From: Lucinisca nassula
Lineage: Eukaryota; Mollusca; Bivalvia; Lucinida; Lucinidae
Direction of reading: 5' to 3'
Assembly: GCA_963580285.1 (NCBI GenBank)
Contig: OY757024.1
Location: forward strand, 126,666,045 to 126,730,044
Length of the DNA: 64,000 bases
In this document: in pieces, positions 1 to 64,000 of the stretch
Numbering within the stretch: position 1 is the first letter of the stretch
Layout of the letters: each line of letters starts with the position of its first letter
The notes under the pieces: model-generated
Databases searched by the model: none
What the model saw: the letters and a program-made list of their open reading frames with translations, nothing else
Told to the model about the DNA's origin: nothing
Translations under genes and position numbers: made by a program

Positions 1-1092
1 AAGAAAACACTTTCTGGCTGCAAGAAACTACACTTACTTGGATAAGAAGAACTTCTTAACTTGCACATGTGCTGTCATCAGCAACTAGCAGCTAGACCTG
101 GTGAGTATTCTGAGATTACTAGCTACAGACTGGAAAAGAGAAAGAATCCTATCAGAATAATGTGTCCAAAGTACATTCTTGGACACACAGAAGGTCTTAC
201 AGTGCTGAAAAGGACATTGTTGTTAATATTAAGGACCTGGATAGGCTTTTGGGACATTTGCACAGCACAAATTCAAGATCTGTTTATGAGGCAACCTTTG
301 CATCTATAGTGGTCATGGCACTGTCCATCATTTTTACTGAATTACCTATTATTTTTTCACAGAATGTGGCTCATGAGACAGGTCATAACATTTACACAGA
401 GACGGTTAGGGCAAAAATGGGCAAATATCAAATCAAGTACTCCTGTGATAAATATTTAAATGGTCTCGTGCAAAATCAATGCGGTGTAATTTCAGACAAG
501 CGCACACATTGCGATGCCATACAAGCTTTTCACCAAAACCGATATCATCTGTGCGCCCTTGCCAAGCTCGAAAACTGTTTTTGTTTAAAATATTCCTGTT
601 TAACTGTCTTGGAATGCTGTTAATTGCTTTTTCTGATAGATTTTAATGCTTGATAGAATGCCTGTGCCACTGTGGTGTGGACTAGAGCCAAATTTTTGAC
701 TTCAGTAAAATTTTGCCCATTTCCCCAATGGAAAATTCATTCAAAATTGGGAAAAATGACCAAAAACAAGGCCAAACTAGCTTAAATTATACTCTTTAAG
801 GCCATATTTAGATGTAAAAATATTCAAATCCTTGAAAAAAAACAATGTTTCCAACCCCAGTATGTGAATTAAATGTTTAAGGGCACAGGATGCAGCCTGG
901 TGTAAGAAAACTGTTTGTCGGCTGTTAAATCGGACAATCATACGGTACCTATAGCGTATCATTTCCTGCGTAAATATGGACTGCCCGATGCACAAAAACA
1001 TTGCGGGTACTCATTCGACAAATAATAAGCTTTTCAAATTGCAGTGAATAAGACCCCAAAAGATGACTTGAATTTTTGACGTTTTCCCTTAA

Positions 1093-1740
1093 GGCATCAG
1101 GGGACAGTTAATCGCAGCACTTTTTTGTCCGCGCCACACCAAGTTTTTGAATCGTTATCGACAACTCCTGGAGAAAGCGATAACTTCTGTTTTGGTTTCA
1201 AATTGCTCCACACATGCATGAAATCAAAACAGAATACCAAAGAAACACTTCTCTGTTTGCATAGGCTGACAGCAGCAGCATTTCACTTACCCCACCCACT
1301 AATTTTTACATACAAAAATCATGACTCCACCTCACTTTGACAGATCCTGTGAATTTACTCCCAAAACACCAGTACTTGGCACCTGTTGAAATGTCATGTA
1401 CACTCAGTCACATGCAAAGAAATAGACAGAAAAGTATACCATAACCAGTAAACTTTTTCAGGAATCCTCTTTGAAAATCAGCCACTTTTTAGTGCCAAAT
1501 AAGCTACCTTCGTGAATTCAGATGTGCCGCTGCACCTTGAACTTGCACAGCATCCAGACAGCCGGGGTGTTAGTTTCGTATTCCATTTCATAAAAGTACA
1601 GATACTCAGCAAATAAGCCCACATTGGCAAAAAATATCCACATATCACAATTTCTATGAGCAATCATGCCATTATTGACCCTCCTACTATAATATTTTGA
1701 AAAACGTCCACCCTCAAATGCGAAACTGTCCCCTGATGCC
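1093..1740. mobile_element. TTAA-flanked MITE (piggyBac-type target) in array copy 1
   Basis: TTAA at 1089-1092 is followed by GGCATCAGGGGACAGTT, and the exact inverse complement precedes TTAA at 1741-1744. A 17 bp perfect terminal inverted repeat with a TTAA target duplication is the piggyBac-superfamily signature. The 648 bp interior has no transposase, so this is a non-autonomous element. Copy 1 lacks the 316 bp insert seen in the other three. Confidence 0.8.
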
Positions 1741-2451
1741 TTAAGTTTGGAAGTTTTCTTTGATTTTCAGCCATTGGTGATCCCACATTGTAATTTGGCT
1801 TATTTGTAATAAAAACAAATGAAAAAGTGTTGACTAAAATACATGTTGTTGCTTTCATAGCCCTTTTGGAATTTCATTAATACTGAAGAGCGGCCAAATT
1901 TAATTCGGAGAATTGCGCACTAGGTCCATGATGGACGATGCTTTCTGGAGATGTCATTTGATAATACACAGCAATGTGGTGAATAGGGATGTAAACAGTG
2001 ATGTTTGATGTAAAACATGTAATTGATAGTACTGGCCCTAAATGACTGAATTGGTGGACATGGGCCGTAAACTTAAGAACCCACCCCCAATCCCCAAATT
2101 TTCCTAAAATGACTGGGCCTTTGAGATATTCATTATCTCCCCTTTGCTACTGATCAGAGTCTAAAGTGGACACCCTCTGCAGGTAAGAAAAAGGGAGAGA
2201 ACAAACCAATTAAGTCAGTTGTGTCATTTCTTATCAGATAACTGAATTAGATAAAGATACTGACAGGCTCTAAAACAATCAAAATCATAAGGTTTCTACT
2301 GAAGCTGAATTTCGACCAAAACAGAGTCTACAGGTTATGACAAAACAGCAACTATGCATACCAGAAACTTCAAAAAAGGGTATTTCATTTCTGAATGTGT
2401 TTGAGAAAGGTTCTACTGTGTTTTTGTTACAGTCAAAGCACTATTTTCTGA

Positions 2452-2680
2452 GTCTGGGGCATACTACAAGGTAAGAACTGAGCCCCAGACTAAAAATCTC
2501 AATAAAAGAATCAGGGAGGAGTGTAACATTGCACTAGCCTTGTATTTCTCCACTATATAAAATGGAGTCAGCACAAGAAAACACTTTCTGGCTGCAAGAA
2601 ACTACACTTACTTGGATAAGAAGAACTTCTTAACTTGCACATGTGCTGTCATCAGCAACTAGCAGCTAGACCTGGTGAGT
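2452..2680 (+). promoter_or_regulatory. Promoter-like segment of the 2.9 kb unit: hairpin, AATAAA, TATA box, splice-donor-like site
   Basis: A 9 bp stem (GTCTGGGGC at 2452-2460 with its complement ending at 2490) is followed by AATAAAA at 2501-2507, TATATAAAA at 2554-2562 and, about 115 bp further on, a consensus-like 5' splice donor CCTG|GTGAGT at 2675. This order (poly(A) signal, TATA, short leader, donor) recurs in the later units, with the TATA box again near 5444 and 8334. It resembles an LTR or a lncRNA promoter, but I see no LTR pair and no coding continuation. The functional reading is inference. Confidence 0.35.
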
Positions 2681-3666
2681 ATTCTGAGATTACTAGCTAC
2701 AGACTGGAAAAGAGAAAGAATCCTATCAGAATAATGTGTCCAAAGTACATTCTTGGACACACAGAAGGTCTTACAGTGCTGAAAAGGACATTGTTGTTAA
2801 TATTAAGGACCTGGATAGGCTTTTGGGACATTTGCACAGCACAAATTCAAGATCTGTTTATGAGGCAACCTTTGCATCTATAGTGGTCATGGCACTGTCC
2901 ATCATTTTTACTGAATTACCTATTATTTTTTCACAGAATGTGGCTCATGAGACAGGTCATAACATTTACACAGAGACGGTTAGGGCAAAAATGGGCAAAT
3001 ATCAAATCAAGTACTCCTGTGATAAATATTTAAATGGTCTCGTGCAAAATCAATGCGGTGTAATTTCAGACAAGCGCACACATTGCGATGCCATACAAGC
3101 TTTTCACCAAAACCGATATCATCTGTGCGCCCTTGCCAAGCTCGAAAACTGTTTTTGTTTAAAATATTCCTGTTTAACTGTCTTGGAATGCTGTTAATTG
3201 CTTTTTCTGATAGATTTTAATGCTTGATAGAATGCCTGTGCCACTGTGGTGTGGACTAGAGCCAAATTTTTGACTTCAGTAAAATTTTGCCCATTTCCCC
3301 AATGGAAAATTCATTCAAAATTGGGAAAAATGACCAAAAACAAGGCCAAACTAGCTTAAATTATACTCTTTAAGGCCATATTTAGATGTAAAAATATTCA
3401 AATCCTTGAAAAAAAACAATGTTTCCAACCCCAGTATGTGAATTAAATGTTTAAGGGCACAGGATGCAGCCTGGTGTAAGAAAACTGTTTGTCGGCTGTT
3501 AAATCGGACAATCATACGGTACCTATAGCGTATCATTTCCTGCGTAAATATGGACTGCCCGATGCACAAAAACATTGCGGGTACTCATTCGACAAATAAT
3601 AAGCTTTTCAAATTGCAGTGAATAAGACCCCAAAAGATGACTTGAATTTTTGACGTTTTCCCTTAA

Positions 3667-4630
3667 GGCATCAGGGGACAGTTAATCGCAGCACTTTTTT
3701 GTCCGCGCCACACCAAGTTTTTGAATCGTTATCGACAACTCCTGGAGAAAGCGATAACTTCTGTTTTGGTTTCAAATTGCTCCACACATGCATGAAAAGT
3801 AGAAGTAAAACAAAGATCAGGAATTGATACAATTAACTTACTCCACCCATAAAAGACACCAAAGGGAAAGAAATACAAACATTAAGCGACCAGACCATAA
3901 TGGAAACCTAAACAAAGGAAGGCCATAAGGACAGTTACTTTCCCACAAAATGGCCATATGGTCATCCGAAACTAAAAGACACAAGTGATACACACAGTAA
4001 GTAACAAACAACAACATAAAATAAATCGCCACAGAAGAGCCGCCTTGGAACGGTCAGTGGAAGATTTCCACTGGGGGGCTTAAATCGATTTTACGTGGCC
4101 ACAATCCTCGAAATCAAAACAGAATACCAAAGAAACACTTCTCTGTTTGCATAGGCTGACAGCAGCAGCATTTCACTTACCCCACCCACTAATTTTTACA
4201 TACAAAAATCATGACTCCACCTCACTTTGACAGATCCTGTGAATTTACTCCCAAAACACCAGTACTTGGCACCTGTTGAAATGTCATGTACACTCAGTCA
4301 CATGCAAAGAAATAGACAGAAAAGTATACCATAACCAGTAAACTTTTTCAGGAATCCTCTTTGAAAATCAGCCACTTTTTAGTGCCAAATAAGCTACCTT
4401 CGTGAATTCAGATGTGCCGCTGCACCTTGAACTTGCACAGCATCCAGACAGCCGGGGTGTTAGTTTCGTATTCCATTTCATAAAAGTACAGATACTCAGC
4501 AAATAAGCCCACATTGGCAAAAAATATCCACATATCACAATTTCTATGAGCAATCATGCCATTATTGACCCTCCTACTATAATATTTTGAAAAACGTCCA
4601 CCCTCAAATGCGAAACTGTCCCCTGATGCC
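3667..4630. mobile_element. TTAA-flanked MITE, array copy 2, with insert
   Basis: Same 17 bp inverted ends and TTAA flanks as 1093-1740, enlarged to 964 bp by the nested insert at 3795-4110. Confidence 0.8.
3795..4110 (+). mobile_element. 316 bp interspersed element, copy in array unit 2
   Basis: Inserted between catg and aaatc of the MITE, as shown by the uninterrupted sequence in copy 1 near 1214-1222. It runs from aaaagtagaag to ccacaatcctcg. Related copies lie at 6685-7000, 9575-9890, 40767-41080 and 52977-53302, and a split copy in inverse orientation at 62446-63240. No inverted termini are obvious and the family is not one I recognise. A 64-codon minus-strand frame inside it is probably meaningless. 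Confidence 0.85.
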
Positions 4631-6556
4631 TTAAGTTTGGAAGTTTTCTTTGATTTTCAGCCATTGGTGATCCCACATTGTAATTTGGCTTATTTGTAAT
4701 AAAAACAAATGAAAAAGTGTTGACTAAAATACATGTTGTTGCTTTCATAGCCCTTTTGGAATTTCATTAATACTGAAGAGCGGCCAAATTTAATTCGGAG
4801 AATTGCGCACTAGGTCCATGATGGACGATGCTTTCTGGAGATGTCATTTGATAATACACAGCAATGTGGTGAATAGGGATGTAAACAGTGATGTTTGATG
4901 TAAAACATGTAATTGATAGTACTGGCCCTAAATGACTGAATTGGTGGACATGGGCCGTAAACTTAAGAACCCACCCCCAATCCCCAAATTTTCCTAAAAT
5001 GACTGGGCCTTTGAGATATTCATTATCTCCCCTTTGCTACTGATCAGAGTCTAAAGTGGACACCCTCTGCAGGTAAGAAAAAGGGAGAGAACAAACCAAT
5101 TAAGTCAGTTGTGTCATTTCTTATCAGATAACTGAATTAGATAAAGATACTGACAGGCTCTAAAACAATCAAAATCATAAGGTTTCTACTGAAGCTGAAT
5201 TTCGACCAAAACAGAGTCTACAGGTTATGACAAAACAGCAACTATGCATACCAGAAACTTCAAAAAAGGGTATTTCATTTCTGAATGTGTTTGAGAAAGG
5301 TTCTACTGTGTTTTTGTTACAGTCAAAGCACTATTTTCTGAGTCTGGGGCATACTACAAGGTAAGAACTGAGCCCCAGACTAAAAATCTCAATAAAAGAA
5401 TCAGGGAGGAGTGTAACATTGCACTAGCCTTGTCATTCTCCACTATATAAAATGGAGTCAGCACAAGAAAACACTTTCTGGCTGCAAGAAACTACACTTA
5501 CTTGGATAAGAAGAACTTCTTAACTTGCACATGTGCTGTCATCAGCAACTAGCAGCTAGACCTGGTGAGTATTCTGAGATTACTAGCTACAGACTGGAAA
5601 AGAGAAAGAATCCTATCAGAATAATGTGTCCAAAGTACATTCTTGGACACACAGAAGGTCTTACAGTGCTGAAAAGGACATTGTTGTTAATATTAAGGAC
5701 CTGGATAGGCTTTTGGGACATTTGCACAGCACAAATTCAAGATCTGTTTATGAGGCAACCTTTGCATCTATAGTGGTCATGGCACTGTCCATCATTTTTA
5801 CTGAATTACCTATTATTTTTTCACAGAATGTGGCTCATGAGACAGGTCATAACATTTACACAGAGACGGTTAGGGCAAAAATGGGCAAATATCAAATCAA
5901 GTACTCCTGTGATAAATATTTAAATGGTCTCGTGCAAAATCAATGCGGTGTAATTTCAGACAAGCGCACACATTGCGATGCCATACAAGCTTTTCACCAA
6001 AACCGATATCATCTGTGCGCCCTTGCCAAGCTCGAAAACTGTTTTTGTTTAAAATATTCCTGTTTAACTGTCTTGGAATGCTGTTAATTGCTTTTTCTGA
6101 TAGATTTTAATGCTTGATAGAATGCCTGTGCCACTGTGGTGTGGACTAGAGCCAAATTTTTGACTTCAGTAAAATTTTGCCCATTTCCCCAATGGAAAAT
6201 TCATTCAAAATTGGGAAAAATGACCAAAAACAAGGCCAAACTAGCTTAAATTATACTCTTTAAGGCCATATTTAGATGTAAAAATATTCAAATCCTTGAA
6301 AAAAAACAATGTTTCCAACCCCAGTATGTGAATTAAATGTTTAAGGGCACAGGATGCAGCCTGGTGTAAGAAAACTGTTTGTCGGCTGTTAAATCGGACA
6401 ATCATACGGTACCTATAGCGTATCATTTCCTGCGTAAATATGGACTGCCCGATGCACAAAAACATTGCGGGTACTCATTCGACAAATAATAAGCTTTTCA
6501 AATTGCAGTGAATAAGACCCCAAAAGATGACTTGAATTTTTGACGTTTTCCCTTAA

Positions 6557-7520
6557 GGCATCAGGGGACAGTTAATCGCAGCACTTTTTTGTCCGCGCCA
6601 CACCAAGTTTTTGAATCGTTATCGACAACTCCTGGAGAAAGCGATAACTTCTGTTTTGGTTTCAAATTGCTCCACACATGCATGAAAAGTAGAAGTAAAA
6701 CAAAGATCAGGAATTGATACAATTAACTTACTCCACCCATAAAAGACACCAAAGGGAAAGAAATACAAACATTAAGCGACCAGACCATAATGGAAACCTA
6801 AACAAAGGAAGGCCATAAGGACAGTTACTTTCCCACAAAATGGCCATATGGTCATCCGAAACTAAAAGACACAAGTGATACACACAGTAAGTAACAAACA
6901 ACAACATAAAATAAATCGCCACAGAAGAGCCGCCTTGGAACGGTCAGTGGAAGATTTCCACTGGGGGGCTTAAATCGATTTTACGTGGCCACAATCCTCG
7001 AAATCAAAACAGAATACCAAAGAAACACTTCTCTGTTTGCATAGGCTGACAGCAGCAGCATTTCACTTACCCCACCCACTAATTTTTACATACAAAAATC
7101 ATGACTCCACCTCACTTTGACAGATCCTGTGAATTTACTCCCAAAACACCAGTACTTGGCACCTGTTGAAATGTCATGTACACTCAGTCACATGCAAAGA
7201 AATAGACAGAAAAGTATACCATAACCAGTAAACTTTTTCAGGAATCCTCTTTGAAAATCAGCCACTTTTTAGTGCCAAATAAGCTACCTTCGTGAATTCA
7301 GATGTGCCGCTGCACCTTGAACTTGCACAGCATCCAGACAGCCGGGGTGTTAGTTTCGTATTCCATTTCATAAAAGTACAGATACTCAGCAAATAAGCCC
7401 ACATTGGCAAAAAATATCCACATATCACAATTTCTATGAGCAATCATGCCATTATTGACCCTCCTACTATAATATTTTGAAAAACGTCCACCCTCAAATG
7501 CGAAACTGTCCCCTGATGCC
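6557..7520. mobile_element. TTAA-flanked MITE, array copy 3, with insert
   Basis: Same element as at 3667-4630, carrying the nested insert at 6685-7000. Confidence 0.8.
6685..7000 (+). mobile_element. 316 bp interspersed element, copy in array unit 3
   Basis: Identical in placement to 3795-4110, carried along by amplification of the 2.9 kb unit. Confidence 0.85.
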
Positions 7521-9446
7521 TTAAGTTTGGAAGTTTTCTTTGATTTTCAGCCATTGGTGATCCCACATTGTAATTTGGCTTATTTGTAATAAAAACAAAT
7601 GAAAAAGTGTTGACTAAAATACATGTTGTTGCTTTCATAGCCCTTTTGGAATTTCATTAATACTGAAGAGCGGCCAAATTTAATTCGGAGAATTGCGCAC
7701 TAGGTCCATGATGGACGATGCTTTCTGGAGATGTCATTTGATAATACACAGCAATGTGGTGAATAGGGATGTAAACAGTGATGTTTGATGTAAAACATGT
7801 AATTGATAGTACTGGCCCTAAATGACTGAATTGGTGGACATGGGCCGTAAACTTAAGAACCCACCCCCAATCCCCAAATTTTCCTAAAATGACTGGGCCT
7901 TTGAGATATTCATTATCTCCCCTTTGCTACTGATCAGAGTCTAAAGTGGACACCCTCTGCAGGTAAGAAAAAGGGAGAGAACAAACCAATTAAGTCAGTT
8001 GTGTCATTTCTTATCAGATAACTGAATTAGATAAAGATACTGACAGGCTCTAAAACAATCAAAATCATAAGGTTTCTACTGAAGCTGAATTTCGACCAAA
8101 ACAGAGTCTACAGGTTATGACAAAACAGCAACTATGCATACCAGAAACTTCAAAAAAGGGTATTTCATTTCTGAATGTGTTTGAGAAAGGTTCTACTGTG
8201 TTTTTGTTACAGTCAAAGCACTATTTTCTGAGTCTGGGGCATACTACAAGGTAAGAACTGAGCCCCAGACTAAAAATCTCAATAAAAGAATCAGGGAGGA
8301 GTGTAACATTGCACTAGCCTTGTCATTCTCCACTATATAAAATGGAGTCAGCACAAGAAAACACTTTCTGGCTGCAAGAAACTACACTTACTTGGATAAG
8401 AAGAACTTCTTAACTTGCACATGTGCTGTCATCAGCAACTAGCAGCTAGACCTGGTGAGTATTCTGAGATTACTAGCTACAGACTGGAAAAGAGAAAGAA
8501 TCCTATCAGAATAATGTGTCCAAAGTACATTCTTGGACACACAGAAGGTCTTACAGTGCTGAAAAGGACATTGTTGTTAATATTAAGGACCTGGATAGGC
8601 TTTTGGGACATTTGCACAGCACAAATTCAAGATCTGTTTATGAGGCAACCTTTGCATCTATAGTGGTCATGGCACTGTCCATCATTTTTACTGAATTACC
8701 TATTATTTTTTCACAGAATGTGGCTCATGAGACAGGTCATAACATTTACACAGAGACGGTTAGGGCAAAAATGGGCAAATATCAAATCAAGTACTCCTGT
8801 GATAAATATTTAAATGGTCTCGTGCAAAATCAATGCGGTGTAATTTCAGACAAGCGCACACATTGCGATGCCATACAAGCTTTTCACCAAAACCGATATC
8901 ATCTGTGCGCCCTTGCCAAGCTCGAAAACTGTTTTTGTTTAAAATATTCCTGTTTAACTGTCTTGGAATGCTGTTAATTGCTTTTTCTGATAGATTTTAA
9001 TGCTTGATAGAATGCCTGTGCCACTGTGGTGTGGACTAGAGCCAAATTTTTGACTTCAGTAAAATTTTGCCCATTTCCCCAATGGAAAATTCATTCAAAA
9101 TTGGGAAAAATGACCAAAAACAAGGCCAAACTAGCTTAAATTATACTCTTTAAGGCCATATTTAGATGTAAAAATATTCAAATCCTTGAAAAAAAACAAT
9201 GTTTCCAACCCCAGTATGTGAATTAAATGTTTAAGGGCACAGGATGCAGCCTGGTGTAAGAAAACTGTTTGTCGGCTGTTAAATCGGACAATCATACGGT
9301 ACCTATAGCGTATCATTTCCTGCGTAAATATGGACTGCCCGATGCACAAAAACATTGCGGGTACTCATTCGACAAATAATAAGCTTTTCAAATTGCAGTG
9401 AATAAGACCCCAAAAGATGACTTGAATTTTTGACGTTTTCCCTTAA

Positions 9447-10410
9447 GGCATCAGGGGACAGTTAATCGCAGCACTTTTTTGTCCGCGCCACACCAAGTTT
9501 TTGAATCGTTATCGACAACTCCTGGAGAAAGCGATAACTTCTGTTTTGGTTTCAAATTGCTCCACACATGCATGAAAAGTAGAAGTAAAACAAAGATCAG
9601 GAATTGATACAATTAACTTACTCCACCCATAAAAGACACCAAAGGGAAAGAAATACAAACATTAAGCGACCAGACCATAATGGAAACCTAAACAAAGGAA
9701 GGCCATAAGGACAGTTACTTTCCCACAAAATGGCCATATGGTCATCCGAAACTAAAAGACACAAGTGATACACACAGTAAGTAACAAACAACAACATAAA
9801 ATAAATCGCCACAGAAGAGCCGCCTTGGAACGGTCAGTGGAAGATTTCCACTGGGGGGCTTAAATCGATTTTACGTGGCCACAATCCTCGAAATCAAAAC
9901 AGAATACCAAAGAAACACTTCTCTGTTTGCATAGGCTGACAGCAGCAGCATTTCACTTACCCCACCCACTAATTTTTACATACAAAAATCATGACTCCAC
10001 CTCACTTTGACAGATCCTGTGAATTTACTCCCAAAACACCAGTACTTGGCACCTGTTGAAATGTCATGTACACTCAGTCACATGCAAAGAAATAGACAGA
10101 AAAGTATACCATAACCAGTAAACTTTTTCAGGAATCCTCTTTGAAAATCAGCCACTTTTTAGTGCCAAATAAGCTACCTTCGTGAATTCAGATGTGCCGC
10201 TGCACCTTGAACTTGCACAGCATCCAGACAGCCGGGGTGTTAGTTTCGTATTCCATTTCATAAAAGTACAGATACTCAGCAAATAAGCCCACATTGGCAA
10301 AAAATATCCACATATCACAATTTCTATGAGCAATCATGCCATTATTGACCCTCCTACTATAATATTTTGAAAAACGTCCACCCTCAAATGCGAAACTGTC
10401 CCCTGATGCC
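9447..10410. mobile_element. TTAA-flanked MITE, array copy 4; the array ends at its right end
   Basis: Same element with the nested insert at 9575-9890. The right TTAA is 10411-10414, and the sequence after it is unrelated to that in copies 1-3, so the array boundary coincides with this transposon end. Confidence 0.8.
9575..9890 (+). mobile_element. 316 bp interspersed element, copy in array unit 4
   Basis: Identical in placement to 3795-4110. Confidence 0.85.
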
Positions 10411-10474
10411 TTAATACTCGTATTTTATCGTCAAAATCTATGTTATGTGTACTGATTAGAAACGTTGCAACAGC

Positions 10475-10818
10475 ATCAGTGGAGCGTGATAGCTCAGTGG
10501 TTAGTGCACTCGCCTCTGATGCTAGAGGTCCCGGGTTCGATCCCCGGAAGCGGCGATAAAATTTCGGTGTCCGAACACGCTCCATTGGCATCATTTGCAG
10601 GGATGAATGTCATAAAGTGCACCGTCCTTCGGATCGGGACGTTAACTGGAGGCCCCCTGTGCAGGGAGAACCATCCCCTGTGCAGGTTAAAGATCCCTAC
10701 CGTAATTACATGATTACTGTGTAGGCTTTCATCCTGCAAAACCTGGAGTGTATGTCATATACACCTGCGGTAATGGTCAAATGTGACCGACGCAGTATCA
10801 GAAGATAGATAGATAACA
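10475..10818 (+). mobile_element. tRNA-derived SINE (family A)
   Basis: The head contains a pol III A-box (TAGCTCAGTGGTTAG) and B-box (GGTTCGATCCC) about 30 bp apart. The body includes gcagggatgaatg and cctggagtgtatgt, and the end is a gcagtatcagaag segment with a short (GATA)n tail. Related copies or fragments are at 13415-13512, 35425-36076 and 36205-36290. The pseudo-tRNA head plus body marks it as a SINE rather than a tRNA gene. Confidence 0.8.
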
Positions 10819-11247
10819 GCGCACACACTATTCATATGGAAAATAGTCCAATTATGACTCCTGGTGACTGATATCAAGCAGTACCTAAGGTACGTAACTC
10901 TTGCTAATACCCAGTGCCTCGAATGGCCCCTATCTCGATTAACCCATATATACCCAGCGTCCCCTTTATAGGACGTTGGCAAACAGTACGTTGGCAACAG
11001 TGAAGCAGTGAACGCGGCGTCTGATCTGGGTCTACACTGTTTGTTCAAATAACATATTACATTTTGTTTACAATTAACTTTAAACAAAACAAACCGGATA
11101 CCCCTATAAATGAAAATGGACCACTCCAAACTTATAAAAATGAAGATTCCATTGGCATATATGGGTTAATTTTTTCATGACCCCAAATGCTTCGAATATT
11201 AATCTAACTGCTTATTAAAATATGATCGTTTTATTCATTTATTCATT
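10819..11247. other. Non-coding stretch with a dispersed gtctgatctgggtctacac motif
   Basis: No gene is seen. The phrase gatctgggtctacactgttt near 11023 recurs with changes near 11733, 13357, 15085, 46490, 46668, 47070 and 49490, so it belongs to a low-grade dispersed repeat. Confidence 0.5.
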
Positions 11248-11458
11248 CATTTATTTATTTACGGCCCTTTCAAGAATGTTTCATTTGTATCGGGCACATC
11301 GTTAATCAGAGGTGGACGAAAAACCGGAATACCCGGAGAAAAAACCACCTGACCTTTCGTCTCAGAACTTGGTCTCTCACATGTGAACCGAGCCAGGCTC
11401 GAACAACAGCGACGAGAGACCTAGCGCTCTTATCCACTAGGCCACGGAGGCCCGTATG
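11248..11458 (-). mobile_element. tRNA-Lys-like SINE (family B), minus strand
   Basis: Read on the minus strand, the head is GGCCTCCGTGGCCTAGTGG, with A-box TGGCCTAGTGGATAAG and B-box GTTCGAGCC, followed by a body ending in agggccgt. Copies are at 14761-14975 (minus) and 45934-46150 (plus). The plus copy shows a CTT-like anticodon region, as in tRNA-Lys. Confidence 0.8.
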
Positions 11459-11831
11459 ACCGTCGTAAATGCTGTATTAGGCCAGGAGATGTTTTTAAGT
11501 CGATTAATTATCAATTCTTTGTCAGTGGAACCAAAGTTACTGAGTTCAGAAGCTTCTCCCCTGTACACATGACTATCGCTGACCATGAACAAAATCTAGG
11601 TAACGGTAATTTGTAGCAGCACTGTTCTCCCTGTGACTTCAGAGCGCTGCATGAAAGCGTTAGTAATCTGTAAAGGTTTAATAACTCACTTGTAAACATT
11701 TAAACCCAGATCAGACGCTTCGCAAAATGTGTCGTCTGATCAGGGTCTACACGTTTTGCTGAAAGTACCGGAAATTCATCATGTTAACAAGTCCTTGATT
11801 CGGAAATGATCACCCATACCTCCCCCATCCC
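11459..11831. other. No gene or clear element
   Basis: AT-rich, non-coding on all frames, apart from a copy of the gatcagggtctacac phrase near 11736. Confidence 0.5.
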
Positions 11832-12071
11832 AAACCCCGATTTATATAGAGAAAACTGGAGTATACGGGGGTAAACATTATTTTCCTCATTTTTGCTCCA
11901 AGACATAGGTTGTGGGGGTACTCGTTATTACCGCATCAATGAAGCGATTCTAACGAGCGCGCACAACCTATGCTTGCGGTATTGATATGAAAAATATCAC
12001 GGATTTTCACAAGAAAAATAGCCATTTCGGAGACGTGAAAAAATGCACTATGCCGCACGGGTGTGATATCG
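11832..12071 (-). mobile_element. Nested-hairpin MITE-like element (family H), inverse orientation
   Basis: Contains the family H signatures: an aaccccg/actggag hairpin, ttttgctcc, a long palindrome whose arms are acataggttgtgg and cacaacctatg with the cgttagaaccgcctca theme, and a terminal segment ending gcacgggtgtgatatcgt. Other copies are at 14496, 21311, 21613, 42661, 43759, 51877, 62582 and 63267. Confidence 0.7.
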
Positions 12072-12597
12072 TGCGAGCAGGCATTCGTCGGGAGGGCAAC
12101 GTCAAATCAACGTCGGTGCAAAGCGACGACGTTGCACCGACGTTGATGCGATGTTGCATTTACGTCATGACGTTGCACCGATGTTGATGTGGCGTCACAA
12201 ATACGTCGTGTTCCTGCTTGGGTACTTTCACGGTTAAACCAAACAATCTAAGTGCGCGTTGAGGACCATTTTCTGGCCTACTCCGAGAGACAGTCGACCC
12301 ACCAGTAGCCATTTTGGAGATGTGGAAAAAAGCACTATGTCGCACGGGTGTGATATCGTCCCAGCAGGCACACCTCACGAGGGCAACGTCAAATCAACGT
12401 CGGTGCAACGTGACGACGTTGCGCCGACGTAGATGTGATGTTGCACTAACGTCATGACGTTGCACCGAAGTTGATGTGACGTCACAATTACGTCATGTGC
12501 CTGCTGGGGATACTTTCACGATTAAATCTAAACAGTCTAAGTGCTAGTTGAGGATTATTTTTCCGGCCTTCTCCGAGAGACGGTCGACCCACCAGTG
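12018..12597. repeat. Direct duplication of a ~290 bp palindrome-rich segment
   Basis: 12018-12305 and 12306-12597 are diverged direct repeats, both starting tagccatttyggaga and ending gtcgacccaccag. Each contains clustered CAACGTCGGTGCAACG-type palindromes and GACGTCA motifs, and each starts with the terminal segment of family H. Confidence 0.75.
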
Positions 12598-12854
12598 CTG
12601 TCAGGGCTTTGATTTTCAGTACGCTGTCTTTTAAAAGGCAAGAAGTCTAGAAGTTGATGACATTCTTGTTTGGTGAAGTGGAACCGAGATTAACCCGTAC
12701 ACCAGTCACCTTGGCTACCTGAAAGTGTAAAATAAATATATTTATTTTATACATAGCAGTGAAATTAATGCATATCTGAAACAAATAAAACTGATATATT
12801 CACATTGTCAAAATATAAATGATATTTTCACAGTGTGAAAAATAGCATGGCCGT

Positions 12855-13130
12855 CCCAGCCGGCACTCAACGTTGAGTCAACGTTGAGTTTCGGTTGAAA
12901 TTAGGTTGATTGGTTGATCAACCTCATATCAACCTCTGTTCAACGGTGATTTATCAACACTGATTAAACTTTGGCAGTATAACGTTGAATCAACGTTGAT
13001 ATGTTGTTGTATATAAACAACTGATTCCGCAAAGTTGTACTTTAGTTGATATAGCTCTGCTGATTAAACGCTGAAGTCCTTATTATTTAATCAACGTTGA
13101 AATTTGCGGGCTGACAACCAACATTTGGTT
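12855..13130. repeat. CAACGTTGA-rich palindromic segment
   Basis: Multiple TCAACGTTGA-type palindromes and ggttgat half-motifs, at irregular 15-40 bp spacing. The same theme, more regular, is at 18215-18495. Confidence 0.7.
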
Positions 13131-13158
13131 ATCACGACATAATAAACAACAACAACGA

Positions 13159-13192
<34 letters not shown>
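13159..13192. repeat. (ATT)n microsatellite
   Basis: Perfect trinucleotide run of about 11 units. Confidence 0.95.
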
Positions 13193-13414
13193 GCTGTTGC
13201 TGCTACTGCTTTAAAACAACGTTCGCAAATACCAAAGGGCACATCATGTCGGGGCAACGTCGTATCAATGTCATCGCATCGACGTGGATGCGACTTTACC
13301 TAAACGTCATGTGCCAACTGGGATATAAATCCAGAAGGCGCGCAGGTGTGGCTAACGATCAGGGTCTACGCTGTTTGCTTGTCAAATACCAGTTATATAT
13401 GGATATGTCCAGTT

Positions 13415-13512
13415 TGCAAGTTTTGAATGGACTAAAGCCTGGATTGTATGTTATGTACACCTGCGAGTAAAGATCAAATGTGATCGATCGCAGTATCAGT
13501 AGAAAGAAAGAA
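13415..13512 (+). mobile_element. 3' end of SINE family A
   Basis: Matches the end of 10475-10818: cctggattgtatgt, tacacctgcgagtaa, gcagtatcagtag, then an agaaagaaag tail. Confidence 0.65.
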
Positions 13513-14495
13513 CTTTCCCACGAAGCTCGCAGAAACAAAAATTGGCGGCGCCGAACAGAAAAAGGTAATTAGAGTTTTATCCTAACGTACACCGCTGGCC
13601 TAGCCACTGTTTTGGCTTACCCTGCGTCTAAACGAATACTAGTTAATGAGATGGTGCTTATAAAAAAAAACAAAAACAAACAAGCAAAAACTTTAGGCTT
13701 TGTTGGATCTTATTTTCACATCTTTTGGTCGTGACGTGACGCGCCAGGGAAATCCTTATAACGCATGCTCACAGAGTGTGTAAGTTTTTTCACGAACTAG
13801 AGAGAGAAAAAATAGAAAAATATTATTCATTGTGCGAGGTAAGATTTATTATTATCATTATTACTGCATGTATTTTCATAATAGCACGTGTTATTACGCA
13901 CAATACAATGGAAACGAAGAAACTTTCGATTAATAAATTTAGTACTCTTTCAAGTGCCCATTACAAGCGCATGCGCGCAGACGCGCAGTTATGAAAATGG
14001 ACCGCCAAAAACGGGCTTATCAACCTGCAGTTACTATAAAATATCATTTAAAAGTGATTTTGTAATAGCCTTGTTCTTTATAAATTCTAAAATTGATTTT
14101 TAAATGAAGAGAAACTTTTCATTTTTTCCAGTAAACTTTGAAATTGAACGAAACGAAGTGCAATGATGAATATATATAATTGGCCCGTCAAAGAAAAAAT
14201 ATATAAATTAAGATGTCCGGTAAAATGCACGATTCTTTTTCTATTACTTTACAGTAAAATCAAGCTTCTGGGCAATCAAATGCTCACTGGAAACCTTTTC
14301 AGAAAATATGTGATTTTCAGCCAACCACTTAAAATTTTGTTTTGCTCCGGCTTAACTCCTGTGTGTATTTATAACTGTGCTTATCAGTGTTTCAAACAGT
14401 TTGGTGAGCTGGGATATTTCCTAATTAGAGCGTCTGGTAGTTATGATTCCCAGCTTATCCCTTTTTTCTCTTTTTTTTTTTTTTTTTTTGGTTTT
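13513..14495. other. Non-coding AT-rich stretch
   Basis: No gene is recognised. A 148-codon frame at 14163-14609 runs through a poly(T) tract and into the family H element at 14496, so it is not credible as a protein. Confidence 0.5.
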
Positions 14496-14756
14496 CATTA
14501 CGATAACACACCCGTGCGACATAGTGCATTTTTTTCACATCTCAAAAATGGCTTCTCTTCTGATATTTTTGTTTTTTTTACTTCAAACATATGTTATGGG
14601 TCCCGTTAGAGGCGGTTCTAACAAGTACCCACAACCTATGTCTTTGAGCAGAAACGTAGAAATAAGAAAAATGATACATACCCCCGTAAACCCCAGTTTT
14701 CTCTATATAAAGTCGGGTTTAGGGGGTGTTAATAACACGGACGTGTTCACGTGATG
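14496..14756 (+). mobile_element. Family H nested-hairpin element, both ends present
   Basis: Starts CATTACGATAACACACCCGTG and ends with the imperfect inverse complement CACGGACGTGTTCACGTGATGG, preceded by a poly(T) run. The central palindrome (acatatgttatggg...acaacctatgt) and the ccccagttttctctatataa hairpin are present. Length 261 bp. Confidence 0.75.
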
Positions 14757-14760
14757 GATT

Positions 14761-14975
14761 GTACGGCCCTTTCCAGATTATTTCACTCATATCGAGTCGA
14801 TCGTTAATAAGAGGTGGGCGAAAACCGGAGTAACCGGAGAAAAAATTACCTGACCTTCTGTTGCAGAACTTGGCATCTCACATGTGACCCGAGCCAGGCT
14901 AGAACTATAGCGGTGAGAGATCTAATGATTAAGAGTCATCGCTCTCATCCACTAGGCCAAGAAGGCCCATATGTT
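14761..14975 (-). mobile_element. tRNA-Lys-like SINE (family B), minus strand
   Basis: Body gtacggccctttccaga through the head ending aggccaagaaggccc. A-box and B-box are recognisable on the minus strand. It abuts the right end of the family H copy. Confidence 0.8.
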
Positions 14976-15193
14976 TTATGCCTGTACATGGTTGGTTTGG
15001 ACGATTCCGTTCCCTATTATATGTTACTGTTATTATATTTTCATGCAAATAGTGTAAGATGCCCTGGGTGTACGTAGTACGTGGGTCTACACTATTTGCC
15101 CAAATCTCATCCATTGTAACCTATATAGGCATTATAATGTGCAAGTGTAATCCAACAGGGTTTACAATAAAAATGCATATTACAAGACATGTG

Positions 15194-15474
15194 CGGCCCC
15201 CGCCCATTGGGGCTTGCAGAAATAAATGGGCTGCATGATGCTTCAACGCAGAGCTAAAACCGACCGCACATGAGTACTGGTAAACCTGCCCAGGTAAAGC
15301 GGTGCGAGTCGGACCGTCCATGCTTATTAACCCTATTGGTTTCATTGGGCGACAGGGCTTGACATTTCATTGCATCTCAATGTCGGGAAAAAGTCCCACA
15401 AAATTGGAAGCAACGACTCCAAAATGACCTATACAGTGTGACGTGGCGTTAAACCTCAAATCAAACAAACAAAT
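15194..15474 (-). mobile_element. SINE-like element (family D), minus strand, with target-site duplication
   Basis: Flanked by an 11 bp direct repeat caagacatgtg (15183-15193 and 15475-15485). Read on the minus strand it starts tttgtttgatttgaggttt, includes ggtcattttggag and gcctgggcaggttt, and ends ccccaatgggcgg. Further copies are at 27989, 29077, 29709, 34882, 35766, 36075, 36868 and 49592. Confidence 0.8.
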
Positions 15475-15485
15475 CAAGACATGTG

Positions 15486-16613
15486 AAAACTAAAATCATA
15501 TTGCTTTATCTAGAAAAAAAACTTTAATAGTGAAATAAACAGGAGCATAGGCCTACCCCTGCATTATTATTATTATTATTATTATTATTTACTTTTCTTA
15601 TTTCTTCTCAAAATATAGGTCGTGGGTACCCGTTAGAAGGCGGTTCCAACAAGCAGCAACACGCTACGGGTACGTATGCATGGAACATGTTAGACGTTAA
15701 TTTTATTTAGTAAGAAAAGGTTACGCAGGAAAAGCCACAATCAAGGACCACGGCCACCCCAAGCCACCAAAATAACAGTTAGAAAAGATGAGACGACGGC
15801 ACATACACGATCGAAATGTGCGTGCACCAATAGTACAAAACCAGACACTGCAACGGAATCATTATGACAACATACCTTTGTAATGCAGGTCAATATTTTA
15901 TGGATCCAGAGATGATAATTGGTGATTTGTTCTTATTTCTGCTCCAAACATAGATTGTAGATGCTCATTAGAAAACCGGTTCTAACGCGTATCCACAATT
16001 AATAATAATAATAATAATCGACCTCTTGATCTCAAACCCGATGCTTTACCACTGCATCACAGCGCATTTATAAATAAATGAGCAGGAGCAGAAATAAGTA
16101 AAATATGTAAACCGCACTTTTCTCTAGTTAAAGTAGTGTTTGCAAGGACCTGTTAACATGATTTGACCGCCAGAAGTTATACTGATGGGGTTTCAAATCC
16201 GGAGTTTACGAAATTTCCACCCTCGTCCTCAATTCCGATGCAGTGGCATAGGTAATGACAATAACAGTATATTTAGCATTCATGGTCAAGTAGTATAGGC
16301 GCAGCAAAGCGTATGGCATTAACAAACACTACCGGCATGCAGCCATGATAATAGACTGGATACACTCCATTTATTTAGCTGCTTTGTTCATAAGCATATT
16401 TATCTTTCCCTCCTCTCATAAATAATGACTTCTTTAATGAATGAAATTTTGTAGATGGATGAACAGGTTTCCGAGAGAGATAGAATAGGTTATCAGAGAG
16501 ACATTTATAGGTCAAGAGTGAATTAGCTAACATTTGGACTGATTCCAGTCTACCACGATAAGTAAAACCGAAAAAAAATGTTTTGTCACGGGAAGGTTTT
16601 TTTTTTTTTTTTT
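15486..16613. other. Non-coding mosaic with two family H remnants
   Basis: Short remnants of the family H palindrome lie near 15600-15670 (ataggtcgtgggtaccc) and 15940-16010. There are (ATT)n runs near 15565 and 16000. No gene. Confidence 0.5.
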
Positions 16614-17640
16614 TCAATTTTCGATCGATCCTCATACCAGTCTGTTGAGGAGAGGTGGCTTTTTGAAAACGATCCTCATGCCTTGCATTCATGGTGAGGT
16701 GGTATCGATACTTCAAAGCATACAGCACTAACACATACATACTTTCGGTTTACAAGCATGATTTCATTATTTACGTAATTAGCACATGAAGTAAAGCAAT
16801 ACTAATTCAGAATTTTAACTTCTCTATGCTCATGCTTTTTTCAATTTTCGATCGATCCTCATACCATTCTGTTGAGGAGAGGTGGCTTTTTAGAAAACGA
16901 TCCTCATGCCTTGCATTCATGGTGAGGTGGTATCGAAGCATACAGCACTTACACATACATACTTTCGGTTTACAAGCATGATTTCATTATTTACGTAATT
17001 AGCACATGAAGTAAAGCAATACTAATTCAGAATTTTAACTTCTCTATGCTCATGCTTTTTTTCCAATTTTCGATCGATCCTCATACCAGTCTGTTGAGGA
17101 GAGGTGGCTTTTTAGAAAACGATCCTCATGCCTTGCATCCATGGTGAGGTGGTATCGATACTTCAAAGCATACATCACTTACACATACATACTTTCGGTT
17201 CACAAGCATGATTTCATTATTTACGTAATTAGAACATGAAGTAAAGCAATACTAATTCAGAATTTTAACTTCTCTATGCTCATGCTTTTTTCAATTTTCG
17301 ATCGATCCTCATACCATTCTGTTGAGGAGAGGTGGCTTTTTAGAAAACGATCCTCATGCCTTGCATTCATGGTGAGGTGGTATCGAAGCATACAGCACTT
17401 ACACATACATACTTTCGGTTTACAAGCATGATTTTATTATTTACGTAATTAGCACATGAAGTATAGCAATACTAATTCAGAATTTAAACTTCTCTATGCT
17501 CATGTATTTTTTCAATTTTCGATCGATCCTCGTACCAGTCTGTTGAGGAGAGGTGGCTTTTTAGAATACGATCCTCATGCATTGCTTTCATGTTGAGGTG
17601 GTATCGATGCTTCAAAGTATACAACATTTACACATACATA
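16614..17640. repeat. Satellite-like array of five ~221-228 bp repeats in alternating A-B-A-B-A order
   Basis: The anchor cgatcgatcctc recurs at 16622, 16849, 17071, 17299 and 17520, giving periods 227, 222, 228 and 221. Copies 1, 3 and 5 carry accagtctg (and a cttcaaag segment); copies 2 and 4 carry accattctg and lack that segment. The pattern is a ~449 bp dimeric higher-order unit. No coding potential. Confidence 0.85.
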
Positions 17641-18214
17641 CTTTTTCCTGAAAATGTGAACGACAGGGATCGCTTGCAAAGTTCGCACGAACCCCTTCGG
17701 GGTTCATTTAATTTGCATGCGACCCACTGCGTTCATTCTTTCATAAACAGCAGAAAGATAAAATTTATTTCTAAAGTGTACGGATTTTCTACACAATACA
17801 CACTAATTCCTTCCAGAAACTAAACATGCATCTATAGGAGAAAATTCATCTGTGGTGTAATTTGAAGAATTGCCTTTTTTGTTTTTCAGATAGTGTTATG
17901 AATAGCATCAAAGCCTCGACCCGACAGAAAGAAAAAATAGACAGCTTACAGAACAGGCGGCAGCAAATGTCAAACAACAACAACAACAACAACAAAATGA
18001 AACAGTGATCAGTTCTACAAACTTGAAGTACAACAGTGTTTGTGGCTCGTAATAACATATCTTAAAAGCAAATATAAGTGAAAAAGTGGGCGCCCTTGAG
18101 TGCGTATGAAATATTTACAGTTTGCAAATTTACATGTTAGTTTCGTTTCTTTAATAAATCATGGTTTCTTAAACGCTGTTTCTGTAGTTATATCAGTTTG
18201 GTTTAATGATTGAT
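17641..18214. other. No recognisable gene
   Basis: A (CAA)n run near 17975-17995. Nothing else is supported. Confidence 0.5.
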
Positions 18215-18495
18215 ATTTCAACGTTGATGCAAGGTTGAAAATTAAACTATGGTTCAAAGATGACTGCTCAACGTTGATTCAACTTTCATATTCAACCGAA
18301 TATCAACGTTTATTCAACATTGATATATTAACGTTGAATCAACACTGAAATATCAACGTTGATTCACCGTTGGGCGGTCAACTTTGAGTCAACGTTGACT
18401 TTGCAACGTTGATTCAAATTTCATATTCAACCCAAAATCAACGTTTATTCAACGTTTGCCTTCAACGTTGACTCAACGTTGAATCAACCGATCAG
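18215..18495. repeat. CAACGTTGA palindrome array
   Basis: About ten copies of (A/T)TCAACGTTGA(T/A)T-type palindromes, mostly 15-40 bp apart, with variants such as atcaacgtttattc. It ends at cagtgcccgctggg. The GTTGA/TCAAC alternation gives strong hairpin potential. Confidence 0.8.
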
Positions 18496-18770
18496 TGCCC
18501 GCTGGGGTGTTATTTCATAGTAGCATCCCCGGACTACTTTTCTCGCTAAAATTCATGTTATCTATAAAATAATTTTATAAAATACATTAAAAAGCACTGT
18601 TTGTACTGTAAAAATGCTGTATTCAAAATGGCGATCCGTTTATGTTGTTGCAACTGACTATTGTGACGTCATAGCCAAGTAAAAATTTGACGTAAGATTC
18701 GATTGATCAATTACAATAAGTGTCCTAAAATATTATAAAATAAAAAGAAAATATACCTTTTTTCGATAAA

Positions 18771-18882
18771 TATAAAAAATATTTCATCTCATGTGTTGAA
18801 AACATCAGAATTTTCACTCGTGCTATGCACTCGTAAAAATTCAGATATTTTCAACACACTTGATTAAATATTTTTGGTATTC
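18771..18882. repeat. Long imperfect hairpin
   Basis: Arms aatatttcatctcatgtgtt...tgttttcaacac-type pair across a centre at cactcgtgctatgcactcg, about 45 bp per arm with mismatches. Probably a foldback MITE. Confidence 0.6.
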
Positions 18883-19101
18883 GTCTAAAAAAAGTGAATA
18901 TCCTCTATTTATCATAAGACGTCGTTGATAAGCAGTGGATAATGTCGTGCAATAAAACTCGTATGACCACACGTGTAATAACACTTTGGCGGGATTAAGT
19001 AACGTCATGACGACGTCCATGTCAACAATCCATGTTTGGTAAAAGAAATGTCAAATAAGGCGATGAAATCCAATTTAAATTAGTCATATGATAAAGAAAA
19101 G

Positions 19102-19190
19102 CTTACACTTGTGGCCATTCCATGTGAAATTTATGAAACTCGCCGAAGGCTTGTTTCATAAATTTCATATGAAATGACCACGAGTGTAAG
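19102..19190. repeat. 89 bp hairpin
   Basis: The left arm starts cttacacttgtggccattcc and the right arm ends gaccacgagtgtaag. About 40 bp per arm pair with few mismatches around cgccgaaggc. No coding frame. Confidence 0.75.
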
Positions 19191-19430
19191 ATCCTCTCTT
19201 AAAGAAATGAATGAAATTTAATGTTTATCGTAGTATCAACACTATCGGGTCACGAGCAAAGTAAGTGGTTCATTTGACACGAGTTCTTCATAATTCGATG
19301 AGCGTAAGATAAATTACCTTCATAACTTTTAGTTACATTATTTCCCTTCCATTATAGGACAAACAAGAGGCCGACCGGCCACTACGCTCACCAGAGGTCA
19401 TGTCGTTTATACTATATACAAGGGCCGGCC

Positions 19431-19505
19431 TCGGTAGCTCAGTCTGATGCGCCTGTGACTGGTGATCAGGACGATGCGGGTTCGATACGTGCCGAGGTCG
19501 GCAAC
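19431..19505 (+). mobile_element. Isolated tRNA-like sequence, probable SINE head
   Basis: A-box-like GGTAGCTCAGTCTGATG and B-box GGGTTCGATAC, with a 7 bp acceptor-like pairing between ggcctcg and cgaggtc (one G-T). The anticodon and T stems pair poorly, so a degenerate SINE head is likelier than a working tRNA gene. Confidence 0.5.
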
Positions 19506-20262
19506 ATTCTTTCGTTGAGATTGATCATTACACTGATTCTCAAGAAAGTGGATGAAATGGTGTCATAGCATAAATAACACTTATTTTATGTTGTTTTAGC
19601 AAGAAGTAAACCCAGTTAAGTTGGTGTTCTGAAGTGTCTACAACCACCTTAATTTTTTGTATAAAGATCTTGATTGTATCATACCCCAAAATACATTTGC
19701 TGGCTTGAACAAACTGACTGCCCCCCACAAATCTGCATGTCATAATTGAATATGTCGAATTTTACTTAAAACTATTCTATTGACATTTAGCAATAAAACA
19801 ACTAGGTAAGCTTTGGAAATGCTGTTTATGAAATATATTTTTAAACCATAATACAGGCCTATACAGATAAGATAAATGGAAAACAAAAAATATGATGGGA
19901 CTTTGTCATTGCATTTGCGGTATTTTACGAGTCCACGCAATTAAGGGCTAACTCAACCTTTCGAATCAGGCTAACGAGTCATATTTTTTCAACAGAAAGA
20001 TCATGTTCAGTTATCTCGACCAACAATGAAGATATTTTCATGATATATTGGATCCCAGGCATTGCTTAAGGTACGGTATTGTATTTCGAAAAACGTAATT
20101 TCTCTGCTGTATTCTACGAGCCTATCAAAAGTTAAGCAGTATATAAACTTAGATAAAGCTCCATCACTACAGTAAAAGGGAGACAACCAGAAGTAGTCAA
20201 TAAACACACATCGTAACTTTCGTTGAATGAGTTCGTCGGAAAATATAATTTGGAAGCGCGTG
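19506..20262. other. No gene recognised
   Basis: AT-rich. Two weak, outward-facing relatives of the gtattctacgggac motif occur near 20071 and 20107. Confidence 0.4.
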
Positions 20263-20625
20263 TGTATTTTACGGGACGTATTGAACGGGACAAAAAATAG
20301 AACGGCTTCAGCTTGGAACCAGCGATAAGCTGACTGTGTCTAAAAATAGTATGCGACCTGGTCATTTGCAGAAAGACGGACATTTTTGAAGCTGCCAGTC
20401 GCAAACAGAGATTGTGATAACAAACATTTGGATTTTTTTTACGTTTCCGAAAGCAGGTAGGAATTTCTTTTTTTAACAAGAAGCCCATTTACATGAGACT
20501 GTAATTTCAAACGAATATTCTGTGGTGCAATATGTGCAAAATGTTGTCAGTTTCGTCTGCTTTTTAATAGCAGCCAGAACTATGCCATGCGGTGTGTTCA
20601 AGATTGTGTAAACTACACATTGCGG

Positions 20626-21033
20626 CTGTCCCGTAGAATACATATTCGTCCCGTATAATACCTTTACAGGCGTATAGAGTTTATTGACAGATGCTGTCTG
20701 TTCTACTGATCAGGGTTTGGTATGTGTCTTATAATTGAATCGTTATGTGTGCTTCTTTCCAACTTTACCTGAACAAGTGATGAATTATTAGTAAATCGCG
20801 CTACTAAACCAGTTCACGGAACAACCTTCCACAAATTTCTGTTGCACAAAGTAACTCCGAGATATTTGAATATATTATTTTAACAAGGAACGTTTCACTT
20901 ATGTGTATCAATTGTTAAAAATGACCACTTTAAAGTCTTGATATAGATTTGAATTGATAGAAAATGTTTACTATGCAGAAAGGTTGAAGAAATTGTCCCG
21001 TAGAATACATTATAATTGTCCCGTAAAATACAA
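20626..21033 (+). repeat. Left cluster of four TGTCCCGTAnAATAC motifs
   Basis: Two pairs: 20626-20643 with 20648-20661, and 20994-21010 with 21016-21033. Within-pair offsets are about 20 bp (start to start), suggesting a helical-turn arrangement for protein binding. Partner motifs in inverse orientation lie at 24551-24567 and 24904-24920. Confidence 0.7.
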
Positions 21034-21310
21034 TTTTTATAATCATGATTAAATTATAGTCAATACTTTCAGTTGGCACACAGGGTCGAAATAATGTCGA
21101 ATCAATGTCGATTTGACTTCATGACGGCAAGTTGACATTAGTTTAGTGATATTCCGACGTTGTATGCACACTTTGTTTCTATCATTTTATACACTGATTA
21201 GCTGAGACAGAATTGAAGGTTACGCAAAGTATGTAAGTTGTTACTGTGCTCAAAATTCCAAACGGATAGTACATTTCAGCACATGACATGAACGCCTTGT
21301 GCACAGAGAC

Positions 21311-21548
21311 CATTACGATAACACACCAGCGTAGCAGTTCTGTTCCTGATGCAAATTGGTGATGTTTTTCCTATTTATACTCAGATTTCGGGTACCCGTT
21401 AGAACCGCCTCATCGAGATGGTTCTAACGGGTATCCCACGACCAATGTTTGAGGGCACAAATAAGCGAACTAATTTAACCCCTTAACCCCAGTTTTCTTT
21501 GTAATTAAATAGGGCTTAGGGAGGTATCCATGCGGACTGCATAACACA
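21311..21548 (+). mobile_element. Family H nested-hairpin element
   Basis: Starts cattacgataacacacc. It has the central palindrome cgggtacccgttagaacc...ggttctaacgggtatccc and the ccttaaccccagttttctt segment, and ends near a degraded gcggactgcataacac. Lies upstream of the transposase-like gene. Confidence 0.7.
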
Positions 21549-21612
21549 AAGTGTTATTTATTTAAAACTCATTCTGTGTTCTGCACTTTGTCATTGAGCC
21601 ACAGAAATTCAT

Positions 21613-21891
21613 CATTACGATAACACATCCGTGCAACATAGAGCATGTTTTCACATCTCCAAAATGGCTATTTTTCTGATAAAAATCTGTGATATTTTTC
21701 TTATTTTTACCCCAAACATAGGTTGTGGGTGCTCTTTAGAACTGCCTCACTGAGATGGTTCTAACGAGTACCCACAACCTATGTATTGGAGCAGAAATAA
21801 GAAAAATAATGTATAACCCCGTAAACCCCAGTTTCTTTTATATAAAGTGGGGTTCAGGGGATGTTCTTTTCACGGACTTGTTATGGTAATG
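21613..21891 (+). mobile_element. Family H nested-hairpin element with both inverted ends
   Basis: Left end CATTACGATAACACATCCGTG; right end (21871-21891) CACGGACTTGTTATGGTAATG, an imperfect 21 bp terminal inverted repeat. The interior carries the ~30 bp-armed palindrome (acataggttgtgggtgctc...gagtacccacaacctatgt) and the hairpin around ccccagtttcttttatataa. It ends 35 bp before the transposase-like start codon. Confidence 0.8.
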
Positions 21892-21926
21892 TAATATGCA
21901 TATAAATTTATTTGTGTTTTGCAGCA

Positions 21927-24509
21927 ATGGCGAAATCAAAGGCAGAAAGAATGAAAGCATACAGAGCTAAAAAGAAGGCCCAGTTGGGAGATGGGTGGCT
22001 TTTGCAAGAAAGGCAAAGGGTTAAGAAGTATTACCAACGCACGGAAGATCTCAGCAGGGCTGAAAAACAGCGGAGAAGGGAGAAAGTGCGACAACAAGTA
22101 CGCCGACATAGACAGACGGAGAAAGACTCTGTTGAGGTTGAAACACAAAGTTCATTCTCGGCTTCAATTATCGAAGATGAGCACGGAGTTTCTAGCACAA
22201 TAAGTAGTACACCAGTAACAAGACCTAAACTGATAGTCAAGCTTCCTTCGACTTCAAGAGCAAAGACAATGAAAAAACGCAACGCTAAAGCATTAGCAAA
22301 GGCTTATAGAAAAATAAAATCATTAGAAGAGAAAAATACTAGTCTTAAAAAGAAACTAAATGCTGAAGCACAACGTCGATCACGCGAGAAGAAGAAGAAA
22401 TCACTGACTAGCACACCAAGCGGAAAAGTTGCCAATCTTATGAGAAGTGCTGGGATCAGTCCAAGAAAGTCAGAAACTATAAGACAAAAGTTAATGTTTG
22501 CTGAGTGTATGACAAGTGAGATTCAGCAATCTATACAAAGTAATCCAGAGAAAAGCAACGTTATCTCCAAAATTGTGTCTGGTAAAACGATAAAGAAATA
22601 CCGACTCTTAAGTACGTTACAGAAATCCAGCGGAATTAGCCAGAGACAGCTTAGAAGGAGTATAAAACTGGGAGAGTCTAAAACTATAAACATGACTAAG
22701 AAATTTGCAAAATATAGGCAAACAAAAGCGCAGTGTCTGAAGCAGAAAACCGCTACAGATATATTAAATTTTATGGAAAGAGACGATAACTCGCGGATGC
22801 TACCAGGAAAGGCAGATGCCGGTAAAGATAACATTCAAAAAAGAGTACTAAACGATTACTTGCACAACCTGCATGTAAAGTATCAAGCTGAGAGTAGCTA
22901 CAAAGTTTCATACGCGACTTTCTGCAAGTATAGACCAAAACACATAAATCTGGTAAATTTTGTTTCGCGTCTCAGTTGTTTATGTCAGAAACATCAAAAC
23001 TTTGCATTGAAGCTGCGTTGTATGAAAGCTCTAGGACTAGATACATGTACAAGCCCTGACAAATTTGTTGAAGTAAACAGGGATAATGGCATCGATGAAT
23101 TGCTTTCTGGTATCGCGGATGACAACATAGAGTTCTCAGAATGGAAGAGAGTTAAATGTCAGGATGGGAAAGAAAGGATGAAAATAGTAAAAGTTGGCGT
23201 GTCCAAAGATGACTTTAAAGTAGCAGTAAAAGATCAGTTCGAACAGTTTATTGAGCACGTCGATAGAGTTAAAGTCCAGTATTCTGCTATACGTACAATG
23301 AAAGAAACTCTGCCCAACACACATGCACTAATTCAAATGGACTTCGCAGAGAATTATACATGTCAGACGAGAGAAGATGTTATGAGTGCGTACTGGAACC
23401 AAACAAGTGTAACTCTGCATCCTGCGATTGCGTATTACAAGTCACCTGAAGGAACCCTACAACATTTGAGTCATGTATACGTGTCAGATGTACTTCACCA
23501 TAATAGCGCTATGGTGCTTGCTGTGCTACAGAAGCTGTTGCCATCACTGAAAACCGTTCTTCCTGGTTTGACGCATGTGCACATCTGGACCGATTCCCCG
23601 ACTTCCCAATATAGAAATAGGGTCATATTTGATACAGTCGATCAGTTACAAGATCAGTTTGGATTAATTGCATCGTGGCACTATTTTGAATGCGGTCACG
23701 GCAAAGGACCATGTGATGGCGTAGGCGGGACTACAAAACGCAATGCAGACAATGCTGTAAAGCAAGGCAAGGCCGAAATACAGGACGCCACAGACTTCTT
23801 TGCCTGGGCTTGTTCTGAGACAAATTCACAGATCAACTACACGTACATAACGAATGAAGAATACTCAGAGAAAAAAGCGTATGTTGACGAAAGGAACAAA
23901 AACGTAAAACCAATCAAAGGGACAATGAAACTGCACGCCGTAGCATCGTCTGAAATGCGGCGTGAAATAATTACTAGAACAACTACATGTGTATGTTCAC
24001 AATGTTTCAGTGAGAACGGGTTCAACTCCAATTCACTTTGTGGTTGGCAAAAACAGAATTTGCAACGAGATCAGGATGGCAAAAATGATGCCACAGTGAT
24101 AAACGATGCCGCAGTAGATGAAATTCAGCCGCTCATAGACGACCAAAGGCGACAAATAATTGAAATGAGGGCACAGAAGAAAAAGTCTAAAGTTGATGAT
24201 GAGAATGATGAAAATTTAGCAACAGGAAATGGAGTTCAAAGTGAAGTACATTGCTCTGCTATAAATTCTCTTAAGCCAGGAAATTTTGTTAAAGCATTAT
24301 ACGATAACCATGTGTATGTAGGCAAACTTGTAGATGTCTGCGAAGATGAAGTAACGGTTACATTTATGGAGGAATGTGGTAAGGTTGAAGGTTGCTATAA
24401 ATGGCCTTCACCACCCGATGAGCTGACGATACCCGTTTCAGACATCGTTAAAACCATTAATGAACCTGTACCTACTGGAAAGAGCAAGCGATTCTTTAAG
24501 TTTCAATAA
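21927..24509 (+). CDS. Transposase-like protein with RNase H-like DDE-type core, 860 aa, intact
   Basis: An uninterrupted 860-residue frame. The start chosen is ATG 21927 (MAKSKAERMKAYRAKKK), which directly follows a 3' splice-site-like tttgtgttttgcag; the frame stays open back to a TTG at 21912, so an upstream exon is possible. Residues 1-70 are a very basic helix-rich region and about 116-160 a Lys/Glu-rich coiled coil. C351, C353, H356 and C365 form a CxCxxH zinc-like cluster. The core has acidic residues in MDFAENY (D472) and HIWTDSP (D556), then HGKGPCDGVGG (H591, D597). A CxCxxC group (C688, C690, C693, with C705) follows, and residues 782-860 resemble a Tudor/SH3-like barrel. I know this arrangement from uncharacterised proteins in fish, cnidarians and molluscs. 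The DDE-transposase reading is inference from the acidic motifs and the flanking inverted sites. AATAAA overlaps the stop codon. Domestication as a host gene is the alternative. Confidence 0.8.
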   Translation: MAKSKAERMKAYRAKKKAQLGDGWLLQERQRVKKYYQRTEDLSRAEKQRRREKVRQQVRRHRQTEKDSVEVETQSSFSASIIEDEHGVSSTISSTPVTRPKLIVKLPSTSRAKTMKKRNAKALAKAYRKIKSLEEKNTSLKKKLNAEAQRRSREKKKKSLTSTPSGKVANLMRSAGISPRKSETIRQKLMFAECMTSEIQQSIQSNPEKSNVISKIVSGKTIKKYRLLSTLQKSSGISQRQLRRSIKLGESKTINMTKKFAKYRQTKAQCLKQKTATDILNFMERDDNSRMLPGKADAGKDNIQKRVLNDYLHNLHVKYQAESSYKVSYATFCKYRPKHINLVNFVSRLSCLCQKHQNFALKLRCMKALGLDTCTSPDKFVEVNRDNGIDELLSGIADDNIEFSEWKRVKCQDGKERMKIVKVGVSKDDFKVAVKDQFEQFIEHVDRVKVQYSAIRTMKETLPNTHALIQMDFAENYTCQTREDVMSAYWNQTSVTLHPAIAYYKSPEGTLQHLSHVYVSDVLHHNSAMVLAVLQKLLPSLKTVLPGLTHVHIWTDSPTSQYRNRVIFDTVDQLQDQFGLIASWHYFECGHGKGPCDGVGGTTKRNADNAVKQGKAEIQDATDFFAWACSETNSQINYTYITNEEYSEKKAYVDERNKNVKPIKGTMKLHAVASSEMRREIITRTTTCVCSQCFSENGFNSNSLCGWQKQNLQRDQDGKNDATVINDAAVDEIQPLIDDQRRQIIEMRAQKKKSKVDDENDENLATGNGVQSEVHCSAINSLKPGNFVKALYDNHVYVGKLVDVCEDEVTVTFMEECGKVEGCYKWPSPPDELTIPVSDIVKTINEPVPTGKSKRFFKFQ

Positions 24510-24920
24510 AATTTAAGTAGTTGTTTGTGTGACTACGATGTTATGACTTTTTGTATTTTACGGGACATGCTGATCATAGGTTTGTTAAAAGGAGCTTATA
24601 TGGGCTCTCAAACCAGACTTTCTATTGCGTTGATATTTAATGCATTTTCGTATGCCACCGAACAAGATAAATGATAAGATTGTTTCTTTTATCTTGTTGG
24701 GTAGCTGTTGGACTAAATGAGAGCCTTCATTATCGAAGTAAACATGCTTTAAGGTAAAAGCAAAATTTTCCTCAGTGGGTTTACATAACTTTTTCATGCA
24801 TTATTTGCATACTAGGTAAGTAGAATAAACTAGAAATAGACTGTTTGCGTATTGTTTTGGTTTTAGACAAAGACGAACATCGACCCGTCAAAATTGAAGT
24901 CGATGTATTCTACGGGACAG

Positions 24921-25479
24921 TGAATACGGAAGTAATAGCTTATAAAGATTTTAAGATAAACTTCCAACCCAGTGTGTTTTAAACAGACACGTTGTCCTTT
25001 GGCACTTTAAGACAGACGGGTTTCCTGGTATTTGCAAGTTCATTCTAGTATAGGTTTTGCACGAATTGGGCTATTAATGTTTCTGAAGTACAAAAAATTC
25101 ATATTTCATCGGTTAAGTGTCGAAAAATTATTTTCTGACTGTGTCGAAAATAATTTGTGGATTTCTAAAGCCTTATTTCTTCCATAAGAGAAACACGAAC
25201 ATATTATTTTTGTTTGTAACGGATGACCGTACAGCAACCGCAACTTGGTTTGATGTGTGTGGCTTGTAGAATACAACAGAAAATGCCAGTGCTGTTAAGT
25301 CGTCCACTATATTTTGAAACCATGTCATATTTACTGTGCAAAAGCTTTAAAACACATAACAGTAGATGTCAAAGATGTAAAATTGAGGTATGGGATCTCC
25401 ATATGATCTTATCATTTTGTTCTCTGGTTTCGCCACTCAAAAGTTCCACTTTCTTGAGAACCAGTTATTAAATCTTTTC
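24921..25479. other. No gene recognised
   Basis: AT-rich, with short frames only. Confidence 0.5.
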
Positions 25480-25678
25480 TACGGCCATTCTCTCCCTTCC
25501 GCTGATTCAAGAAGGGCAGTTGTCAGTTTATGGCGAAAGAATGTGCACTGTGCTGGTTAACCGCTTACGTATAAGCCTGCTCAGGAAAAGTGTGGATAGG
25601 TAAACTGACCGGCTCAAAAATGACCTATAATGGTGTTGACTGGGCCGTTAAACTCCAATACAAACAAACAAACAAAAC
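25480..25678 (+). mobile_element. SINE 3' body (family E)
   Basis: The segment tacggccattctctccctt...gtgttgactgggccgttaaact ends in (CAAA)n. A related piece is at 45790-45930 (ggagaaagaatgtgcac...gtgttgattgggccg). No clear tRNA head remains here. Confidence 0.55.
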
Positions 25679-25744
25679 TATATACAGGCATGGTGCCAAT
25701 CTTGGTCATGTGACAACAATCCCATGATTCAGGACGTCTGCGGA

Positions 25745-26470
25745 AACGGCCCAGGAGACAGTGGGAACCCATAACCCACGCGTAAGTGCAATAAATGTAC
25801 GGCGGCGTCTCCAGGAACGCGGTGTTTCTAGCCATAAGACGTATAAGGGGAACGTTTTTATTGCTGAACGTCGAATCAGTCGCTTTAGTTGGTGTATCCG
25901 ATGGACACAACAGCGTTGGCGTTGTGAACAGTTCACGGTCGAGTCCCGTTTTTGTGTTGAAAGGTTTGATAGGCGGCGTAAAGTATGGCGTCGACATGGG
26001 GGCGATTTCAAAACTGTTGTGTAAACAGGTGTCACGTTGGGGTGTGGTAGCGTAATGGTGTGGGGAGGGATCTCATGGCACCACAAAACATAAACTCATC
26101 GTTGTTGATGGCAATTTGACGGCACGTCCGTACCTCGATGAAAACTTAGAGCCTATGGTGGCACCGCTTTTACGCATTAATGGTGACGTTACGCTGTTTC
26201 AAACTGACAATGCACGTGCTCATTCTGCGAGGAAAACCATGGACTCAAAATAGTGTGCAATTTCATCCTTGGCCTGCGTTTTTGCCGGATTTAAACCTTT
26301 GGGATCAGCTTGAAAAACGTGTACAGCTGACGTCATCCGCCAATCAACCATCAGCAGCTTGCCATGGCGCTACAGAGAGAAGGACACAACATCACACAAG
26401 ACGAGATACAACGTTTAATTCGAAGCATGAGGCGTCTATGCCAAGCAACACTTGATGCTAATGGTGGACA
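25745..26470 (+). pseudogene. Tc1/mariner-like transposase, decayed
   Basis: Tc1-like transposases are DDE/DDD recombinases of cut-and-paste elements that insert at TA. Here the helix-turn-helix to catalytic transition is seen as NPRVSAINVRRRLQERGVSS (near 25766-25825). Further on, in other frames, come MVWGGISWHHK (near 26058), LFQTDNARAH (near 26197; the usual second Asp in FQxDNAxxH is kept) and FLPDLNLWDQ (near 26280; relative of SPDLNPIE). Reading needs at least two frameshifts, so the gene is dead. Inverted termini were not found. Confidence 0.8.
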
Positions 26471-26679
26471 TACCCGGATATATGATTAGGATATATGATT
26501 TTGATTTTTCGGCTGTGTTGACATAAATTCGAGTCTCCGTGTCAATGACATGCTGTAACCCTGTAGTGGGTCTGTGGATAAGTTGGTGAAAGTTCATAAA
26601 GCGATAATTCATTAAACGTGTTCAAATGCTGGAAATATGGTGAATCCATTAAATTTGAGGTATAGTACTAGTGGTGCGA

Positions 26680-27790
26680 TTTCATTGAATCAGAGTATGT
26701 GCGTATTCCATCTCAATTGATGTGTGATTGTCATACCAAGGTATTTAATGGAATCCGCATTCTCGAGGACCGTTCCCTCCAAGGTATAAGAAGCATCCAT
26801 TTAATTAGTTCTCCTCCTAGTTATCTGCGTAATATTACATTTAACGGGCTGAAACCTCACAGCCCATTTTCTTGCCCAACAACCTAATCTTCCTATATCC
26901 TTCTGAAGTTTCAGTCACTTATTCGCCTCTCTAATTTACCTGTAGCACCAAAAGTCTACAAACAGTCTTATTTCTGTGTCAACGTCAGTGGAAATATTAG
27001 TAAAGTGCATGGAGATTAAGAATGGACCAGGACCAGTCCTTGTAGGACGCCTGACAAAGCTGGAGCCCAATCCAAGGTTCCATTATTAACAACAAGTCGC
27101 TGTTTTCTCTATCTACCACCACGTCCACCCCAACCAAATAATTACTTTATGAGGGAGCGTGTCAAAAGCCTTCTCGAAGTCCAGAATTAATGTGTCCGCT
27201 TGCCATCCTTTTGTCCAAGACTTTACCCAATCATCTAATAAATTACTGTGCTTAGCTGACTTCCACATCTATCCCTGTTGCCTGTCCAACAAAAAGTTAT
27301 GTTCATCGAAAAGAACCATGATGTTTTCGCAGACTATGTTCAAGGAAGTTATTTGGAACATAAGTAAATTGCACAGGGCGTAAGTTGCGTGCAAGAACCC
27401 TATCACCTTTATAAAGAGTGGGCGCTGTTCACCAGAAACAAGTTTTTGGGGATTTCACCCGTATCATGTGATTGTTGGAATCGATGTGCAAATACTGGAC
27501 CTAGATCATTTGCTAGTTTCTTTAGGACTCTAGGATAAAACTCACCAGGTCCTAAAGCTTAAGAAGTATTCAAGCCTTTAAGTAACTTAATCACACCCTC
27601 CGACGACAAAACAACACTATCCAAAAAAGAGCTGATCTTCTAGGTAACGGGACCTCCTTGAAATCAGTTTTAATGAACGCATCATGGAAATGACAAACTA
27701 GTTCCTCTGCCCTTTCAGAGCAGTCAGATTCCCTCCTATTTAGAGTCGGTATAGCTTGTCTGTCTTTTTCTGACCATTGGTACATCTATA
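26680..27790 (-). pseudogene. LINE reverse transcriptase fragment (CR1/Jockey-like), minus strand
   Basis: Minus-strand frames carry the endonuclease-RT linker ending in SERAEELVCHFHDAFIKTDF (27650-27720), a remnant of a VVNNGTLDWAP-type segment before the PQG motif (near 27080), and the RT thumb with RFQPVKCNITQITRRRTN and LENADSIKYLGMTITH (26700-26870). Numerous stops and frameshifts break it, and the catalytic YADD is not preserved. Confidence 0.75.
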
Positions 27791-27819
27791 GATACCAAGT
27801 TATTCACATGCAAATCATG

Positions 27820-27863
27820 ATATTTATTACTATTATTATTATTATAATTATTATTATTATTGT
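27820..27863. repeat. (ATT)n microsatellite
   Basis: Slightly interrupted ATT/TTA run. Confidence 0.9.
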
Positions 27864-27988
27864 TATCTTTTGTTGTTGTTGTTGAAATTTTTGTCTCGTG
27901 CTAGTCTCGAATTTCCAAATTTTGCCCTAACTTTACCATTTCCTATCTTTTTTTTTGCCCTAGCGTGAATCTGACTCATTCTGTGTTT

Positions 27989-28283
27989 GGCCCCGCCCAT
28001 CGGGGCTTGAAGAACTTTATGTGCTGCACGATGATTCCACGCAGAGCTGAAACCGACCGCACACGAGTACTGGTAAACGCTTAGAGGATCTAAGCCTGTC
28101 CAGGCAAAGAGGTTCGAGTCGGCCCGTCCACGCAAATAAACCCTATTGGTTTCATTGGCCGGCAGGGCTTGAGATATCATTTAATCTCAGTGTCGGGTAA
28201 AAGTCCCACAAAATTGGAAGTAACGTCTCCAAAATGACCTTTACAGTGTTGATGGGGACGTAAAACCTCAAATCAAACAAACA
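27989..28283 (-). mobile_element. SINE-like family D, minus strand
   Basis: From ggccccgcccatcggggctt to cctcaaatcaaacaaacaa; about 90% like the copy at 15194-15474 by eye. Confidence 0.8.
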
Positions 28284-28369
28284 ATAATCCTTCTGTGAAT
28301 CTTTCTTCTGTGGTCCATGTAATTGAAGATACATACACACAGAGACCTACGAGCGTTTGAAATATGATT

Positions 28370-28830
28370 TTCAGCTGAATTTTATGGAACGCCTCAACTA
28401 TCTTATGTCGAGATATGACGTCATGTTCTGTTGACATGTATGTTATGTTCATATTCATTACATATTGTTTGTTTATTATGTTGTCTTGTTTGTTTGTCAT
28501 GTTATTGTGTTAACTTGTCATCTTAATAGCTTCCACTTAAGTTATATATATTCTGTCCAAAAAATGTCATGACTGGTCAATTTGTGATGCTGTTTTGTGA
28601 ACTGGTCATCCTGTTTACTTCAATAACAATAGTATAAATTCACAGAACGATTTTGTCTGGTCACTTTGTAATATACGTAGTTAACTCGTCATCCTGTTTG
28701 CTTCAAGTGAAGTATTATTATATCAAAAAATCGTTATATTTCGTCAGTTTGTAATGATGACTTGTAAACCCGCCATTCCATTGTCTTCAGTGGTAATTTT
28801 ATGTCAGAAAAGAAATATATCTGCTAAGTT
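28370..28830. repeat. Left arm of a long inverted repeat (foldback-like)
   Basis: Starts ttatggaacgcctcaact and runs through atgtcgagatatgacgtc and cattacatattgtttgttt. Its inverse complement is in two blocks at 41450-41690 and 40425-40766. Inside the arm is a degenerate ~85 bp tandem theme (ctggtcac...aactcgtcatcctgtttgctt), as in foldback elements whose arms are built of tandem repeats. Confidence 0.65.
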
Positions 28831-29076
28831 GGCAATGTTGTCGAATTAAACCATCACTGTATTATTTCAGTTGATCGTTTCATGCTGTTGAAAACTCATT
28901 ATGTTGTTGTGACCTATATCTGGTAAAATCCAGTACCACCCAGTCACTTCGGCCTCAGTCGTTTCGGCCAAGTTAGGTTATCCGTTTTCATCCATATTAC
29001 TGTCCCGCTCTTGGATGTAGTTTTGATTTTCAGTAGGGTAGGATAGGGGGTTCCATGCAAAACTGGCACTCTCGTA

Positions 29077-29371
29077 GTTTGATTTGAGGTTTAACGTCCC
29101 CCATCAACACTGTATAGGTCATTTTGGAGACGTTGCTTCCAATTTTGTGGGACTTTTACCCGACATTGAGATGAAATGACTTCTCAAGCCCTGTCACCTA
29201 ATGAAACCAATAGGGTTTATAAGCATGGGCGATCCAACACGCATAGGTTTGCCTGGGCAGGCGTAGATCCTCTAAGCTGTTTACCAGTACTCGTGTGCGG
29301 TCGGTTTCAGCTCTGCGTGGAAGCATCAAGCAGCCCATCTATTTCTTCAAGCCCCGACGGGCGGGGGCCAT
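29077..29371 (+). mobile_element. SINE-like family D, plus strand
   Basis: From gtttgatttgaggttta to agccccgacgggcgggg, directly followed by a trinucleotide expansion. Confidence 0.8.
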
Positions 29372-29708
29372 TGTCGTAGTGGTAGTAGAAATAGTAGCAG
29401 TAGTAGTAGTACTAGAAGTAGTAGCCTTTGTGGTAGTAGAACCATGCAATCTAATCTGTTTCTCAGGTTACCGATGGGTGGGGCGCAGGAAGAGCAGCAG
29501 TAGTAGTAGTAATAGTAGTAGTAGTGGTGGTGGTGGTATGGTGATGGTGGTATGGTGATATAAATTGTTGAAGAAGCACTAGCAGAAGTAGTAGTAAAAG
29601 CTGCAGCAGCAGCAGTACTAGAAGTTGTTGTAGTAGAAGAAGTAATAAAATGAAAATTAATAATAGTAGCCTTTGAAGTAGATGTAGTTGTACTAGTAAA
29701 GTAGTTTT
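29372..29708. repeat. Imperfect (TAG)n expansion on a SINE tail
   Basis: Runs of tag/agc triplets interrupted by the module accatgcaatctaatctgtt with gatgggtgggg at 29441-29490. The same module and triplet layout dominate 37013-38770. Confidence 0.8.
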
Positions 29709-29862
29709 TTGTTTGATTTGAAGTTTAACGTCCCCGTCAACACTCCAAAGGTCATTTTGGAGACGTTGCTTCCAATTTTGTGTGACCTCTAACCGACATT
29801 GAGATGAAAAGACATCTCAAGCCCTGCCGCCCAATGAAACCAAAAGGGTTTAATATGGACTT
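29709..29862 (+). mobile_element. SINE-like family D, 3'-truncated
   Basis: gtttgatttgaagtttaacg through aaaccaaaagggttta; the second half is missing. Confidence 0.7.
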
Positions 29863-30174
29863 AGGCACAGCCTAGATACGGACATAAGCAATTACCGGTC
29901 AGTTAATTAATGTTTAAAAGCAAAGATGATAGTGTTTTAACCCACCTGAAGTCTGAACACTAGAGGGGAAGTGAATAATTGGAGACAACAAACCATTTTA
30001 CCAATATACAGATACGGATAAGCTTTAACTTAAGTCCCTTGTTGAAACAGACAGCATTTTGGTTCTGTATAGCTTTACCTGAGAGCATTCTTGCTGACTG
30101 TATAACCTTTGTGAGCATTCTTGCTGACTGTCAGAATTAGAAATGTTTACTGGTGACACGTCCATAGACAATCA
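29863..30174. other. No gene recognised
   Basis: Contains a short near-duplicate of gagcattcttgctgactgt at 30073 and 30113. Confidence 0.5.
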
Positions 30175-30700
30175 TTCACCAATCTGATTAAAACATGGTT
30201 TCGGAAGTGGTCTTGCGAAATGCAAGTAGTTCAATTTTACCATGACATTGTGGGCAATCTGGATGGGGCCATAAATTCATAAATCGTGGCCACAAACAGA
30301 CTGACTCGATCATCATGGACTTCGCCAAGGCCTTTGACAAGGTTGAAGTTACCTCACAGAGGGCTATTATATAAACATATAAACTTGACTACTATGGGAT
30401 AAGTGGATCCACACATATGTGGATAAGCTCATGGCTCTCTGGGTGCTCACAACAAGTTGTACTTGATGGCTAAGCATCTGATCCAGTCCCTGTTTTATCC
30501 TGAGTCCCCCAAGGTTCAGTCCTTGGACTGGTCTTCTTGGTTTTCATCAATGATCTGACTAATAATATCAGGTCATCAGTCAGTTTGTTTGCTGATGATG
30601 TGTCCTGTATATATTCTCCGTCTGACTGTCTTATTTTACAAGATGACCTGGATCAACTTGCAGAGTGGGAGGCCGATTAGCAGATGAAGTTCAATGTGGC
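30175..30700 (+). pseudogene. LINE reverse transcriptase fragment, plus strand
   Basis: Frames include SIIMDFAKAFDKV (near 30310; RT domain motif A, with the catalytic Asp), SGVPQGSVLG-like PQGSVLG (near 30510; motif B) and SLFADDVS (near 30585; motif C, FADD in place of YADD), then a thumb start LAEWEAD. The order and spacing match non-LTR retrotransposon RTs. A stop after EAD and several frameshifts make it a pseudogene. It is a different copy from the minus-strand fragment at 26680. Confidence 0.8.
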
Positions 30701-31560
30701 GGTGGCATTTTTGGCCCCAGGGCCATAATTTGAACAATCTTGGTAGAGGTACAATAGATGAAGCTACATACCAAATTTCAAAGACCTGGGCCTTGCAGTT
30801 TCAGAGGTCTGGAGAAGATTTTTATTTTAGATTTTTCCTATATAAGTCATTGTAAAACCAAGCAGCCCTAGGGTGGGGCATTTTTGGCCCCAGAGCTATA
30901 ATTTGAACAATCTTGATAGAGGTCCACAAGACGAAGCTTCATACCAAATATCAAACACCTGAATGAGTGAGTGTTTGAGTTTTACATCCTGCCAACAGCG
31001 AAGGTCATATGGAAACGGTTTAAAGACTCATCCGAAAGTCTGAAGAAGCCCGGGATCGATCCTGCGATCCCTGGTTTACAAGGGGGTAGCATAACCACTA
31101 CACCAGGGAGGCTTCTGATCAAACACCTGAGCCTTCTGGTTTCAGACAAAAAGATTTTAAAGCTTTTCCCTACGTAAGACTATGTAAAAACAAAGGGCCC
31201 CGGGGCAGGGGCATTTTCGGCCCCAGGACTATAATTTGAACAATCTTGGCAGAGGTCCACTTGATAAAGCTACACACCAACTATCGAAGGCCTGGTTTCA
31301 GCGGAGACTATTTTTTAAGTTTTCATTAAAAACATCTGTTGTTGGCTCCCGTGACCTTGATCTGCGGACTGGAACCATTTGAACACTTCTGAAAGGGAAC
31401 CGCCTAAGAATCATTCCTATGAAGTTTGGTCAAAATCCGATAATTGGTTAGGAGGAGATGTGGTTTGAAGAAATTGTTTACGTAAGGACAGACGCACGAC
31501 AGACGAAAACTGATCCCAAAAGCTCACCTCGTGATTACATGACAGGTGAGCTAATAAAAA
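30701..31560 (+). repeat. Pearl-like element block 1: ~170-330 bp tandem repeats
   Basis: The repeat theme ggcatttttggccccagg-ctataatttgaacaatcttgg-gaagcttc-accaaatatcaaagacctggg recurs at 30702, 30880 and 31210. The block ends with a hairpin agctcacctcgtgattacat / gacaggtgagct (31523-31551). Terminal hairpins with internal tandem cores are typical of bivalve pearl/CvA-type (Helentron-associated) elements; that assignment is inference. Confidence 0.6.
30963..31117 (-). mobile_element. tRNA-derived SINE (family F), minus strand, with 13 bp target duplication
   Basis: Flanked by atcaaacacctga at 30950-30962 and 31118-31130. The minus-strand head has A-box CTGGTGTAGTGGTTATG and B-box GGATCGATCCC. 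It is inserted in a pearl-like repeat. Confidence 0.85.
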
Positions 31561-31739
31561 CAAAACAAAATATGCCTGACCCCCTTATATGACAAATGGA
31601 CTTGTCCAATATATGGCAGTTGAAGAGTCCACTAGCATACAATGAATTAATGTCCCCATCAACACTGTAAGCTTTCGTTCCTATGAATTATTATTGTATG
31701 TATATATGTATTGCATGTTACAGAAACTGTGAAATAAAT

Positions 31740-33316
31740 ATGTATATCAAATTTGAATAATCGTGGTAGAAATCCACAAGACGAAGCTTCATGTCAATTA
31801 TCAAAGACCTTGGTCTTCTGCTTTCAGACAAGAATATTTCAAGTGTTTTCATTGCCTTGACTTCTATTTCCTAGGGCTATAATTTGAACAATTTTGATAG
31901 AGGTCCACTAGATGAAGCTTCACACCAAATATCAAAGACCTGGGCCTTGCAGTTTCAGAGAAGAAGATTTTTTTTAAAGTACCCTATATAAGTCAATGTA
32001 AAACCGAAGGGCCCCGGGGCGGAGGCATTTTTGGCCCAAGGGCTATGATTTGAACAATCTTGGTAGAGGTCCACACCAAATATCAAAGATCTGGGTCATA
32101 CAGTTACGGAGAAGAAGATTTTTAAAGATTATCCATGTATCCTGTATAATCCAATGTTAATAAGAAGATGATTTTTAAAGATTTTCCCTATATAAGTCTA
32201 TGTAAAACCAAAGGGCCCCGGGGCGGCGGCATTTTTGGCCCTAGGGCTATAATTTGAACAATTTTGCTAGAGATTGACTAGATGAAGCTTCAAGCGTAAT
32301 ACGAAAAGACCTGGGCCTTGCCATTTCAGAGAAGAAGATTTTTAAAGATTTTCCATATATTAGCCTATGTAAAACCAAAAGCCCCCGGGACGGGGGCATT
32401 TTTGGCTCCAGGACTATAATTTGAACAATCTTGGTAGCAGTCCACTAGATGAAGCTTCATACCAAATATCAAAGACCTGGGCTATGCGGTTTTAGAGAAG
32501 AGTGAGTGTTTCAGTTTTACGTCCCACCAACAGGTAAGATCATACGGAGACGGGACCTCGGTTTAAAGACTCATCCGAAAGTCTGGAGAAGCCCGGGATC
32601 GAACTTTAGAGAAGAAGATTCCCTATATAAGCCTATGTAAAACCGAAGGCCCCCAGGGCAGAGGCATTTATTGCACTAGGCCTATATTGTGAAACTTTTG
32701 ATAGAGGTTCCCTATATGAAGCTTCACACCAAATGTCAAAGAACTGGGCGTTCGGTTTCAGAGAAGAAGATTTTTAAAAAAAAATCCTATATAAGCCTAT
32801 GTAAAACCAAAGGCCCCTGGGAGGGGGCATTTTTGGCCCCAGGGCTTTAATTTAAATAATCTTGGTAGAGGTCCACTAGATGAAGCTTCACACCAAATAT
32901 CAAAGACCTGGACCTTGTGGTTTCAGAGAAAAAGATTTTTAAATATTTTCCCTATACATGTATACATGTTAGCCTATGAAAAACCCAAACGGCCAAAATA
33001 TCAAAGACCTGGGCCTTGTGGTTTCAGAAAAGATTTGCAAGTTTTCAGTGAAAAAAAATCTATTTTTGGCTCCTGTGACCTAGATGTGCAATGGACCGGA
33101 CCGATTTGAACAACTTTGAAAGCGTGGACCCCTTTCAAAGTTGTTCAAATGGTTCCGGTCTAAGGATCATTCCTGTGAAGTTTGGTCAAAATCCGATCAG
33201 TGATGAGATGGAGGAGATGTCGTTTGAAGACTTGTTTACGGACGCACGCATGGACGACGGATGAAAAGTGATCACAAAAGCTCACCTTGTCACTACGTGA
33301 AAGGTGAGATAAAAAG
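31740..33316 (+). repeat. Pearl-like element block 2: ~165 bp tandem repeats
   Basis: At least seven diverged copies of the same theme as 30701-31560, starting near 31740, 31870, 32020, 32220, 32395, 32660 and 32825. The end is agctcaccttgtcactacgtg with a matching aaggtgaga hairpin arm (33279-33310). A separate hairpin gatttgaacaactttgaaag / ctttcaaagttgttcaaatg lies at 33104-33150. Confidence 0.65.
32501..32604 (-). mobile_element. 5'-truncated SINE family F, minus strand, with target duplication
   Basis: Flanked by tttagagaag at 32491-32500 and 32605-32614. Contains the body gagtgagtgtttcagttttac through the B-box region gcccgggatcgaac; the A-box half is missing, as in incomplete target-primed reverse transcription. 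Confidence 0.8.
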
Positions 33317-34327
33317 GAATGTTGTGGGTACTTGTTGGAACAGTCACGACATAGCATTTCATGGGTATCCATAACATCTTTTTCAAATAAACAAAAATAT
33401 TATCCCCATTTTCCCATCTTTTCTCTTTATCTGAATTGCAAATACTTTCTGGCATGATGAATAGGTTCAGGTCCCATGGACAGTAAATTTGTCTGTTCAC
33501 CAAGTCATCTACATCTACCAGTCATGTGCTCGGCTCTGCAGGGTCGTACGAACATCTGTCTCAATCTGGTTGTCCATGAACAGATCCAAATCAAATTAGC
33601 TGCCTTAAGGGTACACAAGAAGCATGTCAAAGAAACACTTCTTCAACTGACAATGTTTACAAATGACATGCAACTTGTCTTTTATGGATGTGTCCTGATC
33701 TATCGCCGTTGGTTCCAAGTCAGGCTCTAACTGCTCTCTTCTTCCTCCAGATAATGAGTCTGCTGTACGAAAGGCTATCAATCGAGTTTGCCATCAATTA
33801 TACTCATTTGCCACAGTTTCCGTTCATGATTAGACTAAGACCATCATCTATTAATAGGCAAATCAGCTGGTCTGCTGTACAGCATCAGGCAAATTACCAA
33901 ATTATTCTGCTTTCTTACCTTGGTATTCAGTTCATCGGGGATATATTCCTTATCGTCAAATGAAATTATTAATTCTAGTTTCCACTCCAAAACAATATTA
34001 TCAACTCTGAATTACGCAAAAAAAATCCTTCCCGCGTTCACAAATACCAGATAAAATGGCGACTGATCATGAAATTGGAAATTGATTTCTGAGTGTATTC
34101 ATCAGTGTGATTGAATGACAGTTAATGGCTGGGGTTCAAATGGGGTGATACTCATAAGTTTTCTGTTTAAAGAAAATACTGTCATTAAACCCATAAAAGT
34201 TAATCGAAAGATAAAATGTAATATACACATTCAACATGTTCAACTATGCACTCGTTTGTGTATCAGATTTATACCCCCTCAGGAAAGAAATCCCGTACGT
34301 CAATACAAAAACTGGAATAACCTCTAT
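33317..34327. other. No gene recognised
   Basis: Several short frames (60-90 codons) without recognisable domains. Possibly single-copy non-coding host DNA. Confidence 0.4.
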
Positions 34328-34331
34328 TTAA

Positions 34332-34871
34332 AGGTGCATTATTGAGCTATCCGGAAAAAATGCTTCCAAAAATAAAATACATATAGCCGGTATTTTTCCT
34401 TAAAACAATACAAGTGAATGCATTTTATGCAAAAATGCAAACAATTATGATGACAGGTAAACGAGTTTAAGAGTGATTCCCTAACTTGGTTTCGAACACT
34501 AGTTAGATCTATTTTTAGTTTGTGACAAAAATAGAATCCCCATATATGACGTTATGCGACGTTCATTTTTGGCCTTGTTTGCTTAGGCCATGCCTGAATC
34601 GGAAAAAAATATGACGCTGAATACCATGCCATTAATAACTACACTCAGAGACGATACTGTCGCCATGTATGTGTAAAGTGACAGATTTATTTTTAGAACA
34701 GAAATTCCGAACACATGTTCAGAGCGAAGTGTAAACACGAATGAAACGACCATTTTCACAAAGTTCTGAAGTTGTATTTGGCTCCAAAAGTGTACACATG
34801 ACAAAGGAGTATGCATTGAAGATAAAAACCAGAAAAAAAAAATGTAGACCCGGTAGCTCAATAATGCACCT
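34332..34871. mobile_element. 540 bp MITE with TTAA target duplication
   Basis: TTAA at 34328-34331 and 34872-34875. Terminal inverted repeats AGGTGCATTATTGAGCTA (left) and its inverse complement on the right, continuing with one indel into ccgg. No transposase. A different family from the MITE at 1093, but with the same piggyBac-type target. Confidence 0.8.
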
Positions 34872-34881
34872 TTAAACTAAA

Positions 34882-35142
34882 CTAACACTGTATAGGTCAT
34901 TTTGGAGATGTTGTTTCCACTTTTTACCCGACATTGAGATGAAATGACATCTCAATCCATGCCATCCAATGAAACCAATAGGGTTTATAAGCATGGATGG
35001 TCCTACTCACACCGCTTTGCCTGGGCAGGCTTAGATCCTTTAAGCGGTTTGTTTACCAGTACTCATGTGCGGTCGGTTTCAGCTCTGCGTGGAAGCATCA
35101 TGCAGCCCATCTATTTCTTCAAGCCCTGATGGGCAGGGGCCA
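34882..35142 (+). mobile_element. SINE-like family D, 5'-truncated
   Basis: acactgtataggtcatttt through gccctgatgggcaggggcc. Confidence 0.75.
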
Positions 35143-35424
35143 CAATTTTCTACAATATGTGTACATAATTACATATGATTTTTCGGTAATGATGCTTTTG
35201 GAGAAATTCACATTAACAGCTACACTTAAAAAGAACCGAGAAAGCTGTTTCCATCACCTGTTACCCTGAATTTGGAGTAATCAATACCCTCAGAACAGAC
35301 TCGCTTCCTATACAAATGTGAAAAAAAACAATGAAATGCGAAAGTGACAAGATCACTATTGGCAGAATGGACTGAAAAAAAAAAAAAAAAAAAAAAAAAC
35401 TGAATTAACTCTGTTTGCCTATGG
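35143..35424. other. No gene; poly(A) run
   Basis: An A-run of about 26 at 35374-35399 directly upstream of the SINE at 35425. Confidence 0.6.
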
Positions 35425-36076
35425 AGCATGGTATCTCAGAGGTTAGACTTCACTTGCCTATCATGCTAGAGGCCCCCGGTTCAATTTCGGGCAGCGGTGT
35501 ACGAACTGCTACTCTGGCATTTTATTTTGCCGAATACCGACAATATCATTTGCAGGGATGAATGCCACAAAGTGCAGTCTTTCGGATTGGGACGTTATCT
35601 GGAGGCCCCTGTGCAGGGAGAACCATCCCCTGCGCAAGTAAAAGATCCCTACCAAAATTATCTATCTCTATTTACTGCCAACCCCTCTCCCGAGTGTTAA
35701 GACAGATTACATGATTACTATGTCGGCTTTCAAGCCTTTCATTCTGAAAACCTGGAGTGTATTTGTTTGATTTGAGTTTTAACGTCTCACTTACCACTGT
35801 AAAGGTCATTTTGGAAATGTTGCTTCCAATTTTGTGCGACTTTTACCCGATATAGGGATGAAATGACATCTCAAGCCCTGCCACCTAATGAAACCAATAT
35901 GGTTTATAAGCGTTTTAGGATACCTCTGTTATGCAGATTGTAAATAGTTTTAAGGACGCATCCAGTGCATCTCTTTTTTCTTTTTTTCCAGCTAAATTCT
36001 AAATTTAGCCACCCAATCAACTGAGGTAATGGCCAGATATGACCGACTCAGTATAAGAAGATAGATAGATAGATGG
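35425..36076 (+). mobile_element. SINE family A interrupted by a family D copy
   Basis: The head (ggtatctcagaggttaga, ggttcaatttc) and body run to cctggagtgtatt at 35762. A family D piece (gtttgatttgagttttaac...) follows at 35766-35915, and the family A tail (ggtaatggccagatatgac, gatagatagatag) reappears at 36030-36076. The remaining family D half follows at 36075-36205. The order implies nested insertion plus rearrangement. Confidence 0.65.
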
Positions 36077-36205
36077 ACGGGTCCGACTCGCACCGCTTTA
36101 TGTGGGACTGGGCAGGCTTAGTTCCTCTAAGCGGTTAACCAGTACGCGTGTGCGGGTCGGATTCAGCTTTGCTTGGAAGCATCAGCCCATATATTTTTCA
36201 AGCCC
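36075..36205 (+). mobile_element. Second half of the interrupted family D SINE
   Basis: ggacgggtccgactcgcacc through tttttcaagccccgggggcc. Confidence 0.65.
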
Positions 36206-36289
36206 CGGGGGCCGTCCTGGAGTGCATGTAATGTACACCTGCACGTAATCCTCGTGAGAGGGTGTTGTAGTAAAAGAAAGAAAGGAATT

Positions 36290-36789
36290 CCAAGGCATTA
36301 CTTCATGCTTGTAGTATGACACACAGCGAGTCGGAATTACCATGGAAATACTGGAAATAAAGAAAACTAGGTTGTTGCTGTCGAATAGTAACGCAGCCGG
36401 AAGGTAAATAAAAGACGGGTACTTGATGTTTTTATTTTGCGCCAACTGTCAGACAGTTCGTCTATGAAAATGCAATAAGCGTCTCTGCAACATGGTTAAA
36501 TAATAGAGAAGCAGTCATCGTGACGTTTTTGAAAACCCTAATTTACAATTTTTATTTATTTATTTATTTTTATTTGGTCGGATACGACAAAAAGTAACAC
36601 ATAGGTATATAAGTAGGCAGCATTTAAGATCGACAAAAGAAAATAAATAAAAAAACTGACAGTCATGCAGTGCGCCTCACCGGAATTCTCGCGTCTCGCG
36701 AGAAAATTGAATCACTTCAACTTTTTTCACAGGCAATGCCGCTGACAACAACAACAACAACATGTGCTCGTATACGCGTTACCTATAGT
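36290..36789. other. No gene recognised
   Basis: (TTTA)n near 36550-36575 and (CAA)n near 36745. Confidence 0.5.
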
Positions 36790-36861
36790 CGGACATGAGT
36801 CCGATGTCGTCCTGACGGACGACATCGGCCGATGCCTTCGGCATCGGCCGACTCATGTCCG
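36790..36861. repeat. 72 bp three-way-junction palindrome
   Basis: The outer stem is cggacatgagt at 36790-36800 with actcatgtccg at 36851-36861. It encloses two further perfect hairpins, cgatgtcgtcc-tgac-ggacgacatcg and gccgatgcc-ttc-ggcatcggc. Nearly every base is paired. Flanked by tatacgcgt and gtatacgcat. Confidence 0.85.
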
Positions 36862-36867
36862 TATACG

Positions 36868-37012
36868 CATGGACGGGCCAACTCACACCGCATTGCCTGG
36901 GCAGGCTTAGATCCTCTAAGCGGGTTACCAGTACTCGTGTGCGGGTCGTTCATCTCTGCGTGGAAGCATCATGCAGCCCATCTGATTCTTGAAGCCCCGA
37001 TGGGCGGAGACA
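36868..37012 (+). mobile_element. SINE-like family D, 5'-truncated
   Basis: catggacgggccaactcac through ccccgatgggcgga, directly followed by the giant trinucleotide array. Confidence 0.75.
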
Positions 37013-37170
37013 CTAGTAAAGTAGTAGAAGTAGCAGCAGTAGAAGTACTAGAAGTCGTAGTAATATTAGTAGTAGTAGTAATAGCAGTAGAAGTTGTAGT
37101 AATAGCAGTAGTAGTAGCAGTAGACTTAGTAGTAGTAGTAGCAGTAGCAGTAGTAGTGGCAGCGGAAGTT

Positions 37171-37217
<47 letters not shown>

Positions 37218-37424
37218 CGAGGTATTAGTATTAGTAGAAAAAGTAGTAGTAGAAAAAGGAGTAGTAGTAGTAGTAGAAGTAGTAGTAGTAGTAGTAGCAG
37301 TAGTAGTAGTAGCCTTTCTAGCAGTAGAACCATGCGACCTAATCTGTTTCTGAAAGCCCCGATGGGTGGGGCACAGAAAATTGCAGCGGTAGTAGTAGTA
37401 GTAGCAGCAGCAGTAGTAGTAGTT

Positions 37425-37476
<52 letters not shown>

Positions 37477-38205
37477 CGCTAGCAGTAGTAATAGCTACAG
37501 CAGTAGTTAAAGTAGTAGAAGTAGCAGTTTAAGTAGTTGTAGTAGTAGTATTAGTAGATAGTAGTAGCAGTAGTGGTAGTAGTAGAAGTAGGATTAGTAG
37601 TAGAATGAGCATAGCAGTAGTAATAGTATTACGGTTAGTAGTAGTAGTAGTAGCCTTTGAAGTAGTAGTAGTAGTAGTAGACTAGTAGTATTCGTAGCAG
37701 TGGCAGCAGCAGCAGAAGTAGTAGAAGTAGCAGTAATAATATTGGTAATAGCAACAGCAGCAAGAGTAGTAGCAGCGATTGTAGATATAATAATAATAGT
37801 AGTTGTAGTAGTAATAGTAGTAGTCGTAGTAGTAGCAGTAGCAGCAGCAGCAGTAATATAAGTAGTAGCAGTAGCTGTAATAATATTAGTGATAGCAACA
37901 GCAGCGACAGTAGCAGTTGTTGTATCAGTAGTAGCGGTTGTAGTAACAGTAGTATTAGTAGTAGTAGAAGTAGTAGGAGCAGCAGCAGCGGCTGTAGTAG
38001 CAACAGTACTTGTGGTAGTGGTAGAAGTAGTAGTAGCTCTAGCAGTAGTAGTAGTAGCCTTTGTAGTAGTAGAACCATGCAATCTTATGTTTCTCAAAGC
38101 CCACATGGGTGGGGGCGAAGAGTGGCAGCAACAGCAGTAGTAGTAGCAGTAGTTTAAATAATAGAAGTTGTAGTTTAAGTAGTAGCAGTAGTTGTTGTAA
38201 TAGTA

Positions 38206-38257
<52 letters not shown>

Positions 38258-38770
38258 CAGTAGTAGTAGAAGTATAGCAGTAGTAATATAAGGACACATA
38301 ATAATAGTTACATTTGAAGAAGTAGTAATAGGAGTAATAGTAGAAGTAGCAGCAGCAGCAGCAGCAGAAGAAGCAGTAGTTGTAGCAGCAGTAATAAAAT
38401 TAGTAGTAGCTACAGCAGCAGTAGTAGTAGTAGTTGCATTAGTGGAAGCAGCGGTTGTACTAATAATAATAATGACACCTGCAGCAACAGTAGTGGTGGT
38501 AATATTGCTAGATGTAGTAGTGATAGTAGTAGTTGTAACAGTAGTGCTAATAATAGTAGCAGCATTAGTAGTAATGGTCGAAGTAGGCATTGTAGTAATA
38601 CAACCTTGCATCCAAATCTGTTTCTCAAAGCCCTGATGGGTGAGGGCAGAAAGAGCATCAGCAGTAGTATTAGCAACATTAGCTGTAGCAGTATTAGTAA
38701 TAGTAGTAGTAGCAGTAGTGGTAGTGGTGGTGGTGGTGGTGGTGGTTTTGGTGGTGGTATTGTCAATATA
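37013..38770. repeat. 1.75 kb imperfect (TAG/AGC)n array with a recurring SINE-tail module
   Basis: Almost entirely tag, agc, aga and tgt triplets. Three copies of the module accatgcaaycta...tctgtttctcaaagcccc...gatgggtgggg interrupt it at about 37330, 38070 and 38605. All long frames here, on both strands and in several registers, are low-complexity poly-Val, poly-Leu or poly-Thr and are artefacts. Confidence 0.9.
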
Positions 38771-38788
38771 AATTTTTGAAGAAGAAGT

Positions 38789-39123
38789 GTGTGTGTGAAT
38801 TCGGGTTTAACGTCGCTTTCAACAATTTTTCGGTCATATCACGACGGTGTCTGGTTGCGACAGGGAGCTCAAAAATTCTGCTCACTTTTATAGTGCTGCC
38901 TCACTGACGCATCATGTCCCAGACACATTACATGATACCACATCGAGTCACATTATCCTGACACTGGGTCGACCAGTCCTAGCTCTACCCCGTAAAACTG
39001 AGTGCCAAGGGAGGAGCAGCTAGTACCATTCTTAACGACTTTGGTATGTCGCGGCCCGTGATCGAACCCATGACCTCCCGTTCCCCGGAGCGGACACTCT
39101 ACCAACTGAGCTATCGGGGCCGG
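38789..39123 (-). mobile_element. tRNA-derived SINE (family C), minus strand, with 16 bp target duplication
   Basis: Flanked by tttttgaagaagaagt at 38773-38788 and 39124-39139. The minus-strand head is CCCCGATAGCTCAGTTGGTA with B-box GGTTCGATC; the 3' tail is (CA)n. Other copies are at 41821-42185 and 62672-62987. Inserted in the trinucleotide array, which resumes until about 39255. Confidence 0.9.
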
Positions 39124-39439
39124 TTTTTGAAGAAGAAGTAGCAGAAGAAGTAGTAAAAGCATCTGCATTAGCAGTACTAGGAGCTGTAGTAGTCGTAGTA
39201 GTAGTAGTAGATATAGTAGTAGTAGTAGTAGCAGTAGTAGTAGTAGTAGTAGTAGAAGAAGAAGAGTGGTGGTTAAACTCGCCAGTCGAAGCGATATTCA
39301 TCAAAACTTAATAAGTTAAGATGACAATATAACAAAGTGAGGAGATATAAGGATTTTCTTAAATATGTTCTATAAAAGGGTTATCCTTTGGAAGCAAGGA
39401 ATACAACACAGAACTGAAAAATATGGAGTGTATATGTTT

Positions 39440-39493
39440 TCTGGGCCAGACTAGCTAGTTTCGGCCAATTAGGCCTCATCAGTGACCCTCAGA
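39440..39493 (-). ncRNA. Type I hammerhead ribozyme, unit 1
   Basis: Minus strand: CTGATGA (39476-39482), stem II GGCC-taatt-GGCC (39463-39475), GAAA (39459-39462), tiny stem III from the palindrome CTAGCTAG (39451-39458), then the cleavage triplet GUC with the cut after position 39449. Stem I pairs U39448-A39483, G-C, G-U and three C-G pairs, then three more pairs after a 2-nt bulge. Every conserved core base is present. Confidence 0.85.
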
Positions 39494-39700
39494 TATTTTC
39501 AAAATTCCACAATGGAATCAATGGTCCCAAAGGACAAGAAAATATAATCTACACTATGATGTAGGGCAGGGAGACGTTTTACCGCCGCAACACATTCCCA
39601 CACACCAGCTGTAGTGAAGTTAAATATGTTCTATAAAAGGGTTATCCTTTGGAAGCAAGGAATACACCACAGAACTGAAAAATATGGAGTGTATATGTTT

Positions 39701-39754
39701 TCTGGGCCAGACTAGCTAGTTTCGGCCAATTAGGCCTCATCAGTGACCCTCAGA
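39701..39754 (-). ncRNA. Type I hammerhead ribozyme, unit 2
   Basis: Identical core to unit 1, offset by 261 bp. Confidence 0.85.
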
Positions 39755-39961
39755 TATTTTCAAAATTCCACAATGGAATCAATGGTCCCAAAGGACAAGA
39801 AAATATAATCTACACTATGATGTAGGGCAGGGAGACGTTTTACCGCCGCCACACATTCCCACACACCAGCTGTAGTGAAGTTAAATATGTTCTATAAAAG
39901 GGTTATCCTTTGGAAGCAAGGAATACACCACAGAACTGAAAAATATGGAGTGTATATGTTT

Positions 39962-40015
39962 TCTGGGCCAGACTAGCTAGTTTCGGCCAATTAGGCCTCA
40001 TCAGTGACCCTCAGA
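39962..40015 (-). ncRNA. Type I hammerhead ribozyme, unit 3
   Basis: Identical core. One substitution (cagac for cagat) just outside the stem I pairs. Confidence 0.85.
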
Positions 40016-40222
40016 CATTTTCAAAATTCCACAATGGAATCAATGGTCCCAAAGGACAATAAAATATAATCTACACTATGATGTAGGGCAGGGAGACGTT
40101 TTACCGCCGCCACACATTCCCACACACCAGCTGTAGTGAAGTTAAATATGTTCTATAAAAGGGTTATCCTTTGGAAGCAAGGAATACACCACAGAACTGA
40201 AATATATGGAGTGTATATGTTT

Positions 40223-40276
40223 TCTGGGCCAGACTAGCTAGTTTCGGCCAATTAGGCCTCATCAGTGACCCTCAGA
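40223..40276 (-). ncRNA. Type I hammerhead ribozyme, unit 4
   Basis: Identical core to unit 1, offset by 783 bp. Confidence 0.85.
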
Positions 40277-40424
40277 TATTTTCAAAATTCCACAATGGAA
40301 TCAATGGTCCCAAAGGACAAGAAAATATAATCTACACTATGATGTAGGGCAGGGAGACGTTTTACCGCCGCCACACATTCCCACACACCAGCTGTAGTGA
40401 AGTTAAATATGTTAAAGAATGAAA

Positions 40425-40766
40425 ATGCACATGAAGTCAATATATAATGACGAGTTAACTAGACAGCGTTACTAATGGATCAGACGATTTTCTAAAAAAA
40501 AAATATAACTACACTTTAAGCCAACACAATGACGATCTTACTAGATAGCATAACTAACTGATAGGAAATAACGATTTTTTGACAGACTGTTACTCCACTT
40601 GAAGCAAACAGGATGACGAGTTAACTGCGTATATTAAAACGTGTTCAGACAAAATCATTTTCTGACATTATACTATTGTTATTGAAGTAAGTAGGATTAC
40701 CAGTTCACAAAACAGCACCGCAAATCGACCAGACAACTTATTTTCTGAGATAACAGTATTCATTTG
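40425..40766. repeat. Right foldback arm, inner part
   Basis: Inverse-complement relative of 28500-28830, including aagcaaacaggatgacgagtt against aactcgtcatcctgtttgctt. Interrupted on its outer side by the 316 bp element. Confidence 0.6.
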
Positions 40767-41080
40767 AAAAGTAGAAGTAAAACAAAGATCAGAATTGATA
40801 CAATTAACTTACTCCACCCATAAAAGACACCAAAGGGAAAGAAATACAAACATTAAGCGACCATACCATAATGGAAACCTAAACAAAGGAAGGCCATAAG
40901 GACAGTTACTTTCCCACAAAATGGCCATATGGCCATCCAAAACAAACAGACACAAGTGATACACACAGTAAGTAACAAACAACAACACAAATAAATCGCC
41001 ACAGAAGAGCCGCCTTGGAACGGTCAGTGGAAGATTTCCACTGGCGGGCTTAAATCGATTTTACGTGGCCACAATCCTCG
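40767..41080 (+). mobile_element. 316 bp interspersed element, copy outside the array
   Basis: 314 bp, very close to 3795-4110, with the same ends (aaaagtagaagtaaaac and ccacaatcctcg). Confidence 0.85.
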
Positions 41081-41449
41081 CCCTTACTTCCGTCGCGATT
41101 TAAACAAATAATTTGTTCAGTCCGCATGAAGGCCTCCTAACTCATCAGTGCAACATCTCCGTGAACACAAAAATCAAAGAACCACAGTGGTGAGACAACG
41201 GTGAGGACTCGACAGCAAGAAACCACTGAAATGCTGAAGCAAAAGAAAACCAACAGTTAGACTCCGATGAGCCCGACCAGAGACAGAGCATCAGGCACCA
41301 GGCACCAACCAACATTATCTCTCTAATTTTCAATAAGGCTTTACGTTGGAGCCGTCATAGAATCTGAGGCCTGACCCACCGGCGTGCAATTAAAGAGGGA
41401 AGCAAAGTTGCCAACCGTGATTGGGTTAACTGAAGCCTGCAAAATGATG
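41081..41449. other. No gene recognised
   Basis: Separates the two blocks of the right foldback arm; it has no counterpart in the left arm. Confidence 0.5.
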
Positions 41450-41690
41450 GGATAACATGACAACATGGCAAACTAACCAGACATGACGATTTTTTTGGCA
41501 GAATATTACTAAAATAGAAACTAACAAATTGAGAAGTTAACACGATAACATGGCAAACAAACAACACAACATAATAAACAAACAATATGTAATGAATATG
41601 GACAAAACATAATGGTATGTCAACAGAACATGATGCCATATCTCGACATAAGACAGTTGAGGCGTTCCATAGAATTCTGTATGAAGAATG
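41450..41690. repeat. Right foldback arm, outer part
   Basis: Inverse complement of 28370-28500, ending ttgaggcgttccatagaa. Confidence 0.65.
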
Positions 41691-41820
41691 TTATCAAATC
41701 AAAATTCTCCTGTACATACAGAGCATCCCAGTGATTGGTTAGTGACATATGGAAAATGATAATGGACGGCCAGCAATATTATCAGCTTAGAGGATCTTAC
41801 ATGAGTCTTCGTGTATTGTC

Positions 41821-42131
41821 CCCGATAGCTCAGTTGGTAGAGTGTCCGCTCCGGGGAACGGAGGTCACGGATTAGATCCCGGGCCGCGACATACTAAAGT
41901 CGTTAAAAATGGTACTAGCTGATCCTCGCTTAGCACTCTGATTTACGGGGTAGGGCTAGGACTGGTCGACCCAGTGACTGGATAATGTGACTGGGTGTGG
42001 TATCATGTAATGTGTCTGGGACATGATACTTCAGTGAGGCAGCACTATAAAAGTGAGCATTGGGCTCCCTGTCGCAACCAGACACCGTCGTGATATGACT
42101 TAAAAATTGTTGAAAGCGACGTTAAACCCGA

Positions 42132-42185
<54 letters not shown>
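41821..42185 (+). mobile_element. tRNA-derived SINE (family C), plus strand, with 18 bp target duplication
   Basis: Flanks gagtcttcgtgtattgtc (41803-41820) and gagtcatcgtgtattgtc (42186-42203) differ at one base. A-box TAGCTCAGTTGGTAGAG; the B-box is decayed (ggattagatcc). It ends in a (CA)n tail at about 42135-42185. Confidence 0.9.
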
Positions 42186-42188
<3 letters not shown>

Positions 42189-42205
42189 TCATCGTGTATT
42201 GTCGA

Positions 42206-42660
42206 ATTTATTATACGAGATCAGGAATGGCAAGAGATAAAGTGCGAAGCCTTGTCGAGCAATGTATCCTTTTTCCTCAACGAGTTTAATCAATTTAATA
42301 ATATACATGTAAAGTTATTAAAGACACATTTTTCGATTACATAACATCCTAATGACCGTTTATTAAAGAATCCAGCATTGCGATAAAATACACTTGGGGC
42401 ATTCAGGCTGTCATACAGGTAGGGGACCAAGAGAGGGCAATAAATTACCTAGGGATATGACTTTGACAAGTGACATCTATTCATTTACACCTAAGGCCTT
42501 ATTTTGATTTGCATGGAAGAAACAACAGCACTTTTTTTTCGATTTTATATTTAGTAGCCTTTATTTATAATCATTACAGAAAATGCCAATTAAAATATAT
42601 TGGTAATTTTTTTCCATCAAAAATGATTTTTTTTTCAGATAAAATCCGGATAACTTTATT
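42206..42660. other. No gene recognised
   Basis: AT-rich, with homopolymer T tracts. Confidence 0.5.
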
Positions 42661-43020
42661 ATTTCTGCTCTAAACATATATTGTGGGTACTCATTAGAAC
42701 CACCTCAGCGAAGCGGTTCCGACAAGTACCATCAATTTGTTTTTACAGTGTGACTGCTCCATGAGGCGGTTCTAACGAGGACACACACTATCTGTTTTTT
42801 TTTCTAGGAAAAAGGAACATCCCCTAAACCCCACTTTCTATAGAGAAAATGGGGGTTAAGAGGTATACATTATTTTCCTTATTTCTGCTCCAAGTCATAG
42901 GTTGCGGGTGCCCATTAGAATCTTCTCATTGAGTCATAGGTTGTGGGTACTCGTTTAGACCGCCTCAATGAGGCGGTCCTAACCAGCACCCACAACCTAT
43001 GTTTGCATTATAAATAAGAA
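42661..43020. mobile_element. Two overlapping family H hairpin remnants
   Basis: Two successive palindromic centres (42675-42790 and 42893-43005), the latter with a near-perfect cgcctcaatgaggcg apex, separated by the aaccccactttctatagaga hairpin. Confidence 0.7.
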
Positions 43021-43758
43021 AAATAAATTTAATTGTGTTTGTTATTTTAGTTTTAAACTTGAAAAGGTGAAACAATAAAATCTTAAAAAATATATATTTT
43101 CCCTTCTCTGTTTTCTGATATGATTGTGTCTAAAAGAAAGAACATTCCATCTTGACTGAAACTATAAAAAGCTAATGTTTTAGACATTATATGATTTGTA
43201 TGATTTGTGTGTCACATACTTTCAACCAAAATAAAATAAATAAATAAATAAATAAAGGTAAATTGATTTATTAGATTTTGAGGTTAATCAATTCATTTAC
43301 CTTGTTTGTTTACTTGTAAAGGAAACAATGGATATCTGTGTTTTTCTTTACTTTATTTTAAAATAACAAAGAAGTAATTTAACCAATATTTTGTCAGTAA
43401 ATTATACTATCACTCAAGTACCCTTATTGAGCCCCCTATTAAACAAGAAATCTGCTCATAATCACCTCATAATCACTTAGATAAGATAAGCCTTTGATGT
43501 GCACTATGGTCCGAAGGAAATGTTTATTGGAGATCATTAGACAGGCTACCCCTTTTATATAAGGAAAAAATGTGTCTTTAACCAAGTAATTTCGTATTGG
43601 CCCAGCTACAGGTCCTCTGTCAGATGTGTAGATGCATTAGCCCTCGGCCTTTTTGTGCGCACCTAACTGGTGATCAGGCTTTGATACCTAGCTGCTTCAT
43701 TATTTCGTGGAGATTTGTCATGAAATATTTTCTACAGCCATTCCTCCCTACCGCAGAT
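43021..43758. other. AT-rich, no gene recognised
   Basis: (AAAT)n near 43230-43255. Nothing else is supported. Confidence 0.5.
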
Positions 43759-44005
43759 CATTACGAAAACACACCTATACAAAAACTTTGTAAACTTTAC
43801 CGCCGAAAAAAAAAACGAAAATTTTAAATGAAAGTGTGATATTTTTCTTATATTTGCTCAAAATATAGCTCAAAATATAGATTGTAGGTATATACTCGTT
43901 AGAGCCGCCTCAAAGGGGCGGTTCTAAAGTGTACCAACAATCAATATTTTAGAGCAGAAATAAGAAAAATAAGATTTACCCCTGTAAACCCCAGTTTTAC
44001 CATAT
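43759..44005 (+). mobile_element. Family H hairpin element, right end lost
   Basis: Starts cattacgaaaacacacc. The central palindrome has apex gccgcctcaaaggggcggt. It ends in ccccagttttaccatata against the next element. Confidence 0.7.
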
Positions 44006-44008
44006 AAC

Positions 44009-45749
44009 AAGAGCTGTCGCCAGACAGCATAGCTCGCCTGTTTTGCGCCTTCAACATAGAATGTAAAATTACTGAACCATGAAATATAAGTCACACACAC
44101 TAGATACATTTTGAGGTCAGTGACCAGGTCGCATGGAACATATATGCCAAATATTACATTTCAGAATCACAATGTGTATGAATTATAAGACAAAATCAAT
44201 GAACCATGAAAATAGGTCACACTTACCTAGATATATTTCTATGTCAATCATCTCGTCACATGGAACTTATAATTCAGGACTGAAGGGCAAATCACTGAAT
44301 CATGAAATATAGGTCACAGTGACCTAGATATATTTTGAGGTAAATCATGGGTCACATGGAACTAATAACGCGGGTATGACATTTCTCCATCAAATAGTAA
44401 TAAAGATAATAGGGAAAATCACTGTACCATGAAATATAGGTCACAATGACCTGGATTTATTTTGTGGTCAATAATCAGGTCACATGGAATAAATAATCCA
44501 GGTGTAACATTTCTTCATCAAATAGTATTCAAGATAATAGACAAAATCACTAAACCATGAAAAATAGGTCACAGTGACCTAGACATATTTTGAGGTCAAG
44601 CATGGGGTCACATGAGACTAATAACCCAGGTATGACATTTCTCCATCAAATAATATTCAAGATAATAGGCAAAATCACTGAACCATGAAATTTAGGTCAC
44701 ACTGACCTAGCTATATTTTGAGGTCAATCATGGGGTCACATGGAACTAATAATCAAGGTATGACATCTCTCCATCAAAAAGTATTCGAGATAAAAGACAA
44801 AATCACTGAACCATGAAATATAGGTCACACTGACCTAGTTATATTTTTGGGTTAATTATCCCGTCACATGGAACTTATAATCCAGGTATGACATTTCTGC
44901 ATCAAATAGTATTCGAGATAATAGGCAAAATCACTGAGCCATGAAATATAGGTCACACTGACCTAGATATATTTTGCGGTCGATTATCAGGTCACATGGA
45001 ACTAATAATCCAGGTATGACATTTCTCCATCAAATATTATTCGAGATAATAGTCAAAATCACTGAACCATGAAATATAGGTCACAGTGACCTAGATATAT
45101 TTTGAGGTCAATCATTGGGTCACATGGAACTAATATCCCAGGTATGACATTTCTCCAACAAAAAGTCTTCAAGATAAAAGGCAAAATCACTGGACCGTGA
45201 AATATAGGTCACCATGACCTTCACCCTTTTACACTTGAACCAATGTCACTTGTTTGGCTGATGTATAACCAATTCTGTCTATAACTTATTAGCATAAGGG
45301 AAAGGTACACAACAAATTACAAAGTTGTCCTAGATTTTGACCCCTAGCCCCACCCCATCCCCATTCCCAGGCATGAACCCAGGGGGGTGTTGTCTTGGAA
45401 TCTCAGAAGACACTCCCAGGTATCCAAGTTGTAAATATGAATGCTTTGTGATGAGTGACTGCTGAGATATAAGCATTTCAAAAACTTTTAACACAGTATT
45501 ACATAGGTGTCCTAGATTTTGACCACAAGCCCCACCCCGGGGCATGACCCCAGGGGTCTGTTATCTTTGAACATCAGAAGACCCTCCAAGGTACTAAAGT
45601 TCCAAATATGAGTGCTCTGTGATGAGTGACTGTTGAGATATAAGCATTTGAAAAACTTTAACGCAGTGTGACGCGCACGCGCACGTGCACGCGCACGCCA
45701 TCCGAGGTGACAACAATAGCTCTCCATGTACTTCGTACAGGCGAGCTAA
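44009..45749 (+). mobile_element. Pearl-like element with two internal tandem cores
   Basis: tagctcgcctg at 44030-44040 is the inverse complement of caggcgagcta at 45738-45748. Inside are a 128 bp tandem core (44060-45240) and two copies of a ~178 bp repeat (45325-45492 and 45503-45668), then an alternating purine-pyrimidine run gacgcgcacgcgcacgtgca (45670-45698). The architecture matches bivalve pearl-type elements; the assignment is inference. Confidence 0.6.
44060..45240. repeat. 128 bp tandem repeats bearing AGGTCAnnnTGACCT palindromes
   Basis: Perfect inverted half-sites spaced by three bases start at 44311, 44438, 44566, 44694, 44822, 44950, 45078 and 45206; the intervals are 127 then 128 six times. 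An earlier copy near 44216 has one mismatch. Extra half-sites (gaggtcaa, gggtcaca) occur in each unit. The sequence equals the consensus estrogen-receptor-type element. Any regulatory role is inference. Confidence 0.9.
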
Positions 45750-45789
45750 AAATGGGGTTCAAGGGTGTTTCCGTGATGTTCAAAAAGGA

Positions 45790-45930
45790 CATTAGTCCGT
45801 TTCTGGAGAAAGAATGTGCACAGTAATGGATTGCCGATTATGTATAGACATTTCCCGAAAATGTGGTCAGATAAACTGACAGGCTCGATACAACCGAAAA
45901 AGTGTTGATTGGGCCGATATACTACAACCA
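45790..45930 (+). mobile_element. SINE family E remnant
   Basis: ggagaaagaatgtgcacag through gtgttgattgggccgatata, related to 25480-25678. Confidence 0.5.
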
Positions 45931-45933
45931 AAC

Positions 45934-46150
45934 GGGCCTCCGTGGCCTAGTGGTTAAGAGCGCTGACTCTTAATCATTAGATCTCTCACCGCTGTGGTTC
46001 TAGCCTGGCTCGGGTCACGTGAGACGCCAAGTTCTGCAACGGAAGGTCGGTTGGTTTTTTTCTCCGTGTACTCCGGTTTTGGCCCAGCTCTGATTAACGA
46101 TCGGTTCGATATGTGTGAAATAATCTAGAGAGGGCCGTAAAACCAAAAAC
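45934..46150 (+). mobile_element. tRNA-Lys-like SINE (family B), plus strand
   Basis: Head cgggcctccgtggcctagtg with gttaagagcgctgactctta (CTT anticodon-like), B-box-like ggttctagcc. It ends gagggccgtaaaacc, followed by an A-rich tail. Confidence 0.85.
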
Positions 46151-46204
46151 CAAAAAAAAATAAATAAAATAAATAAATAAATAAAAAAAAAAAATACAAC
46201 CACC

Positions 46205-46625
46205 AAACAAAGACTCAATATTGCATTTGGTAAGGTTGCTTTATTAATCCCGTTCAAGGTAATAAAATGTGTTTCCTTATGCATTTTAATAGTCTACGTA
46301 TATGATTGATCAGTTAATTAAAAAAAAGAAATTGAAGACTAATGATTTTAACCCTTTTAGGTGGGCTCTTCTATCTTAACAAGCTGACGTACGTTCTAAT
46401 AAAGTTGAACTTTAATTGGCCAATATTTGCCTAGCGCCCCTTTTTGGGAAATTTGGTACATTGACAAACAGTGTTGACAAAGACCTGGCGTCTGATCTGG
46501 ATCTATACTATTTGTTTAACCAATTAGACGCCGAGAAAAACTACATCTGAAAATGTCGCCTGCTTATGTCGTCTGCTGATTTTTATTTTTATTTTTTTAT
46601 TTTTTTGGGGCAAATTTTTTATAAA
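46205..46625. other. No gene recognised
   Basis: Non-coding. Confidence 0.5.
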
Positions 46626-46629
46626 ATAT

Positions 46630-46703
46630 TTTTTCAAACGATGTGGGCCCAAATCAGACTGCTCCTACAGGGGCAGTCTGATCTGGGTCCACACCGTTGA
46701 AAA
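46630..46703. repeat. Hairpin containing the dispersed ctgatctgggtccac phrase
   Basis: Left arm ttcaaacgatgtgggcccaa...cagactgc; right arm gcagtctgatctgggtccac...cgttgaaaa; loop about 10 nt. About 30 bp arms with few mismatches. Confidence 0.7.
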
Positions 46704-47199
46704 TAAAAACACTTTTAAGGTAACCGGCAAACGGCAAAGCAGACGACAATTGTCGTGATTGGCATATTTGGGGTTAAAGTACATACTTATTTGTAAACCT
46801 TACCACAAACGAAATAAACCTGACGCACCTATGATTGGAAATGGGCCGTTTCCGACTTGTTATGTGGAAGAAATCATTGTATCAGTCTTTCAAAGGACGA
46901 CAAAAAATTTTAGTATCATGAAGGGACGGATCATCTCATTATTAATCCTTGTCCTGCTGAATATTCAAATATGCCACACCCACTTCTGATTTTCAACCAA
47001 TCAGATTACTTGATGCAAATTGTTGCAACAAATTCACACTCTGAATGACAAAGAATGAAGAAGCCATCTGATCTGGATCTACATTGTTTGAAAGGTAAGG
47101 CATATCCGGGCTCAGCAGGACAAGGGTTAAGACTTTTCATTCGTTTCTACGCAGTTTACAGATATACCGGGTTGAAAAGGTTAATATAGGCGAAACCAG
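46704..47199. other. No gene recognised
   Basis: Another copy of the gatctggatctacattgttt phrase near 47070. Confidence 0.5.
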
Positions 47200-49222
47200 T
47201 GCTTCAGCTGAAGTGCACGACCCGCCAGATGCTTTTAGCTTTATGAGTGTTACCATATATGGGTATGGCGGCCATTTTGGTCATGTGACCTGGACCTAAA
47301 ACGGTTCCCCCAATAAATGCGCGTAAGGAACAAAAATATATCTTATACTTTAGTTCTGTATTCTGAATCGTTTGCAGGATAAAATGCATTCTCCCTTTTC
47401 CAGTACAAAAGCATATGTGTCAAAGTTTGACCTAGGCACAAAGAAGGTCAAGGTCAACACAGGGTCACCATTTTAGCAATTTATGATGGGCCTACGTCCT
47501 AGATGCTATTTATCAAGTTTTGTGGAAATCTGCCCGGGTGGTTCTGGTGAAGACTATTTTTGAAGGGTTTTTACCATATATGGCTTGGCGGCCATTTTGA
47601 TCATGTGACCTGGACCCCATGCGCAAATTTTGGTTTCCCTATCCCATAGAGGCTCCATATGAAATTTGACTTCAAACGGCCCAACGGTTTCCGAGGAGAA
47701 GCGGTTCGAAAATTTTCACATTTTCGTCTCGGCGAGGCTATACTAAATGGAATGTAATATTTCGCAAGTTCATTTGTAAGATCTCATTGATATCTATCAG
47801 TATGCCAAAAATTGTTTAAATATTCCAAGCGGTTAAGTCACTCTCACCAATTTTCACAAACGGGTTACGGACGGACAGACAGACAGACCATTTATGGCTT
47901 GGCGGCCGTTTTGGTCATGTGACCTGGACCCCATGAGCAAATTTTGGTTTCCCCCGTTCCATAGAGGCTTCATATGAAATTTGATTTCAATCGGCCCAAC
48001 GGTTTCCGAGGAGAAGCAGTTCGAAAATTTTCACATTTTTCGCCTCGGCGAGGCTATACTAAATGGAATGTAATATTTCGCAAGTTCGTTGGTTAGATCT
48101 ATCTGATATCTATCAGTATGCCAAAAATTGTTTAAATATTCCAAGCGGTTAAGTCACTATCACCAATTTTCACAAACGGGTTACGGACGGACCCAAAGAA
48201 GGTCAAGGTCAACCCAGGGTCACCATTTTAGCAATTTATGATTGGCCTACGTCCTAGATGCTATTTATCAAGTTTCGTGGAAATCTGCCCGGGTGGTTCT
48301 GGAGAAGACTATTTATGAAGGGTTTTTACCATATATGGCTTTGCGGCCATTTTGGTCATGTGACCTGGACCCCATTTTGGTTTCCCCCATCCCATAGAGG
48401 CTCTATATGAAATTTGACTTCAATCGGCCCAACGGTTTCCGAGGAGAAGCAGTTCAAAAATTTTCACATTTTTTGCCTCGGCGAGGCTATATTAAATGGA
48501 ATGTAATATTTCGCAAGTTCATTTGTAAGATCTCATTGATATCTATCAGTATGCCAAGCACTGTTTAAATAATCCAAGCGGTTAAGTCACTATCACCATT
48601 TTTCACAAACGGGTTACGGACAGACAGACAGACCATATATGGCTTGGCGGCCATTTTGGTCATGTGACCTGGACCCCATGAGCAAATTTTGTTTTCCCCC
48701 GGCCCATAGAGGCTTCATATGAAATTTGATTTCAATCGGCCCAACGGTTTCCGAGGAGAAGCAGTTCGAAAATTTTCACATTTTTTGCCTCGGCGAGGCT
48801 ATACTAAATGGAATGTAATATTTCGCAAGCTCGGTGGTTAGATCTCATTGATATCTATCAGTATGCCAAAAATTGTTTAAATATTCCAAGCGGTTAAGTC
48901 ACTATCACCAATTTTCACAAACGGGTTACGGACGGACAGACAGACAGACCATATATGGCTTGGCGGCCATTTTGGTCATGTGACCTGGACCCCATGAGCA
49001 AATTTTGGTTTCCCCCATCCCATAGAGGCTCCATATGAAATATCTATCAGTATGCCAAAAATTGTTTAAATATTCCAAGCGGTTAAGTCACTATCACCAA
49101 TTTTCACAAACGGGTTACGGACGGACGGACACACTGACAGAATGACAGAATGACACGGTGATTTTAGGGCACTCTTAGAAATCAACCGACTTCAGTCGGT
49201 TGCTTTTTCTGCGGGTCGTGCA
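47200..49222 (+). mobile_element. Pearl-like element with ~310-460 bp internal repeats
   Basis: gcacgacccgc at 47215-47225 is inverted at 49211-49221 (gcgggtcgtgc). Repeats starting atatatgg-ttggcggccattttgg occur near 47256, 47575, 47890, 48333, 48636 and 48951; most end cacaaacgggttacggacgg-acagacagac. The right end holds the stem-loop aaccgac-ttca-gtcggtt followed by a T-rich stretch. Confidence 0.65.
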
Positions 49223-49591
49223 ATCATTCACCCATTATTTATGGATAACTTTTTTTGTACCAAATGGAATCTTTCTTCTTATATATGGCAGAAGTCCATT
49301 TCGAAATTTATGGTGAAAGGTTGTGTCATCTTTAAAATGTGGCTGTTTGCAAACAGTGAAGGCCCTGATCAGACGCCGCTTTTGGGGTTTCCAGTAATAA
49401 ATGGGTTAATGCAATTCGATTTGTCAATCCAGGACAGACACAGGGCGACGATATAAACATTTAATGCACTTTCAAAGCGTTTCGTTACGTCTGTTCTGGG
49501 TCTACACTATTTACTATTATAGGGGCCCTTGACATATACAGTTCTGTACCAATTTATGATGAAACTATACAGGACCGTAGATATAACCACA
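49223..49591. other. No gene recognised
   Basis: Non-coding, with copies of the tctgggtctacactattt phrase. Confidence 0.5.
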
Positions 49592-49875
49592 GTTTTGTTT
49601 GGGTTGCGGTTTTACGTCCCGGCCAACACTTTTAGACCATTTTGGAGACGTTGCTTCCAATGTCGTGGGACTTTTACCAGACATTGACCTGAAATGCCAT
49701 ATCAAGCTCTACCGCCCATAGACACCTCTAGGGTTTCTTCAGGGGTCCGACTCGCATCATTTCTCCTGGGTGGGCTTAGAACCAAGTGGTTTACCAGTAC
49801 TCAAGATCGGTCAGTTTCTGCTCTACGCGGAAGCAGCATGCAGTCCAATCTGTTTCCTCAATCCCCGATGGGCGG
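49592..49875 (+). mobile_element. SINE-like family D
   Basis: ttgtttgggttgcggtttta through tccccgatgggcggga, then its tail is tandemly amplified. Confidence 0.75.
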
Positions 49876-50145
49876 GAGCAGCCCAGTCTGTTTTTTTCAA
49901 GCCCCGATGGGCGGGAGCAGCCCAGTGTGTCCTTCAATCCCCGATGGGCGGGAGCAACCCAATCTGTTTCTTCAAGCCCCGATGGGCGGGAGCAGGCCAA
50001 TCTGTTTCTTCAAGCCCTGATGGGCGGGGGCAGCCCAATCTGTTTCTTCAAGTCCCGATGGGCGGGAACAGCTCAGTCTGTTTCTTCGAGCCCCGATGGG
50101 CGGGAGCAGCCCAGTCTGTTTCATCAAGCCCCGATGAGCGGGCGC
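49840..50145 (+). repeat. Eight ~38 bp tandem repeats of the SINE-tail module
   Basis: Unit: cagcccaatctgtttcttca followed by agccccgatgggcgggag. Eight units with scattered substitutions. Confidence 0.9.
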
Positions 50146-50174
50146 CTACAACAGCAGTATTTGTTCCCTAACAA

Positions 50175-50259
50175 TTTGCCGCTATAGTTAATCTGCCGCT
50201 ATAGTTAATTTGACGCTTTAGTTAATTTGCCGCTATAGTTAATTTGTCGCTATAATAAA
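50175..50259 (+). repeat. Five 17 bp tandem repeats
   Basis: Unit ttgccgctatagttaat, five times, the last degenerate. Confidence 0.95.
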
Positions 50260-50365
50260 GAATCCCAGCTGAGGTTTAGTATAATTGGCATTAACGTTTT
50301 TCCTCATAATAGCTTTAAGAAACAAATGTTGTTAATATTTGTTACAATCGCCCCGGGGCGATTTT

Positions 50366-51786
50366 ATAGTAAATACATGGTGAGTGTCTTTAATAATAAA
50401 ATGTAATCGGTGAGCCTTAGACAATTTTATAGGGCGAGCTTTAACGAGCCCCTATAAAATTTTCGCGGCGACCCGATTATATTTTATTATTGAAGACACT
50501 AATCATGTATTTAGTTTATACCGCAATTAAAAAAACAATCAAGGGGGTTGAAATAAGTAAGCAAAATTAAGCAAAAAAATGCAGCAGACAGTGTGGAATG
50601 TTAAACGACATTCAGGGACATGGCGCGTACACATAGTATAACGTGACGTCAACGAGTGCAAAGTGTCTGACATCACCGCGCCACAAAGACGTAGGAAACA
50701 ACATGGACGCTCGAATTAAAGTTTCTCAGCGCTTTACAGTCTGTATGAAAATCTGCAAATAAATATATGTTTTTTAGCTTTAGAAATTATTTTCGAGGGT
50801 TAGACGCAACTGCGCAGTTATTCCAACGGGCCTTTCAATCCAAGAAAGGCCGAAAAGGTAAGAATTTAGCTGAAATTTCTGAAATCTGTTCAGATAAATA
50901 TTGCAAAGATTTTACTTGCAGTTTCTTTGTTTTTTAGTTCATACCTCAATTCAAAGATCAAGGGTTTTTGCAATAATTTAGCAAATTTAAGCAAAAAAAA
51001 AAAAAAAAACAGCAGGCAGTGTGGCATGTTAAACGACATTCATTGCCATGGCGCGCACACGTAGTATAACGTGATGTCAACGAGTGCAAAGTTTCTGACG
51101 TCACCACGACACAAAGACGCAGGAAACAACATGGACGCTCGAATAAAAGTTACTCAGCGCTTTACCTTCTGTAAGAAAATCTGCAAATAAATAGTTTATT
51201 TTAGCTTTAGAAATTATTTTCGAGGTTGAGACTCAATTGCAGTAGCAGTGCGCAGTTATTCTAACGGGCCATTCAAACCAGGAAAGGCCGAGAAGGTAAG
51301 AATTTAGCTGAAATTTCTGAAAATCGGTTCAAATAAATATTGCAAGGATTTTAACTTGCAGTGTCATTGTTTTCCCATGTATGAAAGTTTGCATGTTATT
51401 GATTACACTTGTAAAATAGGGTCCTGAAAAGTAGGTCCGGTCTATAAACGGTCACTAGACGTATTATAGGTCAGTAGAAGGTATTGTAGGTCTCTACCGA
51501 TTATAGCTTGCAGTATTACGAGACCTAATAAAGAGGGTCGAATAACTGAATGTCGTTTAACATGCCACCCTGTCTGCTGTCTATTTTGTTTATTGCAAAA
51601 CCCCTTGATTGTTTTTAATTGCGGTATAAACTAAATATATGATTTGTCGTGTCTTTAATAATAAAATATAATCGGTTCGCCGCGACAATTTATAGAGGCG
51701 AGCTCGCTCCTATAAAATTCTCTAAAGCTTACGGATTATATTTAATTATTAAAGACACTAACCAATAGTAACCATGTATTTACTAT
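50366..51786. mobile_element. 1.42 kb element with long inverted ends and duplicated core
   Basis: Termini atagtaaatacatggt (50366-50381) and accatgtatttactat (51771-51786) are perfect inverse complements, and the inverted homology continues inward for about 250 bp, including the tcaaggggtt and cagacagtgt segments. Each end carries its own hairpin (gcgagctttaacgagcccct / gcgagctcgctcct). The centre is a direct duplication, about 50530-50935 and 50945-51360. No transposase; a TA target is possible. Confidence 0.75.
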
Positions 51787-51876
51787 ATTCGACCCCCTAT
51801 ATACGGTTACCAGAATGCCTGATTGCGGTATTAAACAAATATCCACATATTTGTTTCTTTGAGTATAAAATAATTA

Positions 51877-52018
51877 CCATCACGAAAACACGCCTATATA
51901 ATTTTGACCCCATTGAACCTCACTTTTACATAGTAAAACTGGGGTTTCCAGGGGTAAACCTTGTTTTTCTTATTTCTGCTCTAAAATGTAGATTGTGAGT
52001 ACTCGTTAGATCCGCCTC
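51877..52018 (-). mobile_element. Half of a family H element, cut at the palindrome apex
   Basis: Begins ccatcacgaaaacacgcc and stops at ctcgttagatccgcctcg, the centre of the family's main palindrome. The Polinton-derived block starts within about 10 bp. Confidence 0.7.
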
Positions 52019-52027
52019 GGTCACGGC

Positions 52028-52976
52028 GGTCCCTGGAACTTGATGAAGTCAGACACGAGGGAAGTTGTCAGCATCGATATGAAGACCTGCTATCTGGCAT
52101 CCTTCCTGGGCATGAGTGAAGCCAAACTATAATTCGAGCGGAGCGGACACCCAACCGGGCCACCGGATGGTCCGTGTAGCCATCGATGCGCTCTCCCCTA
52201 AGACATAGGCACAGGCTTCGCCGAGATTCAAAAATGGGAGTTTGATGTAGCTTGCCATCCTGTCATCCCTGCCTGGTTCGGGAAGCATTTCGCCTCCGAA
52301 AGCGGTGTTTGGGCACAGACACAGCTCCTTGCCTTTCTCATAGAGTCTGGCTTGCTGAAGAGCCTCAAGGTTCGGGAAGCCATCATCGCCTTTAAGAAGC
52401 AAACCGATGTGTGGCTCCCAGAAGACCGTGACCAAGGCTGAAGTTTTACCGGCAAGTTCACCCAGGGCGCCAAAGCTGTCAGCCTAGCTGGCGGCAAAAG
52501 ACTGACACGAAGGCTTGTGACTGACCAGGGAAAACTAGACTTCCTCGTGCGAGACACCCGCAGAAGTGGCACTCTTGTCGGAGCTCCCGACAGGTGCCCT
52601 CTAGGCTATGTTCTCACGTATTATGATGGCTCCCAACCACAGTACGCTCACCTCAGGGTCTCGATGTTCGCATATGGCCATATCAACCTAATCTCCATGC
52701 TTTCAAAGTTTAAACCCGATGAGGCCGCCCGAGTGGCAAGCGATTTCCATCTATGTAAAGAAAACGGCACTCTGTAAGCTAGATTGATTCGGGGCCTTTA
52801 AGCCTCATGAGGTGCATCCAAAAGGATATTGCCGCATCTGTCTCACCCGGCACGACAAGGCAACCCAGAGGCCCCCACGAGATGGGATTGCCGCAGCTCA
52901 GTGGCGTGACAAGGGTGAACAGCTCTTCATGCCACTGTGGCATGCGGTCTACGTCCCCGACCCTGAGTGCGGAGCA
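52028..52976 (+). pseudogene. polB: Polinton DNA polymerase B, C-terminal remnant
   Basis: Family B polymerases of Polintons copy the element from a protein primer. The remnant opens with SIDMKTCYLASF (near 52065), which fits palm motif A (DxxSLYP-like). In other frames come a long fingers/thumb-like region and then YAHLRVSMFAYGHINLISM (near 52645), a typical region before motif C. The motif C position reads RVASDFHL (near 52730) instead of the expected TDS, so a catalytic Asp is lost. The N-terminal half (terminal-protein and exonuclease regions) is absent. At least three frameshifts, and a 316 bp element is inserted right after. Dead. Confidence 0.75.
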
Positions 52977-53302
52977 AAATAGAAGTGGAGGCAATGGTCA
53001 GGAATCGATACAATCAACCCACAACTCCCACCAGAGACACCAAAGGGAAAGAAACACAAACATGAAACAACAGACCTAATGGAAACGTCAATAGCGGAAA
53101 GCCACGAGGACAGTTACTTTCCCACAAAATGGCCAATAGGCTATCCAAAATAAAATAATATAAGCAACACAAACGCCCAAAGGCAAACCATAACAAAACA
53201 ATCCGCGTCTGAAGAACCGCCTTGGAACGGTCAGCGGAAACGAATTCCACAGGGGGGTGGGGCGGCAGGGCTTAAATCGATTTTACATGGCCACAATCCT
53301 CG
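52977..53302 (+). mobile_element. 316 bp interspersed element inserted in the Polinton
   Basis: Diverged copy from agaagtggaggcaatgg to ccacaatcctcg. It separates the polymerase from the helicase remnant. Confidence 0.8.
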
Positions 53303-54300
53303 AGTATCAAAGACGTGCCCGATAAAACCGCGCCACCCTATGACGATCTCCCGATTTGACATCAGCTGAGCTACCTAAACGGCGGCGGGGGCAGTGGCAG
53401 GACCACCCGAGCGATCGAGCTATTCCGCGAGAAAAACCCGCTCGTTTGTACCCCAACCCATCGCCTAGCCAAAGCGATGTTGGCCAGAGGGGTCAAGGCC
53501 CAAACCTACCACTCGTTCCTCCGCTGGAGTGGTCAGACCGAGTGGACCCCAGAAAGGATGGAGCAGAAGTACGTTCCCCGTTCTAGGATGAATTCGCACT
53601 GTGCTCCGGTCTGTGTTGGAGACTTCCTCGACTGACTCGATGGTAGAGGAGCCCGGTCGTTTGCTGTGGCGACCAAGGTCAGCCACCTCCGATCGCGGCA
53701 GAGATGTCGCACGACTAGCTGCAGCGAAGAGCCGATTAATATGAAGAGGTCCTTGTCGACCACATGCAAAAGAACCGACCATGAAAGCTCTTAAAAGGGC
53801 GATCCTTCTCCAACCAGCCGAGTACAGTGTCGGACTATGAGACAAGCGCTACCGGCTTGCCTTGGATGGGACAAATTCGTGGAAGCTTGGAAGCCGGCGG
53901 ACTTGATCCTGACCTCGAGGCAGAAGGTTCGCGACCGGGCCGAGGTGCAGCTGTTCGAGAGCCATGAGAAGCATTTCCCCGCTTCCCCGTTCCTCTGCTA
54001 TTTCTCTATTCCTCTGCAGGCCAGGCCAACAGGAGCTCGTTCTGAACGACGTTATCCAGGTTTCCTTGCAAACCGCACGCGAGGTCCTCGACGGCAAGTG
54101 GGGCCAGGGCAGGGCTCTTTGCTATGCCATCACAGTCCACTCAAGCCAGTGTCTCACCATCGCAGACCCCCAAAACGTCTGGATTATCGATGACTTCCTG
54201 CAGTGGTCCAATCTCGCATATTTGGCAGCGTCAAGGGTGGAGTACATGCACCAGCTCGAGAGGTTAGAGGAGGGTTCTGAGGGGCCACCCATACTCACCG
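53303..54300 (+). pseudogene. Polinton-associated SF1 helicase remnant
   Basis: An ATP-dependent DNA helicase-like module, probably for element replication. The Walker A region reads NGGGGSGRTTRAIELFRE (near 53378-53431); Arg replaces the invariant Lys. It is followed by CTPTHRLAKAMLARGVKAQT and SFLRWSG (near 53440-53530). Much further on is a C-terminal motif stretch TVHSSQCLTIADP (near 54130; Cys for the usual Gly) and YLAASRVEYMHQLER (near 54220). Frameshifts lie between. It sits just after the polymerase on the same strand and leads into the HNH segment. Confidence 0.7.
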
Positions 54301-54600
54301 AGCAGCAGCTCCGCAAGGCTATTGCGAAGAAGTTTTGTGGCCCACAAGCGACAAAACCAAGCCAAGGGGCCCGGTTTAACCTGAAGGTTGTTCAAATCTT
54401 AGAACTCAAGGAGGCACAGAACAATCACTGTACCGTGTGCGATATTGAGCTCCTATGGGCTTAGCAATCAAAGTACACCCAGCATTTCAGCGTTGCCCGG
54501 TTAGACAATTCCGTGGGTAACGTCCGCGACAACATCAGGCTGACCTGCCTCGAGTGCAACCGGAAAATAGGAGCGGCTGCGCTCAGCGCTTGAGAACCCC
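54301..54600 (+). pseudogene. HNH endonuclease-like domain remnant, C-terminal to the helicase
   Basis: HNH domains cut DNA with a single metal ion. Here EAQNNHCTVCDIELLWA (54412-54463) gives the first CxxC pair; after a stop and frame change, VRDNIRLTCLECN (near 54520-54560) gives the second CxxC and the DN-x-LTC segment typical of HNH zinc-ribbon types. It is in line with the helicase and may have been one polyprotein with it. Inactive as it stands. Confidence 0.65.
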
Positions 54601-55600
54601 ACCCGGAGGAAGCTGAGTGTCCGGTGGCACAACAAGGAGTTCCTCGCGCACAAAGCCGTGCTGAGGTCCATCCTGCAAGTAATAAACCACGATCTCGTCG
54701 GGCTTTGTCACTGAGCGCCCGAGCCGATGCACATCCAGGGACCATACGGGATCAGTCGCTCGCCGGCGACCCACCCCCCCCCCCCCCCCCCACTTCAAGC
54801 TCACCAGGTTGGTACAAATAGCGAACTCAGACGCCCGAGGGGAGTTTTGTCACCTCGAGACCAACAGGACGACCAGGAACTACAAAGGAGAGTTTTACTT
54901 CTACTTTTTATGTGTGCTGCGGAGCAGCATTTTAGCCCTTATAGCCTCAGAAGGCTTTTTGCTGGTCAGTCGGGTGAACTCGCCATTCAAAATAGAAGTG
55001 GAGTGCCACAACGGCAGGCAACCTTTTCACCCACTCTGTAGACCTCTGACCAGAAGTGAGTCGCATCTCCTGAGCGTACTGGTGCCCAAAGAGCCGCTCA
55101 GCAAAGGTACGATTGAAGCGCTCAACAATACCCTAGTCTCGATGGATGTCAACCCGACCGCGCCGAACCTGGACAGAGTGCTTTGCTAGCTGCTGGCTGA
55201 CAAAGCCCATGAACTCGAGGCCGGGGTCAACAAGGAGCAATTTGGGCCACCTCAACGGGCTTTGCCAATAGATGCGAGACAAAGCTTCAGCAACCTCTTT
55301 GGCTTCCTTAGTGGCCAGAGGCTCAGCTTCTTTGTAGCGTGAGGCTACATCAACCACGTTAAGGGTGTATTTGTATGTGCGCTTGTTCGGAAAGCGAACA
55401 CGGGCGTGCGGCAGAATGATGGAACTCGTTCGGCGTGATGATATCGAATTTTGGTCGTGGAATATGCCGCGGGGCGGCTAGGTAGATCTGCCAGATGGCC
55501 GGCTTCTTCAACCAAGCTCGGGCCACATCTTCTGAGGTCTTAAGCGCAGAAGCCTGCTTCTTTATGCCTCAAGACCCATCCAGTAATCCTTAGGGCTGTA
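54583..55600 (-). pseudogene. Polinton integrase (retroviral-type), decayed
   Basis: The enzyme joins element ends to target DNA. On the minus strand, VVDVASRYKEAEPL (near 55350, first Asp) and LLLVDPGLEFMG (near 55235, second Asp) fit the rve core. The third acidic residue lies in GIVERFNRTFAERLFG (Glu codon 55121-55123), but an in-frame TAG at 55133-55135 precedes it. The C-terminal SH3-like part, including VWSLDVHRLGR and VYYLQDGPQHGFVREE, is open at 54583-54804. The N-terminal region up to about 55600 is frameshifted. A poly(C) tract at 54775-54790 breaks the frame. Confidence 0.8.
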
Positions 55601-56275
55601 ATAAATATCCGCGGATGTTCAACTTCCGATCCATGTATTTATTGTTGTCGTTGCTTTGCAACGGGTAAGGCTCTAACGAAAACAACTGCTGCGGATTCGT
55701 AGGCCACAAGGCCGGGCGTGTCCCACATCGATGCCACAGACGACTGTGCTATGGTAGAGCGCGTTGACAAGCATTTTACCATCAGTTGCCGGGGTTGTCA
55801 TGGTTGCCTATTCCATATAGAATGGATCTGGTCTGGTCTCTAATTGTTTCACGCCCCGGGATTTATCCTGTTGCGGCTCCGCTGATAACTTCCTATTCGA
55901 CTTGTCATGGCCATCACTGTTGCTCTGCAACAACGACGAAGCGTCTTGTCGGCGCGATAGGCTCACTGCAACAGTAATGCCACCCACAAGACAACCCCCG
56001 ATGATCCATGGGGTTCAGGCTCGTTGTCCTTCTGGCAGATTACCGTAATGTTCCTGTCGTTGTTGCTGATGTTGCTCTGATACAACGGCGGCAACATCGT
56101 TAACGGCGCCTTCGTCATTCGTGACGATGTTTTTCTTGGGTTTCCTGAAGCTCCTTGGGCAGTCGTTCTTGCTTGGCCTTTCGACCAGCGGCGCCGACAC
56201 GACCGCCCGCGGCCTTTTTCGGGTCTTTAGTCTTCGTCAATGTCACTCTTTCCGTTACTGGCTCCGCCAGTGGCT
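55601..56275. other. Polinton intergenic or decayed region with palindromes
   Basis: No convincing gene. It holds copies of the GTTGCTCTGCAACAAC-type palindrome at 55644-55665, 55919-55934 and 56071-56086. Minus-strand frames at 56015-56200 may be a broken C-terminal continuation of the next gene. Confidence 0.5.
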
Positions 56276-56686
56276 TTACAGCGAGTTGCAGCGTCCGGCT
56301 GCTGATCCTTCCCCGCCATCATCGTATTTTTTGCCAACATTGTATGATGAATTGATGGGGCAGCAATGTTCAAATATGGCATGCTTGAGAGTGATAAACG
56401 TTGCAGTGAGCGGAGCTAACCACATGCCATAGCGGTGATAGAGCTCGCTGACAGCGACTTGAAGTACACTACCTAGAAACGGATCGCTTTCAAGATCGCG
56501 AATGAGCCCTTGTTGGTCCGGGATCGGGAAGAACATCCCGACCAGTCCCGCATACAGCTCGAGAACCGCGTTCGAAATCGTTCTTGACATGTCTGCCCCT
56601 AATTGGGCGGAGTAACGGGCGAAGAGCCTCTCGACCTCAGAGGCACTCAGCTCCTGGTCGACGGTCAAGGCCTTTCGGTGAGCCAA
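56276..56686 (-). CDS. Polinton-associated protein of unknown function, 136 aa
   Basis: A 136-codon frame starting MAHRKALTVDQELSASEVER, predicted helical, without transmembrane segments. It lies on the minus strand, like the ATPase and capsid genes downstream, and has palindromes on both sides (56071 and 56761). I recognise it only as resembling an uncharacterised Polinton-linked protein, and the N-terminal lysine/acidic helix gives no function. It may be truncated at the C-terminus. Confidence 0.45.
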   Translation of the reverse strand: MAHRKALTVDQELSASEVERLFARYSAQLGADMSRTISNAVLELYAGLVGMFFPIPDQQGLIRDLESDPFLGSVLQVAVSELYHRYGMWLAPLTATFITLKHAIFEHCCPINSSYNVGKKYDDGGEGSAAGRCNSL

Positions 56687-57092
56687 AGTTCCGTATTTCC
56701 TGGCCGACCCTCCTGCTACTGTTGCAGCGAGCCTTTCGCGGTATTCTTTTTCCGTGGCCCTTGTTGTTGCTCTGCAACATGCGTCGCAGCCGTGTCTGGC
56801 GCCGCCGGGTCGTCCAGCATATGGTCTATCAGCTAGTCACGGTCCATTCTTTAGCAACAAGGGCGGACCTGTCAAAAATGGAGTCGCAGGCATGCGCATA
56901 CATGCGCTGCGAACATCTGGATGTGCCTTATCAACCGGGAAAAGATAAAAAACAGCGAAAAGCAGCGCCACATGCAGGCCATGTACAGCGATTACGGCCG
57001 CCTCTGAGCACATAGTTGTTGTTGTTGCTACGAAACTGCTTCACAACGGCTAAGCAACAGCGGCAATATTAATCACGTAATATTTATAAAAA
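56687..57092. other. Polinton intergenic region with palindromes
   Basis: GTTGTTGCTCTGCAACA at 56763-56779 and a longer gttgttgttgttgctac...caacggctaagcaacag structure at 57014-57060. Opposite-strand frames here look like shadows. Confidence 0.5.
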
Positions 57093-57747
57093 TCAATACA
57101 TGGAAATATTATCAGCGGGCTGATCAGTCTTCAACAGAAGCTTAGCGTGTTTTGTCTCGGCTAGCTGCTGCCGCACCAACTCCCGTACTCGTGCGGGCAT
57201 CACGTCACTTTCACGCAGACAGCCTTCGAACGAGTCACGATCCTTGCAGTGCAACAAACAGACACAGCGCGTCTTCTCGCGCAAGTCTTTCAAGACGGAG
57301 TTGTATTTCTGCGTAAGGATCCGGACCCAGACAGACTGCTCCGCGTGGCGGCCCGGGAATGCCAGCTCTGACAGCATATCTTTCTTCTTCGTCAAAGCCC
57401 TCTTAGCGCTGCAGTCGTCTATGATGTATAGGGTCGGCTCGCCCTGGAACACCCGGTAAAACGCTCGCAAGTCATCGTGAAGGCGCTCACCAGGGTCTAG
57501 AACGTAAATCTCAGGGTCCGTCCAGATTCAGGGGCGCTGCTGATACGTCCTGTTGTGCCGTATGGTGGGGCACAGAGCACTACGTGTTGAAATAACTCCC
57601 GGTAGGGGCCTTCGAGCAGATCGAGGGAAAAAACGGGTTTTCCGATAACGTATGCCCAATGATTGTCGCCAAATGGGCCGTGCGCGGTAGGAACTCTTTA
57701 AACCGTTCCTCTGGAAGATTAATAAACCGCTGAGAGGAACCGGCCAT
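57093..57747 (-). pseudogene. Polinton packaging ATPase (A32/FtsK-HerA type), decayed
   Basis: The enzyme would pump DNA into capsids. The likely start is MAGSSQRFINLPEERF at 57747, overlapping the end of the capsid gene by 29 bp. An intact C-terminal frame (57470-57093) has a clear Walker B, LYIIDDCSA (near 57408-57434), followed by KRALTKKKDMLSELAFPGRH, a region shared by these ATPases. Between, near 57480-57590, the frame is broken and a proper Walker A is not visible. Confidence 0.7.
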
Positions 57748-59011
57748 CTTCGATGTTAAGCTGTGCATTCATGATGACGTAGAGGTAGATGTTCAATGCG
57801 CCAGACGCCTCGGCGTTTTTCGTTATCTGGATGGTCACACCTTCGCTGGCATTCTCATTCCGCCTGCCGGAGCCGTAGAGTCTGTCGTCGTCGCTTATCC
57901 TGAGGTCAAGCCACAACGCGTACTTGTCGGTGAGGTATTCTGCAAGGCTGACGTCGACTAGGGCAATGTCTTTTTCGAGCGTTGCCACTTCAGGATGTCG
58001 CTTGCTGCCGGCTGCGAAGAGCTTCCTCGCTTCATCAAACATTTGGTAAGAGCGCATCCCTTGCCTGAAGAGTTGGCTGGGGATCCCCTCGATGGCGACC
58101 TCGACCTTGTGGATTTTCGGGCTATATAAGGCCTCAGTATCGCGAGTGAAGAGCTGTTGCGCATCCTCAAAGAGCACCATGATGCCCTTCATGCTGCGGG
58201 CGGGCACGTTGAGAATGATATTCCAGAGAGTATCGCTCTTGTCTTTGCCGATTTTGCGTTGCCGCAGTACACGGTCATTCAAGATCGCAACGCGGCCTCT
58301 GTACTGGTTGTTGATTATTTGGGCCAGCTCTGGCAGAATGACCATGTCATACCCAAGGCAGATGTTTCCAGTGTCGAAAGAGGCACCTCCGCCTGTGGCC
58401 TTGACTACCCGGTCGTAGTCGTTGAACGTGAGCTCATACACGAGCCGGTCGCCCAGCGCGCCCTGGTAGAATGGCATGCGGCTCTCGATCAGCTTGAAGT
58501 CCAATGGGATGTAGAAGCGATTGCCGAAGGCATCGGCGACGGCTTTTTCCGCTAGAACGGACTCGTCTTTGTAACCAGCATTGATTCGGATCCTCGTCGT
58601 ATTTCGGTTAGCCGACGTAGCAATGCCTTGTTACTGGCCATTTTTCCTCTCCGAAGCCGTCCTCCAGAGATCGCAGTAGCAGTGGTACACGTCACTGTCG
58701 TTGATGCCAAGGACCTCGATCCCCGAAATTTTAATGTCGGTCTTTTTCACTAGGGCGCCTAGGTGTTGAACCAATGTCCGATTGGCATCTCCGACGTTGT
58801 GCAGCGTGATCGTGAAGGCCGACATCGCGGTCCCGGGGACGATGACATCATGTTGGCCGAGGTTTGGGAATCGAACCAGAAGCTGCGGGTTCGGGCCGAT
58901 CGTGCTGGGGCTGTTAGTAATCGTCACCGATTGCCTTACCCCTTTCACCCCAAGGGGTTCGCGGAGGCACCGGTAGGGTTTAAGCTTCCGTCCGTACTTG
59001 CTTGATGACAT
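57719..59011 (-). pseudogene. Polinton major capsid protein (double jelly-roll), split by frameshift
   Basis: The structural protein of a predicted icosahedral capsid, related to F54H12.2-type proteins in animal genomes. The N-terminal frame (59011-58631, 126 aa) has LLVRFPNLGQHDVIVPG and DSDVYHCYCDLWRTASER. The C-terminal frame (58504-57719, 261 aa) has GDRLVYELTFNDY, LNVPARSMKGIMVLFED, VEVAIEGIPSQLF and NIYLYVIMNAQLNIEDGRF. Together about 430 residues, near the expected size, with a break at about 58505-58630. Both halves are well kept. The gene order ATPase-MCP matches other Polintons. Confidence 0.85.
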
Positions 59012-59080
59012 GGTGTCACCTACACTCGATAAAATCTGTTTTAAACACGCGCGACTACCTTCAAATGTATTTCACAAAAT

Positions 59081-59464
59081 ATGGCTGACTTTGAAAACCC
59101 CATGTTCGAAGACTGGTCCGACCCTTATGATGTCGCAAACGATGACGCGTTCGACCTGCCCGACGCTGTTATTGACCTACCGATGGAAGTCGAGGAAGGG
59201 CTATGCGCGGCCGAGGACAATATTCAGAACCTGCGAGGCGAGTTAAGACGGACAGCATTTTCGGACCAGAAGAGACACCTGGTCGATACTTTCTACAAAG
59301 AAGTGAGTAATGCCTACAAGGGGTTGCGCCCCGAAGGTAGTATCGACTATGACCAGTTTGGGATTGAAGACGACGGAAAAACACTCTACTGGAACCCGGC
59401 GACAAAAAGATTCCTATCACCGCGACATAAGGAGGATTCCGGATTCTGGCTCTGTCAACGCTGA
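59081..59464 (+). CDS. Polinton-associated acidic protein, 127 aa
   Basis: An intact frame starting MADFENPMFEDWSDPYDVAN, strongly acidic in its first 50 residues, then a basic/aromatic half (YWNPATKRFLSPRHKED). It is divergent from the capsid gene with a 69 bp gap, suggesting a shared bidirectional promoter. Function unknown; it resembles small Polinton virion-associated proteins only by position. Confidence 0.55.
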   Translation: MADFENPMFEDWSDPYDVANDDAFDLPDAVIDLPMEVEEGLCAAEDNIQNLRGELRRTAFSDQKRHLVDTFYKEVSNAYKGLRPEGSIDYDQFGIEDDGKTLYWNPATKRFLSPRHKEDSGFWLCQR

Positions 59465-59485
59465 CCTTTAAATATGGAACAGGCG

Positions 59486-60457
59486 GCAAAATGCAATTCG
59501 GCAATCACTGGGGCTCCCAGACTATAAATCGAATATACCGCGTTTCAGAAAAGAGGCTGTGGAAAGACTCCAGAAAGCAGAGGAAACCCTCCCAAAGCGC
59601 ATTGAGTCCGTCGAGATGACAGAGCTCCCCGGCGTAGCCCACGACGTTATTCTCACAACAGGCGATGTCGCGACCGCATTGAATACAATTGATGATCAGC
59701 CTATCGACACTGCGTGGGTCATCCAGGCCAAAAGAGAGCTTGCTGGGCTTCAATACGCTATGACTCGAACCCGAAACGAGCTCGTGAACAACCTGGCGAA
59801 GCTCTCGGAAGTCGAAAGCCAGAAATCCGAGGCTGAAAAACACTTGGCCGTGGAGCAACAAAAACTGACCGAGACGAACGGCCCCGAGATGCAACGGGGG
59901 ATTTAAGACCGAATCAGAAAGCTAAAGGGCGATCTCTCTGCCATTCAACTTGAAAGACAGTCAAGGCTCGAAGTCATCTCTATGAACAGAGAAGCTCTCC
60001 GGTCCCAGATCACCCGACGTTCACGCGGATTGTTCATGAAGACAAGACGCTGGCTGAGCGAGTTCGGACACTTCCGCGAACAGGGGATAACAATCGTGAA
60101 CATCCTTACAGCGATTGGGATGACAATCATGACCCTAGTGCTTGCGCTCACCGGGGGGGGGGGGTTGAATGTACCGGCGCCGGCTCCCAGGCCATCCGAC
60201 AAGGGCGGGGTCAAGGAGTGGGTAAAAAGCACCTACAGTCCCTCGGGCGTGGCCTTGCCAATTTGGCCGGCAAGGCCGCGGCTGCCCTGCCTGGAATCAT
60301 CGGGTCCATCGTCTCTTGGCTCTTGAACACGCTAGGGAAGGCCGCTTCATGGCTCGCAGATCATTTGTGGGCCTTCGTCATCGGCGTGGGGGCCCTTCTT
60401 CTCGTGGCTGCAAGGGGTTGGCTAGCGAGACCGCGCGACCAACCAAAGCACCACTAA
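59486..60457 (+). pseudogene. Polinton coiled-coil and membrane protein, broken
   Basis: The first segment (to 59906) is a long Lys/Glu/Gln helix (VERLQKAEETLPKRIESVE through EKHLAVEQQKL) that ends in a stop. The next (about 59907-60165) has FREQGITIVNILTAIGMTI and a hydrophobic stretch, then a run of 12 G shifts the frame. The last (60218-60457) has amphipathic repeats GLANLAGKAAAALPGIIGSI and a hydrophobic AFVIGVGALLLVAARG. Proteins with this coiled-coil, Gly-rich linker and C-terminal membrane helix order are common as uncharacterised bivalve proteins. I infer a Polinton membrane or minor virion protein. Confidence 0.6.
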
Positions 60458-60700
60458 GTCAACCCCGATCCCTGCGACTATGAGAGCTGTTATTAATTCT
60501 TCATGGTCGAGACCGGATTTCCAGTCTGCTGGCGCAACTACGGCGGCAGGCGTAGGGTCTTTCGATCGGTCCCGGCTGGTGAGGCAGTTTTCTCCTGGAA
60601 TGTCCTGTCGACTTTAGAGGCAGGATTGATCGGTACTGCCTGGTTTATTCCCGGGTTTTGACCGATGATCGCGTCTCACCTTGCTATTTGGATTTGGTTA
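60458..60700. other. Short spacer between convergent Polinton genes
   Basis: No gene. Confidence 0.4.
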
Positions 60701-61692
60701 TTATAACCTTGGACATTGCCGGGATGGATGGAGTGCCATGTCGCTCGGCATCAAGTACAGCCCTCTCCCGCAGGCGTAATCCAGTGGTGTGGATGCATAT
60801 TGCAACGTCTTTTGATAGCGATCGATGCTGCTGGGGAAGTCGACGGGTGAGGCGATGGCGTCTTCGAGATTCGTCATAAATTGCATTTGAGCGTCGAACC
60901 CCGTCCCGACTTTGAGAATGTTGGAACGTGTCTGAGCTTGCGCTCTCAAGATTGCCCAGAGCTAAGTCCGAATCGAGTCGTTGAGCCGCTCGACACCCGC
61001 TTGCGTGAAGCCTTCTGATTTATCGAGAATGAACATCGTCCACGCCTTTGAAATAGCCCGCTTATGGCGTATGGCGTCCTTCGGGTGAAATAAGAGGCCA
61101 TCGCAGCTGTGATTACTGCAGATTTCCCCGAAGGGGTCATGCAGGTACTTAAAGATCCGAGGCCTTGACACCCGTAGTCCAGCTTTTGCCTCAAATCCGT
61201 AGAAGGCGAAACGGCGAACTCCTCGCAAAGCCGCTTGAAGGTCCTGGAGTCATATTAGTTATCGAACCATGAATGGGACTCGTCCCCAGGGAGGGCGACT
61301 TTTAGCTCCTCAAGCAGACGCCTCGTCGTATAATAGAAATGATAGCAATACATGCTTGCAAGAAGGGGTTCATCCGCTGGGGGATGGTACTGGAATGAAA
61401 CACCACATCCTGCGGTTGCGCACCGAACCTCAAAGTTCAGCTGGCACTGCCACCAGCTGAAGGGGGCGTGCTGCCAGCTGTCCCATGCCTTGTTTGCCAT
61501 AGTGACGTCCCCTGTAAGCGGAGGGTTTTGATAATCGGCGAAGACGTCCGGGAACATGACAAAGAAGTGACTTCCCTTATCGTCGACCCTTAAAGATGAG
61601 ATGGGCAACCCTGTCGCTGACTTCTTTTCTTTGAAATGGCCGCATGCCTGATAATTTACCGAGCTATTAAACGTAAATGCCTTTGTATCCAT
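60701..61692 (-). pseudogene. Conserved Polinton protein of unknown function, frameshifted
   Basis: Start MDTKAFTFNSSVNYQACGHF at 61692; the first frame runs to 61255 (145 aa) with GVSFQYHPPADEPLLASMYC and YTTRRLLEELKVALPGDES. It continues in other frames with KRAISKAWTMFILDKSEGF (near 61040) and AQTRSNILKVGTGFDAQ (near 60930) down to about 60701. About 330 residues in all. I recognise the set of segments as recurring beside Polinton genes in invertebrate genomes; no function is known to me. Divergent from the penton-like gene, with 30 bp between start codons. Confidence 0.6.
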
Positions 61693-61722
61693 GCCAATTT
61701 TTGTGTCGTTGTGTTACACAAT

Positions 61723-62433
61723 ATGTACTTCACGCTCACTGGCGTTAAACATGGTGTGCCAATCAATCTTGCCAGAACCCTGTCTCCGGTTGAGCTAGAG
61801 ATTGCCCTCTGCGAGTTGACGTATTATGACAGGTGGTTCAACATATGCATGACCAAAAAGAACAATAAGGACTCAAACAACCTGACTGAAAAAATAATAC
61901 CTGACGGGTATTATAACGTCTGTGAGTTGAACGAAAAGGTGTTTCAGCGGTTGGACGCCGAACTCACTCTAGATGAACCCTCTGGTCTACTGCAATTAAC
62001 GGTAAAGCTCGGAGAAGCCATTACAATGAATCGCGAATTAGCTAATCTTGTAGGCTTTTCCAACAACACTTTCAGAACTCCTCCCTCAATCCCGACCCGT
62101 TTCAATGGCTTTCACATGGAAGGAAGCCGCTCCAAGACGTTCACTGCAGAGAAGCCACACAAACTGGTCGTCCATCGTGCGGTCTACTTTCACCTTGCTG
62201 AGTTAAGTACTTCAGACAATCTGCATAATGGTCACCCCTCTTCACTGCTTAGATCCATCCCTGTCGAGTACGACAAGTGTGGAGTTGGTAGAACTGAATC
62301 ATTTCCTGTCTTACAGTACAAAAGGTTGTCGTCAGAGCCTATTTCACAACTAACTATTTCACTTAGAGATTCCAACGGGGAGATGTTACCATTCGAGTAT
62401 ATGAGCGCAACCCTACATATAAGGAATGGTTGA
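61723..62433 (+). CDS. Penton-like minor capsid protein of the Polinton, 236 aa, intact
   Basis: The start chosen is ATG 61723 (MYFTLTGVKHGVPINLARTL); the frame is open upstream to 61636, but that would overlap the divergent gene starting at 61692. The chain is rich in beta-type segments, with LAELSTSDNLHNGH and a C-terminal ISQLTISLRDSNGEMLPFEY, the pattern of the single-jelly-roll penton-like proteins of Polintons and adintoviruses. The length is close to the usual ~230-260. It is the only structural gene of the element without a visible break. Its right side abuts an inverted 316 bp element, so the Polinton terminus is lost here. Confidence 0.65.
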   Translation: MYFTLTGVKHGVPINLARTLSPVELEIALCELTYYDRWFNICMTKKNNKDSNNLTEKIIPDGYYNVCELNEKVFQRLDAELTLDEPSGLLQLTVKLGEAITMNRELANLVGFSNNTFRTPPSIPTRFNGFHMEGSRSKTFTAEKPHKLVVHRAVYFHLAELSTSDNLHNGHPSSLLRSIPVEYDKCGVGRTESFPVLQYKRLSSEPISQLTISLRDSNGEMLPFEYMSATLHIRNG

Positions 62434-62445
62434 AGCAAGCGGTCC

Positions 62446-62545
62446 CGAGGATCGTGGCCACGTAGGATAGATTTAAGTCGTAACTTTTACTGACCGTTCC
62501 ATGGCGGTTCCTTTGCTGTGGTTTATTATAGATCGTCTTTGCATG
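62446..62545 (-). mobile_element. 316 bp element, inverse orientation, first part
   Basis: cgaggatcgtggccacgtag through tggcggttcctttgctgtgg; its continuation is at 63146-63240. Confidence 0.7.
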
Positions 62546-62581
62546 TATGAACTGCTAATATATTTTGTTTTGGATAGCGGT

Positions 62582-63145
62582 TTGACCCCTAAACCCAATT
62601 TTATAGAGAAAACTGGGATATACGGGGATAAACATTATTTTCCTTATTTCTGCTCCAAAACATAGGTTGTGTGTATGTGTGTGTGTAAATTCGGGTTTAA
62701 CGTCGCTTTCAACAATTTTCAGTCATATCACGACGTTGTCTGGTTGCGACAGGGAGCTCAATGCTCACTTTTATAGTGCTGCCTCACTGAAGTATCATGT
62801 CCCAGACACATTACATGATACCACACCCAGTCACATTATCCTGACACTGGGACGACCAGTCCCAGCTCTACACCGTAAATCTGAGTGCCAAGCGAGGAGC
62901 AACTAGTACCATTTTTAACGACTTTGGTATGTCGCGGCCCGGGATCGAACCCGTGACCTCCCGTTCCCTGAGCTATCGGGACCGGTCAAACATAGGTTGT
63001 GAGTACTCATTGATGCGGTTCTAGCGAGAACCCACAACCTATGTTTGGAGTATAAATAAAAAAAATACACATTTTCATAAAAAAAAAAATATCTTTTTTG
63101 AGGAATGATAAAATGCATTATATCGCACGGGCGTGTTATCGCAAT
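62582..63145 (-). mobile_element. Family H element inserted in the 316 bp element and itself split by a SINE
   Basis: acccctaaacccaattttat, tttctgctcc and the palindrome arm lie left of the SINE. The rest of the palindrome (gttctagcgagaacccacaa) and the end gcacgggcgtgttatcgcaa lie right of it. Confidence 0.75.
62672..62987 (-). mobile_element. SINE family C, minus strand, with 14 bp target duplication
   Basis: Flanked by aaacataggttgtg at 62658-62671 and 62988-63001. (GT)n tail on the left, tRNA-like head (cccgggatcgaacc and gagctatcgggacc) on the right. The head is shortened (ccgttccctgagc), having lost part of the anticodon arm. Confidence 0.9.
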
Positions 63146-63240
63146 GGAAAGTAACCTTCACATAGGCCTTCCGCTAGTGACGTTTTCTTTATGTTGTATT
63201 ATGTTTATCTTTATTTCCCTTGGTGTCTTGGATGGGAAGT
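63146..63240 (-). mobile_element. 316 bp element, inverse orientation, second part
   Basis: aaagtaaccttcacataggc through tttcccttggtgtcttggat, matching the inverse of the family's 5' half. Confidence 0.65.
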
Positions 63241-63266
63241 GTGAGGTAATGCTAGCAATTTCTGAT

Positions 63267-63414
63267 CCACCACGAAAACACGCCTATATGATTTTGATCC
63301 TCTCGAACCCCACTTTTGTGTAGAAAAACTGGGGTTTTCGGGGGTAAACATCACTTTTCTTATTTCTGCTCTAAAATATAGATTGTGGGTACTCGTTAGA
63401 ACCGTCTCATCGAA
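63267..63414 (-). mobile_element. Half of a family H element, cut at the palindrome apex
   Basis: Begins ccaccacgaaaacacgcc and stops at accgtctcatcgaa. Same orientation, subfamily and breakpoint as 51877-52018. Confidence 0.7.
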
Positions 63415-63554
63415 GTGTGATATATAGAAGTGTGCTAATGGCGTCCCCACTTTAAACTATGTAGAGGATAATGCCGAATTAAGCTCTGGTTTGTACTTTT
63501 GGATTAAATAGTTTTTCTTTTTCTCTTCTTTCAATTATACTCTCGTTCCTGATC

Positions 63555-63900
63555 TTGAAGAATGGGAAAATAAAAAAACTTAGGGTCTGCGCTCGAGCAG
63601 GATGCGATATGTCCACTCACCGGGATCTTACGCAAGTGTTCATGTCTGATGTGTTGATTGTGAAGGGTTACGCGATTTCGCAAGATACTTGTTTCGCCGT
63701 TATAGTATTTACCGCAGCCTCGACATTTCATTTTTTCACTGTGCATGTCATGTGCGTATGTACAGAAAGGTTTCTCCTTTAAAGTCGAAAGACGAATCTT
63801 CTTTTTTGTACTTGCAAAGGCCGCATCGTGGCTCTTTACATTTAGTTACTTCTTGTTGTTCACTGCAGCTGGTGTTGTGCCGTGTGGCGGCCGTAAAACG
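63555..63900 (-). pseudogene. GIY-YIG nuclease remnant (Penelope-like element type)
   Basis: Minus-strand frames carry CKEPRCGLCKYKKEDSSFDF (near 63860-63800), a CxxPRCxxC linker. After a frame change come MKCRGCGKYYNGETSILRNR (near 63731-63672) and VTLHNQHIRHEHLRKIPVSG. The order CxxPRCxxC, then CxxCxxxYIGET, then LRxRVxxH is that of the C-terminal endonuclease of Penelope-like retroelements and of related stand-alone genes. The usual YIG reads YNG here. No reverse transcriptase is visible within the window. Broken by a frameshift. Confidence 0.6.
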
Positions 63901-64000
63901 TCTCCCCGTAAATCAACCATAGTGCAGTTTAAATTTTACTTTTGGTCCTTTGAGATCAGTGTGTATATTTTGATAAATAAGAAATAAATTATTGGTTTAG

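Follow-up and report, generated by a model that had tools for sequence, protein, structure and literature searches.

A probable non-LTR retrozyme with four type I hammerhead ribozymes and a palindromic helix III in the genome of Lucinisca nassula

The window analysed here, a stretch of 64,000 nucleotides from the genome of Lucinisca nassula, harbours an array of four 261-bp units, each of which carries a type I hammerhead ribozyme (Table 1). Taken as a whole, the locus probably represents an animal retrozyme of the non-LTR, non-autonomous kind, the transcripts of which would be cut by double hammerheads, closed into circles and inserted by the reverse transcriptase of a helper. By unit size, GC content, type I hammerhead, tandem arrangement and the lack of a frame of at least 75 amino acids, the non-LTR retrozymes are the best-fitting known family. 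The array likely belongs to this described metazoan family, with the published members of which the unit was compared by description only. Through retrozymes, animals have a second source of circular RNAs, of which the locus offers a compact, testable case: four of four cores are intact, a perfect palindrome predicts dimer-favoured cleavage and the insertion site is readable.

Table 1 Features of the array, its insertion site and its diverged relative (positions are those of the window)
Feature	Position	Strand	Remark
Putative retrozyme array	39359..40413	-	4 units x 261 bp and the first 11 bp of a fifth; RNA sense on the minus strand
Type I hammerhead 1	39440..39493	-	predicted cleavage 39449/39448
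Type I hammerhead 2	39701..39754	-	predicted cleavage 39710/39709
Type I hammerhead 3	39962..40015	-	predicted cleavage 39971/39970
Type I hammerhead 4	40223..40276	-	predicted cleavage 40232/40231
Self-complementary helix III arm ACUAGCUAGU	39450..39459 (repeats at +261, +522, +783)	-	can form a 10-bp helix with the arm of a second copy
First predicted complete 261-nt monomer RNA	39449..39709	-	product inferred from cleavage sites
Further predicted complete 261-nt monomers	39710..39970 and 39971..40231	-	products inferred from cleavage sites
TTAAA, array edge	39359..39363		candidate target-site copy or microhomology
TTAAA, opposite array edge	40412..40416		candidate target-site copy or microhomology
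Left part of interrupted degenerate ~83-bp host repeat	39315..39358		aligned stretch
Right part and more copies of degenerate ~83-bp repeat	40414..40765		spacings 82-84 bp
Diverged partial copy of the unit (RNA-sense positions 2 to 124)	63859..63976	+	73-76% identical

Tandem Repeats Finder reported the array with a period of 261, 4.0 copies and 99% matches, and slicing gave four complete units followed by 11 bp that open a fifth, TTAAATATGTT. The four repeats of 261 bp described in an earlier note, which was made from the sequence alone, were thus recovered at the same positions. The majority unit has a GC content of 41.4%, and the array is devoid of coding capacity, as no stop-to-stop frame of at least 75 amino acids overlaps it. 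Over the 1044 bases of the four units we found five differences, at unit positions 48, 62, 136, 180 and 231, each present in a single unit, so that any two units differ at one to four positions. With five singletons, the statement of the note that the spacers have drifted is an overstatement. The note had further taken the identity of the cores as a sign of recent activity or homogenisation. This conclusion does not hold, nor are the unchanged cores evidence of selection on the ribozyme, because five differences would all miss the 54-nt ribozyme (54 of 261 bases) by chance with P = 0.31; any indication of recent activity comes solely from the low divergence of the units.

The array looks like an insertion. 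It appears to interrupt an older, degenerate repeat of ~83 bp, with TTAAA at the junctions, where it could be a target duplication of 5 bp or else 5 nt of microhomology. A related block of this repeat lies in reverse orientation at 28570-28767 (83% identical over 198 bp). The match of the right flank to further copies of the repeat was equalled by none of 1000 shuffles. The left flank (39290-39358) aligned to the block at 28500-29000 with a score of 42, which was reached by one of 1000 shuffles and by none of 376 control pieces; against the nearer copies alone, 95 of 1000 shuffles reached the score of the flank, and its match lacked significance. When the two flanks were joined with two extra bases, which corresponds to a single TTAAA, the alignment to the 28500-29000 block ran gap-free across the junction and gave the highest score (80, next best 79). 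With 0, 1, 2, 3, 5 and 11 extra bases the scores were 74, 77, 80, 79, 77 and 71 against this block, and 62, 65, 68, 67, 61 and 55 against the local copies. In another comparison the joined flanks scored 45 when the 11 bases were included and 52 when they were left out, in both cases above all of 500 shuffles. Aligned to single local copies, they scored best with five extra bases on copy 0 (50) and with two on copy 1 (47). The 11-bp sequence TTAAATATGTT is therefore not favoured as a target duplication (71 and 55 compared with 80 and 68 for one TTAAA), and the lead of the single TTAAA over the next best join is small. A long target-site duplication is absent from the array edges: the candidate measures at most 5 bp, in contrast to the 15 bp given for Nematostella repeats in the portion of PMC4918200 consulted.

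The architecture of the array also has to be weighed against an ordinary short satellite, in which unequal exchange has created or expanded a 261-bp unit on the spot, with a ribozyme that is a legacy of an old retrozyme and plays no role in spreading. The tandem, short and nearly homogeneous units are in agreement with such an origin, as is the richness of the window in other tandem arrays. The 11-bp repeat of the unit start at both array edges fits slippage or exchange as well, and a long target duplication is missing. A satellite does not, however, account readily for an array that interrupts another repeat or for a complete ribozyme retained in four of four units. The restriction of the differences to singletons would suit four units laid down together better than stepwise duplication, which tends toward shared variants, although five differences are few. 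We consider the satellite explanation improbable and retain the retrozyme copy as the preferred reading.

All four units contain an identical, complete type I hammerhead of 54 nt on the minus strand. Its elements follow in the order stem I, CUGAUGA, stem II, GAA, the self-complementary arm ACUAGCUAGU and C. Stem I comprises six base pairs including one G-U, a one-sided bulge of two nucleotides and three more base pairs, and helix I is open; stem II consists of GGCC/GGCC with a 5-nt UAAUU loop. As read from the sequence, the 2-nt GA bulge in helix I and the UAAUU loop in helix II are candidate elements for loop contacts; mussel hammerheads, according to the part of PMC7229834 available to us, likewise lack most of the conserved loop-contact bases. 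The arm of helix III is a perfect palindrome of 10 nt and can form up to three pairs if the closing A-U is counted. Cleavage is predicted after GUC in all four hammerheads. The core, stems and bulge agree in each of the four units with those previously noted on the minus strand, and the cleavage site 39449/39448 given there is the first of the four predicted ones.

How such a ribozyme could act was addressed by structure prediction with programs that take no account of tertiary contacts. In isolation the ribozyme folded no better than shuffled sequence (z -1.0, 26 of 200 shuffles as good), and each helix III pair of the single ribozyme had a probability of about 0.05. Two 54-mers, cofolded without constraints, had as their optimum a double hammerhead in which helix III spans 10 bp and each helix I has six pairs, the three outer ones being absent; its energy of -46.3 kcal/mol compares with 2 x -16.6 kcal/mol for two separate monomers at their optimum. 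Of the three adjacent pairs of units, two were folded as stretches of 522 nt, and both formed the double hammerhead intramolecularly. In the fold of the four-unit transcript it was the outer pair of ribozymes that did so, and the inner two misfolded. The palindrome alone is not proof of dimeric action, because one in 16 tetraloops is expected to be palindromic by chance. For one unit we also folded the circular monomer, in which 67% of the bases were paired and which folded only modestly better than shuffles (z -1.69, 12 of 200 as good). The predicted optimum of this circle hides the ribozyme and, at -67.3 kcal/mol, lies 4.9 kcal/mol below the fold in which helices I and II are enforced (-62.4 kcal/mol).

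From the weak helix III of the single ribozyme, the double hammerhead predicted for the dimer and the ribozyme-hiding optimum of the circle, one would expect the ribozyme to cut in multimers and to be relatively silent in circles. The sections of PMC6155905 drawn on here document dimeric cleavage by the hammerheads of newt and avocado sunblotch viroid, and those of PMC7229834 by axolotl type I hammerheads. Most invertebrate hammerheads cleave as monomers according to an excerpt of PMC7761336, and the text of PMC7229834 at hand likens a helix III of two pairs and a tetraloop to invertebrate hammerheads. Helix III of the array may belong with this invertebrate type, according to whether its closing A-U is taken as a pair, and this would speak against the dimer reading.

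The folds and the insertion site are compatible with the following cycle. Multimeric RNA would arise by read-through of the minus strand, and in it adjacent units would pair their palindromic helix III arms and adopt the predicted double hammerhead, which presumably cuts at the GUC sites. Cutting would free 261-nt monomers, three whole ones from the array locus, and a host RNA ligase would close them into circles, as assumed from the described retrozyme family. In a monomer circle the ribozyme would be without a partner, its helix III very weak and its sequence hidden by the predicted fold, all of which should make the circle fairly stable. A helper reverse transcriptase, encoded by a Penelope-like element or a LINE, would then copy the circle for several rounds and insert the multimer at TTAAA in the ~83-bp repeat. 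We infer this last step of repeated copying and insertion from the site of insertion and from differences that are all singletons. Penelope-like elements are the helpers proposed for retrozymes.

Metazoan non-LTR retrozymes were described in 2020 (Cervera and de la Pena, PMC7229834), and the following comparison refers to the portions of that paper available to us. These elements are short tandem repeats of low GC content (<45-50%) with type I hammerheads and circles of ~170-400 nt; their units measure ~150-450 bp and occur as dimers to multimers, with a target duplication of >4 bp when present. Further traits of the family are the lack of LTRs, primer-binding site and polypurine tract, a stable circular monomer with extensive self-pairing, and dispersal in many genomic copies. 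Retrozymes of coral, mussel and axolotl were tested. The array agrees with this description in its one type I hammerhead per unit, its short tandem organisation and its lack of a frame of at least 75 amino acids, and stands apart in the perfect 10-nt palindromic helix III arm and in a candidate target duplication of merely 5 bp. A weak helix III is common to the array, which is predicted to act as a double hammerhead, and to the dimer-acting satellite retrozymes of newt and axolotl as portrayed in the excerpts at hand. The axolotl units, however, are given there as 330 and 350 bp with one or two helix III pairs, compared with 261 bp in the array, where helix III can have as many as three pairs; axolotl Amex1 (PMC7229834) has a palindromic tetraloop like that of the array but a single helix III pair. 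Plant LTR retrozymes, in the section of PMC4918200 we refer to, resemble the element proposed here in being non-coding, flanked by ribozymes and dependent on a circular RNA intermediate. They differ from it by type III hammerheads, circles of 600-800 nt, LTRs and target duplications of 4 bp.

The hammerheads of Penelope-like elements and Terminons are type I and in tandem, as in the array, and in Penelope-like elements they reside in tandem pseudo-LTRs (PMC11167929 and PMC7761336, in the parts available). This resemblance raises the question whether the four hammerheads belong to the pseudo-LTRs of an autonomous retroelement, of which the array would be a fragment. We regard this origin as highly improbable. 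Such hammerheads sit in elements with a reverse transcriptase and are usually minimal and without helix III (PMC6155905, same limitation), whereas the arm in the array can form three pairs, and a unit of 261 bp is too short to accommodate a reverse transcriptase. Moreover, a Pfam scan of 10 of the 46 frames of at least 75 amino acids listed for 26.5-52 kb revealed neither a reverse transcriptase nor a GIY-YIG domain; the same scan gave two weak matches below cut-off to other families, both in one frame.

A diverged relative of the unit is present near the end of the window (Table 1), with E values of 7e-13 to 3e-11 against the four units. Its homology begins 12 nt inside the RNA-sense 5' edge of the array and ends just before unit position 127, where the ribozyme starts; a looser alignment extends to position 126. 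A 23-nt island, TGTGGCGGCNGTAAAACGTCTCC, the pattern of which was taken from the alignment of relative and unit, is exact in the relative and in three of the four units and carries one change in the fourth. This island had no match in collections of viral contigs and of genome contigs. An Rfam search of 63700-64000, which covers the roughly 20 bases of the window beyond the homology, found no ribozyme in the diverged copy up to E = 1. The relative may be a decayed copy, its ribozyme may lie past the window end at 64000, or it may represent a different element with a common module.

A bolder combination of these observations is conceivable, though we hold it doubtful. The palindromic helix III would make the ribozyme multimer-dependent, active as an intramolecular double hammerhead and off in the unit circle, and the half-unit of the relative with its 23-nt island would be a separate conserved module, for helper recognition or as a promoter, common to elements with and without a ribozyme. 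What blocks the ribozyme within retrozyme circles is left open in the text of PMC7229834 accessible to us; if true, multimer dependence would explain, for such an element, how the circles escape their own ribozyme.

Support for the motif itself came from a descriptor with fixed core letters, a contiguous stem I of at least 5 bp, stem II of at least 3 bp and stem III of at least 2 bp, applied to both strands. It retrieved four sites in the whole window, which are the four array hammerheads, and none in 200 dinucleotide shuffles. By this descriptor the 64-kb window contains no further ribozyme-bearing copy, and the plus strand of the array has no ribozyme of its own as would be found in a symmetric, viroid-like arrangement. 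The covariance-model search suggested in the earlier note gave only sub-threshold matches, none of the Rfam hammerhead families (clan CL00010) reaching its gathering cut-off. Near the array the best of these was RF00008 on one unit with 22.1 bits (gathering 48.5, E 0.1), and the remaining three units matched RF02275 with 17.6 bits (gathering 52, E 0.44). A search of the whole window gave RF00008 as the sole hammerhead match (E = 4.1), and a 111-base search gave RF02275 at E = 0.03 and RAGATH-1 at E = 0.19. We suppose that the low scores arise from poorly modelled short helix III and compact loops. As an exact pattern the ribozyme core had no match in viral contigs, and the array had none among phages; these negatives, like those for the 23-nt island, say little on animals, because the collections consist of viral, bacterial and archaeal sequence. 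The animal retrozyme proposed in the earlier note is partly supported, by type I core, unit size, low GC content, tandem order, lack of a frame and insertion-like position, although the Rfam cut-off was missed and the argument from identical cores fails. That a hammerhead-like sequence arose by chance or a repeat was misassembled would fit the missing Rfam match at gathering level, but is scarcely credible in view of the empty whole-window shuffles, the five differing positions, which show that the units are not one copied read-stretch, and the diverged relative elsewhere in the window.

Several other features of the window were recorded. Region 123-8977 is a long tandem repeat with an identical 166-aa frame present four times (at 123, 2697, 5587 and 8477, spacings 2574, 2890 and 2890 bp), and three sites within it, 2890 bp apart, share 97% identity with 40765-41080. 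An 867-aa open frame at 21906-24509 matched no Pfam family at E up to 0.01. The GC content rises to 52-54% between 52 and 62 kb, and 51877-63408 has many frames on both strands. This segment may be a mobile or virus-like element of large size; a 142-bp direct repeat (51877-52018 and 63267-63408, 85%) has relatives elsewhere in the window, and nine frames in 53.9-62.4 kb gave no Pfam family at E up to 0.01. A partial tRNA match at 10490-10547 (32.4 bits, Rfam cut-off 29), not called by ARAGORN in the bacterial setting, is possibly a tRNA-derived repeat. An interspersed repeat at 38787-39119, part of which appears tRNA-like by eye, is probably a SINE and has copies at 41820-42154 (inverted) and 62668-62968 that are 90-93% identical. 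A degenerate AGT trinucleotide repeat of ~1.4 kb occupies 37020-38434.
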